A stretch of 49,515 bases of DNA. It comes from a virus. A program made the translations under genes and the position numbers. The stretch spans positions 1-49,515 of the IMG/VR virus record IMGVR_UViG_3300013093_004893; one strand, written 5' to 3'. Shown one piece after another: positions 1 through 49,515 of this stretch. Numbering within the stretch: position 1 is the stretch's first letter; each line of letters opens with the position of its first letter. The notes beneath the pieces were generated by a model. That model was not told the origin of the DNA. It made no database searches and worked only from the letters and a program-made list of their open reading frames with translations.

Positions 1-945
1 TAAAATCTCAGCACCGTCTGCATAGTCTGGTCTGGTTATATTGACCTTGTTGGCCAGCGTACCTATCACAGTGGCTTGTAAATCTTGAGGAAATACTGCT
101 CCCTTCGCAGTGGCAACAGGATTTGCTATGCCTGCTGCACTGGCACCAACTATTACTATTGCACCTTGCAAATTCTCAGGTATTGCACTGACAGAAATAG
201 TTTTATAGCCCTGGCTCCAGTCAATCCATATTCTACCGAGCGGGTCTGTTGAGATTGGACCAAATTTAGGAATACGAAGTTTATCAACACCAATTTCACT
301 GAGTTTCAATTGAAAACCTTTGTCACCTGCTGCTAGACGCAGCACTTCCATGGCAAGACTGGGAAATAATTGTCCTTGACTGGCAACCACCAATGGCAAG
401 CGACGATTTACTCCATCAATTTCAGGCAGGGTATGTGTTGTACCGATACCAGCAGCGGTAGATTCCAGTTCGGGAATGTTGGCAATAATACCAGGATATT
501 GCATTATCACATCACTAAACTGACTGTTGATTATAGTAGAGCCTGGTTTGCGAGGTAAATTCTTTTGTTGTGCAGCAGGCACATTTACTAGAACTACCTT
601 GTGGTGTTTTAGTGTTTCTGCTAATACATCATCGCCTCCCAGTCTATCATGTTCTGGCATCAATACATCCCAGACCACCAGGCCAGCACCATGTGAATAT
701 AACTCATCAATGATTTTGGCGTATTCATCACGCTTGAATGGCCATTGACCCAGTTTGTCTAGTGTTTTTTCATCTATGTCTGCCACCACTATATTGTTTT
801 CTTGTCTGGGCTGAGAGGTGATCAGTGTGTCAAAATAACGCAGTCGCACACTTTGTACAAAACTAGGATCCATTGCCCGAACCACAAGTAGCAACACCAA
901 AGTAACACAGGCCATCCATGGGGATATTGCGATTTTCTTAAACAT
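1..945 (-). CDS. CHASE2-domain membrane sensor protein (3' end cut by window edge)
   Basis: The frame is open from the ATG at 945 to the window edge (315 codons, no stop), so the C-terminus is missing. An N-terminal hydrophobic segment (about residues 8-22) is followed by a stretch typical of CHASE2 sensor domains: IVVADIDEKTLDKLGQWPF, then KIIDELYSHGAGLVVWDVL, and later IVIVGASAAGI. CHASE2 is an extracytoplasmic sensor usually followed by membrane helices and an output domain such as a cyclase, diguanylate cyclase or kinase; that part lies outside the window. It is the last visible gene of the curli-like operon. It has no Shine-Dalgarno sequence, but CATAAATA lies 5 nt before the ATG. The domain call is firm; ligand and output are unknown. 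Confidence 0.8.
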   Translation of the reverse strand, partial: MFKKIAISPWMACVTLVLLLVVRAMDPSFVQSVRLRYFDTLITSQPRQENNIVVADIDEKTLDKLGQWPFKRDEYAKIIDELYSHGAGLVVWDVLMPEHDRLGGDDVLAETLKHHKVVLVNVPAAQQKNLPRKPGSTIINSQFSDVIMQYPGIIANIPELESTAAGIGTTHTLPEIDGVNRRLPLVVASQGQLFPSLAMEVLRLAAGDKGFQLKLSEIGVDKLRIPKFGPISTDPLGRIWIDWSQGYKTISVSAIPENLQGAIVIVGASAAGIANPVATAKGAVFPQDLQATVIGTLANKVNITRPDYADGAEIL

Positions 946-950
946 AAAAT

Positions 951-958
951 TATTTATG
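951..958 (-). promoter_or_regulatory. T4-like late promoter octamer CATAAATA
   Basis: CATAAATA on the minus strand is followed by 5 nt and the ATG of the CHASE2 gene. With the T4 late-promoter geometry (octamer at about -13 to -6), +1 would be the A of the ATG. No TTGACA-like -35 is seen. Confidence 0.5.
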
Positions 959-967
959 GAATAACGA

Positions 968-1771
968 TTATTGTTTTACAGTGGTTATTCCACAGCCAGC
1001 AGTGGAAATACAGGTCTGTTGCATATAAAATGATGCTCCACCTGATTGGGTTAAATTCAATCCTGTAGGACCTCCAGTATTTGTAATAGATACAGTGGCA
1101 CGATTTTGTAATTCTCCAGTTTGTGTGACATTCACACCGCTATTGTTGCCAGCAAGACTTACATCAACAACATGACCACCTGAACCTGTCTGTGTAGTAA
1201 TTAAATTATTGTTGTTGCCGTTAATTGCAGTGTATGCCTGATGATTACTGCCTGTTTGCAGTAGTGTTTGGGAATTGTAACTGCCAGTAATATTGACCTC
1301 TGCATAATGATTGAATCCAGTTTGTGCAGTTGAAATCGTGTTCGAGTCACCATTCACAGCAATAAGTTGATAATGCGAACCTTGATCTGTGCCTGTGCTG
1401 GTTCCTGTTAAATCGGGACCTTGATTTAAGTTTAATGAATTAAAGTTGCCATTTACACTCATTGCAACCAGATTTTGCGGTTGATGAGAAATAGTATCAC
1501 CTTGATGCAATGTAATGGTGTTGTTATTGCCAGTAATTGGCACTGATAGTTGTCCTATTCCTGATACCGATTGATTATTACCAACTTGTTCAATGTAAAT
1601 TTGATTTGCATTTCCAATGTTGTTTAAAATTATTGTGTTATCTACAATTCCTAAACGAGCAATTTGGGCTGAGTTATATTTTATCTGTTCCAGTTCACTT
1701 GCTGTTTGTGACCACGCAATACTTGGCAAAAACGAAATAAAAATAATAAACCAGCAAAAAAAGTTTCTCAT
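968..1771 (-). CDS. Secreted curlin-repeat protein (CsgA/CsgB-like)
   Basis: 267 aa. A signal peptide (MRNFFCWFIIFISFLPSIAWS) precedes a mature region full of curlin-type imperfect repeats built on N-x-I/L-x-x-x-Q-x-G-N-x, for example IYIEQVGNNQSV, ITLHQGD, ISTAQTGFNHY and VNVTQTGELQN. In CsgA and CsgB such repeats stack as a beta-solenoid amyloid. The Asn/Gln/Gly-rich composition and lack of other domains fit a curli subunit or nucleator. A single Cys pair (residues about 253 and 259) near the C-terminus is unusual for curlins. It lies one base beyond the end of the FecR-like gene and should be cotranscribed with csgF and csgG. Which of the two curlins is the major fibre subunit cannot be told. 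Confidence 0.8.
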   Translation of the reverse strand: MRNFFCWFIIFISFLPSIAWSQTASELEQIKYNSAQIARLGIVDNTIILNNIGNANQIYIEQVGNNQSVSGIGQLSVPITGNNNTITLHQGDTISHQPQNLVAMSVNGNFNSLNLNQGPDLTGTSTGTDQGSHYQLIAVNGDSNTISTAQTGFNHYAEVNITGSYNSQTLLQTGSNHQAYTAINGNNNNLITTQTGSGGHVVDVSLAGNNSGVNVTQTGELQNRATVSITNTGGPTGLNLTQSGGASFYMQQTCISTAGCGITTVKQ

Positions 1772-1772
1772 A

Positions 1773-2837
1773 TTAATTCTGCTTCAATATAATAGTTGAA
1801 TTTCCGCCACTATATGCTCTGTTTATCACAGTGATATTTTTCTGTGTTTGTGTAATTGCAGTATTTTGTCCAGCAGGAATACCTATGCACTGTGTATTAT
1901 GTACCCCATCTTGTCGGCAAAGTTGCTCTTCAGTTGAGTCAATTTTGGGTTGAACACCAGAGGATTTTTTATATTCTGGGAAAACCCGCAGTATTGCTGC
2001 ATCTTCATTGTTATTGATTGAATAACTACTTGTTTGCAGACTATTATCTGTATTTTCTTTTATTGCCACAAAAATGTTATCCAATAAGTCTGCACTATCT
2101 TCTAAAAAATTCATATTCAGATCATTTTTAGACTTTCCGCTTTTAGCAGTAGAATTATTCAATCCAGCAGGTGGACTAACAATTAATAAATTGTTAATTG
2201 CTCCAAAAGAAAGATTTAAAGTAACCGGTTTGCTTGGAGAAATGCTGCTGTTTTGTATTTTGGTGCCTTCAAATGGTTTTGTAAGTGTAACCGAACCTTC
2301 ACTGTTATACACATCAATTATTCCAGTTTTGCAGTCATTGTTTATATCTTGCCAGTGTGTTGGACAGCTAGGTAACAGTATAATAGTGCTTGCACCTGTT
2401 TCATCGGTGGTGGCTGCAAAATCAGTTCCTCGCACTGCAATGGTTGCACTCGGTGTGTGAATATCGACTTGACTTGGGTTGTTATGGGCAATGGCTCCAC
2501 TGGCATATCTCAAAGTTCCTGCAGCAAAATTCATGGAAAGTTTTGACGCAGCCGGTGTTTTTGAATCATAGACAAACTCATCTATTTCCAGTTTGCTGTG
2601 ATCATTTACTTCCACCACGGTATCATCTTTAAATTTAATATTCGCTTTTCCGTCTGTGGTTTCCACAATATCAGCCATTTCAACAGTCACACCTTTAACA
2701 CCTGCAATTTTTTTATCACTGCGTGTGATTTGTGCCGGATTATTTTCATGAGAAGAAATAATTCCAATTTCTGCTCTGGCTTGAGTGAAACAACAGACAA
2801 TGGCTGTGAGAAAAAATACAGTAAAGATTTTTTCCAA
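1773..2837 (-). CDS. Exported FecR-domain protein with curlin-like tail
   Basis: The longest reading starts with TTG at 2855, but AAGGA placed 7 nt before the in-frame TTG at 2837 gives a clean signal peptide (MEKIFTVFFLTAIVCCFTQARA), so 2837 is preferred. The body holds a FecR-type beta domain: DIVETTDGKANIKFKDDT, VVEVNDHSKLEIDEFVYD, then LRYASGAIA and ATIAVRGTDFAA. FecR domains occur in periplasmic signalling and surface-assembly proteins. The last ~20 residues (VINRAYSGGNSTIILKQN) resemble one curlin repeat, so the protein may cap or dock onto the fibre. It sits between the two curlin genes. The function in curli biogenesis is inferred; FecR proteins are not part of the classic csg operons. 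Confidence 0.65.
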   Translation of the reverse strand: MEKIFTVFFLTAIVCCFTQARAEIGIISSHENNPAQITRSDKKIAGVKGVTVEMADIVETTDGKANIKFKDDTVVEVNDHSKLEIDEFVYDSKTPAASKLSMNFAAGTLRYASGAIAHNNPSQVDIHTPSATIAVRGTDFAATTDETGASTIILLPSCPTHWQDINNDCKTGIIDVYNSEGSVTLTKPFEGTKIQNSSISPSKPVTLNLSFGAINNLLIVSPPAGLNNSTAKSGKSKNDLNMNFLEDSADLLDNIFVAIKENTDNSLQTSSYSINNNEDAAILRVFPEYKKSSGVQPKIDSTEEQLCRQDGVHNTQCIGIPAGQNTAITQTQKNITVINRAYSGGNSTIILKQN

Positions 2838-2851
2838 CGCCTTTTCCTTGA

Positions 2852-3730
2852 TCAATAATTTTTGCTTGTTACTGTGAATATATTACTGCTTCCATAACTT
2901 GATATATTAACAGTGGTATTACCACCCACAGCACTTTGAACCACATTTGCTGTATTGCTACTGCCATTTAGATTCAGAACCGTTGTATTGGTAAATCCAT
3001 TTACACCTGATTGTTGAACACTGGCAGAATTGCTGTCACCTTGTATGGTCACACTGGCAGTACCACCATAGTTGTATGTAGTTGTTCCAACTGTACCAAG
3101 ATTTAACACCGTGTTATTAACCGCTGAACCTCCAACACCTTGATTAATTTCCACAGTGTTGTTTCCCCCCTGAGATACTGAAACATTTTGTGTATTATTA
3201 TTTCCATTGACAGTTCCTGTATATGAGTTGTAATTACCACCACTTGTTGTAGCAGTTACACTGTTAAGGCTTCCCAGGACATTTACATTGGCATTTGCAA
3301 AATTTCCTGATTGATCTATTACCACATTGTTGCTTTGACTTGTATTATTCCCATCTTTATTTGAATCTATTGTGGCGGTGGCATTATTGCCTGTCACTGA
3401 GTAACTGAAATTGCCACCAAAAACACCACCATTTGCTATTAATGTTGAGATACCAAAATTTAAAGTATTGCCTGTACCAATTTGCGTTACTGATACTGTG
3501 TTGGAATCACCTGTAATCTTAGCAGGTGTTGTGTTATCGCTGCCTATGCCTTGTATTCCGCGAACAATGTTGCCGGTGCCTTCTTGGTCCATGGAGACAA
3601 CAGTGTTGTTGCCACTCTGTTGAATATATATACTATTGTCATCTGCCTGTCCCAGGGTAATTACAGATGCATATATGGCACAGAAAGCCATTAAAATCTT
3701 ACCTAAATTCTTCACTGATAGATATTTCAT
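2852..3730 (-). CDS. Secreted curlin-repeat protein (probable major curli subunit)
   Basis: ATG at 3730 is chosen over 3775 because AAGGA lies 7 nt upstream and the product then begins with a signal peptide (MKYLSVKNLGKILMAFCAIY, cleavage near LGQA). The mature protein is about 265 aa of curlin-like repeats: IYIQQSGNNTVVSMDQEG, VSVTQIGTGNTL, VVIDQSGNFANANV, VEINQGVGG and ASVQQSGVNGFTN. Gln and Asn recur at the CsgA positions. It follows csgG after a 65-nt gap. Its TGA stop overlaps the upstream TTG of the FecR-like gene. High Asn, Thr, Gly and Ser content and absence of internal Cys fit an amyloid fibre subunit. Confidence 0.8.
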   Translation of the reverse strand: MKYLSVKNLGKILMAFCAIYASVITLGQADDNSIYIQQSGNNTVVSMDQEGTGNIVRGIQGIGSDNTTPAKITGDSNTVSVTQIGTGNTLNFGISTLIANGGVFGGNFSYSVTGNNATATIDSNKDGNNTSQSNNVVIDQSGNFANANVNVLGSLNSVTATTSGGNYNSYTGTVNGNNNTQNVSVSQGGNNTVEINQGVGGSAVNNTVLNLGTVGTTTYNYGGTASVTIQGDSNSASVQQSGVNGFTNTTVLNLNGSSNTANVVQSAVGGNTTVNISSYGSSNIFTVTSKNY

Positions 3731-3795
3731 GTGCTTTTCCTTGGCAATTATTTTAAATTTATTAATACTATCCATGATATCAATAATAACAACAG

Positions 3796-4623
3796 TTATT
3801 CTTCTTGTTGCACTGGTGTTGCAAATGACCAGACGCCTTTATGTTTACCTTCATTTATCAATTCAACAACTGCTGCTTCAATTGTTGTTTTCACAGCAAG
3901 TGAAACAGGTTCATTGATTGTTAACCCTGTTTCTGCCATAAAAATCTGAGTTCCTTGCTGCCAACTTTTCAACACAGCTATGTTGTCAGCGGTACTGTAG
4001 ATAATTTTTGTAACAGAAACACTTACTAGAACTTTACCAGTTGCAACTGATACTGCTCGGAGACTTACAGTAACTACATCTTTGCTGTATTGTGTTTGGG
4101 GACCTATTCCCAACCACTGATAGCCAGCACCGCCTGATTCAATGCTACTGTCATAACCAATAATGCCACCTTCCATAATAATTCCTGCAAATTGCATAGG
4201 TGGCAATTGTTGTGAATTTTTACCTTCATATGCTTCACGCATCTGCTTTATTATTGTTCGTTCTTTTATTAAATCATCCACTGATGTGCGTTCAACCACA
4301 TCAAACCAAGTTCCATGTCCAACTTCCTGCAGGGCTTTTATAAGAAATAGTTCCGCCCCTTGTGTAACTGCTGTACTGAAACTTGCATATGTTGCAGATG
4401 GTTTTCGTTGTCCTGTTAAATCTCTAAAGTTATACACAGCAACAGTAATTTTTCCATTAGCAGGGGGCGGAATTGAATCAAATTCTTTTTGTAAAGAAAT
4501 ATGTTCAAGTTTTGGTTTATATTCTACTCCAATTTCCTGTCCAGTTTTTTGGAGTACAGCACAGCTGGGTAAAATCAAGATTGATACGATACCCAATGAT
4601 AAAAATATAAGTCTTGTCATCAT
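3796..4623 (-). CDS. csgG: CsgG, curli secretion channel lipoprotein
   Basis: 275 aa, close to the ~277 aa of E. coli CsgG. The lipoprotein signal ends in a lipobox (LPSC at residues 18-21). The CsgG core is clear: VAVYNFRDLTGQRKPS, SFSTAVTQGAELFLIKAL, WFDVVERTSVDDLIKERT and IMEGGIIGYDSSIESGG. CsgG forms an outer-membrane ring channel that exports curlins. The start overlaps the csgF stop (ATGA) with AGGA just upstream, so translation is coupled. CsgG-like genes are known from some marine T4-like phages. The presence of CsgF and curlins beside it supports a working export system. No csgE or csgD is seen in the window. Confidence 0.92.
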   Translation of the reverse strand: MMTRLIFLSLGIVSILILPSCAVLQKTGQEIGVEYKPKLEHISLQKEFDSIPPPANGKITVAVYNFRDLTGQRKPSATYASFSTAVTQGAELFLIKALQEVGHGTWFDVVERTSVDDLIKERTIIKQMREAYEGKNSQQLPPMQFAGIIMEGGIIGYDSSIESGGAGYQWLGIGPQTQYSKDVVTVSLRAVSVATGKVLVSVSVTKIIYSTADNIAVLKSWQQGTQIFMAETGLTINEPVSLAVKTTIEAAVVELINEGKHKGVWSFATPVQQEE

Positions 4624-5084
4624 TGCGATCCTGGAACTGTCTGTGTGAAGGTAAATGAACCTAGTGGTACATTTATTGTTGTGCTATTACCTAAATTGTC
4701 AGTGACAACTAAATTTATACTACTGCCTAGATTTTGCCAGAATATTGTATTGCCCTGAAAGGTAAAATTACCAGAAGTGGCAGTACCAGCTTGAAACATA
4801 GATGTTGCCAAATTCTGACTTATTTCTGCATAAATTCTACTTTGAAGATTGGATAAAAATTGATTGAGGGGTGTGTTTTGGGCCGCAGTTATTGCTTGCT
4901 GTTTAGCAGCCTGTAAAGCCTGTTCTACCGCCTGTTGGCGTGTATATTCTGTATTTTCAATCTGCAGTTCAAATGTGCCATAATTGTTGCCATTAAATGC
5001 AGGATTTTTAAATGTAAAATCAGGCAGCGGTGCAGCAACTACAACTATTGGTATCAACATAAAGAAAGTAAAATACTTTAACAT
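4620..5084 (-). CDS. csgF: CsgF-like curli assembly factor
   Basis: 154 aa with a short signal peptide (about residues 1-17). The mature N-terminus DFTFKNPAFNGNNYGTFELQ matches the CsgF region that plugs into the CsgG pore (E. coli: TFQFRNPNFGG). A Gln/Ala-rich helix (about residues 50-75) and a C-terminal beta part (INLVVTDNLGNSTTINVPLG) follow, as in CsgF. CsgF couples CsgG secretion to nucleation of curli at the cell surface. It is the first gene of the curli-like operon; a weak GAG lies before the ATG and an AT-rich leader (5085-5159) contains a late-octamer-like TTTAAATA. Confidence 0.87.
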   Translation of the reverse strand: MLKYFTFFMLIPIVVVAAPLPDFTFKNPAFNGNNYGTFELQIENTEYTRQQAVEQALQAAKQQAITAAQNTPLNQFLSNLQSRIYAEISQNLATSMFQAGTATSGNFTFQGNTIFWQNLGSSINLVVTDNLGNSTTINVPLGSFTFTQTVPGSQ

Positions 5085-5159
5085 GGTTATTTTCTCATAA
5101 TCTAGGTATTATTTAAATACCGTCATTAACAGAAAATAACAGACCTTAATATCGAATCA

Positions 5160-5372
5160 TCAACTCCATGTTAGTAGCCAATTGGTCCATTCTTGCCGAT
5201 TTGGAAATTTGATCAAATATTGGGTTTTTACTGGCACTGAGTGGGGTGAATTTTCTCGAAACCAAGAAATTATATTTTTAAATTCTGCGTCGTACCAATC
5301 GCAATCTATAATCAGCACATAATAACACCCTGTAGAAGAAATTTTGTTCAAGGTGCACCATTTATTTTCCAT
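5160..5372 (-). CDS. Small hypothetical protein (70 aa)
   Basis: 70 aa, rich in Trp and Tyr, no signal peptide. It directly abuts the preceding 78-aa gene, so the two form a pair. Segments such as YYVLIIDCDWYDAEFKNIIS and WTNWLLTW suggest a small alpha/beta fold. No family recognised. Confidence 0.5.
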   Translation of the reverse strand: MENKWCTLNKISSTGCYYVLIIDCDWYDAEFKNIISWFRENSPHSVPVKTQYLIKFPNRQEWTNWLLTWS

Positions 5373-5609
5373 TCAAACATCTACCGTGCTAAGTGATAAA
5401 ATTGCAAGTGTGTAATCTGACACCAATTCGAAATCAATAAAACCCATACCCACCCAATAACGGCCTGAACAGTTTTTATCACACCATTCAAATAGTATAT
5501 CACGGCTGCTGTTTTTCAAAACCTTTCCGCCATCAACAGGATCTTTGACCCATAGTCTTTTGCTAGCTGGATAATTTGGATCATCTGGATATAAATGACG
5601 ATTTATCAT
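5373..5609 (-). CDS. Small hypothetical protein (78 aa)
   Basis: 78 aa. The segment ILFEWCDKNCSGRYWVGMGF has the look of small phage proteins with a W-C-x3-C pattern, followed by a hydrophobic strand (FELVSDYTLAILSL). A TATAAT-like stretch lies in the AT-rich gap just upstream. It is divergent from the Ntn-hydrolase gene. Function unknown. Confidence 0.55.
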   Translation of the reverse strand: MINRHLYPDDPNYPASKRLWVKDPVDGGKVLKNSSRDILFEWCDKNCSGRYWVGMGFIDFELVSDYTLAILSLSTVDV

Positions 5610-5632
5610 AATGTATTATATAACTAAAATCT

Positions 5633-5640
5633 ACTAAATA
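5633..5640 (+). promoter_or_regulatory. Late-promoter-like octamer ACTAAATA
   Basis: ACTAAATA (6 of 8 to TATAAATA) is followed by 5 nt (TCAAC) and the ATG at 5646. The gene has no Shine-Dalgarno sequence. Same geometry as at 945, 19582 and 37803. Confidence 0.4.
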
Positions 5641-5645
5641 TCAAC

Positions 5646-6488
5646 ATGTGCGTTATCATGGCAAAATTTCTGCCCAAATTAGGCTGGGTAGGTGTAAAAA
5701 ATCGCGATAGAGGATATTATCCCACTATAAACATTCGTAAGAGTCATAGAAATGGAATTGAAAGAATCTATATCTGGGATGAAAATACTGGATACACTGA
5801 AGGTCTAAATGCCAATGGTGTCAGTATAATAAGTGCCAGTATGGCTACCATCTCTGATGAAAAAGGTCAGGAGACAACACATGAAGGTACAAGAAGTGAT
5901 TACTTAAGTCCGGATGGTAAAAAAATCCGAACTGCATTGTTAGAACAGAGCTGTCAATCTGCACTCGAAAGTCTTGTTAAAAATGAATTGACTGGACATA
6001 CATTAGTTTTTAACAGTGATAAATGCTATATGTTGGAGAGTAGTCATAGAAACGGTGATTTTGTCTATAAAATTGAAGAAATAATATCTCCAAACACATG
6101 TGTCAGAACAAATCACGGTATATTGTTGCCATGGGCTGGATATCAACGTGTTGCTGATGATCCAGGACACAGTAGAAAACGTGTAAGTTCTGAAGTTAGA
6201 AAAATTAAATCAGAATTGGGATTAAGTACCGCAACTACACTGGATGAATGCATGGAATGTATTCTTGACCATAGTGATTCAAATCCGCAGTTAAATCCCT
6301 GTAGGATTGACGATAGAGAAGGCTATATGAAAACCACTGGACAGTTGGCGTTAGTTCCCAGTCAAAACACTCTGTATTATCGTCCTGTATGGAGTGGGAT
6401 AAATTTTTCCTATGACAAACTCAACAATGCCGATGACAAATGTTTCTTTGAAATTTTAAGTCAAAGACCCTTGCATATTCAAAATTAA
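5646..6488 (+). CDS. Ntn-hydrolase of the C45/choloylglycine-hydrolase type
   Basis: 280 aa. The sequence starts Met-Cys, so Cys2 would become the N-terminal nucleophile after Met removal. NRDRGYYP near residue 20 and TCVRTNHGILLPWAGYQRV near residues 157-175 match the conserved Asp/Arg and R-T-N-H blocks of acyl-CoA:6-APA acyltransferase (C45) and related linear amide C-N hydrolases. The substrate cannot be told; host N-acyl amides such as quorum signals are possible but speculative. It is one of few plus-strand genes and overlaps the convergent clpS by 4 nt. Confidence 0.7.
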   Translation: MCVIMAKFLPKLGWVGVKNRDRGYYPTINIRKSHRNGIERIYIWDENTGYTEGLNANGVSIISASMATISDEKGQETTHEGTRSDYLSPDGKKIRTALLEQSCQSALESLVKNELTGHTLVFNSDKCYMLESSHRNGDFVYKIEEIISPNTCVRTNHGILLPWAGYQRVADDPGHSRKRVSSEVRKIKSELGLSTATTLDECMECILDHSDSNPQLNPCRIDDREGYMKTTGQLALVPSQNTLYYRPVWSGINFSYDKLNNADDKCFFEILSQRPLHIQN

Positions 6489-6793
6489 CATTCTTGTACA
6501 CTGCATCGCAGTGGGAACCCATTTAATCTTGCAGCACTGATTGTGTCATCGTGTTTCTGATTTGCAACTTCTAAACTATATGTTCCAGCAATACCCTTGC
6601 CATTTTCGTGAATAGCAATAGTAAGTGCATTAGCCTCATTGAAGTTCTTGTGAAAGATAGTCATAAGAACAAGAACTACAAATTCTACAGTTGTAGTATC
6701 ATCATTGTATAAAACAACATTAAATTGTTTAGGAGGACGCATGACCATTTTAGTGACGGTCTCAACATCCTCAACTGTCTCTACATTGGTCAT
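6485..6793 (-). CDS. clpS: ClpS, N-degron adaptor for Clp proteases
   Basis: 102 aa, similar in length to E. coli ClpS (106 aa). PPKQFNVVLYNDDTTTVEFV carries the N-D-D binding-pocket motif, and IAIHENGKGIAG carries the pocket His and the following Gly loop; the C-terminal SLEVANQKHDDTI segment also fits. The position of the E. coli gatekeeper Met40 is Val here, which may change preference among N-terminal residues. ClpS delivers N-degron substrates to ClpAP. It has its own promoter with a perfect dyad between -35 and -10. ClpX lies three genes away, but ClpS normally partners ClpA, which would have to be the host's. Confidence 0.9.
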   Translation of the reverse strand: MTNVETVEDVETVTKMVMRPPKQFNVVLYNDDTTTVEFVVLVLMTIFHKNFNEANALTIAIHENGKGIAGTYSLEVANQKHDDTISAARLNGFPLRCSVQEC

Positions 6794-6813
6794 GCGATTC
6801 TTTCCTTTTTTAT

Positions 6814-6842
6814 ATATTACATAATTCTATGTAATATGTCAA
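6814..6842 (-). promoter_or_regulatory. sigma70-type promoter with embedded perfect dyad (clpS)
   Basis: TTGACA (6837-6842), 17-nt spacer, TAATAT (6814-6819). A perfect inverted repeat with 10-nt arms (ATATTACATA / TATGTAATAT, 4-nt centre) covers 6814-6837, i.e. the -10, the spacer and the first base of the -35. This is a likely operator. The TGA inside TTGACA is the stop codon of the hsp20 gene. Confidence 0.75.
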
Positions 6843-7330
6843 GCGGCTGACTTCTTAGAAGTCTTGGCGTCAAGCACTTTTACCTCTTCTTGGCTATTGC
6901 CAATTGAAATTTTACGAGGTTTAAGGCTTTCTGGAATTTCCTGTACAAAATCAACAGTCAGAATTCCATCGGTAAGATTGCTACCCGTAACCTGAACCCA
7001 GGCATTTAGATAAAAAGTACGACGGAAACTACGACCGGCAATCCCTTTGTGCAGGAAAGTGCGAGTTTCATCCTGATTTACGCGACCCTCGATAGTCAAA
7101 ACTCCATCTTGTAGAGTAATGTCTAGATCATCAGCAGTAAAACCTGCCACAGCCATACTCAGCTTGTAGGTATTTTCGCCGCATGACTCCAGATCATATG
7201 GAGGATATCCACTATTTTGGGTGGTCCGAACCTGATCTAACATACGAAAGGTGGGTTCGAATCCAACTGCGAAACGGTTGAAATCGCGAAAAAGTTCGTC
7301 AAATGGTGATGTAAGTGTAATGTTTCTCAT
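6839..7330 (-). CDS. Hsp20/alpha-crystallin small heat-shock chaperone
   Basis: 163 aa from the ATG at 7330, which has a strong Shine-Dalgarno (AAAGGAGG, 5 nt spacing); a longer TTG reading to 7351 is discarded. The alpha-crystallin core spans about residues 40-135: YDLESCGENTYKLSMAVAGF, DDLDITLQDGVLTIEGR, IAGRSFRRTFYL and LTDGILTVDFVQEIPESLKP. Small Hsps hold unfolded proteins; they are common in T4-like cyanophages and help capsid protein folding. The C-terminus is Lys/Ser rich. It has its own promoter. Confidence 0.93.
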   Translation of the reverse strand: MRNITLTSPFDELFRDFNRFAVGFEPTFRMLDQVRTTQNSGYPPYDLESCGENTYKLSMAVAGFTADDLDITLQDGVLTIEGRVNQDETRTFLHKGIAGRSFRRTFYLNAWVQVTGSNLTDGILTVDFVQEIPESLKPRKISIGNSQEEVKVLDAKTSKKSAA

Positions 7331-7394
7331 TTTTACCTCCTTTAAAAGCAAAGTTTGTTTTAGACTGAAGACCCTTATTAGGCATCTTCAATAG

Positions 7395-7425
7395 TATTTA
7401 TAATGCGAATTTCTGCATATGTCAA
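7395..7425 (-). promoter_or_regulatory. hsp20 promoter (TTGACA-N17-TATAAATA)
   Basis: TTGACA (7420-7425) and TATAAA (7397-7402, extended to TATAAATA at 7395-7402) are 17 nt apart. The octamer matches the T4 late consensus and also makes a near-consensus sigma70 -10, so the promoter may be read both early and late. The TGA in the -35 is the S21 stop codon. Confidence 0.75.
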
Positions 7426-7733
7426 GACTGATTTTCAACATTATTGATTGGAGAACGATTTACAGTTTTCAACTCTTTTTTTGTCTTTTTCTTTTTGGGC
7501 AATTCAAGTTCCATGATTTGAGCATGTTTTTTCTTCCATCGAAGTTTTGCTTCAGCAAGTTTTTGACGACGAGTAATACTTGGTGGTACATAGTGTTTGC
7601 GCTTTCGCAACTCTTTGTTAATACCTTCACTATTCATACGACGTTTTAGTTGCACAATAGCGCCTTCGATATTATTGTTGTAAACTTTGACAGACATGCC
7701 CTTTTTACGAAGCACGAATTCATCACTGTCCAT
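7422..7733 (-). CDS. rpsU: Ribosomal protein bS21
   Basis: 103 aa from the ATG at 7733 (AAGGA 8 nt upstream); a longer TTG reading to 7793 runs into infC and is discarded. The bS21 core is VYNNNIEGAIVQLKRRMNSE, INKELRKRKHYVPPSITRRQ, then a long basic tail. bS21 binds the 30S platform next to the anti-Shine-Dalgarno and is loosely held, so phage copies can exchange into host ribosomes. Twelve extra residues precede the usual start, and the C-terminal ~20 residues are non-canonical. Placed after infC. Confidence 0.9.
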   Translation of the reverse strand: MDSDEFVLRKKGMSVKVYNNNIEGAIVQLKRRMNSEGINKELRKRKHYVPPSITRRQKLAEAKLRWKKKHAQIMELELPKKKKTKKELKTVNRSPINNVENQS

Positions 7734-7763
7734 TAAATTTTTCCTTCTACTATAGACAAAATA

Positions 7764-7793
7764 ATTATAAACATTTATTAGATTACGGGTCAA
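7764..7793 (-). promoter_or_regulatory. S21 promoter inside the 3' end of infC
   Basis: TTGACC (7788-7793), 18-nt spacer, TATAAT (7764-7769). The -35 overlaps the last codons of infC. Confidence 0.7.
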
Positions 7794-8361
7794 TTTTTTT
7801 GGCAGGTGCCAATATCGCAGAAATGCTTCTACCTATCATTTCAGGTGATTTTTCCACTTTATAAGCGTCTAAGCCTTTAATAAATTTTTCCATGACTTCA
7901 AACCCTAACTCACGGAATGTCATTTCTCTACCCCGAAATTTTATTACAACTTTTACCTTGTTGTTGTCGGCAAGAAACTCTCTTGCATGTTCCTGCTTGA
8001 CTGCGATATCGTGTTTATCAGTAACAGGTCGAAGTTGAATCTCTTTGATCACAATAGTATTTTCGCGGGCTTTCTTTTCTTTAAGTTTTTGTTCCTGCTT
8101 TAACTTGTAAACCCACTTGTTAAGATCAACAATGCGTACCACGGGAGGGTTAGCAGAACGATTTATTTCAATTAAATCCAACCCTTCATTTCTAGCCTGT
8201 GTAAGTGCCTCTCTGCTAGATACAAGCCCAACCTGGTTGCCATCAATGTCTAGTAATCGCACCTGTGGGTGTCTAATTGCATCATTGTAAACCAGAGTTG
8301 ATTTTATTGGATCAACAGGACGCCTGTTATTTGACCGATTATTTTGAAAAGTTCCGCTCAA
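7783..8361 (-). CDS. infC: Translation initiation factor IF-3
   Basis: 192 aa (E. coli 180). The N-domain shows VRLLDIDGNQVGLVSSREAL and LDLIEINRSANPPVVRIVDL; a Lys-rich linker follows; the C-domain has IKEIQLRPVTDKHDIAVKQ, VKVVIKFRGREMTFRELGF and the final EKSPEMIGRSISAILAP. IF-3 blocks subunit joining and proofreads start codons. The start is TTG overlapping the clpX TGA (TTGA), with no obvious Shine-Dalgarno, so translation is probably coupled to clpX; no other in-frame start precedes the first domain. Non-AUG starts in infC genes are known to be autoregulatory. Confidence 0.93.
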   Translation of the reverse strand: MSGTFQNNRSNNRRPVDPIKSTLVYNDAIRHPQVRLLDIDGNQVGLVSSREALTQARNEGLDLIEINRSANPPVVRIVDLNKWVYKLKQEQKLKEKKARENTIVIKEIQLRPVTDKHDIAVKQEHAREFLADNNKVKVVIKFRGREMTFRELGFEVMEKFIKGLDAYKVEKSPEMIGRSISAILAPAKKIDP

Positions 8362-9602
8362 GATACAACATCCTGATCGTTTGCATAGACACGTAAAGGT
8401 TCATTCATATTTTCAACTGTTTCCTTTGTTATACAGATTTTTTTAACACCAGATTTAAAAAGCGTTGGCAATTCAAATTGAACACCAAGCAAAATTTGTT
8501 CAACAATACTACGAAGACCTCTGGCACCAGTTTTCCGCAAAATTGCTTCACAGGCAATTGCTTTTAAACTTTCTGGTGTGAACTCCAAAATAATATTATC
8601 TAGTTCAAACATCTTTTGAAATTGCTTGATAATAGCATTTTTTGGTTCAGTCAGAATTTTTACCAAAGATTCTTCATTCAAGTCTTCAAATGTTACAACG
8701 ATGGGAAGACGACCAATCAATTCAGGAATAACTCCAAACTTAACAAGATCATCACTTCTGACCTGCTTGATAAGTTCATAGTTATTGATTTTTGTTGTTT
8801 GTTCTTTAACAACTGAACCAAATCCAATTCCTGTATTATTGTGATTTTGACGGATTTCTATGATTTTGTCAAGACCTTCAAACGACCCACCAACAATAAA
8901 AAGAATATTTTTAGTGTTAATTGTTACAAAGTCTCCATTTGGATTTTTTCGACCACCTTGTGGTGGAATTTTTACTTCACAGCCCTCAATCATTTTAAGC
9001 AAAGCCTGTTGAACACCTTCGCCGCTTACATCTCTAGTAATTGAGACATTTTCGCCTTTGCGGCCTTTTTTATCAATCTCATCAATATAAACAATACCAC
9101 GTTCAGTTTTTGCTACATCTTGGTCTGCTGCATGATATAATTTGGCAATAGCATCTTCAACATCAAGACCAACATAACCACTTTCTGTTAAGCTTGTTGC
9201 ATCAACAATACTGAATGGCACATCAAGAATTTTCGCAACATTCTGAATGGTATAGGTTTTGCCAGTTCCAGAGCCACCAATAAAAAGCATGTTGCTTTTA
9301 TCTATAGTAACACCATCAATTTCTGGATTATTAATCCGCTTGATATGGTTGTAAATTGCAACTGCCAAAGTTCTTTTGGCAATATCTTGTCCCACAACGT
9401 GCTCGTCTAAACGTTCTTTTACTTTTGCAGGTGTGATAGAGTCATCTGGTAGATTTTTGGGAACTTCCTTTTTTAAAATACTAAAGCATAAAGTTACACA
9501 TTCATCACAAATGTAAACATCATTTCCTGCTATAAGCTTTTTAACTTGCTGTTGATTCTTTTCACAGAAACTACAGCGATGATATTCTTTTGTTGCAGTC
9601 AT
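8358..9602 (-). CDS. clpX: ClpX, AAA+ unfoldase
   Basis: 414 aa, close to E. coli ClpX (424). Domains in order: N-terminal C4 zinc-binding domain (CSFC...YICDEC, residues 9-38); Walker A GGSGTGKT; pore-1 loop GYVG; Walker B IVYIDEID; sensor-2 TGARGLRS. The ClpP-docking loop is kept (TGIGFGSV, IGF motif). In the pore-2/RKH region the phage reads GGRKNP where E. coli has GGRKHP, so the His that helps read ssrA tags is Asn. ClpX unfolds substrates and feeds ClpP; no clpP is in the window, so host ClpP is the likely partner. It starts 2 nt after the upstream gene's stop and overlaps infC. Confidence 0.97.
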   Translation of the reverse strand: MTATKEYHRCSFCEKNQQQVKKLIAGNDVYICDECVTLCFSILKKEVPKNLPDDSITPAKVKERLDEHVVGQDIAKRTLAVAIYNHIKRINNPEIDGVTIDKSNMLFIGGSGTGKTYTIQNVAKILDVPFSIVDATSLTESGYVGLDVEDAIAKLYHAADQDVAKTERGIVYIDEIDKKGRKGENVSITRDVSGEGVQQALLKMIEGCEVKIPPQGGRKNPNGDFVTINTKNILFIVGGSFEGLDKIIEIRQNHNNTGIGFGSVVKEQTTKINNYELIKQVRSDDLVKFGVIPELIGRLPIVVTFEDLNEESLVKILTEPKNAIIKQFQKMFELDNIILEFTPESLKAIACEAILRKTGARGLRSIVEQILLGVQFELPTLFKSGVKKICITKETVENMNEPLRVYANDQDVVS

Positions 9603-9604
9603 TA

Positions 9605-10837
9605 TTAACGCCTACCGTAAGTTATATGGGTTGGTTTAAAGTGTTCTGGAGGATGATATGTCTCATCAACACTAGTATAACTGCTCTGCAAAGATTCGTC
9701 CACTGGTTTTTTAACAGATTCTTCACTTTTAATTTCTACAACAGGTTCAGAATCGATATCTGATAATGCAGATTCTGGTGGGTCATTGTCTGCGGCAGTT
9801 GCAGGGTAACTGGCAGTATCTAGCCAATTGTCCATCGATGAAGTTACCACGGATTTGATAATATCTGTGTCAATACTTGGTGGATAAACCTTTATCTCGG
9901 GTTTTATTATAATTTTATCCTGTATATCTGTGATTTCTTTGACAGGTGTTGGCATGGCAGCCCATTCTTTTCCTGTCCACCACACAGTTGAATTGCTTTC
10001 TGGGTTATAGATTGTTTGTCCAACTATTGGCATGGATTGGTTTAATCCTGGTGTTGTAAAGTTGTTTTCCTGTGTAGAAGACAACGTTGTTTGTTCTTTA
10101 GCATAACTTATATTTGCTGCTATAAGCATGAGAATAGCCAATGGGTCAAATACCAATACAATCATAATAATCATCCAGCGAACAGATTTATCTATATCAA
10201 TTGTTTGGCCATCGGCGAAAAATTCAGCAATATACTTGATGGGACCAACTTCTGCTTCCACTTTACGATTTTCATCGCGAATTGGTGCCGCCTCCTCATT
10301 AAGATGTTGAATGATACTTTGTTGCGTTTCAATATCTTTAGTTAAGGCAGTGTGATCCTGTTGTTGAGATTTACGCAACGCAGTGGCTCTTGTTGCACCT
10401 GCTTCTGTGGAACTACGGACCAATATTTGTTCCACTGCATCATCCATTTGTTTGAGTTGCTTGCGGTCAGAATCAATGTTTTCTCTTGCTACACGGATTT
10501 TTTCATCATAAATGGCGAGTTTACTTTGCACACCGCTGCTTACCAAATAATGGTCATTATGGGCCTTGGAAAGGTATCCAATACAACCGATAGAAGTTAG
10601 TAACATTAGAAATATTATAGCCGGAATTAAATAAAATTTATAGATTATCGGGCATCGTTTCCAGTTTGTCTTTAGCCAAACAGATATAGTTAGTTTGCCG
10701 AGTGCCAGAGATATTCCCATAACTGCGACGGGCAATGCTGCAGCAGAAAAAATTGCCATTAATCCGACAATACTAAAATATTCTGCTACAACAGATATCG
10801 TTAACGCCACAAATATCATAAAACGAGAATAATTCAT
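9605..10837 (-). CDS. Membrane protein with coiled coil and acidic tail
   Basis: 410 aa. Two or three N-terminal membrane helices (about residues 6-45 and 70-90), a long coiled coil (about 100-195) rich in Gln, Glu and Lys, one more helix (RWMIIMIVLVFDPLAILMLI, about 215-240), then a ~170-residue acidic, Pro/Ser-rich cytoplasmic tail containing STVWWTGKEWAAM. It is cotranscribed with clpX and infC. I recognise the architecture from large marine phages but no function; envelope remodelling or superinfection control are possible. Confidence 0.6.
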   Translation of the reverse strand: MNYSRFMIFVALTISVVAEYFSIVGLMAIFSAAALPVAVMGISLALGKLTISVWLKTNWKRCPIIYKFYLIPAIIFLMLLTSIGCIGYLSKAHNDHYLVSSGVQSKLAIYDEKIRVARENIDSDRKQLKQMDDAVEQILVRSSTEAGATRATALRKSQQQDHTALTKDIETQQSIIQHLNEEAAPIRDENRKVEAEVGPIKYIAEFFADGQTIDIDKSVRWMIIMIVLVFDPLAILMLIAANISYAKEQTTLSSTQENNFTTPGLNQSMPIVGQTIYNPESNSTVWWTGKEWAAMPTPVKEITDIQDKIIIKPEIKVYPPSIDTDIIKSVVTSSMDNWLDTASYPATAADNDPPESALSDIDSEPVVEIKSEESVKKPVDESLQSSYTSVDETYHPPEHFKPTHITYGRR

Positions 10838-10878
10838 TTTTCTGTCTTTTTACAACTATTAAATGAATAACTAATTTA

Positions 10879-12033
10879 CTATACTCCAGGAATCTGGGTG
10901 ATGACTATATTATTGCTGATAACCTGAACGTTGCTATCAATGCCTTGTGCCGTGATATTTGTAATTCTACCGGGATTGCTAAACCAGGCAGTGCCACTTG
11001 CTTGACTTACGCATGGGGCAAACAGTTTTCTGTTGCTGTTCCATGTGTTAACCAGTCCTCTGGCGACAAAACGCTGAATTGCTTCAGTGCCAGTAAATGT
11101 AGTTCCATAATCTGGTTCACATACCAATGCCGCTGTAGATAACGCTGAATAACATTCATAACCAACAGTCCATGTAATGCTGTTCAGAGCAGCATTGCCA
11201 ACAGCACCAACCCGATTTATGTTGCCAAAGAAACTTGGTGTCGCAGTTGATTCTAACTGGCTAACAACTTGGAACCAACGCATATTTGCGCGTTCTTTGT
11301 CTTCACTGAGAGTTATATTACTGATAGGTCCTGTATATACTCCAACAGGAAACCCAAGATTGGAAGTTGCATTGCCGTTGTTTATTGATATAGGTTGAGA
11401 AAAACCATTCGACTCTAACTGTAGATATGGTCCGGCAACTTCAGCAGTTACGCCAGTCTCAGGGGTGTAGGCATTAATCTGAGAAGCTGCACTTTGAAGA
11501 TTGCCAGCAGTAAATATTATTTTGACATTGTTTATGTTAACATATGAATCTTTGGTCACATTTGAAAAAGAATTCCCTATTACACTTGGTGTGTTTTGAT
11601 ATTGCCCAGTTGGGTAATAACCTGGGTTATCAAGGCCCAGTGTTGCCAGAGCAGTGCCATTACCCTCCTTTAGATAAAATGGTTGCCCTTCAAATCCTGG
11701 TGCATTTTGTAGGGTAATATACCCAGATGCCACACTTTGATCAGCATACACACCTGTAAATTTAGTCAAAAGATTTATTTTGTCTATTGCACTTGCAAGA
11801 TTGTCGCCATTGCTGAATGTCACGGTATAACCATTAATTAGGATAGTACTACCATTATCAAATGGTGTTCCACTGACACTGCTGCCACCAGTTGTTTTTA
11901 CAATGCTCTGTATGTTCCATGCAGTTTGGCTGTCGAGTCCACCTGCCTGGTTACCAGTTAATGCTGAATAATCATTTGGTGTTGTGTTGTTATAGGTGAT
12001 TTGAAAATAAGTTGTATTAAACGAATAAGTCAT
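10879..12033 (-). CDS. Probable virion/tail protein with flagellin-hook-IN-like repeats
   Basis: 384 aa, Asn/Thr/Gly/Ser-rich and beta-rich, as in tail or fibre proteins. Two repeats resemble the flagellin hook IN motif: ILINGYTVTFSNGDNLASAI followed by TGVYADQSVASGYITLQN, and VNINNVKIIFTAGNLQSAAS followed by TGVTAEVAGPYLQLES. The C-terminal third is unrelated. A late octamer (CATAAATA) lies 30 nt upstream of the start with AGAGGA as Shine-Dalgarno, in line with a late structural gene. Confidence 0.6.
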   Translation of the reverse strand: MTYSFNTTYFQITYNNTTPNDYSALTGNQAGGLDSQTAWNIQSIVKTTGGSSVSGTPFDNGSTILINGYTVTFSNGDNLASAIDKINLLTKFTGVYADQSVASGYITLQNAPGFEGQPFYLKEGNGTALATLGLDNPGYYPTGQYQNTPSVIGNSFSNVTKDSYVNINNVKIIFTAGNLQSAASQINAYTPETGVTAEVAGPYLQLESNGFSQPISINNGNATSNLGFPVGVYTGPISNITLSEDKERANMRWFQVVSQLESTATPSFFGNINRVGAVGNAALNSITWTVGYECYSALSTAALVCEPDYGTTFTGTEAIQRFVARGLVNTWNSNRKLFAPCVSQASGTAWFSNPGRITNITAQGIDSNVQVISNNIVITQIPGV

Positions 12034-12062
12034 AGGTATTCCTCTGCCTGCAATATGTTGAT

Positions 12063-12070
12063 TATTTATG
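12063..12070 (-). promoter_or_regulatory. T4-like late promoter octamer CATAAATA
   Basis: Upstream of the 10879-12033 structural gene, followed by a ~25-nt leader with AGAGGA. No -35 box seen. Confidence 0.6.
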
Positions 12071-12103
12071 TTGCAGGCAGAAAAACCTAAAAAATATTAG
12101 ACT

Positions 12104-12733
12104 CTACTTAACTTCTTTCCAAAATATATGAGAACCAAGAGTGAACTTTATTGTGTTATTAGCCCATTGAGGACCAACATTGACACTGTGAAAATATGTT
12201 GAACCTCTGCCAGTATCTTTTAATTTTTTATTCCAAACCTGGATAGCCAGTTGCTGCATTTTTTGCCAGGAATCTGGTTCTATCTTGAAAGATTTGCCGA
12301 ATTTTCGCCCAACCCAACTGAACTGGTGTTTGATTTTGCCGTTAACCATGTGATATTGGAACACATTGGCACACACTGAAGAAGCAAACTCGCTTTTGCC
12401 GATACGATTTATTGGAACATAAGCAATAGCAATCTGCTCATTGGGCTTGCCACCTCTGATTTCAAAATATAGATTCCACGCCAGACATTCGATTTCGCGT
12501 CGGTCTTCATATAACATATCGCTTGCCTCCTTGATATCCAAAGGTAGCAAACGTTGTAATTCTGGAATGCTGCGATAGTCGTCCCGAACACCAGTCTCTG
12601 GGTCAGTAACTAATGTATAGGATTCTTTAAACTGTGCAGCATCTGATGTCGGCGATGCTTGCACTGGATTGCATCCTGCAAGTATCGTGCATCCCAACCA
12701 AAAAGCGCACAGTTTTTTTAAATTGATATACAT
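12104..12733 (-). CDS. SleB-type cell-wall hydrolase lipoprotein
   Basis: 209 aa from the ATG at 12733; longer readings lack support. A lipoprotein signal with lipobox LAGC (residues 18-21) is followed by a SleB/Hydrolase_2 domain: ECLAWNLYFEIRGGKPNEQI with the catalytic Glu, YVPINRIGKSEFASSVCANV, FSWVGR, and GSTYFHSVNVGPQWANN ending GSHIFW. Such enzymes cleave peptidoglycan. The lipid anchor is unusual for an endolysin and suggests action from the envelope. It has its own TTGACA-N17-TATAAA promoter. AAGGAG lies 11 nt from the ATG, rather far. Confidence 0.85.
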   Translation of the reverse strand: MYINLKKLCAFWLGCTILAGCNPVQASPTSDAAQFKESYTLVTDPETGVRDDYRSIPELQRLLPLDIKEASDMLYEDRREIECLAWNLYFEIRGGKPNEQIAIAYVPINRIGKSEFASSVCANVFQYHMVNGKIKHQFSWVGRKFGKSFKIEPDSWQKMQQLAIQVWNKKLKDTGRGSTYFHSVNVGPQWANNTIKFTLGSHIFWKEVK

Positions 12734-12755
12734 TACGTCGTTTTCTCCTTCATTG

Positions 12756-12784
12756 TTTATAGAACTTAGAAGCAGTATTGTCAA
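12756..12784 (-). promoter_or_regulatory. sigma70-type promoter of the SleB gene
   Basis: TTGACA (12779-12784), 17-nt spacer, TATAAA (12756-12761), short leader with AAGGAG. Confidence 0.75.
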
Positions 12785-12827
12785 ACTATATTTCTAAGTT
12801 ATTGATAGATAAACCATTTTATCTACC

Positions 12828-12950
12828 AAAACGCCACAATTTATGAGGTTGGCGTAGACGGTTATTTACAAAGCACTTAAAATTTTTAAGTGTGCTCTTA
12901 ACCTAAAAGTGGGCTAGGCTTCTCCTTTTAATATGCCCTTGGATATTACT
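12828..12950 (-). ncRNA. Candidate small structured RNA (about 120 nt)
   Basis: No ORF fits this gap. A promoter (TTGACT at 12979-12984, 17 nt, TATCTT at 12956-12961) points into it and a terminator-like hairpin (CGCCA/TGGCG followed by TTTT, 12828-12854) closes it. Between them are a CCTA/TAGG hairpin and a longer stem around AGCAC-CTTAAAA / TTTTAAGTGCT. No known RNA family recognised; it could also be an untranslated leader of the SleB gene if the terminator leaks. Confidence 0.4.
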
Positions 12951-12955
12951 TATAA

Positions 12956-12984
12956 AAGATAATCTATATTTTTATAAAAGTCAA
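12956..12984 (-). promoter_or_regulatory. sigma70-type promoter facing the candidate small RNA
   Basis: TTGACT-N17-TATCTT. A similar promoter (TTGACT-N17-TATCTT) is found at 26651-26679. Confidence 0.5.
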
Positions 12985-12991
12985 GAAAAAC

Positions 12992-13020
12992 TTGTCCGTT
13001 TTTGAGAAATAGAGTATTAT
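12992..13020 (+). promoter_or_regulatory. sigma70-type promoter of the Smr gene
   Basis: TTGTCC (12992-12997), 17-nt spacer, TATTAT (13015-13020), divergent from the promoter at 12956-12984. Confidence 0.5.
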
Positions 13021-13058
13021 CTATAGTGAGTCTACACTTTGATATAAGAGAATTTACC

Positions 13059-13451
13059 ATGAATAACTGTAACAACCCCATGCATGTAACACAAGATGAA
13101 CAATTAAGTGATGATGACATCAGAGTATGGAATAGTTATATACAAGATGTCTGGAGCAAACCAGAAACTAGATTTCAATCAAAAAAAGGTCAAGATTATT
13201 CTCTAAAGTTTTCTCTGGACTTACATGGAATGACTGTTCAACAGGCATTTAATGCTACCAAATTGTTTGTTGACGAACATCGTATTAATGGCAGTAAAAG
13301 TTTTGTCATTATCAGTGGCAAAAGCGGTAAAATAGCGGAAGAACTGCCATTTTGGGTAGAGAATATACCATGTGTTAGAAAGATTGAACCTATTGTAGAT
13401 AGTCGTGGCAGTGCGGGTGCCTATATGGTATATCTATATAGTAAAAGATAG
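13059..13451 (+). CDS. Smr-domain protein
   Basis: 130 aa from the ATG at 13059 (AGAG upstream). The Smr core is clear: LDLHGMTVQQAFNATKLFVD, KSFVIISGKSGK and the end SRGSAGAYMVYL, matching LDLHG and the G-K-G / G-A-x-x-V-x-L blocks of MutS2-type Smr domains. The usual TGxG is SGKSGK here. Smr domains are nucleases acting on DNA or, in recent work, on mRNA at stalled ribosomes. With the tmRNA and Ro-like genes in the same genome, an RNA role is plausible but inferred. Next genes on the same strand are two small ORFs. Confidence 0.8.
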   Translation: MNNCNNPMHVTQDEQLSDDDIRVWNSYIQDVWSKPETRFQSKKGQDYSLKFSLDLHGMTVQQAFNATKLFVDEHRINGSKSFVIISGKSGKIAEELPFWVENIPCVRKIEPIVDSRGSAGAYMVYLYSKR

Positions 13452-13461
13452 TTAAGCAGAT

Positions 13462-13504
13462 TGCATATCAGATATGCATTAAGTTATGTTGCACTGCAAC
13501 ATAA
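13462..13504. other. Two adjacent perfect hairpins between Smr and DUF3563-like genes
   Basis: TGCATAT/ATATGCA (7 bp, 3-nt loop, 13462-13478) and TTATGTTGC/GCAACATAA (9 bp, 3-nt loop, 13484-13504). No T-run follows, so these may be operators or RNA-stability elements rather than terminators. Confidence 0.5.
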
Positions 13505-13542
13505 AATTCGTAAATAATGTATATATGAATGGAGACCAAAAA

Positions 13543-13701
13543 ATGTTATTGCAAGTTATTATACAAAAATTGCAGAAATTGTGGAAAAACTGGAGTATGA
13601 GTCCCGAAGAACGGTGGCTTGCTGACAGTGCAGATATCATTGAACTGGAGCATAAATTACATGCTCTCAATTCACCAAAGCATAATTTTTTTTCAAATTA
13701 A
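13543..13701 (+). CDS. Small DUF3563-like protein (52 aa)
   Basis: The ATG at 13543 has GGAG 8 nt upstream and is preferred over upstream ATGs. The 52-aa product has a basic amphipathic helix (IIQKLQKLWKNW) and then SPEERWLADSADIIELEHKL, which resembles the proteobacterial DUF3563 pattern of xRYLAEAxDLxDLExRxR. Function unknown. The similarity points to a proteobacterial host gene source. Confidence 0.55.
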   Translation: MLLQVIIQKLQKLWKNWSMSPEERWLADSADIIELEHKLHALNSPKHNFFSN

Positions 13702-13715
13702 CACGGAGCATCTAA

Positions 13716-13907
13716 ATGTTTGATAATACTGGAATTAAAGAAATTAACGACGCTGTTTTGGACTATGCAACAACAGCTACTAAAAAGACATATGAGTTAC
13801 AAACAGCCCTGCTCAAGGATTTCGTAGCCTTGAACAAGAAATTGTATGAGATTTCACCAGCAAAAAATTTCTCTGATCTTTTTGTTTCCACTTTTTCTAA
13901 GAAGTGA
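13716..13907 (+). CDS. Small phasin-like helical protein (63 aa)
   Basis: 63 aa with CGGAG 7 nt before the ATG. AVLDYATTATKKTYELQTAL then KDFVALNKKLYEISP looks like the helical core of phasins, the granule-associated proteins of PHA-storing proteobacteria. It is much shorter than normal phasins (~110-190 aa). It could bind granules, membranes or partner helices; the call is by pattern only. Confidence 0.45.
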   Translation: MFDNTGIKEINDAVLDYATTATKKTYELQTALLKDFVALNKKLYEISPAKNFSDLFVSTFSKK

Positions 13908-13913
13908 TAGTAA

Positions 13914-13939
13914 AACTGGGTAGGGAAACTTACCCAGTT
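13914..13939. terminator. Bidirectional hairpin between convergent genes
   Basis: AACTGGGTA / TACCCAGTT, 9-bp perfect stem with an 8-nt loop, between the phasin-like gene and the convergent Cys-rich gene. Confidence 0.6.
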
Positions 13940-14373
13940 CAACTCCATGCGTTGCAGCATCCTTTGGGGTCAACATCTGCACCAAGTTTAAATGTGTCAG
14001 ACATTTTATCATCTAACATTGCAAAAAGTTCACATTTGCCTTTTTTATACCAACTGCAATTTTCGCACCGTACTTGACCTATAACATAACCGGCCTCATC
14101 TGGTGTTACAACATCTTGAATAGGCTGATCGTCATGTGGTTGTCCTTGAATATACAGTCCACAACTGGCATTGGCAACAACTACATCATTTTTGCCAAAA
14201 ATACCACAGCGTTTTTTTCCAGGGAGAAACAGGTCACATGTGCTACATTGTGCAAATTGGTTATAGGTTTCACCAGTTGTTTTCTTTGGTTCTAGATAGA
14301 TAAAAGCCCAGCGACCAATTTTATCGCCCTTTTTATAACTCTCTAAAAGGTTTATGATTGCACGCATATCCAT
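13939..14373 (-). CDS. Cys-rich (metal- or Fe-S-binding) phage protein
   Basis: 144 aa with ten Cys in pairs or singly: CSTC, KRCG, ASCG, CENC, GKCE and GCCNA. The layout (QVRCENCSWYKKGKCELF, then F-x-L-x-x-x-V-x-P-x-GCCNAW) is known to me from T4-like marine phages as a conserved unknown and resembles high-potential iron-sulfur or zinc-ribbon folds. The gene lacks a Shine-Dalgarno sequence; AATAAATA lies 6 nt before the ATG. Confidence 0.6.
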   Translation of the reverse strand: MDMRAIINLLESYKKGDKIGRWAFIYLEPKKTTGETYNQFAQCSTCDLFLPGKKRCGIFGKNDVVVANASCGLYIQGQPHDDQPIQDVVTPDEAGYVIGQVRCENCSWYKKGKCELFAMLDDKMSDTFKLGADVDPKGCCNAWS

Positions 14374-14379
14374 AAAGGG

Positions 14380-14387
14380 TATTTATT
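14380..14387 (-). promoter_or_regulatory. Late-promoter-like octamer AATAAATA
   Basis: Six nt before the ATG at 14373, which has no Shine-Dalgarno. Confidence 0.4.
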
Positions 14388-14478
14388 CCTATTACTGGAA
14401 CACCGACAGGGTCAATCAGTAATTGTCTAACATTATCATGATTCATTGATCAAGTGTTGAATACAGCATCTGCGATAT

Positions 14479-14532
14479 GATATTCAGTGATTTTTTATAA
14501 ATTCTTTTTATCTACTAAAATCACTGAATATC
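14479..14532. repeat. Perfect 16-bp inverted repeat
   Basis: GATATTCAGTGATTTT (14479-14494) and its exact complement AAAATCACTGAATATC (14517-14532) enclose 22 AT-rich nt. It may be a hairpin in the tail of the DUF2828 transcript or a protein-binding site. The rest of 14388-14545 shows nothing else. Confidence 0.7.
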
Positions 14533-14545
14533 TTATTTAATTTTG

Positions 14546-14573
14546 ACAAGGATGGCTAATACACCATCCTTGT
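14546..14573. terminator. Hairpin downstream of the DUF2828 gene
   Basis: ACAAGGATGG / CCATCCTTGT, 10-bp perfect stem, 8-nt loop, starting 13 nt past the stop codon. There is no clear T-run, so termination may be weak. Confidence 0.5.
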
Positions 14574-14585
14574 GGATAAAATCGA

Positions 14586-16004
14586 TCAAGCAGTGATTGC
14601 CTTATATCTCTCTGACCCAACTGTTCCCAGCATAATACCTCTGGGGGTAAATTGAGTGCCAGAAAGAATACTCTTCATGATTGATGGAGAGAATCCAGAG
14701 ACAAGTGCAGTGCCATTTTGGTCAAATCTAACCGGCACATTTCCAGTTGCATCTGGTCTGGCATTAAGGTTCCACCAGATAATTTTGGGACATGAGTAAT
14801 TTGCTGCTGCAAACATTTGCCGTGCCATCTCAAATGCACCAACAGAATTGCCACCCATATAGGCTGGATTGAACTCCATATCAGAAAATACTATCAGATA
14901 TTTTGGCATATCCTCAGATGCAACATTATTATCAACCGCGACCTTTAGAATGCTTCGGAAAGCACTTTCTAGGTTGGTGTCCAAACCACCGTTATTGCGA
15001 ATCTGATTGATTTTCTGTAGAAGATTGCCTTTTAAAACATCAATATGACTGTCCCTGCTGAAGGTTAGCCACATATCCTTGAAGGCACCCTGTTGCTTGT
15101 CAGCGATATAAAGTCCAAGGCTGATAGCCACATCCATGCAGGTTAGCCCTACACCCTTTTGTCCGCCAACAGGGCAACCCATGCTGCCACTAATATCAAC
15201 CATGGGTAAGATGGCATCATCACCAAGATAGTCTGGCAAAGCTTCCCATTGTGCTAGAGCAACATCACGATCACCAAACTCTACAGCCTTTACTACATCA
15301 TATGGATAAAGCACACTGGCATTTACTTTACTGGCACCAGTCTTTAAGCCCTCTTTCCACATGCTATAGCGAGCACTATCGTGCTTGTTAAATGCTTTCT
15401 GATAGCGATTTGCTGCTACACTTGGCACATGATTATAATTTATTTCATCCCACTCCTTGGCACACATTTTGGTTTCTACAACGCTGGTAAGTTCCACCAA
15501 CATCTTACGATACTGTTTAGGAGTATAGTTTAAATATTTACGAATCTCATTTGCAACAGGTCCTTTTCGTGGGCACCATTTGGCTGCCAATCCATTACCA
15601 GCGCGTAAAGCACGAGTAATCAAATTATATGCAGAAATTTTAAATGCTGGTGAGTTGAATACCAGCAGGTCATCCCATCTTCCATACAGCGGAATCAGTG
15701 ACATGTTGCGTGCTAGACTATCAGGAGCCGTGACTTCTAGATTACGAATAATCTGGCGGAAAATCTCACGCTCTCCAGCACCCTCACGAGCATCTCGTGC
15801 CCAGAAGAGAATCTTCATGGCAACATCTGGCTCTGCTGCGAATGCGCGGGCAAATGCACCAGTTAAATCCTTACCTCGGCTAGAACCAACGGCAAAGAAC
15901 AGAGTAGTGGAGGGATCACCACTATGGTCCAATGTTACCATTCCATTTGCAGTCGTTGATAGATTAGGAGTAGCCTGCGCCGCTTGGGCGAAAGTGAGTG
16001 ACAT
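14586..16004 (-). CDS. DUF2828-type TROVE/vWA (Ro60-like) protein
   Basis: 472 aa with AGAGG 6 nt before the ATG. The N-terminal half fits the HEAT-like TROVE/DUF2828 region: LFFAVGSSRGKDLTGAFARA, MKILFWARDAREGAGEREIF and MSLIPLYGRWDDLLVF. The C-terminal half is a von Willebrand A domain with an intact MIDAS (MVDISGSMG) and LIVFSDMEF. Ro60/Rsr proteins are rings that bind Y RNAs and misfolded RNA and help RNA turnover; DUF2828 is a phage- and plant-enriched relative of unknown role. It has its own TTGACA promoter and lies 1.4 kb from a candidate tRNA-like RNA. Confidence 0.8.
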   Translation of the reverse strand: MSLTFAQAAQATPNLSTTANGMVTLDHSGDPSTTLFFAVGSSRGKDLTGAFARAFAAEPDVAMKILFWARDAREGAGEREIFRQIIRNLEVTAPDSLARNMSLIPLYGRWDDLLVFNSPAFKISAYNLITRALRAGNGLAAKWCPRKGPVANEIRKYLNYTPKQYRKMLVELTSVVETKMCAKEWDEINYNHVPSVAANRYQKAFNKHDSARYSMWKEGLKTGASKVNASVLYPYDVVKAVEFGDRDVALAQWEALPDYLGDDAILPMVDISGSMGCPVGGQKGVGLTCMDVAISLGLYIADKQQGAFKDMWLTFSRDSHIDVLKGNLLQKINQIRNNGGLDTNLESAFRSILKVAVDNNVASEDMPKYLIVFSDMEFNPAYMGGNSVGAFEMARQMFAAANYSCPKIIWWNLNARPDATGNVPVRFDQNGTALVSGFSPSIMKSILSGTQFTPRGIMLGTVGSERYKAITA

Positions 16005-16045
16005 TTTTTACCTCTTTGCGATTGAATTGCTGTTCTATATTCTTA

Positions 16046-16074
16046 ATAATAGATTATGTGCAGGTGATTGTCAA
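16046..16074 (-). promoter_or_regulatory. sigma70-type promoter of the DUF2828 gene
   Basis: TTGACA (16069-16074), 17-nt spacer, TATTAT (16046-16051). Confidence 0.75.
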
Positions 16075-16137
16075 CACATAATTTAGAACAAATATATCGA
16101 TTGCGATTCACGGGATCGGAAGTCCCCAACCGCTCTA

Positions 16138-16154
16138 TTGCCGTAGGAGGGCAA
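16138..16154 (+). promoter_or_regulatory. Hairpin that hides the Shine-Dalgarno of the HNH gene
   Basis: TTGCC (16138-16142) pairs with GGCAA (16150-16154); the 7-nt loop holds TAGGAG, the ribosome-binding site of the ATG at 16159. Translation is likely damped. Confidence 0.5.
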
Positions 16155-16158
16155 CAGC

Positions 16159-17118
16159 ATGAATATTTATATACAACAAATTCATTCTCTATGTCTACAA
16201 AACAAATACACTAACTGGTATGTAAAGATTATCGAGAATGCAATCAATAGACAAGAAATAATCGGATATTCGGAAACACATCATATTCTCCCAAAATGCT
16301 TTCGATTAGGAGGCGACCATGATCTCGAGAACCTCGTTGATCTCACTGCAAAAGAACATTTTATCTGTCATATGCTATTGGTCAAGATGGTCGGTGACAA
16401 TCAAATGAAATCAAAGTTAGCATATGCAAATTGGCAAATGACGATGAGGAGTAATGGCAGGGATCGATACAAAATTTGTGCCCAACAATATGAATTTCTA
16501 CGAAAACAACTATCCAAATTCACCAAAGGATTGCCAAAAACTGAAGAAGCTAAACAGAAAATGCGCAAACCAAGAACAACCACAGTAAATATGCGAAAAC
16601 CAAAAAGTGTCCCAAATTGGAATAAAGGTGGAACTATATCAGACGAGCAAAAACTGAAACAGTCTATTGCAATGCGAGGAAAATTGGTTGGTGAGAAAAA
16701 CGGTTTTTATGGAAAAACTCATAGCGATGAAACAAAACAACATTTGCGAGAACTGAATGCAGGAAAGCAATTATCTGATGAACATCGACAAAACATTAGC
16801 AACGCACAAAAAGGCAAGCCGACTTGGAATAAAGGAAAACCTGCAACAGACGAACATCGAAAAAATGTTAGTGCAGGATTGACCGGACAAATATTCATAA
16901 CAAATGGAGTTGAAAATAAGAGGATTTGGCCGAAAGATCTTGAAAACTATGATTTGACTGTTTGGTATAGAGGTAAGACTACTGCGCCTATTCCAAAATT
17001 AGCAGGACAAATATTCATAACAAACGGTATCGATAACAAGCGTATCAATCCTGAAGATTTCATCACATTTGATCAAACACTTTGGAGAAGAGGACAGACA
17101 AGAAAACGGCGACAGTAA
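16159..17118 (+). CDS. HNH homing endonuclease with NUMOD-like repeats
   Basis: 319 aa, plus strand among minus-strand genes. The HNH motif is ETHHILPKC with later LVDLTAKEHFICH. It is followed by NUMOD3-type DNA-contact repeats (EEAKQKMRKP, DETKQHLRELNAGK, DEHRQNISNAQKGK, DEHRKNVSAGLTG). The C-terminus holds two near-identical units, GQIFITNGVENKRI and GQIFITNGIDNKRI. Free-standing HNH genes like this cut neighbouring DNA of related phages. Start set by AGGAGG in a hairpin loop 16145-16150. A perfect terminator overlaps the stop codon. Confidence 0.88.
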   Translation: MNIYIQQIHSLCLQNKYTNWYVKIIENAINRQEIIGYSETHHILPKCFRLGGDHDLENLVDLTAKEHFICHMLLVKMVGDNQMKSKLAYANWQMTMRSNGRDRYKICAQQYEFLRKQLSKFTKGLPKTEEAKQKMRKPRTTTVNMRKPKSVPNWNKGGTISDEQKLKQSIAMRGKLVGEKNGFYGKTHSDETKQHLRELNAGKQLSDEHRQNISNAQKGKPTWNKGKPATDEHRKNVSAGLTGQIFITNGVENKRIWPKDLENYDLTVWYRGKTTAPIPKLAGQIFITNGIDNKRINPEDFITFDQTLWRRGQTRKRRQ

Positions 17119-17129
17119 TGTCGCCGTTT
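17104..17129 (+). terminator. Terminator overlapping the stop codon of the HNH gene
   Basis: AAACGGCGACA / TGTCGCCGTTT, 11-bp perfect stem, loop GTAA containing the TAA stop, followed by GTTTA. Confidence 0.8.
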
Positions 17130-17442
17130 GTTTACAGATTGAACTTGGTTGTTATATGAAAACAATTTTGTGTTGCGGAACTCAATCTTCTTTTTGTATT
17201 TCAGAATCCGTTGGTGGGTTTGAACCATCCTCACAACACCCTTTTGGGGTGTCGTTTCATCCGAAAAGTTTGCTGAACCCAACCTTGAAAGTCACCTAGA
17301 TAAAATTTTAAGAATATTGCCTGACCCAATGGGGTATTGCAACGTTCCACGATATGATATATATTTTTTCATTAACTTGATAATAATTGATTTTTTGGCT
17401 GCTGTCAATGTAATTTTTGAAAAAAATATTGTGATGAAATTT
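17130..17442. other. Non-coding AT-rich stretch
   Basis: No convincing gene. One short hairpin (ACACCC/GGGTGT near 17236) and a T-arm-like stretch near 17211-17230 on the minus strand without a matching tRNA body. Confidence 0.4.
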
Positions 17443-17775
17443 AAAAAAAAATGATGCTAAATCGAGCAGCGCTGGGTTAAAAGTCCAGTTACTCTACTTT
17501 AGCACCAAATCATAGCATGGTCAGTTTTTTTACAATATATGATATTGTGTAAAACACTTAGTTATAGAAGAACAATCGCAAATTTTATTTTGCTGCAGTC
17601 TTCGTTGATATAAAACTGGATTGTTTTTGCCCTTATTTATACAGGTTGTGCTCCTGTTTGCATTTGATAGTATTGCTGTAACAATCCCAATAAGAAAATT
17701 CAAAGAACATAGTGGCGGGAAGACTTTGTTTTGCACCGAAAGCAATTTGTTGGTTTGCTGTATGCTTCCCTTGAG
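17443..17775 (-). ncRNA. Candidate structured RNA with tRNA-like domains
   Basis: A near-consensus promoter (17780-17808) points into a ~330-nt stretch with no credible ORF, ending in a long hairpin followed by nine T (17443-17451). Closed helical domains follow each other: 17713-17770 (GGGAAG/CTTCCC ending GCCA, like an acceptor stem with CCA), 17571-17625 (AACAATC/GATTGTT around two hairpins), and 17452-17507. No known RNA family is recognised. It could be one long RNA or several processed pieces. Confidence 0.45.
17452..17507 (-). ncRNA. tRNA-Lys(UUU)-like hairpin with 10-bp terminal stem
   Basis: The terminal stem is TGGTGCTAAA / TTTAGCATCA (10 pairs, one G-U). Inside, GTAGAG, then a CTGG/CCAG stem with loop CTTTTAA (U33 and anticodon UUU in the right places) copy the D-arm/anticodon region of tRNA-Lys. 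The D-stem 5' half and a full T-arm are missing, so this is not a normal tRNA. T9 follows directly, so it also works as a terminator. Confidence 0.45.
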
Positions 17776-17779
17776 TATT

Positions 17780-17808
17780 AATATAGGGTATTCTATTTTA
17801 AATGTCAA
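17780..17808 (-). promoter_or_regulatory. sigma70-type promoter of the candidate structured RNA
   Basis: TTGACA (17803-17808), 17-nt spacer, TATATT (17780-17785). Confidence 0.7.
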
Positions 17809-17836
17809 GGTTTTTTTCTAGATATCTGCAAAATTG

Positions 17837-18592
17837 TTAATAATTTATTTTATTGGCTAGATACTCTGCTACTCTTTTATTACTATCAGGTCCTGTGTGG
17901 ATGCCATCTCTGGAATCATTGAGTGTTTTACAAGTATGAGTTAGATTAACACATCCCAAGGCATCAACCGTATCATCAAAGAATGATGCACTGAAATATT
18001 TTGTATCTTTCCATATTATGCGACTAGACCGTTCTATTTGCAATGCATTAATTTTTGGGTTTATAGCGTCTATATTGTATAAATCAAATATATCCTCTTG
18101 CTTTATATTCCATGGACCGTGATATTCAATCCAATCTTTTTTATATGTAGTCGTTCTACAACACGAGGTCCATAGATTTATTACACCCAATGGGGTTGGC
18201 CGATTGCCAGCATGGTATTGCAACGCATTGTGAAAAGAAAAAAGCATACTAGAACCGGATATACCAAGATTTATAACAGGAGTTCCTAAAAGGGTGGATA
18301 AAATATTTGGGATTGTGTCCGCGTCATCAACTCCTATGCCGAATACCTGTGAGCAGCCGAACATCAGAATAGAATTTTTCCAATCTATGTCCTGCCATTC
18401 TGGACAACGATATCTTACAGAATTAAGTGTATATTTAACTTGCCGCGTTCTCCATATCCAATCATCTGGTTGAATTCTAAGATTTTTTTCAAATAGTTCT
18501 TGTGAATCACTGGAGCACCAATGAGTTGTTATTTTCCTGACATCAGGAAGAAAATTTCCAGCTTTTACAATATCTAAAATATTCCAAGTCAT
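17837..18592 (-). CDS. SGNH/GDSL-like hydrolase
   Basis: 251 aa from the ATG at 18592; a TTG reading to 18628 is less likely. ILMFGCSQVFGIGVDD has the GxSxxxG nucleophile block (GCSQVFG), VINLGISGSS the second block, and DGIHTGPDSN near the C-terminus the D-x-x-H catalytic pair. SGNH enzymes deacylate or deacetylate esters, often on sugars. Near three glycosyltransferases, a role in glycan editing is likely, but the substrate is unknown. Confidence 0.65.
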   Translation of the reverse strand: MTWNILDIVKAGNFLPDVRKITTHWCSSDSQELFEKNLRIQPDDWIWRTRQVKYTLNSVRYRCPEWQDIDWKNSILMFGCSQVFGIGVDDADTIPNILSTLLGTPVINLGISGSSMLFSFHNALQYHAGNRPTPLGVINLWTSCCRTTTYKKDWIEYHGPWNIKQEDIFDLYNIDAINPKINALQIERSSRIIWKDTKYFSASFFDDTVDALGCVNLTHTCKTLNDSRDGIHTGPDSNKRVAEYLANKINY

Positions 18593-18628
18593 AAAAGTAT
18601 ATATCCCCCAAGCCTTATATAGATACAA

Positions 18629-18875
18629 AACTCTAAATAAAATTTTACACTATATCAATCTATTTTGAAAGTTTAATTTTCTGCTTAACTTATTACTTTA
18701 CTGTATTACAGTTTTTTTAATTACGATAATAGGTGCAATGTGTGTTTCGACTCGTTGGTTTCTTGGTATATGAGTTATTAAAGAAACAGGTGAAAAGATT
18801 TTTTGCTCAATAATTCAATTTATTGTGTTGTTTATGCGACCATACAGTATATTTATTATAAAATGTCAGAAAAAA
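18629..18875. other. Non-coding AT-rich stretch
   Basis: No ORF or RNA recognised. A small hairpin ACTGT/ACAGT followed by seven T (plus strand, near 18702-18721) could end a plus-strand transcript, but no plus-strand gene precedes it. Confidence 0.4.
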
Positions 18876-19523
18876 TTAAAGTAAAATTATTTTTTCATGA
18901 CCAACCTTGATTGAGGGATCGACCCATATATCATGACCCAGTTCCTGCGCTGTCCAACAGAAGCCAACATCTTCTGCACAAAAATCATGAAAGTTTTGAT
19001 TTGATATCCATCTTGGTTGAAACCATGGATATTCCATGGTTTCCAGTATTCCTTGTTTAATGCAAATAAAACCAAACCCAGTATAACTCACTTTAAAAGG
19101 CGTAGTTTTAGCAGAAACATCGGGCTGTGTCATAAATTGAAATGTGCCAACGCTTGCTAACACACTGAAGTCTAAGTTTTCTACAATGGGAAAATGTGTT
19201 GCATTACTCATAAGATAGGTTCCAGAAATAATAGGTTTATCACTTGCCAACAGAGCCAGCACATCTTCTGGTTTCCAGACAATGTCACTGTCTATCCAAA
19301 ACATTTTGTCATAAACTATACTTCCTTGCCAGGGTTTTTGAATTTTTCCAAGAGTATTTTGACCTCCCAGTATTCTATTTCTTGTATAATACACAACAGG
19401 ATCGTATGTCATCGAATACGCAAAGGAAATGCCTTGCTCATTGAGAGCAGATATGGTGGCATTCCAAGAATTAAAATAGTTATTACTAAACTGTTTGCCA
19501 GGAAGACAAAAAATTACTCGCAT
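18876..19523 (-). CDS. GT-A-fold glycosyltransferase-like protein
   Basis: 215 aa. The N-terminus MRVIFCLPGKQFSNNYFNSW and the block KMFWIDSDIVWKPEDVLALL contain the D-x-D metal/nucleotide-sugar site; PIISGTYLM and AEDVGFCWTAQELGHDIWVD (with the E-D acceptor/base region) follow as in phage GT2-like enzymes. It probably adds a sugar to phage DNA, a capsid protein or a host glycan. No clear Shine-Dalgarno. Confidence 0.7.
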   Translation of the reverse strand: MRVIFCLPGKQFSNNYFNSWNATISALNEQGISFAYSMTYDPVVYYTRNRILGGQNTLGKIQKPWQGSIVYDKMFWIDSDIVWKPEDVLALLASDKPIISGTYLMSNATHFPIVENLDFSVLASVGTFQFMTQPDVSAKTTPFKVSYTGFGFICIKQGILETMEYPWFQPRWISNQNFHDFCAEDVGFCWTAQELGHDIWVDPSIKVGHEKIILL

Positions 19524-19568
19524 TATGTTGGCTCGCTTTTAGACCATTATATAGATAATTATGCCAGA

Positions 19569-19576
19569 TATAAATA
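19569..19576 (+). promoter_or_regulatory. T4-like late promoter octamer TATAAATA
   Basis: Exact consensus, followed by 5 nt (GTTTC) and the ATG at 19582. No Shine-Dalgarno is present. Confidence 0.6.
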
Positions 19577-19581
19577 GTTTC

Positions 19582-19959
19582 ATGAAATATATTGTAGTCA
19601 TGAGTTTGGTTTTGGCGGGTTGTACAGCAAAATTCAATCAAACAAACTATGATCGTATGGTAGATGTTGCGGCAATAACTGGGAATAGTGATGCTGTTTG
19701 TGCCACAACTGATTCCATGCAAGCAAATTTTATCAGAATTTACAACGATACTGTGTATGCACTAGAAGATGCGGCAGGCAGAAGTGACAATGACCTTGTT
19801 AAAATGCTCACTGAACAATTTGATGAAATTAACAGATTCAAATCCATGATGTCAAAAGGAACTGTTAGTCAGATTTACTGCAAACAAAAAGTCAACAACA
19901 TCTATAATACTGCTAGATTAATCGCAAAATCTGAAGGGAATAAGTTGAAATTACTATGA
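19582..19959 (+). CDS. Small lipoprotein
   Basis: 125 aa from the ATG at 19582 (an upstream ATG at 19561 would include the promoter octamer). The signal MKYIVVMSLVLAGC has a perfect lipobox (LAGC). The mature part is helical with three Cys. Its stop overlaps the next ATG (ATGA). A late lipoprotein could act in lysis (spanin-like) or as a superinfection block; too little is visible to choose. Confidence 0.65.
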   Translation: MKYIVVMSLVLAGCTAKFNQTNYDRMVDVAAITGNSDAVCATTDSMQANFIRIYNDTVYALEDAAGRSDNDLVKMLTEQFDEINRFKSMMSKGTVSQIYCKQKVNNIYNTARLIAKSEGNKLKLL

Positions 19960-20210
19960 GTCAAGTTATCAATAATTTGAATTTTCTCGCGGCCAGTGCC
20001 AGCCAGATGGTGGCATATAATGCTGCACAAGCACTGCAATATCAACAGGCATTGGATTCTGGTCAGATATCTCAAGCAGAATATCTTGACCTTATGCAAG
20101 ATCTCTCTGCCATGGTAAAAGTAGCAGAAGCAGCCGATGATCTCAATAACAAAATTCTGTTGGAACAGTGTTTAAACGCTGCCATTCAAGTTGCTGGGGC
20201 TATCTACTGA
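19956..20210 (+). CDS. Small helical hypothetical protein (84 aa)
   Basis: 84 aa, Ala/Gln/Leu-rich, predicted all-helical (MVAYNAAQALQYQQALDSGQ). Overlaps the lipoprotein gene by 4 nt, so the two are coupled. No family recognised. Confidence 0.55.
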   Translation: MSQVINNLNFLAASASQMVAYNAAQALQYQQALDSGQISQAEYLDLMQDLSAMVKVAEAADDLNNKILLEQCLNAAIQVAGAIY

Positions 20211-20214
20211 CAGG

Positions 20215-20931
20215 CTAGATTCTCCAGGGAAATCCTCTAGGATATCGTTGTTTTTGTATTTGATTGCCTTGCAGGAAAAAATCGGCAGTAACTGAGTTGG
20301 GATTTCCATCTAGCCTATAACAAACAGTTGATTGTCCACTACAGCCAAACTCTGGAACATGATGAGAGATTACACTGTAAAATCGTCTATCTCCGCCCCA
20401 GCCACTGTACCATGCTGATGCCATGGCTACTATAACATCTCGTTTTATACAGTATGTACTTGTATCTACCAGATGATGTTGATCATTGAAATATATAGGA
20501 TATCTACCTAGACTTTCACAGTCATCATCACAGATGTATTTTCCAGTGTTATCATAAATTTTTCTTAAACTATGACACCATCGATAATTATTTCTTTCAC
20601 AAGTTGCAATTTGGCTTTCAACATGGGTTGGTTCAAACCAGTTATCTTGGTCAAGAGCAAACCAATAGTCCTGCTCAACAAGAGGTGCTGAAAGAAAATA
20701 AATCCTGTGTCCATACCAACCATTTGCACCTGTATTCCAGGGTAATGTCATGGGTTTTACACTGGGAAAATGGCGTAAAATTTTCTTAGATTTTTCTTCA
20801 TATTCAGGACCATCGATAATCACCAAACATTGTGTGTTTTTATGTGTTTGTGTTACAGCGCTTGCTACAGCGTCTGCTAAAAAATCTGCCCCAGTTGTGG
20901 GAATTACAATTAATGCGGAACTATCTGACAT
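20215..20931 (-). CDS. Family-2-like glycosyltransferase
   Basis: 238 aa. Starts ALIVIPTTGADFLADAVASA, typical of GT2, with CLVIIDGPEY, then YWFALDQDNWFEPTHVESQI carrying the D-x-D, and a late GGDRRFYS block. It has no Shine-Dalgarno; the -10 of its promoter lies 7 nt before the ATG. Likely a sugar transferase acting with neighbouring GT and SGNH genes. Confidence 0.75.
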   Translation of the reverse strand: MSDSSALIVIPTTGADFLADAVASAVTQTHKNTQCLVIIDGPEYEEKSKKILRHFPSVKPMTLPWNTGANGWYGHRIYFLSAPLVEQDYWFALDQDNWFEPTHVESQIATCERNNYRWCHSLRKIYDNTGKYICDDDCESLGRYPIYFNDQHHLVDTSTYCIKRDVIVAMASAWYSGWGGDRRFYSVISHHVPEFGCSGQSTVCYRLDGNPNSVTADFFLQGNQIQKQRYPRGFPWRI

Positions 20932-20938
20932 TGATAAT

Positions 20939-20966
20939 TTTATAAATTTTATCTCAATTATGTCAA
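20939..20966 (-). promoter_or_regulatory. sigma70-type promoter of the GT2 gene (leaderless geometry)
   Basis: TTGACA (20961-20966), 16-nt spacer, TATAAA (20939-20944), then 7 nt to the ATG. The TGA in the -35 is the stop codon of tilS. Confidence 0.65.
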
Positions 20967-21928
20967 GCAGCCTGTTGAACTATTCGTTCAACTATAATTC
21001 GTTTTCCCACCTTTGTAAGAATAATATTTTTAGTGATTAATTGATTTCTGTTGTCCATGGTTGCAGATAGCAAACCATTTGCAAACTGTTCTACCTGACC
21101 AATACTGAATGTGTAAACTTCTTCTTGACCCAGCAGACGCAAAACAAGATTCTTCACACGAAGATAACTCAATTCTTTGATTTTTAGCCAGTCAAGAGAA
21201 TTATCTGATAGTCGAACTGATTCAATATCCATGTCAGCCAACTGTGAAGTCAGATCCCATGCTTCTTCAATATGTTGAATACTGCGGATAGTATTAACAT
21301 CTGCCACTCCAAATCTTTCTAAAATATCAGGCCAGATTTTATTACGAAGAAAGTTTCTGTCATACCGTAGGTCAAGATTACTGGGGTCCAAAATTCCAGT
21401 AATATTCTTTTCTTCTGCCCACATTTCAATAGTTGTTTTTGTAATTTTGAGCATGGGTCTGACAATTTTAATTTTACTATCATACCAACATGCACTGGTT
21501 TGTTGCATACTTTTAAGACCTCGAATGCCACTACCACGGAAAAGTTTTAGGAGAAATGTTTCACATTGATCGTTTGCATGATGGGCAAGAATAATTGTAT
21601 CTGCTCCTGATGTACAAAATACCTGATATCGGGCTTTGCGAGCAGCATATTCAAGATTATTTCCCAAACCCGTGAGATCTACTTTGTGTGAGCGAATAGC
21701 AATACCCACTTTTTCACACTCTGCATGAACAAATTCCCTCCAGTGATGACTGTCTGAATGAATGCCATGATCAATATGAATGGCTTGAATATCACAGGAA
21801 AAATGTGATTTATTTTCTGCAAACCAGTGAAGAAGACAGATGCTGTCAATGCCTCCACTTACACCAATAACACATTTATTACTGAATTTCAACAGATTTT
21901 TAATTTCAACAAGATCAAGCAGTTCCAT
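20963..21928 (-). CDS. tilS: TilS, tRNA(Ile)-lysidine synthetase
   Basis: 321 aa. The ATP-pyrophosphatase P-loop is SGGIDS; AIHIDHGIHSDSHHW, NNLEYAARKARYQVF and LAHHANDQCETFLLKLFRGS are classic TilS blocks. TilS converts C34 of tRNA-Ile(CAU) to lysidine so it reads AUA. The length fits the short form with a reduced C-terminal domain (E. coli 432 aa). AGGAG precedes the ATG. No tRNA-Ile(CAU) gene is in the window, so it acts on host tRNA or on a phage tRNA elsewhere. Confidence 0.92.
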   Translation of the reverse strand: MELLDLVEIKNLLKFSNKCVIGVSGGIDSICLLHWFAENKSHFSCDIQAIHIDHGIHSDSHHWREFVHAECEKVGIAIRSHKVDLTGLGNNLEYAARKARYQVFCTSGADTIILAHHANDQCETFLLKLFRGSGIRGLKSMQQTSACWYDSKIKIVRPMLKITKTTIEMWAEEKNITGILDPSNLDLRYDRNFLRNKIWPDILERFGVADVNTIRSIQHIEEAWDLTSQLADMDIESVRLSDNSLDWLKIKELSYLRVKNLVLRLLGQEEVYTFSIGQVEQFANGLLSATMDNRNQLITKNIILTKVGKRIIVERIVQQAA

Positions 21929-21980
21929 GTAAATCTCCTGCTTGTAATTTAAAGGTTTTTATAAATCTTGTCAATCAAAT

Positions 21981-22445
21981 TCAATAACTGTGCTTGTCTT
22001 TTTCAGCATCTACAAATTTTTTTAGTCTTTCTGCTGCACGATCAAATGCCAGCAGTTGGCTCATACCCCAATGTAGCGGTGATGGTAAATTATCCAAATC
22101 ACACCAGGTGTACTCTGCACTTTCCCAGTTAAGAGTTGGCTTAAATTCTTTGTCAACTGTGGCAGCATAGGTGTAGAATTTAAATCTTGGGGCATGTGTT
22201 TCATTTGTGTATATCAGTTGTAGTGGGTTATCTTCTAACACAAATCCAATTTCTTCCTGTACTTCTCTGCGTGCAGCCTGTTCTGGAGTTTCACCAGGAT
22301 CAACAGAGCCTCCGGGTAAACTCCAAGTAAGGGCAACAGGAACAAGTTCACTGCGTAAAATCAACAGAAATCTATCTGTTGACCTGCAGAATATCAAACA
22401 TCCTGCTCCTTGTTTTGTTCGTATTTTCAAGTCTTGGGCTTTCAT
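21981..22445 (-). CDS. Nudix hydrolase
   Basis: 154 aa with a full Nudix box, GGSVDPGETPEQAARREVQEEIGF at residues 45-68 with the R-E-x-x-E-E-x-G metal-binding core. Nudix enzymes hydrolyse nucleoside diphosphate-linked compounds such as dNTPs, NAD(H), ADP-ribose or capped RNA. The 8-nt spacing to the gp52-like gene puts it in the topoisomerase transcript. Confidence 0.92.
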   Translation of the reverse strand: MKAQDLKIRTKQGAGCLIFCRSTDRFLLILRSELVPVALTWSLPGGSVDPGETPEQAARREVQEEIGFVLEDNPLQLIYTNETHAPRFKFYTYAATVDKEFKPTLNWESAEYTWCDLDNLPSPLHWGMSQLLAFDRAAERLKKFVDAEKDKHSY

Positions 22446-22453
22446 TGCAATAT

Positions 22454-23806
22454 TTATCGCTCTATTTTTGGCAGTTTTTTCAGTGCTGCAACTTCTTGAC
22501 GATAGATAGCACGAATTTTTTGCGGATCATTTAGAATGATGTTGTAGTCTGCAATAGTTGTAGTCAAATCGTCAATGTTCTTCAGTGTCTTATCATATGA
22601 ATCTCTCGCCCACCGATAACTTGGTAGTGCTGAAATCCTGTCAATTTGATCATGATCTACGTCAATTTTGGCACATATTGATCGAATTTTTTCTACAACT
22701 TCTGCAGCCGTTTGTGCACGAGGAAGCCATGCTGGCAATCCCTTATCATAACACTGTTTTAGTGCTAGATTCCAGTTAAGTTGATAAGTGGCATCACGGA
22801 TTAATTTTTGATATCTTACTGTGTAAAATCCAACTCGCCATTCAACAAAGTCTCTGATAAGAGATTCTGTAGAATCATATTGCCTGACGTTGTTGCCATC
22901 CCAGTCTAACACAACCAAACGCTGTGTAGTTTTACTGTTTAGTTTTAGAAATTCCAATGCTTTGGCCTCTGTCCAGCCAGTGATGGAACCTCGTTTAAAT
23001 CTTACTTCTACATGTATATCTTTGGTGCTGCGATCAACATATGTTTGGATTTTTTCTTCATCTTCTAGTTTATTCAGTTTTGCTTTAAATTTTTCCAAAC
23101 TTATATCTGGTGGTAGTTCTGTTACAATAATACTACTGCCATCTATTGTTGCTTTGCCTTTAAATTCATAGGCATTATCACCAATTCCTCTCACAGAACA
23201 GCCCAAGTATTCATAACAGGGCAGCAAATCAGGCAGAGTTTTCTTGTTGTCAATTGCAGCCAGTGTGGCATCAATTAAACTTGTTAGACTATGTGGTAGA
23301 ATTTCTGTGCTCCAACCAACAGCAATACCACTGACACCATTTAGTAAAACTATAGGTATAAGTGGTAAAAAATGCTTTGGTTCCAACACGCTTCCATCAT
23401 AATTTTCTTTCAGTGGTACAATGTCGTAATCTTGATAGACCAATGCGTCTGTATAAGAGTTTTTCTTTACATAGGTATAACGAGGAGCACCCCAGTCATC
23501 TGGTCCAACACGAGTTCCAAATGCTCCCACACCTGATAACAAAGGAACATTATTACAATATGGAGCAGCCATCAGGGATATTGTATCACATGCTGCCGCA
23601 TCGCCATGTACGTAAATATTTTCTGATATCATGCGACCAGCCAGAGAAATAGTTTTGATTTTTTCGTTTTGTGTTTTCATCACAAACAATACTTTGCGTT
23701 GCGAGTCTTTTAGTCCATCGCTGGCACTGGGTATCCCTCGCTTTTGGCAAACATAAATGGAGTACTCTCTGCTGCTGTCTTTTATAAAGTTGGTTGTATT
23801 GTTCAT
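22454..23806 (-). CDS. 52: T4 gp52-like type II topoisomerase, DNA-cleaving subunit
   Basis: 450 aa (T4 gp52 is 442). GyrA/ParC-like: IPSASDGLKDSQRKVLFVM at the start, the CAP/winged-helix region, and WGAPRYTYVKKNSYTD holding the catalytic Arg-Tyr pair (RYTYV). VLLNGVSGIAVGWSTEILPH is the conserved tower entry. No C-terminal beta-pinwheel, as in T4. It works with the 24167-26053 subunit. Confidence 0.93.
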   Translation of the reverse strand: MNNTTNFIKDSSREYSIYVCQKRGIPSASDGLKDSQRKVLFVMKTQNEKIKTISLAGRMISENIYVHGDAAACDTISLMAAPYCNNVPLLSGVGAFGTRVGPDDWGAPRYTYVKKNSYTDALVYQDYDIVPLKENYDGSVLEPKHFLPLIPIVLLNGVSGIAVGWSTEILPHSLTSLIDATLAAIDNKKTLPDLLPCYEYLGCSVRGIGDNAYEFKGKATIDGSSIIVTELPPDISLEKFKAKLNKLEDEEKIQTYVDRSTKDIHVEVRFKRGSITGWTEAKALEFLKLNSKTTQRLVVLDWDGNNVRQYDSTESLIRDFVEWRVGFYTVRYQKLIRDATYQLNWNLALKQCYDKGLPAWLPRAQTAAEVVEKIRSICAKIDVDHDQIDRISALPSYRWARDSYDKTLKNIDDLTTTIADYNIILNDPQKIRAIYRQEVAALKKLPKIER

Positions 23807-23870
23807 TGTATATAACTCGTTGTTGTTGTTTTCATTCAGATGTTAATTTATCATGCCATGAAATTTAATC

Positions 23871-24164
23871 TCATAAAACTACCCAAGTCATGTAAAACAG
23901 ACTCTTATCATGTTCTTTTTCAAAGAAAAATATCCCTACTCCACTTGGCGACACCAAATGCCCCCAAGGCTCTTGTCCCATATCAGGCATTTGGCAACCG
24001 TTCCACATCCACACAGTATCTTCGCAATGTTGTTCTATCCATTGCCGAAGTTTATACCGATTGATGTTGTCCAACGTTTCAGCAGACAGGTTAATGCCTG
24101 CAGATATGTCTGGTGCCAGCCACTTTGTATGGTCAAGTGATGTACAATATACAAATTTACCCAT
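23871..24164 (-). CDS. Small hypothetical protein (97 aa)
   Basis: 97 aa from the ATG at 24164, 2 nt past the stop of the gp39-like gene. Trp-rich; IEQHCEDTVWMWNGCQMPDM and GVGIFFFEKEHDKSLFYMTW suggest a small alpha/beta fold related in style to the 5160-5609 pair. Function unknown. Confidence 0.55.
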   Translation of the reverse strand: MGKFVYCTSLDHTKWLAPDISAGINLSAETLDNINRYKLRQWIEQHCEDTVWMWNGCQMPDMGQEPWGHLVSPSGVGIFFFEKEHDKSLFYMTWVVL

Positions 24165-24166
24165 GA

Positions 24167-26053
24167 TTAATCCAATCCTACCCAATGTTTTCTATCATCT
24201 GCTCGTGATTCATTAAAAATCAAATCCAATGCTTCTGCAAGATTGCCATCATCTGTCAATGGAATCAAGCGAGGATTTGTCAAACTGTGTACCCAGTCTA
24301 TTTCCTCTAAACTTCCCAAACCTTTGGCTCTAGTAGGTTTCGGAGCACCTCGCCAATCTTCTGGATTATAATTTTGATAATCATCAGCATACCAATAGTA
24401 TCTTTTTTTGCCTTTTTCCTGAATTATAAAAGGAGTTTGAAACACGTAAAAAACTGCTGGTAATTTTGGATCAAACAATTCTGGCCAATGTAGATAAAAG
24501 AAATTCACTAATAATGCCGTGATATTTGCACCATCTGGATCTTGGTCAGCAGCCAGATAGATTTTTCCATATCGCATTTCTTTTCTATCTGCTGGTTGTC
24601 CAAGACCAACACCAACAGCAGTCATGATATCTGCTATAATTTGATTTTCAATAACGGTTTTTGGTGATTCACCGCGAACATTAAGTATCTTTCCCCGAAG
24701 AGGTAAAGCCCCATGAATTTCTGGATCTCGCACTGCTGCTACCATGCTTTTAGCACTGTCCCCCTCACAAATCAACAGAATACAATTGCTGCGATTTCTA
24801 GCATTTGCATCTAGAAGTTTGGGAATTTTAGTTCGCAACAGTTTTCTATTCTTTTTGGCAATATCTGCGTCATCTTTCTTTTGAGTACGGGCAGCACAGC
24901 GAGCATAGATATTTTCAATCCAAGATTTATTGTTGCGGATTATATTTTTGAATGTGTTTTCATCATCCATACTTGCTCGGATGTATTTGTCCACTTCATC
25001 ATTTATCAATCTAGTCTTGGATTGACTGTCAAAGTTGGGAGCATGCATGGTAGTGGTATTGTATATTAGCATACCCTCAGCAATGTCACTTCTGTTGGGC
25101 ATCAAACCTCTGCGCTTACTCTCACGTTCCAGGGCTTTTAACATGCCACTGAAAAACAATCGTTTAAATGTATCAATATGTTGTCCACCGTTGAAGGCTG
25201 GTATGTCATTAACAGTGCTATGTAAAAACTCACCTTCTGTAGCAAAATCAGGAAGTAGATAGTATGTACTTGAAAAATTATCCTGACTAATAGAAATTAT
25301 CACAGGGGTTTGATTTGGGAACAGTGTCTTATCTACGCTCTTGCCAATTGTGATTTTTTCGCCATTGAAAGTAAATCGAATTTTTGGATGATTTGCTGCC
25401 ACTTCAAATATTCTGGCACGGACAAATTCGATTGGAATACTGGCGCGTGGAAATACAACAGAACTTAAAGTGAATTTTGTTTCAGTTCCAGATTTAGCAG
25501 AACTTTTGACGATATGAGGTTCACTGATGTCTAATTCTGGGAGTAAATCTGAACCTTCTCTAAATGTCTGTTGAAATCTTTTACCATCTCGCCTAATATC
25601 CACTGAGAATTCTTTAGAACAGGAAACAACAACACTGCTGCCAATACCATTTGTTCCACGAACTTCTTCACGCTTGCCAAAGTTTCTACCTGCCCTGCTT
25701 TGTGTTAGCGCAATTGTTGCCTTGTGCATACGTTCATTTTCGTCCCAGTCAATGGGAATGCCTCTACCATCATCAGCAACACCAAAAGTAAGAGTATCTG
25801 GATCATATGAGATATCAATTTTTGTTCCGTGTCCGTGCCCAACGACTTCATCAAGACTGTTATCAAAAATTTCTCTAAATGCACAATAAGCTGCAGGAGT
25901 CCAAGAAACTTCTTGTGCTGCTAATTTTTTACCATCCCAGTTTATCACAGTCTGCGTGTGAATATTTCTGCTGCCTAGATACATCTCTGTTCGTAGTCGG
26001 TGGTGTTGAAAATCAGTGAGTTTTACAATTTCTTCAGTGGATTTTTTGGTCAT
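24167..26053 (-). CDS. 39: T4 gp39/60-like type II topoisomerase, ATPase subunit
   Basis: 628 aa, single chain carrying the parts that T4 splits between gp39 and gp60. GHKL ATPase: AFREIFDNSLDEVVGHGHG, VADDGRGIPIDW and GTNGIGSSVV. Transducer follows. TOPRIM: LLICEGDSAKSMVAAVRDP and the metal motif DQDPDGANI. The preferred TilS-like Shine-Dalgarno is absent; only a weak purine run lies upstream. The gene follows a strong terminator, so it starts its own transcript; TTGACA-N18-CATAGT near 26084-26113 may be its promoter. Confidence 0.94.
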   Translation of the reverse strand: MTKKSTEEIVKLTDFQHHRLRTEMYLGSRNIHTQTVINWDGKKLAAQEVSWTPAAYCAFREIFDNSLDEVVGHGHGTKIDISYDPDTLTFGVADDGRGIPIDWDENERMHKATIALTQSRAGRNFGKREEVRGTNGIGSSVVVSCSKEFSVDIRRDGKRFQQTFREGSDLLPELDISEPHIVKSSAKSGTETKFTLSSVVFPRASIPIEFVRARIFEVAANHPKIRFTFNGEKITIGKSVDKTLFPNQTPVIISISQDNFSSTYYLLPDFATEGEFLHSTVNDIPAFNGGQHIDTFKRLFFSGMLKALERESKRRGLMPNRSDIAEGMLIYNTTTMHAPNFDSQSKTRLINDEVDKYIRASMDDENTFKNIIRNNKSWIENIYARCAARTQKKDDADIAKKNRKLLRTKIPKLLDANARNRSNCILLICEGDSAKSMVAAVRDPEIHGALPLRGKILNVRGESPKTVIENQIIADIMTAVGVGLGQPADRKEMRYGKIYLAADQDPDGANITALLVNFFYLHWPELFDPKLPAVFYVFQTPFIIQEKGKKRYYWYADDYQNYNPEDWRGAPKPTRAKGLGSLEEIDWVHSLTNPRLIPLTDDGNLAEALDLIFNESRADDRKHWVGLD

Positions 26054-26125
26054 TTGCTTTATCTGTAGGGTTGTTTAATGTACTACTATGGTAAATTTTA
26101 AGCATTATTGTCAAGGTTGTAAAAA

Positions 26126-26150
26126 AATAGAGGGTGCATTACCCTCTATT
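26126..26150. terminator. Strong bidirectional terminator
   Basis: AATAGAGGGT / ACCCTCTATT, 10-bp perfect stem with 5-nt loop, flanked by A7 on one side and T5 on the other. Confidence 0.85.
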
Positions 26151-26346
26151 TTTATAATTTTACGTTTTACTTATTAGATATATAGAATTTTATTTTTATC
26201 AGAAGTTCTAACGCACAGATGGCGTTGACTCTGACGCCATTATTATAGAAAATTAACAATCAACAATTTTATTTAGTTTTTTACAATATAGTCTTGATTA
26301 AGTGAAATAATATAGAGCCCTTTAAGGTGGTGCTCATACCTATTTA
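26151..26346. other. Non-coding stretch with two hairpins
   Basis: Minus-strand hairpins TGGCGT/ACGCCA (near 26221-26240) and GAGC/GCTC (near 26315-26336) lie between the 26347-26595 gene and the terminator. It may be a structured 3' UTR; nothing else recognised. Confidence 0.4.
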
Positions 26347-26595
26347 TTAAAATTTACGGCTTACAAAACTATTGAGTTCTGCAGCAAGTTTCATAATTTT
26401 TTCATCAGTGGGTGCATCTGGTAATTCTGGATACTGCAATGGTCCACCAGAACCAGCAACACGTTCGCTATAATAGCGAACATTTTCTTCAAATTGCCTT
26501 TCTTGTGTTTGACGTTTGGCATACCACTCCTCCATGAGGAGCTCTTTGGCCATTGCAAGTAAATCAAAGCGTAGTTGAAATGGACTATTATCCAT
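26347..26595 (-). CDS. Small conserved phage protein (82 aa)
   Basis: 82 aa from the ATG at 26595 (AAGGA, 7-nt spacing). FQLRFDLLAMAKELLMEEWY and PTDEKIMKLAAELNSFVS are two helices resembling a small conserved unknown found in T4-like marine phages. Function unknown. Confidence 0.6.
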   Translation of the reverse strand: MDNSPFQLRFDLLAMAKELLMEEWYAKRQTQERQFEENVRYYSERVAGSGGPLQYPELPDAPTDEKIMKLAAELNSFVSRKF

Positions 26596-26650
26596 GATAT
26601 TTTCCTTTCTGTGTTTGTGTGTGTTGTGGCAAATTATGTGCCACATTTAA

Positions 26651-26679
26651 AAGATAATATATAGATTTGAAAAAGTCAA
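26651..26679 (-). promoter_or_regulatory. sigma70-type promoter of the 82-aa gene
   Basis: TTGACT (26674-26679), 17-nt spacer, TATCTT (26651-26656). Confidence 0.5.
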
Positions 26680-26740
26680 AATATACAGGTGAAATTGAGT
26701 CCGTTCTGTTTCTAGGTGGAACCCATACCCAATGAGGTTA

Positions 26741-26782
26741 TGCCGCTAGGGCAGTTTCCTCAAATGCAACATTATCGTTGGC
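26741..26782 (-). other. tmRNA proteolysis tag reading frame (ANDNVAFEETALAA)
   Basis: Fourteen codons from GCC (resume codon) to GCA, then TAA. Starts AND and ends ALAA like bacterial ssrA tags. The C-terminal LAA is the ClpX-recognised degron; this genome also carries clpX. Confidence 0.9.
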
Positions 26783-26883
26783 ATTTATAGTTTTTGAACT
26801 GATTGTGAGTCGTATCTTACTCATTGCCTACCTCAACCCTTACCACAGCTGATCGAACCTAGTCACCCCCATCATAAGCACAC

Positions 26884-26947
26884 AATACCAAAGTAAATTT
26901 ACACGGAATACCAAAGTAAATTTACACGGAATACCAAAGTAAATTTA
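26884..26947. repeat. Tandem 23-bp repeat (2.8 copies) in the tmRNA intervening segment
   Basis: Unit AATACCAAAGTAAATTTAC + ACGG at 26884-26906, 26907-26929 and a partial third copy 26930-26947. Each full unit contains the 10-bp palindrome GTAAATTTAC. The segment is expected to be removed when the two-piece tmRNA matures. Confidence 0.85.
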
Positions 26948-27018
26948 TGCTCTTATGGTGGAGCGGGCGGGGCACTGCCCCCCGCGTCCAGTCAATTGTT
27001 CTTTTTCCTTCATACAAT

Positions 27019-27026
27019 CATAAATA
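27019..27026 (+). promoter_or_regulatory. T4-like late promoter octamer CATAAATA (GIY-YIG gene)
   Basis: Lies in the 5' arm of a long RNA stem whose 3' arm ends at the Shine-Dalgarno AAGGG of the GIY-YIG gene. Confidence 0.5.
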
Positions 27027-27097
27027 GTAGAGTAAGGTGTTAGCGGTAACTAACACCAACCCCGGGGTTACTCGGGACTGTCCTCTACTGTATTTAT
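27020..27097. other. Three-way-junction-like inverted repeats
   Basis: Outer stem ATAAATA-GTAGAG (27020-27032) with CTCTAC-TG-TATTTAT (27084-27097). Inner hairpins GGTGTTA/TAACACC (27036-27057) and the palindrome AACCCCGGGGTT (27058-27069). On the minus strand the hairpin loop GTTAC can pair with GTAAC (pseudoknot). It serves either the tmRNA acceptor piece or the endonuclease leader. Confidence 0.6.
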
Positions 27098-27098
27098 A
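27091..27098 (-). promoter_or_regulatory. T4-like late promoter octamer TATAAATA (tmRNA)
   Basis: Exact consensus on the minus strand; predicted +1 near 27085, just ahead of the tmRNA acceptor piece. Confidence 0.5.
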
Positions 27099-27111
27099 AG
27101 GGTTACACACT

Positions 27112-27864
27112 ATGTTTTATATTATATACAAAACAATCAATCTTGTCAACAATAAATTTTATATTGGCAAACATCGCCAAACTATTGATCCGTATCAATT
27201 TGACGGTTATTATGGATCCGGTTCCCAGATAATCAATGCTGTAAAAAAGTATGGCAAAGATAATTTCGTTAGGGAAACTTTGTTTGTGTTTGAAAATGAA
27301 TCTGAATGTTTGCTCAAAGAAGAAGAAACAGTAGCACCGCACCTGGGTAAATCATATTGTTATAATATGCGGTCAGGTGGTATAGGTGGGTTTGAACACA
27401 TAAATTCTATACCAAAAGAAGATAGACCAAATATTAAGGCATATCGTCAAAAAGTTGATTCAGGTGAGATTGTAGTAGGCGGAACTCAAAATTGGACCGA
27501 AGAAACTTACAATAAAGTTAGGCAAACAGGTTGGTCTAAATTAGTAGAAATGGGATTGTTAAATCCTAATACTTGGGAAAATCTAACGGAAGATCAAAGA
27601 AAAGAAAGATCCGAAAACTTATCTAAAAAAGTTTCTGGTAGCAACAATGGTTCTTATGGAACAAAGTTCTACTACAACCTAACAACAAAAGAAAAGAAGC
27701 GATTCGGACCCAAAGATGTTATTCCCAACGGATGGGTAAGTTCTGTAGATTATTTTGAATCAAAGAAAAAGACCCACTGGTATAACAACGGGTCTAAAAG
27801 TTATTTGTTAAAAATAGGTGATCCTAAAATTCAGCAGTTGGGGCTGGTCAAAGGAAGATTGTAA
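27112..27864 (+). CDS. GIY-YIG homing endonuclease
   Basis: 250 aa, plus strand between minus-strand genes. GIY-YIG domain at the N-terminus: FYIIYKTINLVNNKFYIGKH, then GYYGSGSQIINAVKKYGKDN and FETL-like strand, ending SYCYNMRSGGIGGF. The C-terminus has a W-Y-N-N-G unit (THWYNNGSKSYLLKIGD, LGLVKGRL) almost identical in style to the repeats of the HNH protein at 38881-39972. Seg/I-TevI-type enzymes act as free-standing mobile genes. It is divergent from the tmRNA gene. Confidence 0.88.
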   Translation: MFYIIYKTINLVNNKFYIGKHRQTIDPYQFDGYYGSGSQIINAVKKYGKDNFVRETLFVFENESECLLKEEETVAPHLGKSYCYNMRSGGIGGFEHINSIPKEDRPNIKAYRQKVDSGEIVVGGTQNWTEETYNKVRQTGWSKLVEMGLLNPNTWENLTEDQRKERSENLSKKVSGSNNGSYGTKFYYNLTTKEKKRFGPKDVIPNGWVSSVDYFESKKKTHWYNNGSKSYLLKIGDPKIQQLGLVKGRL

Positions 27865-27894
27865 TACCTTTGTCGAACCAAAGTCCAGGATTAG

Positions 27895-28206
27895 TTAAAC
27901 ATTTCCTAATCCAACTCTACTATAACCCAACTTGGATTTAATCTCTTTACGGTCCCGATTCTTCTCTGGTTTCCACGCCCGTGGATCGACAGTTTCACCA
28001 GTTAGTTCATAACGAAAGTCTGGATCGTAAACCATATATCCCAGTTTGTTCCATTTGATTACTCCGTTGTCAAATAGAAAGATACAACCACGACACATAC
28101 AAAAACTGGCACCATTATCGCTCATCACATTACCATTGACCGTGCCCGCATACTTGACTACATTGCCCTGGTGCATTTCTCTAAGTGCTTGGTAATAATC
28201 AATCAT
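27895..28206 (-). CDS. Small hypothetical protein (103 aa)
   Basis: 103 aa. MIDYYQALREMHQGNVVKYA then FCMCRGCIFLFDNGVIKWN and WKPEK resemble small phage proteins of the DUF2829 kind (bALRxLKxGxxVxRxxW). Stop and start overlap the preceding gene by 4 nt. Function unknown. Confidence 0.55.
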   Translation of the reverse strand: MIDYYQALREMHQGNVVKYAGTVNGNVMSDNGASFCMCRGCIFLFDNGVIKWNKLGYMVYDPDFRYELTGETVDPRAWKPEKNRDRKEIKSKLGYSRVGLGNV

Positions 28207-28433
28207 TCTTCGACTCCAAACACAAACTTGATACGGTTGGCAACTACCTTACCATCATATCGTGTGTCGTTAGCAACATCTAAACATTCATTGATGATTA
28301 GTTCTGCGAATTTTTCTAAACGGATCTTATCCCATTCTTGAATTTTGAATCCATCTTTGGGATCAAATTGATATATCTTATCAGCAGATAAGTTAGCCTG
28401 TTCGGTAAGTTGTTTTATCTTCTGTTCGTTCAT
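28203..28433 (-). CDS. Small conserved phage protein (76 aa)
   Basis: 76 aa: MNEQKIKQLTEQANLSADK, then LEKFAELIINECLDVANDTR, ending KFVFGVEE. The pattern EKFAELIxxEC is frequent in small phage early proteins of unknown function. It has a strong promoter with a dyad operator and a ~70-nt leader. Confidence 0.65.
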   Translation of the reverse strand: MNEQKIKQLTEQANLSADKIYQFDPKDGFKIQEWDKIRLEKFAELIINECLDVANDTRYDGKVVANRIKFVFGVEE

Positions 28434-28446
28434 AGTGGTCTTTGCG

Positions 28447-28478
28447 GTGTTCTACCCTTGCGTCCAGAACACTTTTTT
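28447..28478 (+). terminator. Hairpin with T-run (plus strand)
   Basis: GTGTTCT / AGAACAC, 7 bp, 12-nt loop, followed by six T on the plus strand. It also lies in the leader of the 28203-28433 gene on the minus strand. Confidence 0.6.
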
Positions 28479-28504
28479 CTCTGCTTCATACAGCAATAAC
28501 TTCA

Positions 28505-28533
28505 ATTGTACAATATTTACCGTACAATGTCAA
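28505..28533 (-). promoter_or_regulatory. sigma70-type promoter with dyad operator
   Basis: TTGACA (28528-28533), 17-nt spacer, TACAAT (28505-28510). Inverted repeat ATTGTAC-N10-GTACAAT spans the spacer and -10. Confidence 0.7.
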
Positions 28534-28535
28534 CT

Positions 28536-28856
28536 TTAATTTGGAACTAGTACGATTTTGGTTGTATTAGTCTGTGGATCAATCATTTGTTGCCAATGGT
28601 ATCCCGCTGGAGGAGCCTGAACATATGGCTGTGGCTGTGTATAGATTACAGGTGGTTGTTGAACAATGACTGGGGATGGTTCGTAATAGTGCGGACGACT
28701 TAACTCGTATCCAATTACTCCGCCAATCAATGCTGGTGCTACCCAATTACATCCGTAGCATCCTCCACGATATCCTCTAAATCCTTCATGTGCCTGTACA
28801 GTACAAGCACCCATTCCAGCACCAATTAATAAAAATGATAACAATAACTTTTTCAT
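28536..28856 (-). CDS. Exported Gly/Pro/Tyr-rich protein
   Basis: 106 aa with GGAG 7 nt before the ATG. Signal peptide MKKLLLSFLLIGAGMGACTV (possible lipobox GMGAC), a short hydrophobic Gly segment (ALIGGVIGYELSRP), then a Pro/Gln/Tyr-rich tail (PPVIYTQPQPYVQAPPAGYH). This layout occurs in small bacterial envelope proteins. Role unknown. Confidence 0.6.
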   Translation of the reverse strand: MKKLLLSFLLIGAGMGACTVQAHEGFRGYRGGCYGCNWVAPALIGGVIGYELSRPHYYEPSPVIVQQPPVIYTQPQPYVQAPPAGYHWQQMIDPQTNTTKIVLVPN

Positions 28857-28906
28857 AATAAATCTCCAAAAATGGATTAATCATTGACGGAATCCAAAAA
28901 GCATGA

Positions 28907-29509
28907 ACGGGATCCGCCAGATGCTGAAACATGCCTTTGAGATTGTGTAATATGGGCTCACCTTTCATTTCAATGCGTCCTGCATTAATATGAAATTTCA
29001 ACTTTCTTCCAATGGAATCTGCAAATTGGACAGCACAAATTGCTTGAAGTAAATGATTTTTAAGGGGGCGTATGGCTCCAAAACATGATATATTAATATA
29101 TTCATTGCTGGGATTGAACTTTTTATATTTGTATTCCTGCGGATAAAAGTTGGGCATGTAAATGATACGTTGGGCTGTTTCTGCATTAGACCACCCATAT
29201 ACTTGTTGTAGATAAAACCGTGTCTCATCCATCATGCGGGGTGCATTAACACCTATTATGATATTGGGAAATCGTGCATAATCGCCAATCCAATCCATGG
29301 CAATACCTTCACTGGCAATAAAAGGCATTTCGCTGTGCAGACGTATAATCCAAGTTACGTTTGGATGCAGTTTTGATAAGATTTCAAATTTACTAGGTAC
29401 CACCCAAAGTGCTTCAATGACCACATGTGTAGGTTGGTATGCACGTACTTCTCTATCAATGCAGTTGTTGTCAATGGCAACAAACATTTTGCTTTCAACA
29501 CCAGCACGG
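28907..29509 (-). pseudogene. Glycosyltransferase gene fragment (partial copy of 32030-33085)
   Basis: About 200 codons stay open and match the middle of the full-length gene closely, from AGVESKMFVAIDNNCIDREV to GMFQHLAD. The first ~45 and last ~100 residues of the full protein are missing, and both ends run into unrelated sequence. The longest ORF here (28786-29487) continues past the homology into the next gene region. It may still make a truncated protein. Confidence 0.8.
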
Positions 29510-29579
29510 CAAATGTGTGCTTGATACGTTTGTCAATTTCGCACAGTTGTTCTTCTACCATTTCCATGTCAGTTTGCAT
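29355..29579 (-). CDS. Small early gene broken by the glycosyltransferase fragment
   Basis: The start has a promoter and GGAG, like its neighbours. About the first 23 residues (MQTDMEMVEEQLCEIDKRIK...) look like a normal early protein. From about 29509 the frame runs out of phase through the glycosyltransferase fragment, giving a 74-aa chimera. Probably a truncated gene. Confidence 0.5.
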   Translation of the reverse strand: MQTDMEMVEEQLCEIDKRIKHTFAVLVLKAKCLLPLTTTALIEKYVHTNLHMWSLKHFGWYLVNLKSYQNCIQT

Positions 29580-29606
29580 GGTATCGTGCTCCGTTGTTGC
29601 GTGCTA

Positions 29607-29634
29607 ATATTAGCAGATATTTTACAGTTGTCAA
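29607..29634 (-). promoter_or_regulatory. Early promoter A
   Basis: TTGACA (29629-29634), 16 nt, TAATAT (29607-29612). The TGA in the -35 is the stop of the 55-aa gene. Confidence 0.8.
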
Positions 29635-29798
29635 CCAGCAATATTTTGCGCTAGATACTGTTGACGAGCCCACTTGTCCAGTTCTCGGATTTCCTGATTG
29701 TATTCTTCATCAGTGATTGCACCCTTGAGCAGCTGGCTATCCAAGCTGTTCATGTGACGCTCAACAACCTGTTCAATTTGATCTTCAGTCATAGTCAT
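29631..29798 (-). CDS. Small SHOCT-like early protein (55 aa)
   Basis: 55 aa: begins MTMTEDQIEQVVERHMNSLD and continues LLKGAITDEEYNQEIRELDK, which resembles a SHOCT motif (L-x-x-G-x-I-x-x-x-E-Y). Own promoter (29826-29853) and GGAG. The stop TGA is part of the -35 box of the next promoter. Confidence 0.7.
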   Translation of the reverse strand: MTMTEDQIEQVVERHMNSLDSQLLKGAITDEEYNQEIRELDKWARQQYLAQNIAG

Positions 29799-29825
29799 TG
29801 CAGTGTGCTCCGTTGTTGTCTGTGT

Positions 29826-29853
29826 ATATTAGTTGAATTTGCGCTGTTGTCAA
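29826..29853 (-). promoter_or_regulatory. Early promoter B
   Basis: TTGACA (29848-29853), 16 nt, TAATAT (29826-29831). Confidence 0.8.
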
Positions 29854-29915
29854 CCGAAAACATAGTGCAAGCTGATTACCAGCATGTAGATCATGCCCGA
29901 CAGCACAACAGCCAT
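29850..29915 (-). CDS. Possible 21-aa membrane peptide
   Basis: MAVVLSGMIYMLVISLHYVF-G, almost entirely hydrophobic. Its TGA sits in the -35 of promoter B exactly as for the other cassette genes, which is the main support. No Shine-Dalgarno precedes this ATG; translation might start further upstream, after the AGGAGG at the end of the preceding gene. Confidence 0.3.
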   Translation of the reverse strand: MAVVLSGMIYMLVISLHYVFG

Positions 29916-29946
29916 GGCTATGCCGCGGGCAGCATTGAGATCGTCG

Positions 29947-30447
29947 TTAGGCAGCCTCCTGCAAAGTGCCATCGTTGTGTGTGAAAATGCCTTCCATTTC
30001 CAGCCACATGTCCAGCTCTGGATAAGTACCGCGAGCACATTCGATGCCTGCAGCCCATGCAGCATTGCGAGACATCTCTTGCCGCACAATGACACTTTGA
30101 TTGTCCCAGTATTCGCGCGTCATACCCGATGCAGCAAACCCCAGCTCTTCGTGTGCAATTTCCACAGGCTCTGTGCTGGCACTAGCAGCTGCTAGATCTG
30201 CAGTTTTACGCTGTTTGGCAGTGTTGCTGCTGGGCACGCTGGCAGGCACTGAATCGCCCTGCGACAACAGCCATGCTTGAGCAGCAGGTGCAGACATGGG
30301 CTGGGGCAAGTCAAACAACTTCACTTCTGTGCAGCCTGCTTTGATTAAAATCTTGCTGCGAGCAGCAGCAGTGCCGTTGGCAAGACGCAGAGTCTTTTTG
30401 CCATTTTGCACACTGGTCCCCGCAACGGTGTAGGTACGATCACTCAT
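29947..30447 (-). CDS. Hypothetical early protein (166 aa)
   Basis: 166 aa with GGAG before the ATG and its own promoter. N-terminus TYTVAGTSVQNGKKTLRLAN then KILIKAGCTEVKLFDLP suggests a small beta-alpha domain; a Ser/Ala-rich linker follows; the C-terminus SVIVRQEMSRNAAWAAGIEC is helical. Higher GC and Ala/Gln-rich codon choice than the surrounding genome. Function unknown. Confidence 0.7.
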   Translation of the reverse strand: MSDRTYTVAGTSVQNGKKTLRLANGTAAARSKILIKAGCTEVKLFDLPQPMSAPAAQAWLLSQGDSVPASVPSSNTAKQRKTADLAAASASTEPVEIAHEELGFAASGMTREYWDNQSVIVRQEMSRNAAWAAGIECARGTYPELDMWLEMEGIFTHNDGTLQEAA

Positions 30448-30471
30448 TGATAGCTCCTTGCTTGCAGAATC

Positions 30472-30499
30472 ATTATAGCACGATGTTTGAAATGGTCAA
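30472..30499 (-). promoter_or_regulatory. Early promoter D
   Basis: TTGACC (30494-30499), 16 nt, TATAAT (30472-30477). Confidence 0.8.
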
Positions 30500-30505
30500 T
30501 GGTTT

Positions 30506-30724
30506 TTACAACTCGTCGTAGAGCAATTCTTCTTCAGCTTCAAACTGCCACACTGGCACATATTCACCGTCATTGGCAAAGTAAGCAACTTCGATGACGT
30601 TGTAGCCACCTGTGTCGCGACGGCAGTATTTCTTTGCCCACGCAACAGATTGATCGCGGCTGTTGCAGCTGTAAAGCTCTTGCTCGTTGACATAGCCATA
30701 ATCGCCATAAACAATATATTTCAT
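30506..30724 (-). CDS. Hypothetical early protein (72 aa)
   Basis: 72 aa: MKYIVYGDYGYVNEQELYSC at the start, acidic C-terminus (QFEAEEELLYDEL). AAGGAG and promoter E upstream. A small acidic protein of the kind phages use to bind host enzymes; function unknown. Confidence 0.7.
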   Translation of the reverse strand: MKYIVYGDYGYVNEQELYSCNSRDQSVAWAKKYCRRDTGGYNVIEVAYFANDGEYVPVWQFEAEEELLYDEL

Positions 30725-30748
30725 GTTTTGCTCCTTGTTTGCAAGTGC

Positions 30749-30776
30749 ATAATAGCACCAACACCTGCAGTGTCAA
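30749..30776 (-). promoter_or_regulatory. Early promoter E
   Basis: TTGACA (30771-30776), 16 nt, TATTAT (30749-30754). Nearly identical to promoter F. Confidence 0.82.
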
Positions 30777-30782
30777 CCAAAA

Positions 30783-31133
30783 TCACACAGCCACAGCAAA
30801 CTTGGCATGCCAGCTGCTGAGGAAATCTTTGCCCACGTCCAAGCTGACATATTTGCTGCCCTGCATGCCGTGTTCGCTGTAGCCAACATCGCTGCCGTCC
30901 AGCCCTATGCTGGTGAGGAACTCGCACAGTTCAGTTTCGAACTGGCTGTCAGTGTAGATCAGTCCCAGCTTGTTGACATTCCAGCTGGCAGTGTCAAAGT
31001 ATACTCGCAGCTCGCCAAACTCAGCGTTGTCAGATTCATAGCTGACAAACAGTCCTTTGACAGTGACAGCACGTGCCGCACGGCTCCAGTAGCCGTCACC
31101 GCAGGTGTATAACACAGTATTAACGTTGATCAT
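30783..31133 (-). CDS. Hypothetical early protein (116 aa)
   Basis: 116 aa from the ATG at 31133 (AAGGAG upstream; an ATG at 31160 lies inside the promoter). VLYTCGDGYWSRAARAVTVK, LGLIYTDSQFETELCEFLTS and KYVSLDVGKDFLSSWHAKFA point to a compact alpha/beta domain. No family recognised. Confidence 0.7.
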   Translation of the reverse strand: MINVNTVLYTCGDGYWSRAARAVTVKGLFVSYESDNAEFGELRVYFDTASWNVNKLGLIYTDSQFETELCEFLTSIGLDGSDVGYSEHGMQGSKYVSLDVGKDFLSSWHAKFAVAV

Positions 31134-31158
31134 TGTCTTGCTCCTTGCTGGCTGGTGC

Positions 31159-31186
31159 ATAATAGCACCAGCACCTGCAGTGTCAA
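31159..31186 (-). promoter_or_regulatory. Early promoter F
   Basis: TTGACA (31181-31186), 16 nt, TATTAT (31159-31164). Confidence 0.82.
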
Positions 31187-31193
31187 CCGAAAA

Positions 31194-31373
31194 TCAGCAG
31201 TCGGGATCGAAGGATTCCCACTCCTGGGCCTCGCCCACATCCGGCTCGTCCCACTCTTGCTCGTTGTAGTATTCCTCGCAGGTGACAGCACTGTCGAAGT
31301 CATCGAAGGTTTCATCACGCTCCCAGCGTGCTTCGTATGCAGCATCAGCGTCAATGAAATAGTTGTTTTCCAT
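31194..31373 (-). CDS. Very acidic early protein (59 aa)
   Basis: 59 aa from the ATG at 31373 (AAGGAG). About a third of residues are Asp or Glu (DETFDDFDSAVTCEEYYNEQ, EWDEPDVGEAQEWESFDPDC). Such small acidic proteins often mimic DNA or bind nucleic-acid enzymes; that role is speculation. Confidence 0.7.
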   Translation of the reverse strand: MENNYFIDADAAYEARWERDETFDDFDSAVTCEEYYNEQEWDEPDVGEAQEWESFDPDC

Positions 31374-31399
31374 GTTGCTTGCTCCTTGCTTGCAGACAC

Positions 31400-31427
31400 A
31401 TAATAACAGGTCTTGGCTCGATGTCAA
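31400..31427 (-). promoter_or_regulatory. Early promoter G
   Basis: TTGACA (31422-31427), 16 nt, TATTAT (31400-31405). Confidence 0.8.
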
Positions 31428-31431
31428 CCAG

Positions 31432-31677
31432 TTATTGTATGCCGTTGAATGCTGTCCACTTGAGTCCCAACTGCTTGGCAGCCCATCTGCCCACCGCTGC
31501 ACCCATCTTCTGTGGCACTTTGAGGTGCTTGTAACGGGCAGCGACAGTCAGTAGATCTTGCTCGAGCCGGGGCAGCGGCACGCCACATTGTTCCATGCAG
31601 CTGCGATGCCATGCGTTGTAACAAGGCAGTATCTGCTCAGCTGCTGCCAGCTTTTCGCTATTACTAGTAGCACCCAT
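31432..31677 (-). CDS. Hypothetical basic early protein (81 aa)
   Basis: 81 aa, basic and helical (LEQDLLTVAARYKHLKVPQK, MGAAVGRWAAKQLGLKW), three Cys. GGAG and promoter H upstream. Function unknown. Confidence 0.7.
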   Translation of the reverse strand: MGATSNSEKLAAAEQILPCYNAWHRSCMEQCGVPLPRLEQDLLTVAARYKHLKVPQKMGAAVGRWAAKQLGLKWTAFNGIQ

Positions 31678-31703
31678 GTTGCTTGCTCCGTTTCAACATC
31701 TGC

Positions 31704-31731
31704 ACTATAACACGGCTGCAGCTTGTGTCAA
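31704..31731 (-). promoter_or_regulatory. Early promoter H
   Basis: TTGACA (31726-31731), 16 nt, TATAGT (31704-31709). A possible 17-codon ORF (31728-31781) ends with its TGA in this -35. Confidence 0.8.
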
Positions 31732-31786
31732 CCTTTTTCCATCTTACCCCAGCTGACGCTGCTGACATTCAACAGCAACATTTATA

Positions 31787-31815
31787 TTTATAAAGGTATT
31801 TTAAACAAAAGTCAA
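31787..31815 (-). promoter_or_regulatory. Early promoter I
   Basis: TTGACT (31810-31815), 17 nt, TATAAA (31787-31792). The TGA in the -35 is the stop of the 31812-32009 gene. Confidence 0.65.
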
Positions 31816-32009
31816 GCGTAGGTTTCTGCTGGCTTGCCATGGCTACTGTGTTTTAGACTATCATCGCTGTCAAAAATTTTAAAATTATCGCATTCGTAAT
31901 TTTGTGCAAACTCTAGAGAAGCCTCAAATGTAGAAAACACATGGTCAAAGTATTTCAGAACTCCATTTACCCAATGATGTGTTCGTACTCTGTGAAAATC
32001 ATCTGACAT
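31812..32009 (-). CDS. Small hypothetical protein (65 aa)
   Basis: 65 aa with GGGAG 7 nt before the ATG. Short mixed alpha/beta sequence (VLKYFDHVFSTFEASLEFAQ). Composition matches the AT-rich bulk genome, unlike the island to its left. Function unknown. Confidence 0.6.
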   Translation of the reverse strand: MSDDFHRVRTHHWVNGVLKYFDHVFSTFEASLEFAQNYECDNFKIFDSDDSLKHSSHGKPAETYA

Positions 32010-32029
32010 TTAATTTCTCCCAACCGCTG

Positions 32030-33085
32030 TTATTTATCCTGAAAATAATTCAACCAAATTTTTCGTGTTTGGTTTGTGTAGGCAGTCAAACTATATTGAT
32101 TTGTCATCACATTTAATTCTGGGAACCGCCAGACTCTTTTTAGTTTTTTTATAATATCAGTTCTTTCTACTGGATTTGCACAGAACCATCGAATAGCCCA
32201 GGGCATTTCTCGGCTGGTAACAACAGGCACTCCTTGACTTAAATGATCAGCAGCAACTATATTGAATGTTTCAGATATACTTGCCTGCATGCCAATATCC
32301 ATTTCAGCACAAATCTCTAAAAACTTATCGCGAGGAGTCCATTCATGACTGACCAATTGGTGTCCTTTGTCTGCCAAGTGCTGGAACATTCCTTTCAGAT
32401 TATTAAGTATTGGCTCACCTTTCATTTCAATGCGTCCACTGTTTATGTGAAATCTGCATTTTCTACCCAGTGACTCGGCAAATTCTACTGCACAAATAGC
32501 TTGTAATAGGTGATTTTTAAGTGGTCGTATTGCACCAAAACAACTTATATTTAAATATTCGTTATCTGGATTAAATGTTTTAGTTTTATAATCTTGTGGA
32601 TAAAAATTTGGCATGTATATAACACGCCGGTCTAACTCATCCTCTGTCCAATCATATACTGTTTGAAGAAACGTTTTTGTTTCCTCCATCATTCGTGGTG
32701 CATTGACTCCTATGATAATATTTTTAAATCTGGCATAATCACCCAGCCAATCCATGGCTATACCTTCACTTGCAATAAAAGGCATTTCACTGTGCAGTCG
32801 TATTATCCAAGTTACAGTGGGGTGCAGTTTTGATAAAACATCAAATTTAGTGGGTACAACCCAAAGTGCTTCTATAATTACGTGTGTTGGTTTGTAGGCG
32901 CGAACTTCTCTGTCAATACAATTATTATCAACAGCCACAAACATTTTGCTTTCTACACCTGCTTCCTGAAGCATAGTGTCCATGAATTTTACACTGTTAA
33001 ACAGACCAGTGCTTATACCAACATGATTATGAATTTTTTGATTATAATCTGGGCGTCTTTTTAGAATGAAAAGTATTCGTGCCAT
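32030..33085 (-). CDS. GT-B glycosyltransferase (GT4-like)
   Basis: 351 aa. N-domain: MARILFILKRRPDYNQ with GISTGLFNSV; middle: ISCFGAIRPLKNHLLQAICA, the usual start of the nucleotide-sugar domain; C-domain: SETFNIVAADHLSQGVPVVT with the E-x7 region. Likely retaining transferase acting on DNA, a virion protein or host glycan. A second, truncated copy lies at 28907-29509 in the same orientation. Confidence 0.78.
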   Translation of the reverse strand: MARILFILKRRPDYNQKIHNHVGISTGLFNSVKFMDTMLQEAGVESKMFVAVDNNCIDREVRAYKPTHVIIEALWVVPTKFDVLSKLHPTVTWIIRLHSEMPFIASEGIAMDWLGDYARFKNIIIGVNAPRMMEETKTFLQTVYDWTEDELDRRVIYMPNFYPQDYKTKTFNPDNEYLNISCFGAIRPLKNHLLQAICAVEFAESLGRKCRFHINSGRIEMKGEPILNNLKGMFQHLADKGHQLVSHEWTPRDKFLEICAEMDIGMQASISETFNIVAADHLSQGVPVVTSREMPWAIRWFCANPVERTDIIKKLKRVWRFPELNVMTNQYSLTAYTNQTRKIWLNYFQDK

Positions 33086-33152
33086 AATTTCCCTGTGATT
33101 TAAAACTATATTTAATAGTATTCAGGGTAAATTTTTTGCATGTAGAATAAAA

Positions 33153-33180
33153 AATAGGGACTATTCAGTCCCTATTTTGT
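33153..33180. terminator. Bidirectional terminator
   Basis: AATAGGGACT / AGTCCCTATT, 10-bp stem, 4-nt loop, A-run before and T-run after. It ends the 33189-33440 transcript. Confidence 0.85.
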
Positions 33181-33188
33181 CGTGAATT

Positions 33189-33440
33189 TCAGTTAGATTT
33201 TGCTGCAGGATCTTTTTGACTGCCATGTTGAGGAGCAGGTTTTGTCTCAGTCTTTGTGGTAGTGACACCGGCAGGTTTAACAGCAGCATGATCTACTGGC
33301 TTTACAACTGGTGTCTTTGCAGGTGATGTAACTGTGGGTTTCTTATCAACTGACTTGTCCTGTGCCATGCTGGCAGTTGCAAATCCTGCCACGCCAGTTG
33401 CAAACGATAGTCCAAAAAATGCCAACATTAACTTTTTCAT
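33189..33440 (-). CDS. Small exported Lys/Pro/Thr-rich protein
   Basis: 83 aa with AGGAG before the ATG. Signal peptide MKKLMLAFFGLSFATGVAGF..SMA, then a low-complexity mature part (KPTVTSPAKTPVVKPVDHAA, TKTETKPAPQHGSQ). Flanked by its own terminator. It resembles small host periplasmic proteins; role unknown. Confidence 0.65.
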   Translation of the reverse strand: MKKLMLAFFGLSFATGVAGFATASMAQDKSVDKKPTVTSPAKTPVVKPVDHAAVKPAGVTTTKTETKPAPQHGSQKDPAAKSN

Positions 33441-33554
33441 TTGTCTCTCCTATAATGAAGGAATGATCTCCTTCAGATATTATTAAGCAGTAGAATTTTG
33501 TTTTTTACTAGGTTTAATTAAGGTAAAATTATGGTTTTTTTATATTTTTTACTG

Positions 33555-33583
33555 AAAAACCGCGTGCCCAAAGAACACGCGGT
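33555..33583 (-). terminator. Terminator of the 33638-33973 gene
   Basis: CACGCGGT loop complement: ACCGCGTG / CACGCGGT, 8-bp stem, 9-nt loop, followed by five T on the minus strand. Confidence 0.8.
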
Positions 33584-33637
33584 GATTAAATTGTAAGCAG
33601 TTGATAACGATGATATCCACTGCGAGCGTAAAATGAA

Positions 33638-33973
33638 TTAGGTAATTAGCCCACCACCAGAAGGTATGGTAAGTCCAGTTGTTTGAGCAATGTAACCCTT
33701 GGATGCGTCAGAATTTGATTTTAAAGTACAGATAATTTGGCTATGATTTATAGTATAGTTACTCGTTGGGTCTGCACCAAGCATCCAAAATGGAGCCATA
33801 GAAATTCCTGGCCGACCTGTGTTAGGATCTTGCCCCAATACCATTAATAATGGCTTGGTAACTGTAATTGTTTTATCATCAACAAAAACGCATTTGCCAA
33901 TAATTTCATCACCGTTTGTCAGTTTAATACTAACTATGTCATCAACTCCATATGAATTTTTTATACTTAACAT
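33638..33973 (-). CDS. Sm-like (LSm-fold) phage protein
   Basis: 111 aa with AAGGAG. VDDIVSIKLTNGDEIIGKCV then FVDDKTITVTKPLLMVLGQ is the Sm1-like pattern (V-x-L-x-x-G-x-x-x-x-G-x-x). The second half is a Gly/Pro/Ser-rich extension. Related short proteins are widespread in T4-like marine phages; RNA binding is unproven. Confidence 0.6.
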   Translation of the reverse strand: MLSIKNSYGVDDIVSIKLTNGDEIIGKCVFVDDKTITVTKPLLMVLGQDPNTGRPGISMAPFWMLGADPTSNYTINHSQIICTLKSNSDASKGYIAQTTGLTIPSGGGLIT

Positions 33974-34025
33974 GATAATCTCCTTGGGTTATATTATATA
34001 AAATATAGAGAGCAATAATCAACTG

Positions 34026-34910
34026 TTAAGATGCTGGAAATGATGGTAATGGACGGCCAGGATCATCCCAGGCTCTGCCAATATACTTAAAGGAATTTAT
34101 TTGAAATCCACCTAGGTTGACATCCCCAGGTGTGTTGCCTTGATTGCCTCCAAGACATTTATACCATCCATTACCTGGATAACTCCAGAGAAAGGTGACA
34201 TGGCTACCAGAACTTGTATTGCCATGTGATCCAACAACAGCCACATCGCCTTGCCGCCATTTACTGGGATCTCGTATGTCTATAGATTGTCCGTAATTAA
34301 TATAAGATGGTGCAGATGCACTACAATATCCACTTTGAGCCCCAACTACATATTTCAATCCACTTATTTTCAGCATCCAACCCATAAAAGCAGCACACCA
34401 AAAACTATGTCCAGATGGAAAAACACTGCCAGCACCGATACCAACTGTGGCTAGCATTTTTTGAATATTTTGATTAGATGCACCACCACGCCAAGCACCG
34501 CCTCTTGCCTCTGCTAAAACCCTGTTCATATTGCCTATGAAGGCTGCATAACCTCCTTGACCAACAGCAGCTGCATCCACTGCAGTGGTTTGTGCTCCAT
34601 TCATCTGTCCTGGTAGAGCATCTGGGCCTGGTGCAGTTGCTTCAGCAATTGCACCTGGAGTTCCTGCTGGTACATAAGTATGATTGCCGTCAGCATCTAT
34701 GATATAATATGTAGTATTTTGTTCGCTAGTTGCAAAAGATATTTGCTCTTGCGTGAGATTATATTTGGGACTTGGTATAGTTGGCAAGGAATGTAAGGCA
34801 CTAGGTTGTGGTACAGCAGGTTGCCATAGTGCAACAGGAACTTGATTTACATACACACTTGGACTATACCAAACATCTTGTCCCAGATATGACGGCGGAT
34901 TTAATGGCAA
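34026..34910 (-). CDS. CHAP/NlpC-P60-like cysteine hydrolase (tail lysin or endolysin)
   Basis: 294 aa, TTG start with GGAG 7 nt upstream. Pro-rich N-terminus (about 1-70), then a catalytic domain: HSFWCAAFMGWMLKISG with the nucleophile Cys, GDVAVVGSHGN and GSHVTFLWSYPGN with the His, and GGNQGN with the polar third residue, as in CHAP-type amidases. It may cut peptidoglycan peptides during entry or lysis. A late-like octamer (ACTAAATA) lies upstream. Confidence 0.72.
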   Translation of the reverse strand: MPLNPPSYLGQDVWYSPSVYVNQVPVALWQPAVPQPSALHSLPTIPSPKYNLTQEQISFATSEQNTTYYIIDADGNHTYVPAGTPGAIAEATAPGPDALPGQMNGAQTTAVDAAAVGQGGYAAFIGNMNRVLAEARGGAWRGGASNQNIQKMLATVGIGAGSVFPSGHSFWCAAFMGWMLKISGLKYVVGAQSGYCSASAPSYINYGQSIDIRDPSKWRQGDVAVVGSHGNTSSGSHVTFLWSYPGNGWYKCLGGNQGNTPGDVNLGGFQINSFKYIGRAWDDPGRPLPSFPAS

Positions 34911-34929
34911 ATAATATCTCCAGATATTT

Positions 34930-34937
34930 TATTTAGT
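34930..34937 (-). promoter_or_regulatory. Late-promoter-like octamer ACTAAATA
   Basis: Twenty nt before the TTG start of the CHAP-like gene. Confidence 0.4.
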
Positions 34938-34980
34938 TTTTCACCGCGCAAGCCTGTTGCGTCTTTAGACCAACAGTAGT

Positions 34981-35250
34981 TCACTTGGAGTTTTCAGCAA
35001 AATATTCAGATAATTCTGTATATCCTCCAATATGCTGACCATCCAACCAAATTTGTGGAACTGTTTCTGCAGTAGGAAGTCTTGTAAGCAAAACATCTTT
35101 GGTGATAAACTGCTGATTAGACGCAATGTTGGATTCGTTTATACCAGCACTTATAATATATTCTTGATAGGGAATTCCTTTTTCATTAAGCAGAGCCTTG
35201 GCTCGGGTACAGAAAGGACAAATTGTTTTTGTATAAATTTCCGCTTGCAT
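34981..35250 (-). CDS. grx: Glutaredoxin
   Basis: 89 aa with AGGAG. Active site CPFC (residues 11-14; CPYC in E. coli Grx), cis-Pro block TVPQIWLDGQHIGGYTEL. A ~10-residue insert (residues about 35-50) is unusual. It lies just downstream of nrdA/nrdB and probably reduces the class I ribonucleotide reductase. Confidence 0.9.
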   Translation of the reverse strand: MQAEIYTKTICPFCTRAKALLNEKGIPYQEYIISAGINESNIASNQQFITKDVLLTRLPTAETVPQIWLDGQHIGGYTELSEYFAENSK

Positions 35251-35260
35251 TTTATATCTC

Positions 35261-35950
35261 CTATTGTTTGTGTCTTCTATGTATTATCTCGCCGTTTGAT
35301 GTTTTGTCAATCCAAACGCTGTCATCTGGTGGAACTTTCCCTGCATGTTGATAATGCCATGCCCAGCGTGTGTAGTAATTTACCGTTGGAATTTTGCAAT
35401 GAATTCTAGATAATTTTGATTGCTTGATTGCTTCCCAAAAATTTCTGTCACTCCACAGCCGATATTCCGCCTGTACAATCCAATAAGGTAGCAGGTAAAA
35501 GGTATTTTTGCCCAGGAATAAACAGTTGGTATCACAAAAAGTTTCACCGTTACTTTCAGTTGTATCAGTGTAAAGGATTTCTCCGTCTAATGAGCAAATG
35601 TTGCGTGTTGCCGTTACTAAATCATGTCCATTCAGTAACGGAACTAACGTTTTTATATGATCTGGTTCATAAGTATTATCTGCGTCTAAAAATGATACAA
35701 CATCATAACCTTGACTAAAGGCAGAGATGGCACCTATTACTCTTGGGGTTGCACCAGCATCTCGATGTGACTGTGATAAAATTATGTGTTGTGTTTTGTT
35801 CCAATGCTGTATTAGAGGATGAGGGTCTCCATCAGCAATCATAAAATGTTGAACAGTGTCATGATTTTGTGATAAAACAGAATCATGACACCTATTCAGT
35901 GTCTCTGCGTCTTCTCGGTAATATGGAGTAACTACAGCGATTTTAAACAT
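35261..35950 (-). CDS. Family-2 glycosyltransferase
   Basis: 229 aa. FKIAVVTPYYREDAETLNRC, HFMIADGDPHP, GDVVSFLDADN-type motif (VVSFLDADNTYEPDHIKTLV) with the D-x-D. It overlaps the nrdB stop by 8 nt, so it is in the nrd transcript. Confidence 0.82.
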   Translation of the reverse strand: MFKIAVVTPYYREDAETLNRCHDSVLSQNHDTVQHFMIADGDPHPLIQHWNKTQHIILSQSHRDAGATPRVIGAISAFSQGYDVVSFLDADNTYEPDHIKTLVPLLNGHDLVTATRNICSLDGEILYTDTTESNGETFCDTNCLFLGKNTFYLLPYWIVQAEYRLWSDRNFWEAIKQSKLSRIHCKIPTVNYYTRWAWHYQHAGKVPPDDSVWIDKTSNGEIIHRRHKQ

Positions 35951-37043
35951 CAGGCAATTGATCGTAATTTAGATCTGCTGACAAAACTCCAATTACATAA
36001 TTGGTTGATTCATTTTCTTGCAGAGCAGTTTGCTTTTTGCTGGGATTGGCATGTTTGTTAAACCATGGAATAGGAGTTGTTCGTGGTGCAGAACCTTTAT
36101 ATTTGATTCCAATATCTTTTAGTGCCGCTGATGCTGTAAAATCCACAAAATCTTTTAAAATCGCTGCGTTCAATCCAATCACAGGGCCTTTTATAAACAG
36201 ATAGTCAGCCCAGGATTTTTCTTCCTGTATCACACTATTATACATGGCATATACTTCATCTTCACATTCCCGTTTAGCCTGTGCAAAACGTGTGTCTTCT
36301 TTTACTACTTGATTGATCATCCAGGCTGTCCACTCTTTGTGCAAAAGTTCATCTTGAAGGATAAGGCTGATAATATTACCATTACCGATGAAAATTCTAT
36401 TTTCAACCATGGCCAAGCTTGTTGCAAAACTAACCATGAACCTGAAAGCTTCGAGTGCATAACTGGCATTCAATGCCAACCAAATAGCCTTGATATGCTC
36501 GTATTCATCAACTGGTATTCCCAGTTCTTTTTTACAATTTACAACATGTAAATCATTGTAATATTTACCAATATTTGCAGCCATATCAACGATTTCCTGG
36601 GTATCATGTATTGTGTTGAATACATCTTTTGGAACGTTATAGATATTTTGAATAATATGACTGTAACTTTTACTGTGAATATTAGTTTCAAAAGCACTCC
36701 AAATAGATACAAGTGCTTCGATTTCGGGCAGGCTTAGTACAGGTGAGAATACCTGTATTGGAGCGCGTCCTTGAAGACTGTCAAGTGCAGTCTGTCGTAG
36801 AAGATTACTGGTAAAAATATGTTTTACAGCCTCGCTGGCATTTTTGAAATCAGAGGCATCTTTGGTGAGAGAGATTTCTTCTGGAACCCAGAAAAATCCA
36901 CGTTGCTCCTGTTCATATTTGGCAATTTTTGGGTACCTATACTCCTCGAATCTTTGTACGGTTACTGGACCAGCAGGGTCCAAAAACATCTTTCTGTTAA
37001 GATAATCCGTTTGTTTTGACAAATCATATTGTTGATTACTCAT
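35943..37043 (-). CDS. nrdB: NrdB, class Ia ribonucleotide reductase small subunit
   Basis: 366 aa (E. coli 375). Metal ligands are visible: D in ALDSLQGRAP, E and H around the radical Tyr in WSAFETNIHSKSYSHI, E in ALEAFRFMVSFA, and E-x-x-H in LQDELLHKEW. In the second block the spacing is E-x3-H, one residue more than the usual E-x2-H. The C-terminus ends in the acidic/hydrophobic tail that docks NrdA. AAGGA precedes the ATG, which overlaps the HNH gene. Confidence 0.95.
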   Translation of the reverse strand: MSNQQYDLSKQTDYLNRKMFLDPAGPVTVQRFEEYRYPKIAKYEQEQRGFFWVPEEISLTKDASDFKNASEAVKHIFTSNLLRQTALDSLQGRAPIQVFSPVLSLPEIEALVSIWSAFETNIHSKSYSHIIQNIYNVPKDVFNTIHDTQEIVDMAANIGKYYNDLHVVNCKKELGIPVDEYEHIKAIWLALNASYALEAFRFMVSFATSLAMVENRIFIGNGNIISLILQDELLHKEWTAWMINQVVKEDTRFAQAKRECEDEVYAMYNSVIQEEKSWADYLFIKGPVIGLNAAILKDFVDFTASAALKDIGIKYKGSAPRTTPIPWFNKHANPSKKQTALQENESTNYVIGVLSADLNYDQLPDV

Positions 37044-37803
37044 TATTCTTTTTCCTTGCGTGATATTCTTTCATTTTCATACTGTGATGGGCGTTCTGCT
37101 CTGGGGTTCTGCCAGGACGATTTTTATACGACTCCCTAAGATTTTTTTTATGTTCTTCTGTGCGAACTCTCCCAATTAATGGATGAATCGGTTTAACATA
37201 AGCAGGAATACTATCACTGTATTCATATCTCAATTGTTTACCTTTACAATATGAAAATCTACCTTCCGCCGTATACTTAACATTCGATGGGTTTGTATTC
37301 AGGTGTTCGGCACAATCGGATATAGTCCTAAATTCCTTATAAAATGATCCGTCTAAATTATATGCATACACTTTGACACCAACAGATTCAATCATTGATT
37401 TTTTTACAGCCAATGAAATTAGTTTCTTTTTTTCAGTTGTATGAGTTTTACCTAACATCCCACGTGGATGTCCATTTTTTTGAATCCAGTTCTTAGTTTG
37501 TTCTGACATAACCAACGCACATTGCCTTCTCAACCATCCAAAAAGTTTGTTATTGACCCTGACATCGGTGTGATGAACTGTCATAAGTTGTGTTGCGTAA
37601 ATCAAATCTCTATTTCCTGGATACATTTTTATTAATAACTGATGTGCCAAAAAGTGTTCTTCAGGAGTCAATATAGCAATGTTACTTGGTTCATCTGTTC
37701 CACCTAAGCATTTGGGGACTATGTGATGTTTTTCCACATATCCCTCAAGTATTCTGGTTTTACTTCTTTCTATAAGTTTTTCGTAGTGTTTTTTGTAGTT
37801 CAT
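37036..37803 (-). CDS. HNH homing endonuclease between nrdA and nrdB
   Basis: 255 aa. HNH: EKHHIVPKCLGGTDEPSNI and LTPEEHFLAHQLL. NUMOD-type units follow (VYAYNLDGSFYKEFRTISDC with EHLNTNPSNVKYTAEG; RTEEHKKNLRESYKNRPG). Same strand as nrd genes, overlapping the nrdB start by 8 nt. No Shine-Dalgarno; AATAAATA sits 5 nt before the ATG and a 15-bp inverted repeat lies just upstream. Confidence 0.88.
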   Translation of the reverse strand: MNYKKHYEKLIERSKTRILEGYVEKHHIVPKCLGGTDEPSNIAILTPEEHFLAHQLLIKMYPGNRDLIYATQLMTVHHTDVRVNNKLFGWLRRQCALVMSEQTKNWIQKNGHPRGMLGKTHTTEKKKLISLAVKKSMIESVGVKVYAYNLDGSFYKEFRTISDCAEHLNTNPSNVKYTAEGRFSYCKGKQLRYEYSDSIPAYVKPIHPLIGRVRTEEHKKNLRESYKNRPGRTPEQNAHHSMKMKEYHARKKNNE

Positions 37804-37808
37804 AACTT

Positions 37809-37816
37809 TATTTATT
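37809..37816 (-). promoter_or_regulatory. Late-promoter-like octamer AATAAATA
   Basis: Exactly 5 nt before the ATG at 37803. Confidence 0.45.
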
Positions 37817-37851
37817 CACTAAATAATAGTAGTTATTATTATTTAGTGAAT
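37814..37851. repeat. Perfect 15-bp inverted repeat between nrdA and the HNH gene
   Basis: ATTCACTAAATAATA (37814-37828) and its complement TATTATTTAGTGAAT (37837-37851), 8-nt loop. It sits just past the nrdA stop and may act as terminator or RNA-stability hairpin. Confidence 0.7.
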
Positions 37852-37854
37852 ATA

Positions 37855-38829
37855 CTACAATTTACAGGAGTCGCAGGATTCCTCGTCATAATCGTCCGGC
37901 TGTATAGTTTGAGTTTGTACACTATGTTTGGATAAATCCTGTTTTACTCCCTGCTTTGAAATTAGGCTATAATATAGTCCCTTTCCGCCCCATTTCATAA
38001 AATTCATCAAATTCTTTGCAATCAGAGTTGTAGGAATTTTTCCATCCGGAAAATGAGCAGGATTATAGAATGTATTCGTGCTGATACTCTGATCAACATA
38101 TGCCTGTATCACAGCAGCGGTCTTGAGATAATCCACACAATCTGTTTGGTCCCACATTAATTGATAGCGAGATTTCAGACGGTTATATTCTGGTACTACT
38201 TGTACCAGAGAACCTGCCTTGCTTTCTTTTGTTGTGATCAAACTCATTGGCATCTCGATACCGTTAGTAGAGTTAATAACCACGGAACTACTTTCTACTG
38301 GTGCCACTGCCATGAGAGTTGCATTTCTTACTCCGTATTTCTTCATCTGTTCGCGTAGTGGTTCCCAGTCTAGTTCTGGAGTGAAATCTGCTAGTTCATT
38401 TACACCGGCATTTCTGCGTTCCCAGGGAAAAATTCCCTGTCCATAATATGTTTTATCGCTGTGAAGACATTTACCGCGTTCTTGTGCAAGTTCAACGGTT
38501 GCTTCTGTTAGGTAATATGCACAGTGTTCTTGCCATGATTTAACTTCTGCCAATGCTTCTGGTGTTCCGTAACGAAGTCCTCTTTTTGCATGCCAATAGG
38601 CAAGGTTTGTGATTCCTATTCCAATAGGTCTGATTTCATCATTGCTCAACTTACTTTGAATACTCAAAAAGTCTTGATAATCTAGAATGTTGTTGAGACT
38701 GCGAAGAAGGATTCTGCAAGCCCTACGCATGTCCTCTGGATTTCTAAATGCACCCCAATTCACTGATCCAAGAGTACACAGAGCTATTTTTGGTACTTCA
38801 CGAGTGCATTCTTTTTTAATTATTTTCAT
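37855..38829 (-). CDS. nrdA: NrdA C-terminal piece (class Ia ribonucleotide reductase large subunit)
   Basis: 324 aa. After an 8-14-residue non-homologous start (MKIIKKECTREVPK), it matches E. coli NrdA from IALCTLG (Cys462 equivalent) to the C-terminus. WSYY-equivalent KGLYYSLI carries the Tyr730/731 radical pair and the tail ends CDSCKL, the swinging Cys pair that glutaredoxin reduces. It must assemble non-covalently with the 39953-40963 piece, because no intein C-terminus precedes it. Confidence 0.92.
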   Translation of the reverse strand: MKIIKKECTREVPKIALCTLGSVNWGAFRNPEDMRRACRILLRSLNNILDYQDFLSIQSKLSNDEIRPIGIGITNLAYWHAKRGLRYGTPEALAEVKSWQEHCAYYLTEATVELAQERGKCLHSDKTYYGQGIFPWERRNAGVNELADFTPELDWEPLREQMKKYGVRNATLMAVAPVESSSVVINSTNGIEMPMSLITTKESKAGSLVQVVPEYNRLKSRYQLMWDQTDCVDYLKTAAVIQAYVDQSISTNTFYNPAHFPDGKIPTTLIAKNLMNFMKWGGKGLYYSLISKQGVKQDLSKHSVQTQTIQPDDYDEESCDSCKL

Positions 38830-38847
38830 TTTTTTAATTCCATTTCA

Positions 38848-38864
38848 TATAAATACTATTTATA
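38848..38864. promoter_or_regulatory. Back-to-back late promoters (palindrome TATAAATA-C-TATTTATA)
   Basis: TATAAATA on the plus strand (38848-38855) points to the HNH gene at 38881; TATAAATA on the minus strand (38857-38864) points to the NrdA C-terminal piece. One nt separates them. Confidence 0.7.
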
Positions 38865-38880
38865 CAGCATAAGGTACACA

Positions 38881-39972
38881 ATGCATAAAATTAACACAAA
38901 TTCCATTTATTGGTCTAGATATACTAAATTTATTAATACCAGACAAACGAGAATCATACCACCAAATTCTATGGTAGAACTTCATCATATTGTCCCCAAA
39001 TGTGCAGGCGGCGACGATTCTGTTTCTAATTTGATCGAACTTACTGTACGAGAACATTTTATTGCACACTGGATGCTTTCTAAAGTTGGAATCGACGATG
39101 TGTGGTATAAACTTCGTTTTGCTTTTGGTTGTATGAGTGTTTATAGCAAGTCTAATTCTTATAGAAATTTTCTCACATCTAGACAATTTGAAATTTCTAA
39201 AAAAATCAGAAAAGAAACTTTTAAGATGTGGAATGACCTCAATCCTTCTAAAGCCAAAGGAACATCTTGGTATGTCGACGAAGATGGTGTTAGATATAGA
39301 TGTCATCCAGATTCTCCTAAAATAAAAGAATTTAACTTAAAAATGCAGGCCCCTGGAAAAGGTAAAAAATGGTATACAGATGGTAATAAATTTTTTATGT
39401 TATTTGAAACTGATCCGGTGATTTTATCATTAAATCTGCAACCTGGCTGCCCAATTAAAGGGGTGGAAAAACAATATTCAGTTGAAACTTTAAAAAGTTT
39501 ATCTGAGGATCGGGCGGGCAGATTTTGGTTCAACGACGGAAAACAGTCATATAAACTAAAATTAAACGACGTTAAAATAAAAGATTTAGGTCTTTCTGTT
39601 GGAAGACTTATATCACCAGACGGCTTAGAGCGAATTAAAAGCGGTGCCGCGTGGAAAAGAACTCCCGAAGATAATTTGAAAAATTCACTCAGGCAACAAT
39701 CAAAAATGAGATTCAATGACGGCGTTAGAAATTTCACATTAGATCCAGATGATCTATTAATTTCGCAACTATCATTAATTCCGGGTGTCATATTAACACA
39801 GGAAGGCAGGGAAAAAATATCATTATGTGCTAAAAACAAAGATACCTCATATATTGTTGGAAAAAAATGGTTTAATGACGGCATAAAAAACTACAGATTG
39901 TTTGAAGACGAAGGATTAAAAATGGGATTGGTAAGAGGGAAATTGTACACCTCTAAACCAAAAGGTCTTTAA
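38881..39972 (+). CDS. HNH homing endonuclease (MobE-like) splitting nrdA
   Basis: 363 aa, opposite strand to nrdA. HNH: VELHHIVPKCAGGDDSVSNL and LTVREHFIAHWML. Then at least four DNA-contact units of the form W-F/Y-x-D-G: KKWYTDGNKFFML, FWFNDGKQSYKLK, MRFNDGVRNFTLD and KKWFNDGIKNYRLF, each followed by a short L-x-L-x-x-G motif. AAGG precedes the ATG and an exact late promoter lies upstream. The 3' end overlaps the nrdA middle piece by 20 nt. Confidence 0.88.
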   Translation: MHKINTNSIYWSRYTKFINTRQTRIIPPNSMVELHHIVPKCAGGDDSVSNLIELTVREHFIAHWMLSKVGIDDVWYKLRFAFGCMSVYSKSNSYRNFLTSRQFEISKKIRKETFKMWNDLNPSKAKGTSWYVDEDGVRYRCHPDSPKIKEFNLKMQAPGKGKKWYTDGNKFFMLFETDPVILSLNLQPGCPIKGVEKQYSVETLKSLSEDRAGRFWFNDGKQSYKLKLNDVKIKDLGLSVGRLISPDGLERIKSGAAWKRTPEDNLKNSLRQQSKMRFNDGVRNFTLDPDDLLISQLSLIPGVILTQEGREKISLCAKNKDTSYIVGKKWFNDGIKNYRLFEDEGLKMGLVRGKLYTSKPKGL

Positions 39973-40963
39973 TATCGTCGTCATCGGTTAATTCTCTCAC
40001 CTTCTTTTTTTCGCCGTTTGATAATAGAACTTTATGCTGTCCAGGTAATGTTATTTCTTGACCATTATCTAATGTTAGTTTGAATTCGCCTTCATCGTCT
40101 AGACTATTGAATGGTTTTGTGGGAAGTAGAATTTCTAGACATAAATTACTTTGATAAATTGTATGGATATTTGTGTCAAATGGTCCTTGACGCTGAACAT
40201 TGTCAATATAAACCAGATATATTCTGCCAGTATCGGTTCGCTCCTTGAGAATTCCGCCTCTAAACACTTCTTCTGCACTCATTGTTTTGGTACTTAGATC
40301 ACGTCTTTGTTCGTATTTTACATAAAGTTTTTCAAACAAATCTATGTCTTGATAAAATGCTTCATAAAGATCTGGAACTTCATTGGGATCAAAGAAGGTG
40401 ATATTCTCTTTATTTTTAAATCTACGCCAGAAAAAAGCAGATAAAACCACACCATAATCCATATGACGTACTCGTGTTTCTTCAGTCCCTTGATTATTTT
40501 TAAGAACTATAAGATCATCAAATTGATGATGCCATATCGGATAAAAAATTGTCGCACTATTGTGGGCTAATAATAATTTATCTGGTTCTATCCCTGCATA
40601 ATAATTTTCATGTTCATCAATGCTAAAATCGGCATATTGAGTTGATACGTTAGGAGAAGTTACTTCTTTAACTTTATCTTTTTTGTTGATAATAGACACT
40701 ACATAATCTGCCGTAGTAATATCACCACCCTTTACATATTTGATTTTTCCAAATTCATTGATTGCAGTAGGATGTGTGTCGCTCGTGATTAATTTAGCAT
40801 CCGATGTTGATGTAATTTTTACTTGGTGTTCATGTGGAACTATCGGTCTCATGACATTTAATACTTTACGATATACATCCGTTTGTGTTTCAATATCACA
40901 AGATAGTACCAAATCTCCCAATTTTACTTCATCAATTTTAACTCTGTTCGATAAAAATTTCAT
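39953..40963 (-). CDS. nrdA: Intein C-part fused to NrdA middle piece
   Basis: 336 aa. Residues 1-~125 are the C-part of a split intein: VKLGDLVLSCDIETQ, block B TSDTHPTAI, and the end YADFSIDEHENYYAG...LLAHN, followed by Ser+1. From SATIFYPIWHHQF it is NrdA, including SNLCLEI (radical Cys439 equivalent). After GEF (about residue 295) come ~40 residues (KLTLDNGQEITLPGQHKVLL) that are not NrdA but resemble an internal block of a Hint domain. Splicing would join it to the 41824-42942 product. Confidence 0.9.
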   Translation of the reverse strand: MKFLSNRVKIDEVKLGDLVLSCDIETQTDVYRKVLNVMRPIVPHEHQVKITSTSDAKLITSDTHPTAINEFGKIKYVKGGDITTADYVVSIINKKDKVKEVTSPNVSTQYADFSIDEHENYYAGIEPDKLLLAHNSATIFYPIWHHQFDDLIVLKNNQGTEETRVRHMDYGVVLSAFFWRRFKNKENITFFDPNEVPDLYEAFYQDIDLFEKLYVKYEQRRDLSTKTMSAEEVFRGGILKERTDTGRIYLVYIDNVQRQGPFDTNIHTIYQSNLCLEILLPTKPFNSLDDEGEFKLTLDNGQEITLPGQHKVLLSNGEKKKVRELTDDDDIKDLLV

Positions 40964-41867
40964 TTATTCTGTCCTTCAAGTCGGATGATATTTCTTTGTC
41001 GTCTAATATTGTTTTATAACCAAGAACCTCTTCGATTGCAACAATACAATATTGACCTTTTCTGCAATTTTCTTTTTTTGGTATTAGTTGTAAATTTTGA
41101 TAACTTCCTATAATTAATGGATGTATCTTGTTGACAAATCCGCCATATTTGGAAAATTTGTGATCAACAGCGTATCCATTCTTACCATAAATTATACCTA
41201 ATTTGTTTTTTTCCGGATCGATGATATTTCCATATACAGCAATCGATATTTTGGTAGCTGTTCTTACTGCATCACAATAACTGTCGTAATTATCATAACT
41301 AAATTTCTTCAAAACAGGCCCGTGTTCTGTCCGACTATTTTTAAACCAACGAATTAATTTTGCCTCGTGTTTAACAGTAGATGCCCGAGATAAAAAAGTT
41401 TCTTGACGATTTTTAATTTTAGATTGGTATTCATTCCATTTGTCTTTGCCGATTGTTTCTCCAAACCTCGTTATATATGATTCCAATGAAGGGAGACGAC
41501 CTATATCAGACCTATATTGTTGTGCTCGTATTTCAGCATCTTCTAACGAATACCCTTTAGATACCCAGTGATTTGAATTTGACGGGGTTGTTTTTTGTTT
41601 TTTTCGTGTTTTTCGTTTTTCATTAATTAAAAGAACTGCTTCTTCTTCAGTTTTACCCCGAGATATATAATATTCAATTGACCACGGGCTATTTTTTGCC
41701 CTATCTTTTCGAAGGTTTTTGTCGATTTTGTTAAACTCTTCGCCACACTTGAATTCTTTGAGATACTCATTTAAATTCATTCTGTTATGTCTCATAGTCA
41801 GATGTCGTTGTAACTGGCTCACGTTAGCCGAGCAAATTTTGCAAATATGCATCTCTTTCATCATCAC
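40938..41867 (-). CDS. Homing endonuclease inside the split-intein gap
   Basis: 309 aa. N-terminal C2H2-like finger (CKICSANVSQLQRHLTMRH). C-terminal nuclease-like block YGKNGYAVDHKFSKYGGFVN then HPLIIGSYQNLQLI and KKENCRKGQY, an HNH/Vsr-type arrangement with D-H and N. It overlaps the upstream intein-N ORF by 44 nt and the downstream intein-C ORF by 26 nt. This matches the known 'fractured gene' arrangement of split intein plus endonuclease in phages. Confidence 0.8.
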   Translation of the reverse strand: MMMKEMHICKICSANVSQLQRHLTMRHNRMNLNEYLKEFKCGEEFNKIDKNLRKDRAKNSPWSIEYYISRGKTEEEAVLLINEKRKTRKKQKTTPSNSNHWVSKGYSLEDAEIRAQQYRSDIGRLPSLESYITRFGETIGKDKWNEYQSKIKNRQETFLSRASTVKHEAKLIRWFKNSRTEHGPVLKKFSYDNYDSYCDAVRTATKISIAVYGNIIDPEKNKLGIIYGKNGYAVDHKFSKYGGFVNKIHPLIIGSYQNLQLIPKKENCRKGQYCIVAIEEVLGYKTILDDKEISSDLKDRINEIFIEQS

Positions 41868-42942
41868 TTCCCATATAGGCTAAAATAGTTAGCACATCAG
41901 TTATATTTATCACTTTGTCATCTTTTTTAATTATGTCACCTTGATAATAATTTTTGCCGTTAAATTCAAATCCAGTTAATTTGTCTACATATGAGTCTAT
42001 GTGTACACATGCGTTCCTGATTCCTCCTTGACTGCATGACCGCAGATCCCCGTACCACTTTTTTAGAAATGGTATCATCCCTGTGTGCATGATTTCTCCG
42101 CCTCGTATAGGACTACCCAGAGGACGTAAGCGACCAATTTCAAGACCTATGCCAGCACGCTTGCTGGCATACTTGGCCATCATTTCACCACTGGCAAAAA
42201 TACTGTCTAAATCATCGTCAGTTTTAATAAGCACACACGAACTGAATTGCTTGGTTGGGGTTCCCAATCCAGCCAACACTGGAGTGGCAAGTGTGAACAA
42301 TCCATCAGATGCACTCTGATAGTACTCTTTGATATATCTTAAGCGAACAGTATTTGATGATTCGGCATGAAATACTGTTGCAGCAGCAACCATATAACGT
42401 ATTTGAGGAGTTTCATAAATTTGGTTGGTAGCACGATTGCGAACAAGGTACTTTTCAATCATCTGTTCAATTGCAGCATATGAATACTGTTCATCTTTGT
42501 CATGATCCAGCATGTCATTCATTTTATTCCAGTCGTCTTCACTATACCATTCTAGCAATTCGGGGGTATATAACCCTACTTCAACATTTTTTTTAACAAT
42601 AGAATAAAGGTGTGGGACATTATAAGATTGGTAGACATCTTTTCTAAGCATACTGAGACGTTGTTTGCCAGCAACATATTGATAATTTGTATGTCCAGTG
42701 CCTTGATTGCTGTCAACGTCTATGAGGTCAACAATGGCTCGTAGTGTTATGCCATCAATTTCTGTTGTTTTTATACCATTATAAAAATGTGGTTGTGCCT
42801 TTATTTCTATCATGGACTGGCTGACATCTGCGACATTTTTACATACTTTGGCAATCTGTGCTTGCCACTTCTCTATGTTTAATTTTTCTTGTCTACCATC
42901 TCGTTTGATAACATAAATTTCTCCTGATTTTGGGAGAGCCAT
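41824..42942 (-). CDS. nrdA: NrdA N-terminal piece fused to intein N-part
   Basis: 372 aa with AAGGA. ATP-cone at the N-terminus (VIKRDGRQEKLNIEKWQAQI), then the NrdA core with FSSCVLIKT (Cys225 equivalent) and KRAGIGLEIGRLRPLGSPIR. NrdA ends at GGIRNA, and the intein N-part begins CVHIDSYVDKLTG; the frame stops about 60 residues later (YLQNLLG). The junction is at the same point where the next piece resumes (SATIFYPIWH), as in E. coli GGAATLFYPMWH. Confidence 0.92.
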   Translation of the reverse strand: MALPKSGEIYVIKRDGRQEKLNIEKWQAQIAKVCKNVADVSQSMIEIKAQPHFYNGIKTTEIDGITLRAIVDLIDVDSNQGTGHTNYQYVAGKQRLSMLRKDVYQSYNVPHLYSIVKKNVEVGLYTPELLEWYSEDDWNKMNDMLDHDKDEQYSYAAIEQMIEKYLVRNRATNQIYETPQIRYMVAAATVFHAESSNTVRLRYIKEYYQSASDGLFTLATPVLAGLGTPTKQFSSCVLIKTDDDLDSIFASGEMMAKYASKRAGIGLEIGRLRPLGSPIRGGEIMHTGMIPFLKKWYGDLRSCSQGGIRNACVHIDSYVDKLTGFEFNGKNYYQGDIIKKDDKVINITDVLTILAYMGSDDERDAYLQNLLG

Positions 42943-43008
42943 AACATTATTCCTTTATTAAAAATTACAAATTCAAAGAGGTAAAAGTCATTTATTCACT
43001 GATTCTAA

Positions 43009-43524
43009 TTAATTAACACCGGTTACATCAATGTTAATATATGATCTTTTGCTATGTAAATTTGAACACACAAAATGTTTATTATCATAGACATATTTCT
43101 GTTGTATGATAGTATCTGTATCCAATCCAGATCTATTGAAAATAGCGTTGTATTCATAGTTAAGAATCCATTTGTCATCTACCTGAAGGACGACGCCCTG
43201 AAACTGTTGTTGTTGGTTTTTTAATATCATAAGTTTTAATCTCTCTGAATTCCATCTGCCATCAGCAGATAAAAGTAAAGTATAAAACATTCCCAGTGAA
43301 ATTGCACATTCATCAAAATTATTTTGGTGTATAAGTTGCCACGGATCTGGCCACAAATCTGGTCTATCCCAGTCTAGGACTCTGCCAGATATGGGACAAT
43401 ACGCCCAAAAATTTACGACATTTTCCAAATGTTTGTAATCAATTAATTCCGATGTAAGATTTGAACGCAAAGTTTTCCATGATTGTAAAAGATGTGTGCT
43501 GCTGGAAAAATTTATTGCGAGCAT
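43009..43524 (-). CDS. Conserved hypothetical phage protein (171 aa)
   Basis: 171 aa with GAGAGGA. The block LWPDPWQLIHQNNFDECAIS with ALGMFYTLLL-type helix (SLGMFYTLLLS) is a recurring phage motif that looks like a small transglutaminase-like or zinc-like core, but no catalytic triad is clear. Function unknown. Confidence 0.6.
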   Translation of the reverse strand: MLAINFSSSTHLLQSWKTLRSNLTSELIDYKHLENVVNFWAYCPISGRVLDWDRPDLWPDPWQLIHQNNFDECAISLGMFYTLLLSADGRWNSERLKLMILKNQQQQFQGVVLQVDDKWILNYEYNAIFNRSGLDTDTIIQQKYVYDNKHFVCSNLHSKRSYINIDVTGVN

Positions 43525-43571
43525 CTGGACAATTCCTCTCTGTTGGTTAGGATAAATTTGGTCGTGGAAAA

Positions 43572-44726
43572 TTAGATGTTTCTTTGTCCTGGATTCAATA
43601 TGAGACTATTAGATGACCCATCATCAACGACACCTGGTAAAACATCAAAAACATCACCCATACTAACATTTTTGGTTGAACTTGCTGACCAATATATTCC
43701 ACCTGTCTGTGTGAAAAAATTATTTGTGCTTACAGCCGGATGATTGCTGCCATTATATATCGCATGATCAGTCAAAGATGTAAAATGACTGTTTGTTACA
43801 CTAAGTCTCTCGGTTCCTCCAAAATTAGGATTTGCTAGATTGATACCACGCCACAAATTACTATAAGTGCAAAATAGCAAAGAAGTATCTTGTACAGGGT
43901 CTTGGGATACTAATGCATTTGAGAAATTATAAACATTTATGTTGTAGGCACGAAAATTATTTGTGAAAACAGTATTTCCTATAGATTGCAATGAGATTGC
44001 ATAATCATTTCCAACAGGTTTAGAAGAATTCCATCCTCCAGCTAGGTAACAATCATTTATAGATATATGTTGATATCGCACAATATTAAAAATTGATATC
44101 TGTTGACTATTAGTACTTAAACGTAAATTACTGATGTTAATAAACTGGGGCAGAGTTGCATTATTTAACCCTATATTTGCACCAGTTTGCCCAAGACTAT
44201 CAGCGGTTTCAAACATATATGTCATGTTTGTACCGGGGTTGGCAACAATTCTTGAGCAATTTATTCCAGCACCTTGAAGTGTGAGAAATGGATAAAGCAA
44301 GATAGGACTGTTGATAATATAGATTCCTGGTGGAAAATATAGGGTAACTGCCAAGTTACCAGATTGTGGATATCCTGTCAATAATTGTGAAATGGCAGCA
44401 TTTATTGCAGGAGCATCATCTGTCACTCCATCCCCCTGGGCACCGAAATCCTTGATGCTTGCAAAATCGTTTAGTTTACTTTGCAGTGTGCGTGGTATGG
44501 CAGATGATAAATCTGCTCTGCTGTTTTGATATTTTGTTGTAATTAATTGATCGTTTTGACTGTATTCGGTCAAAATTTGTGTATTTTCACCATATCCTGG
44601 ACTATTGCCTATAAACATTTGACGGGTGTCCAGACAAAAACCTATTTCACCTTCAGCAAGCGCTGATGGTAAATCAGCATATAAACCTCTACGATTTTGT
44701 ATTCTACTAATAATATCTATTGCCAT
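43572..44726 (-). CDS. Tailspike/tail fibre with pectate-lyase-type beta-helix
   Basis: 384 aa with GGAG. The N-terminus (ISRIQNRRGLYADLPSALAE, GEIGFCLDTRQMFIGN) is the tropism-determinant N-domain that attaches receptor-binding proteins. FASIKDFGAQGDGVTDDAPA is the hallmark of Pectate_lyase_3 / right-handed beta-helix depolymerases; repeated N-x-x-x-x-x-I/V rungs follow. It probably binds or cuts host surface polysaccharide. A late octamer lies upstream. Confidence 0.82.
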   Translation of the reverse strand: MAIDIISRIQNRRGLYADLPSALAEGEIGFCLDTRQMFIGNSPGYGENTQILTEYSQNDQLITTKYQNSRADLSSAIPRTLQSKLNDFASIKDFGAQGDGVTDDAPAINAAISQLLTGYPQSGNLAVTLYFPPGIYIINSPILLYPFLTLQGAGINCSRIVANPGTNMTYMFETADSLGQTGANIGLNNATLPQFINISNLRLSTNSQQISIFNIVRYQHISINDCYLAGGWNSSKPVGNDYAISLQSIGNTVFTNNFRAYNINVYNFSNALVSQDPVQDTSLLFCTYSNLWRGINLANPNFGGTERLSVTNSHFTSLTDHAIYNGSNHPAVSTNNFFTQTGGIYWSASSTKNVSMGDVFDVLPGVVDDGSSNSLILNPGQRNI

Positions 44727-44750
44727 TTTACAATAACTCCGGATGTCTAA

Positions 44751-44758
44751 TATTTAGC
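44751..44758 (-). promoter_or_regulatory. Late-promoter-like octamer GCTAAATA (tailspike)
   Basis: Minus strand, 24 nt before the tailspike ATG, divergent from the plus-strand octamer at 44767. Confidence 0.45.
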
Positions 44759-44766
44759 AATAGCCT

Positions 44767-44774
44767 CATAAATA
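44767..44774 (+). promoter_or_regulatory. T4-like late promoter octamer CATAAATA
   Basis: Plus strand, followed by a 16-nt leader with GGAG and the ATG at 44791. Confidence 0.6.
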
Positions 44775-44790
44775 TATCTGGAGATTACAG

Positions 44791-46023
44791 ATGCGTATTC
44801 AAGAACTTATTGTAGAAACTGGCGGCGTTGGCAAGATTGTCAAAGGCGTTAATACCACTCCAGATGTTCATCCTGGAGAAATCAAACGGCAGGCTGCAAA
44901 GTTAGGAATGACTGTTGATGACAAATCACAGCCACCTATCGCTAATCCTGATGGCACAGACAGTGTCAATGAAAAATGGACCAAAAAATACAAGCGTAGT
45001 ATTGATTGCAGTCATCCCCGAGGTTTCAGTCAGCGGGCTCATTGTGCTGCTAGAAAAAAGCGTCAGGCTCATGGCAAGACCAAGAGCAAGAGTGTCAATG
45101 AATCTCAGCAAATACCTGTAAATGTTATAGAAACCATCGATATGTTGATGGACAACCACGGACTGTCAAATGAAACTGCTGTAAATGTTGTTTTAGAAAG
45201 TCTTGATGAAAGCCTACGTGATTGGTTCCGAGAAAAGTGGGTTAGATTTGGACCTGATGGTAAAATACGTGGTGCCTGTGCCAGAGGGAAAAGCAGCGAA
45301 GGCAAACCAAAATGTCTGCCACAAGCCAAGGCACATGCATTGGGAAAAAAAGCCAGAGCCAAAGCAGCACGCCGCAAGCGTAGACTAGATCCCAATCCAG
45401 AACGCAAAGGCAAGGCACACAATGTTGCAACAAAAGAATCTGTGTGTCCGCATTGTGGTGGACCACTGGTTTTAATTTTGGAAAACAGTAAAGATAATTT
45501 TACTCTAGAGCAATTGGCTCAAATCAGTGATCAAGCATTAGATGCTGCATACCATTATGGTGTTAGCACACCTGGTAATAATTTTGGTTGGCAAGCAAAT
45601 CTAACGAGTGCTGCTTATGCAAAAAAAATGATCGACTCTGGTATCACAGATATTGAAAAGATTGCTGATGCTGTTCATCAAGGTTGGAACCAAACAGCAA
45701 AAAAGTTTGTTGCAAACCCAGATCAGTTTGATGATACAGAAAAATTACGTCAAGCAGGAAAACTAGAAGCAAAACTTTCTCAACGTGCAAAACTTATGAA
45801 CATTCAATATAATCAATTGGATGATGATGAACAAGAAAAAGATCGTGTGGTCGCCAGAGCACTTTTGTCGGCAATTCGTGACGATAAAAATCTATCAGAA
45901 AAGCGAGATGCCTGCTACTACAAGGTAAAGCGGCGATACAAGGTATGGCCCAGTGCCTACTCAAGTGGTGCACTGGTTCAGTGCAGAAAAAAAGGTGCAA
46001 AAAATTGGGGAAAAAGTAAGTAG
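44791..46023 (+). CDS. Multidomain protein with capsid-targeting-like N-terminus
   Basis: 410 aa. MRIQELIVETG resembles T4 capsid-targeting peptides (MKTYQEFIAEA in internal proteins), with a possible protease site after ELIVE. A basic region with Cys (YKRSIDCSHPRGFSQRAHCA) follows. Residues ~135-200 hold SLRDWFREKWVRFGPDGKIR and a KARAKAARRKRR run. Residues ~255-370 resemble an RyR-type domain (AVHQGWNQTAKKFV; YNQLDDDEQEKDRVVARAL). The end RRYKVWPSAYSSGALVQCRK repeats the first basic module. Probably a packaged virion protein. Confidence 0.7.
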   Translation: MRIQELIVETGGVGKIVKGVNTTPDVHPGEIKRQAAKLGMTVDDKSQPPIANPDGTDSVNEKWTKKYKRSIDCSHPRGFSQRAHCAARKKRQAHGKTKSKSVNESQQIPVNVIETIDMLMDNHGLSNETAVNVVLESLDESLRDWFREKWVRFGPDGKIRGACARGKSSEGKPKCLPQAKAHALGKKARAKAARRKRRLDPNPERKGKAHNVATKESVCPHCGGPLVLILENSKDNFTLEQLAQISDQALDAAYHYGVSTPGNNFGWQANLTSAAYAKKMIDSGITDIEKIADAVHQGWNQTAKKFVANPDQFDDTEKLRQAGKLEAKLSQRAKLMNIQYNQLDDDEQEKDRVVARALLSAIRDDKNLSEKRDACYYKVKRRYKVWPSAYSSGALVQCRKKGAKNWGKSK

Positions 46024-46025
46024 TG

Positions 46026-46709
46026 TTAGACCCCATAGTATTGGGCTACACGATTCCACCATTGTTGTGTAAAATCTTCTAATTCCTGTCCTGATAAAAT
46101 CCAGTGTAATGGTTCAAGATCTTTTGTGCACATCAGAATGACACCCTGTTTTATATCTGTGCCATGGACAATATTATGGGCACAAATATAAGCACACAGT
46201 TGCAACTTGTAATCAACAACTCGGTCGTCACCTTTGACTTTATTGCTTTGCTTGAAGTCGATGATGCTAGGTTGTCCTTGATAAACTCCAACCATGTCAG
46301 TTGTGCCAGCATAAATTCCTGGAAAATATAAACTAGCTTCCAATCCCCAGGCTTCATCTAAAAATGGATTCAGATATTGCTCTATTATCACTGATGCCAT
46401 TTTATATGACTGTTGATGAAAGAAATTGGTTCCAACAGAAACAGAACCCTCTTTCACATAAGTTTCCAAAAAACTATGCATCATGGTTCCACGAAAAGCA
46501 GCCTCTTGGGTAATTTCTGTGGCCTTTTTATCACCAATACTGCGTCTCCAGGCAGCTAAAGCACGTTTAGACTCTTCTGATTTTGTCTTATCTAATATAG
46601 TTGTGACACTTGCTAATCTTGAACCTTGTGGATCAACATATTTTCTACCTTCACTGCTGCTTTCTTCTCGGGTTAGCTTGCTGTAAATATATCTTTCTGT
46701 TATAGGCAT
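46026..46709 (-). CDS. PD-(D/E)XK exonuclease (RecB/Cas4-like)
   Basis: 227 aa. Catalytic features: H in GTMMHSFLETYV, E in GLEASLYF, D in AGTTDMVGVY, D-x-K in SIIDFKQSNK, Q in YKLQLCAYICAHN. This matches small RecB-like nucleases of T4-like phages used in host DNA breakdown or recombination. It is convergent with the 44791 gene, with only 2 nt between them. Confidence 0.83.
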   Translation of the reverse strand: MPITERYIYSKLTREESSSEGRKYVDPQGSRLASVTTILDKTKSEESKRALAAWRRSIGDKKATEITQEAAFRGTMMHSFLETYVKEGSVSVGTNFFHQQSYKMASVIIEQYLNPFLDEAWGLEASLYFPGIYAGTTDMVGVYQGQPSIIDFKQSNKVKGDDRVVDYKLQLCAYICAHNIVHGTDIKQGVILMCTKDLEPLHWILSGQELEDFTQQWWNRVAQYYGV

Positions 46710-46723
46710 TGAATATCCAGTTC

Positions 46724-46960
46724 TCAGTTGTTTTTTAATGAGGCATTCATCATAGCATCTGCTATTGCTTCTGCTCGTAATGCTGCAGCATCCTGTTCTC
46801 GCATACGACGAATATTCAGAAGCCCTTTAATTATATCTGGTTTTTCTGACAAATTCTGAATTTCTTCAACAGTCATATTTTCTGCTCTTTTGAGCAAATC
46901 TTGAATATGAGGTTTTTTACTAGATAGAAGTAATGTTTCTGGTCCATATTGACTACGCAT
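46724..46960 (-). CDS. Small helical hypothetical protein (78 aa)
   Basis: 78 aa, charged and helical (HIQDLLKRAENMTVEEIQNL, LNIRRMREQDAAALRAEAIA). GAGG lies further upstream than usual. Position near virion genes suggests a scaffold or chaperone role, unproven. Confidence 0.55.
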   Translation of the reverse strand: MRSQYGPETLLLSSKKPHIQDLLKRAENMTVEEIQNLSEKPDIIKGLLNIRRMREQDAAALRAEAIADAMMNASLKNN

Positions 46961-47008
46961 ACGAATTTAATTTTACCTCATTGTTCTAACAATGTCAAAA
47001 AGTTAAAA

Positions 47009-47692
47009 TTACCACTGTATTACCCAGGTAAGAGTATTACCTGTAGTTGTATTTACGATGCGATTAACTTGATATCCAAGAGTTGAAAAATAACTTATCA
47101 CAGAATTCATTTGATTGTTATAAGGCGGACTCAGCAATGGATTGCTTAAATTTGTTCCCTGCCATGCACCATAATAATCCAAACTGGGATAATAAGCATA
47201 GATATAAAAAGTACCAGACCCAGTATTAGTCAAGGTAATAGGTACAGGGCGGGCTGCAATAGCATTTGCAAAAGTGCTAGCCAACATAATTGTATTTGTA
47301 TCAACAAAAATAATATAATAATAAGTGGACTGAGTTAGTGGTTCTGGTAACGAGCCTGTGCTGCTGACAGTGACAATATCACCTGTATTAAATGGATGAT
47401 TTGTAATTGTAATTTGGCTACCAGATACTGTCCAGGTAAGAGGAGTAAATGGTGTGCTATAAGTCATCAAGGTGCCATTAGAAACTTGTGTCTCATATAC
47501 ACCCTGATTAATAGCAGCATAAATCTGCTGTTGGATTGCACTTATTTCATTACTTATTGCTTGATCTGATGGTAAAGTATTTCTTGCACCTGTTGCATTT
47601 GTAAAACTACCTGATGCAGATGGAGATGGGTTGTAAGCATAGTTATAATAAAAACTAGTCTGATAATTTGCATTGTTTAGTGAGCACGACAT
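47009..47692 (-). CDS. Probable structural protein (227 aa)
   Basis: 227 aa with AAAGGA. Asn/Thr/Tyr-rich beta sequence; ITITNHPFNTGDIVTVSSTG then YYYIIFVDTNTIMLASTFAN is a repeat pattern common in phage tail and baseplate proteins. No catalytic motif. Confidence 0.6.
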   Translation of the reverse strand: MSCSLNNANYQTSFYYNYAYNPSPSASGSFTNATGARNTLPSDQAISNEISAIQQQIYAAINQGVYETQVSNGTLMTYSTPFTPLTWTVSGSQITITNHPFNTGDIVTVSSTGSLPEPLTQSTYYYIIFVDTNTIMLASTFANAIAARPVPITLTNTGSGTFYIYAYYPSLDYYGAWQGTNLSNPLLSPPYNNQMNSVISYFSTLGYQVNRIVNTTTGNTLTWVIQW

Positions 47693-47705
47693 AGTTTTAC
47701 ATCCT

Positions 47706-48068
47706 TTAGGCTAATTCCCCTGATTTGACTGCATCATCTGCGGCTTTATCAGCGGTTTTTATAATTTTTTCCTGAGCTTTTTCAGCAGATTTATCATTCA
47801 AAGGTTCAGGAATTCCGGTTTTTATTTTGATGTTCTTTGGACCACTTTGTTGCACGACTTCACTGAAATACGGCTCTGCCAACATTTTCATGATATCATT
47901 CACATTCACATCATGATTCAATTTCCGCATATACTGTTCTGCACCAGTCGGACCTGTCATGGGAGCAACAGAAATGTTTTTGTTACGATAAACCATGATG
48001 AAATCCATAAGGTCATTACGGATTTCATCTATTACATCTGTTTCACAAAGTAATTCTCGAATTAACAA
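47706..48068 (-). CDS. Small protein with capsid-targeting-like N-terminus
   Basis: 120 aa, TTG start directly abutting the upstream stop, with AAGG 8 nt before. MLIRELLCETD matches the MRIQELIVETG start of the 44791 protein and T4 capsid-targeting peptides. DLMDFIMVYRNKNISVAPMT, then GPTGAEQYMRKLNHDVNVND is a conserved phage core; an Ala/Lys tail ends it. Confidence 0.65.
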   Translation of the reverse strand: MLIRELLCETDVIDEIRNDLMDFIMVYRNKNISVAPMTGPTGAEQYMRKLNHDVNVNDIMKMLAEPYFSEVVQQSGPKNIKIKTGIPEPLNDKSAEKAQEKIIKTADKAADDAVKSGELA

Positions 48069-49515
48069 TTATTTGCCCTTAATATTTGTGATTGCAGCAT
48101 CAAATGTTTCTGGTTCAATCATACGAACATTGGAGATTTTGGGTCCGTGTAGTTCCAACCAAAATGTACGAGTTTCTGCACTTTCAAACATTTTCTTGCT
48201 TTTACGACCACTTTTTGTATCATAAATGACTCCATAAGGTGTTGCTGCTTTGATCTCGGCGATTTTTTCTGCCTTGTTCAGTGATTGGATATTTTGCAAC
48301 ATGCCAATGACACCTTCCTGCATAATCTGACGAATTATACTTTTTTGTTCTTTGATCTTTTTGTGTACATTATCAATTTTAAGTTTAATAGCCTCACCCT
48401 CAAGACCATAACCTGTATTCAAAACATCACGAACCTTGCCTTCTGCAACCATTTTCTTAAAGGAGGCTTTATGGTTTGCAAACTCTTGGTTCAGAGTTTG
48501 AAGTACAGTCTTGCTCTCTGCAAGTGCTGCGTTGGCAAGTTCCCAGCCTTCATGCTTTTGTCCGAATTTTTTCCAGGCAGTTGCATACAGAACCGCCTCA
48601 CCGCGTGATCCATATCGCTTTTTAAATTCTTCCTTGTTATTTTTAATAAACATTTCAGCCTCTTTGCCTGGAGGAGCCACTTCATCAACAGTTACTTTGT
48701 TCTGCTGACCACGACGCATATAGGCTGGAATATTCATCGGATTTATTGCCTGAGCAGGTGTAATCTGTGTCACCTTGGCTTGACCAGGCTTTAGTTTTGG
48801 TTGGTTGCGGCGTGCCTTTTCTTCGGGGGTTTCCGGAGAAATGCGTGTTACTATAGCTTTTGGCTTTCTAGAGAATATGCCTTCCTCAACAGTGGATTCT
48901 ACTCGCTGTTTTGTTCTGGCATTCCATTCTTTGTCTGTACGATTCATGATTGTTGTTGGGTCAACCTGTTCGCTTTCTTTGATTTTACCCCAATGATTCT
49001 GTTGCTTGGCACGAATGGCAAAATTTAACTGACGAACTTCCTTCTGTTCTTTAGCAGAGCGTTGTTCTTTGTCCATCAACTTCTTTTTGCGTGCTTTTAG
49101 TTCCGCAAGAGTAAAACCTTCCCACTTGCCAACATCTGCCGCAGAAGTGTGCATTTTGGTACCCCATGATTCGTCTAATGCCACTCCTCTACGCTTTAAT
49201 TCTGCTTTTGCAGCCTGTTGCTGAAGACCTGCTGGACTATGTGGACTAACTTCGCGAGAAAGTGACCGCTTGAGAAAGTCTGTGTCACTTGCTTTTACAC
49301 GGGCAACAATGTCTTTTGGTAGAGCAGGTCTACCGGCTGGGTCTGTTTTACCTTGCCATCCTGCAAGTCCACGCTTCAGACTCTTCATCATACCTTCGCC
49401 AACCATTGCATCAGAATCATCATTGACTAGATGTTTAATTTCATTCCAATAATGAGGACTCAATCTACCATATCCATGACCCCATGCCTTGCTTCTGGCC
49501 AGATATTCAATTGGA
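48069..49515 (-). CDS. Large probable virion-associated protein (5' end cut by window edge)
   Basis: The frame is open past the apparent start at 49463 to the window edge (PIEYLARSKAWGHGYGRLSP), so the N-terminus is missing. Mostly helical and basic, with AELKARKKKLMDKEQRSAKE and EKARRNQPKLKPGQAKVTQI linkers, a Glu/Lys-rich middle and a C-terminal domain with YGVIYDTKSGRKSKKMFESA. It resembles T4-like internal head or injected proteins of unknown function. Confidence 0.65.
   Translation of the reverse strand, partial: PIEYLARSKAWGHGYGRLSPHYWNEIKHLVNDDSDAMVGEGMMKSLKRGLAGWQGKTDPAGRPALPKDIVARVKASDTDFLKRSLSREVSPHSPAGLQQQAAKAELKRRGVALDESWGTKMHTSAADVGKWEGFTLAELKARKKKLMDKEQRSAKEQKEVRQLNFAIRAKQQNHWGKIKESEQVDPTTIMNRTDKEWNARTKQRVESTVEEGIFSRKPKAIVTRISPETPEEKARRNQPKLKPGQAKVTQITPAQAINPMNIPAYMRRGQQNKVTVDEVAPPGKEAEMFIKNNKEEFKKRYGSRGEAVLYATAWKKFGQKHEGWELANAALAESKTVLQTLNQEFANHKASFKKMVAEGKVRDVLNTGYGLEGEAIKLKIDNVHKKIKEQKSIIRQIMQEGVIGMLQNIQSLNKAEKIAEIKAATPYGVIYDTKSGRKSKKMFESAETRTFWLELHGPKISNVRMIEPETFDAAITNIKGK

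What the first reader, a model, noticed from the sequence alone, without database searches (positions are those of the whole stretch)
39953..42942. Fractured nrdA: split intein with a homing endonuclease in the gap
The NrdA frame stops at GGIRNA, an intein N-part (C1) follows, then a separate endonuclease ORF overlaps both sides, then an intein C-part ending LLAHN before Ser and NrdA again. The N-part is short (the conserved strand is only the first ~10-25 residues), like atypically split inteins. This is the 'fractured gene' arrangement reported for phage-type sequences, here with a C2H2-finger endonuclease.
Basis: partly seen in the sequence, partly recalled or inferred. Interest (0 to 1): 0.85.

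Follow-up and report, generated by a model that had tools for sequence, protein, structure and literature searches.

The report
Twice-broken phage nrdA with split intein
A virus of bacteria known from environmental DNA carries the gene for a key DNA-building enzyme in three pieces, broken by two selfish DNA-cutting genes: one break is probably sealed by a split self-splicing protein, while the other is probably never sealed and seems to be held together by a docking tail that moves with the selfish gene.

Summary
On the minus strand nrdA stops matching at GGIRNA. A 61-aa intein N-part starting with Cys follows, then an endonuclease ORF overlapping both neighbours, then a 135-aa intein C-part ending LLAHN before Ser. 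The C-part is a Hint domain supplying all but about the first 8-10 residues of the fold, so the split is atypical; the rest of the N-part is a conserved extension matching no intein tested. The unit is mobile: 95-100% identical between phages whose nrdA flanks are near-saturated at silent sites. In one lineage it has outlived its endonuclease. Fractured nrdA genes with split inteins are already known.

There nrdA ends in a 43-aa tail and restarts, beyond an antisense HNH endonuclease, with a 14-aa head. The tail has no Cys1, the head no HN end, so it cannot splice. The tail occurs in 50 fetched loci, in nrdA wherever upstream sequence exists (49), never fused to the head where visible (48). 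Various ORFs, or nothing, lie between. Tail, endonuclease and head transfer as one unit. The tail resembles the middle of an intein. Best reading: break 1 is trans-spliced; break 2 is a permanent two-chain split held by an intein-derived docking tail. Splicing is not shown.

The parts
42010..42942 (-). NrdA N-extein, 311 aa, ends SCSQGGIRNA (site B lies between E. coli R1 residues 300 and 301)
41827..42009 (-). Intein N-part, 61 aa: CVHIDSYV (block A) plus a ~51-aa extension with no match in the other inteins tested
40938..41867 (-). HE1: endonuclease with C2H2-like finger at the N-end and HNH-like C-domain (YAVDHK...NLQLIPKKEN); overlaps both neighbours
40972..40976 (-). AAGGA ribosome-binding-like site before the intein C-part start (TAA directly followed by ATG); kept in L003, L004, L096, L097, L098
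40559..40963 (-). Intein C-part, 135 aa, SxxH block B, HN end, Ser+1
40085..40558 (-). NrdA middle extein, 158 aa, with the SNLCLE motif (C439 and E441 of E. coli R1)
39956..40084 (-). Site D tail, 43 aa FKLTLDNG...DDDIKDLLV: resembles the middle of an intein, no Cys1
38881..39972 (+). HE2: antisense HNH-type homing endonuclease (phrog_655) inside break 2
38848..38864 (.). Two divergent TATAAATA (T4 late-promoter-like; consensus recalled) between HE2 and NrdA-C starts; kept in L004, L010, L106, L109, L110, L111, L118
38788..38829 (-). Site D head, 14 aa MKIIKKECTREVPK, on the N-end of NrdA-C
37855..38787 (-). NrdA C-terminal piece from IALCTLG (I459/C462 of E. coli R1) to the C-terminal CDSCKL
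37036..37803 (-). HE3: third endonuclease (NUMOD1 above cut-off, HNH below it, phrog_655), between nrdA and nrdB

Best explanation
nrdA is made as three polypeptides. Break 1 (site B): NrdA-N ends in the first strand of an intein plus an extension, and NrdA-mid begins with the rest of the intein. The two associate and trans-splice at Cys1 and Asn/Ser+1, giving NrdA 1-469 plus a tail. HE1 (HNH-like) between them spreads the unit by homing, and the C-part is translated from its own ribosome-binding site at the end of HE1. Break 2 (site D): nothing is spliced. NrdA-mid keeps a 43-aa tail and NrdA-C a 14-aa head; these sit between the active-site motifs SNLC and ALCTL and dock the two chains into a working two-chain alpha subunit. 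Tail, HE2 and head form one mobile unit that brings its own docking parts. Shown: anatomy, homology of the C-part, transfer as units, conservation, persistence of the split intein with a broken endonuclease (one lineage). Inferred: splicing, docking, homing by cleavage, enzyme activity.
For: Site B: C-part profile vs PDB inteins, best E 7.7e-8; window+L098 intein vs 23 other NrdA inteins P 4.5e-13, covering positions 9-140 of 140; AlphaFold model aligned to an intein endonuclease structure (2cw7) at Z 10.4, 105 residues, rmsd 3.3. Mobility: window vs L004 and vs L003 (L096 is the same population as L003) silent divergence pS 0.69-0.98 in exteins N and M, but 0-0.056 in N-part, HE1 and C-part; identity of 95-100% falls to 65-82% (L004) past the C-part junction. 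In L098 (exteins 43-50% identical) HE1 is broken, yet both intein halves show omega 0.14 and 0.10, and start codon and RBS are kept. Site D: 50 loci with the tail (23 distinct tail sequences, counted by me); the 49 with upstream sequence are in nrdA, and in the 48 where the head is visible the two are separate ORFs. Two, L163 and L164, lack any endonuclease (TGA/ATG overlap). Tail vs 25 inteins P 1.2e-5, score 30.5 against a maximum of 17.0 in 200 column shuffles. Tail+HE2+head 92-100% identical to L004 and L073 while the NrdA-C flank falls to 58-85%. A split phage NrdA with an endonuclease insert (Aeh1) is reported to work as two chains (PMC2988022, passages).
Against: No splicing, docking or activity was tested. 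The N-part beyond residue 10 matches neither the cis intein at the same site in IBB_35 nor site C inteins. The head shows no intein homology beyond shuffled heads (23 of 200 reach the score). In Pfam the window tail scores as well against an Ig-like family (Big_4, 0.0081) as against the intein family (0.0076), both below cut-off; a tail profile found no intein in the PDB. The tail+head match depends on the intein set: 4 site C inteins give P 0.0062, 18 give score 25.0 against a shuffle maximum of 24.4, and 7 inteins of sites A, B and E give 18.8 with 1 of 200 shuffles reaching it. The AlphaFold model is modest (mean pLDDT 63; C-part residues 1-41 under 50). The two endonuclease-free site D loci are 99.9% identical over that stretch, so they count as one case.
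Confidence: 0.72

Rival explanations
1. nrdA is a dying gene: breaks and insertions have destroyed it and no active enzyme is made.
For: Three endonuclease genes crowd the locus; [quoted passage not shown]
Against: All pieces are open and match E. coli R1 at E 1.3e-45 to about 1e-78 with SNLCLE, ALCTL and the C-terminal Cys pair kept. Against L004 pN/pS is 0.08-0.26 in the three extein pieces. Both intein halves are under purifying selection even where HE1 is dead. An intact small-chain gene follows (PF00268, 7.6e-41).
Confidence: 0.1
2. Site B halves associate but do not splice; both breaks are held by docking only.
For: Site D sets the precedent in the same gene; the N-part carries a long conserved extension of unknown role.
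Against: Cys1, SxxH block B, terminal His-Asn and Ser+1 are kept in window, L097 (C-part only), L098 and the cis relative IBB_35, whereas the site D tails lack the first and the heads lack the last.
Confidence: 0.1
3. The site D tail is not intein-derived but an unrelated beta-hairpin or Ig-like insertion.
For: Big_4 scores like the intein family for the window tail; no intein among PDB hits of the tail profile; no head homology; the match weakens with smaller intein sets.
Against: 11 of 13 tails match the Pfam intein family, best E 0.0013, below cut-off; P 1.2e-5 for the tail against 25 inteins with no shuffle near it; the reversed intein profile gives 13.6 against 33.2 for tail+head.
Confidence: 0.35
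4. An ordinary cis intein (or one gene) split by assembly or frameshift error, or a group I intron.
For: None found beyond the overlapping ORFs.
Against: Same arrangement on contigs of about five lineages; no Rfam match at E 1 or better in 37000-43500.
Confidence: 0.02

Closest known systems
Fractured genes with split inteins and an endonuclease between (Dassa et al. 2009; paper not held, content recalled and via PMC3653736 and PMC7891396 passages)
   Same: Conserved phage enzyme gene broken by a split intein with a free-standing endonuclease in the gap; 7 nrdA subunits interrupted by inteins are cited from that study in PMC3653736 (passages).
   Different: Split lies at the extreme N-end of the intein rather than the usual place; N-part has a 51-aa extension; a second, non-splicing break in the same gene.
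Atypically split inteins (VidaL 16 aa, PolB16 OarG 15 aa, AceL-TerL 25 aa N-parts; PMC10189870 abstract and passages, PMC13014065 passages)
   Same: Split near the N-end; long C-part carries nearly the whole Hint fold.
   Different: Published natural N-parts are 15-37 aa (PMC13014065 passages); here 61 aa, of which only ~8-10 align to other inteins.
Aeh1 nrdA-A/nrdA-B genes-in-pieces with mobE (Friedrich et al. 2007 not held; PMC2988022 passages; sequence read)
   Same: Same enzyme, split in the same segment between the NLC and LCTL motifs; extra tails on both chains; endonuclease between.
   Different: Window tail is a different sequence, intein-like; its endonuclease is antisense; tails shown to move with the endonuclease.
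[quoted passage not shown]
   Same: Homologous inteins at the same site (IBB_35) or about 9 residues away (KARL-1).
   Different: IBB_35 is unsplit at this site; KARL-1 has a 12-aa N-part and another ORF in the gap.

Membership tests
Fractured gene (split intein + endonuclease) | Conserved host gene in two ORFs, intein halves at the inner ends, endonuclease ORF between | tested here: met
Fractured gene (split intein + endonuclease) | Relatives with an uninterrupted gene at the site | tested here: met
   70 of the 80 loci kept (the best of at least 599) are empty at sites A and B
Class 1 intein | Cys1, block B T/SxxH, HN end, C/S/T at +1 | tested here: met
   C1, SDTH, LLLAHN, S+1; kept in L097 (C-part) and L098
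Class 1 intein | Splices | not testable with these tools
   needs expression
Atypically split intein | Split near the N-end so that the C-part holds blocks B, F and G | tested here: met
   C-part covers positions 9-140 of 140 of the intein profile
Atypically split intein | Short N-part (15-37 aa in published natural cases) | tested here: not met
   61 aa, though only ~8-10 are Hint-like (range from PMC13014065 passages)
HNH homing endonuclease (HE1) | HNH/His-Me fold | tested here: inconclusive
   motif by eye; no Pfam HNH hit; best Z 4.2 to an HNH nicking enzyme, top Foldseek hit a Cas9 HNH domain at E 1.2
HNH homing endonuclease (HE1) | Moves with its host element | tested here: met
   pS 0.005-0.011 in HE1 against 0.69-0.98 in exteins N and M
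EDxHD/Vsr-like endonuclease family of Dassa et al. (recalled) | Motif and fold of that family | not tested
   paper not held
Split intein at site D | Cys/Ser at position 1 and Asn end | tested here: not met
   tail begins Phe (Leu or Tyr in a few), head ends K, R or other non-Asn before I/V459
Genes-in-pieces RNR (Aeh1 type) | Two chains with extra tails around an endonuclease, no splicing element | tested here: met
   Aeh1 read
Genes-in-pieces RNR (Aeh1 type) | Tail homologous to the Aeh1 tail | tested here: inconclusive
   sequences differ by eye; Aeh1-like tails in L003, L013 and L078 are by eye as well

The most novel reading that the evidence does not exclude
Site D is a new kind of mobile element: a homing endonuclease that carries, on either side, a non-splicing docking pair derived from a split intein. 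Inserting into an essential gene, it turns the enzyme into a permanent two-chain complex instead of relying on splicing. The docking parts stay while endonucleases of several families come, go or vanish, so the broken state is a ratchet.
Probability: 0.38. Interest if true: 0.82.

Novelty: new variant of a known kind. Interest (0 to 1): 0.63.

Why it matters
It puts two solutions to the same problem in one gene: how a selfish endonuclease can sit in an essential enzyme without killing its host. One break is (probably) repaired by trans-splicing, the other is tolerated by docking. The series of states in relatives (empty, cis, split with endonuclease, split with broken or no endonuclease, non-splicing tail) makes the origin of split proteins directly testable. 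The site B intein and the 12-aa N-part of KARL-1 are also candidate tools for protein ligation.

Tried and rejected
Group I intron: no Rfam match in the locus at E up to 1. Assembly error: unlikely, given the other contigs. Head D as start of an intein C-part: looked right by eye but shuffled heads do as well, so dropped. N-part extension as the long N-region of the IBB_35 cis intein: not better than shuffles. HE1 as an IPA-HNH enzyme: dropped after reading that the name means AP2-associated HNH. PDB search with the tail profile: no intein; the single window tail had a weak top hit, 4o1r, E 0.34, labelled replicative DNA helicase, which I recall as a DnaB intein. The single C-part likewise gave only weak hits, best 2jmz at 0.34. 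Tail D in prokaryote genomes: the scan of genome contigs found none. A fused tail-head ORF: none among the 48 of 50 loci with the head in view. T4-type late promoters: the count in the window is not unusual (8 found, 9 of 100 shuffles reach it); only the conserved divergent pair is notable. VIA and Foldseek lists for HE1 held only weak HNH rows among others; absence of others means nothing. Paper searches listed no title on intein-derived docking tails; one search returned nothing at all, the library is partial, and I saw listings, abstracts and passages only.
Full report
WHAT IS THERE. The window is a 49.5-kb virus record. On the minus strand nrdA (class Ia ribonucleotide reductase, large chain) occupies three ORFs, with two endonuclease genes inside it and a third before the small-chain gene. 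The order is: NrdA 1-311 + intein N-part (42942-41824), HE1 (41867-40938), intein C-part + NrdA middle + 43-aa tail (40963-39953), HE2 on the plus strand (38881-39972), 14-aa head + NrdA C-piece (38829-37855), HE3 (37803-37036), nrdB (37043-35943). The pieces align to E. coli R1 (1rlr) as 5-301 (the last position being the intein's Cys), 302-456 and 455-759. Site B therefore lies at 300/301 and site D at 458/459, and C439/E441 and C462 end up on different chains.

BREAK 1 IS A SPLIT INTEIN. The C-part alone matches the Pfam families PT-HINT (1.7e-4) and Intein_splicing (0.018), below their cut-offs. All 6 members of its alignment (window, L097, L098, IBB_35, L004, KARL-1) match the intein family, best 7.9e-10. 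The profile of that alignment finds PDB inteins, among them the Pab PolC intein at 8.2e-7 and gp41-1 at 7.5e-6 (best hit 7.7e-8). Cys1, SxxH, HN and Ser+1 are present. Aligned to 23 other NrdA inteins, the site B intein matches from the end of its N-part onward, essentially by its C-part, over positions 9-140 of 140 (P 4.5e-13), so the N-part contributes about the first 8-10 residues of the fold. The remaining ~51 residues of the N-part match nothing tested. They are nevertheless conserved: the N-part is 68% identical in L098, with pS 0.54 and pN 0.23 for residues 11-61.

IT MOVES AND CAN OUTLIVE ITS NUCLEASE. Site B C-parts were found on 10 contigs; a second, alignment-based scan gave the same 10. 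They amount to about five lineages. Between window and L004, and window and L003/L096, extein N and M silent sites are near saturation (pS 0.69-0.98), while N-part, HE1 and C-part show 0-0.056. DNA identity in 60-base blocks is 95-100% through the element and falls to 65-82% (L004) or 63-90% (L096) beyond the C-part junction. In L098/L099 (identical over 8,405 bases, so one observation) the exteins are only 43-50% identical and HE1 is broken by a deletion with frame change. Yet the halves are 68-69% identical to the window's, with omega 0.14 and 0.10. The start codon after TAA and an AAGGA site are kept there and in L097. The C-part is thus most likely translated on its own.

BREAK 2 IS OF ANOTHER KIND. 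The middle ORF ends in FKLTLDNGQEITLPGQHKVLLSNGEKKKVRELTDDDDIKDLLV, inserted after DDEGE; the C-piece starts MKIIKKECTREVPK before IALCTLG. Of the 80 loci kept (a capped list), 66 have no insert at site D, 11 are broken and 3 are not in view by script; of these three, L012 shows the tail and L003 and L013 show another tail type by eye. An alignment search found 50 loci with this tail. 49 have NrdA upstream; one starts inside the tail. The head is visible in 48, and none joins tail and head in one ORF. Ten carry HE2 or a relative, antisense. Two (L163, L164; 99.9% identical here) carry nothing: the stop TGA overlaps the start ATG. Reading 16 of the inserts, I found same-strand ORFs of several types in 15 and an antisense HE2 relative in one. 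Of five same-strand ORFs scanned, two are GIY-YIG by Pfam and three matched no family. So the tail stays while what lies between changes. Tail, HE2 and head are 92-100% identical to L004 and L073 while the NrdA-C flank falls to 58-85%; the more distant L111 shows the same shape at a lower level. The scan of genome contigs found no relative.

WHAT THE TAIL IS. It cannot splice. Its best relatives are the middle of inteins: 11 of 13 tails match the Pfam intein family (best 0.0013, below cut-off), though 8 of 13 also match an Ig-like family. Profile comparison with 25 NrdA inteins gives P 1.2e-5 for the tail, with no shuffle of 200 near it. The head adds no significant signal, and with smaller intein sets the match is marginal. 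The tail is conserved (pooled pS 0.82, pN 0.17 over 8 loci; head 0.61 and 0.21 over 7) and modelled as beta strands at pLDDT about 70-83. I read it as an intein-derived docking tail, with moderate confidence.

MECHANISM. Three chains are made. Site B halves trans-splice. The product keeps the site D tail and pairs with NrdA-C, as the split Aeh1 enzyme is reported to do (PMC2988022, passages). HE1 and HE2 spread their units by homing. Two TATAAATA boxes face away from each other between HE2 and NrdA-C, and the pair is kept in the other HE2-bearing loci read (L004, L010, L106, L109, L110, L111, L118). It may give NrdA-C its own late promoter (consensus recalled).

KNOWN AND NEW. nrdA interrupted by inteins and fractured RNR genes are known (PMC3653736 passages; PMC7891396 passages). 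Natural atypical N-parts of 15-37 aa are published (PMC13014065 passages). New here as far as I could search: a 61-aa N-part of which only ~8-10 residues align to inteins; a second, non-splicing break in the same gene; its tails moving with the nuclease; and a split intein persisting with a dead nuclease. At a further site (after SNLC) split inteins have halves only 6-55 bases apart in 4 of the 16 split loci where both halves were found (18 tried). The literature library is partial, and Dassa 2009 and Friedrich 2007 were not held.

Noticed in passing
window 968-5084: Curli-type secretion genes in a virus record: CsgG (5e-48), CsgF (7e-16), a curlin-repeat protein and a FecR-domain protein.
   Followed up: partly
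window 26738-27019 (-): A permuted tmRNA (RF04321, 82 bits).
   Followed up: no
window 7422-9602: Ribosomal protein bS21 and translation factor IF-3 and a ClpX-like ATPase (ClpX zinc finger 1.9e-17) in a row.
   Followed up: no
L082 1710-5429 (Acinetobacter phage KARL-1): Fractured nrdA in a cultured phage with an intein N-part of only 12 aa (CLTPDTKVEILV), shorter than the natural 15 aa called record-short in print; the ORF in the gap matches DUF7487.
   Followed up: partly
L003, L004, L005, L007, L013, L014 and L006: Another split intein 8 residues upstream of site B, with 19-20-aa N-parts (CVTPDTWVEVL...) and differing ORFs between; L006 has it in cis, with what looks like the C-part start Met kept inside.
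   Followed up: partly
L006 1469 and L009 4733: Two phages 99.9% identical over 6.6 kb from this point of nrdA onwards but about 72% upstream; the change lies beside the site A intein that L006 has and L009 lacks.
   Followed up: no
L097 467-3506: One nrdA with apparently three split inteins (site B, whose N-part is off the contig, after SNLC, and at APVES/SS).
   Followed up: no
L201, L202, L214, L221: Split inteins after SNLC with no room for an endonuclease between the halves (6-55 bases).
   Followed up: partly
window 16159-17118 and 27112-27864 (+): Further endonuclease-like genes: NUMOD3 (8e-15) and a weak, below-cut-off SegE GIY-YIG match.
   Followed up: no
window 28786-29487 and 32030-33085 (-): Two similar proteins (166 of 210 aligned residues identical), the first shorter than the second; neither matches Pfam at 0.001.
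   Followed up: partly
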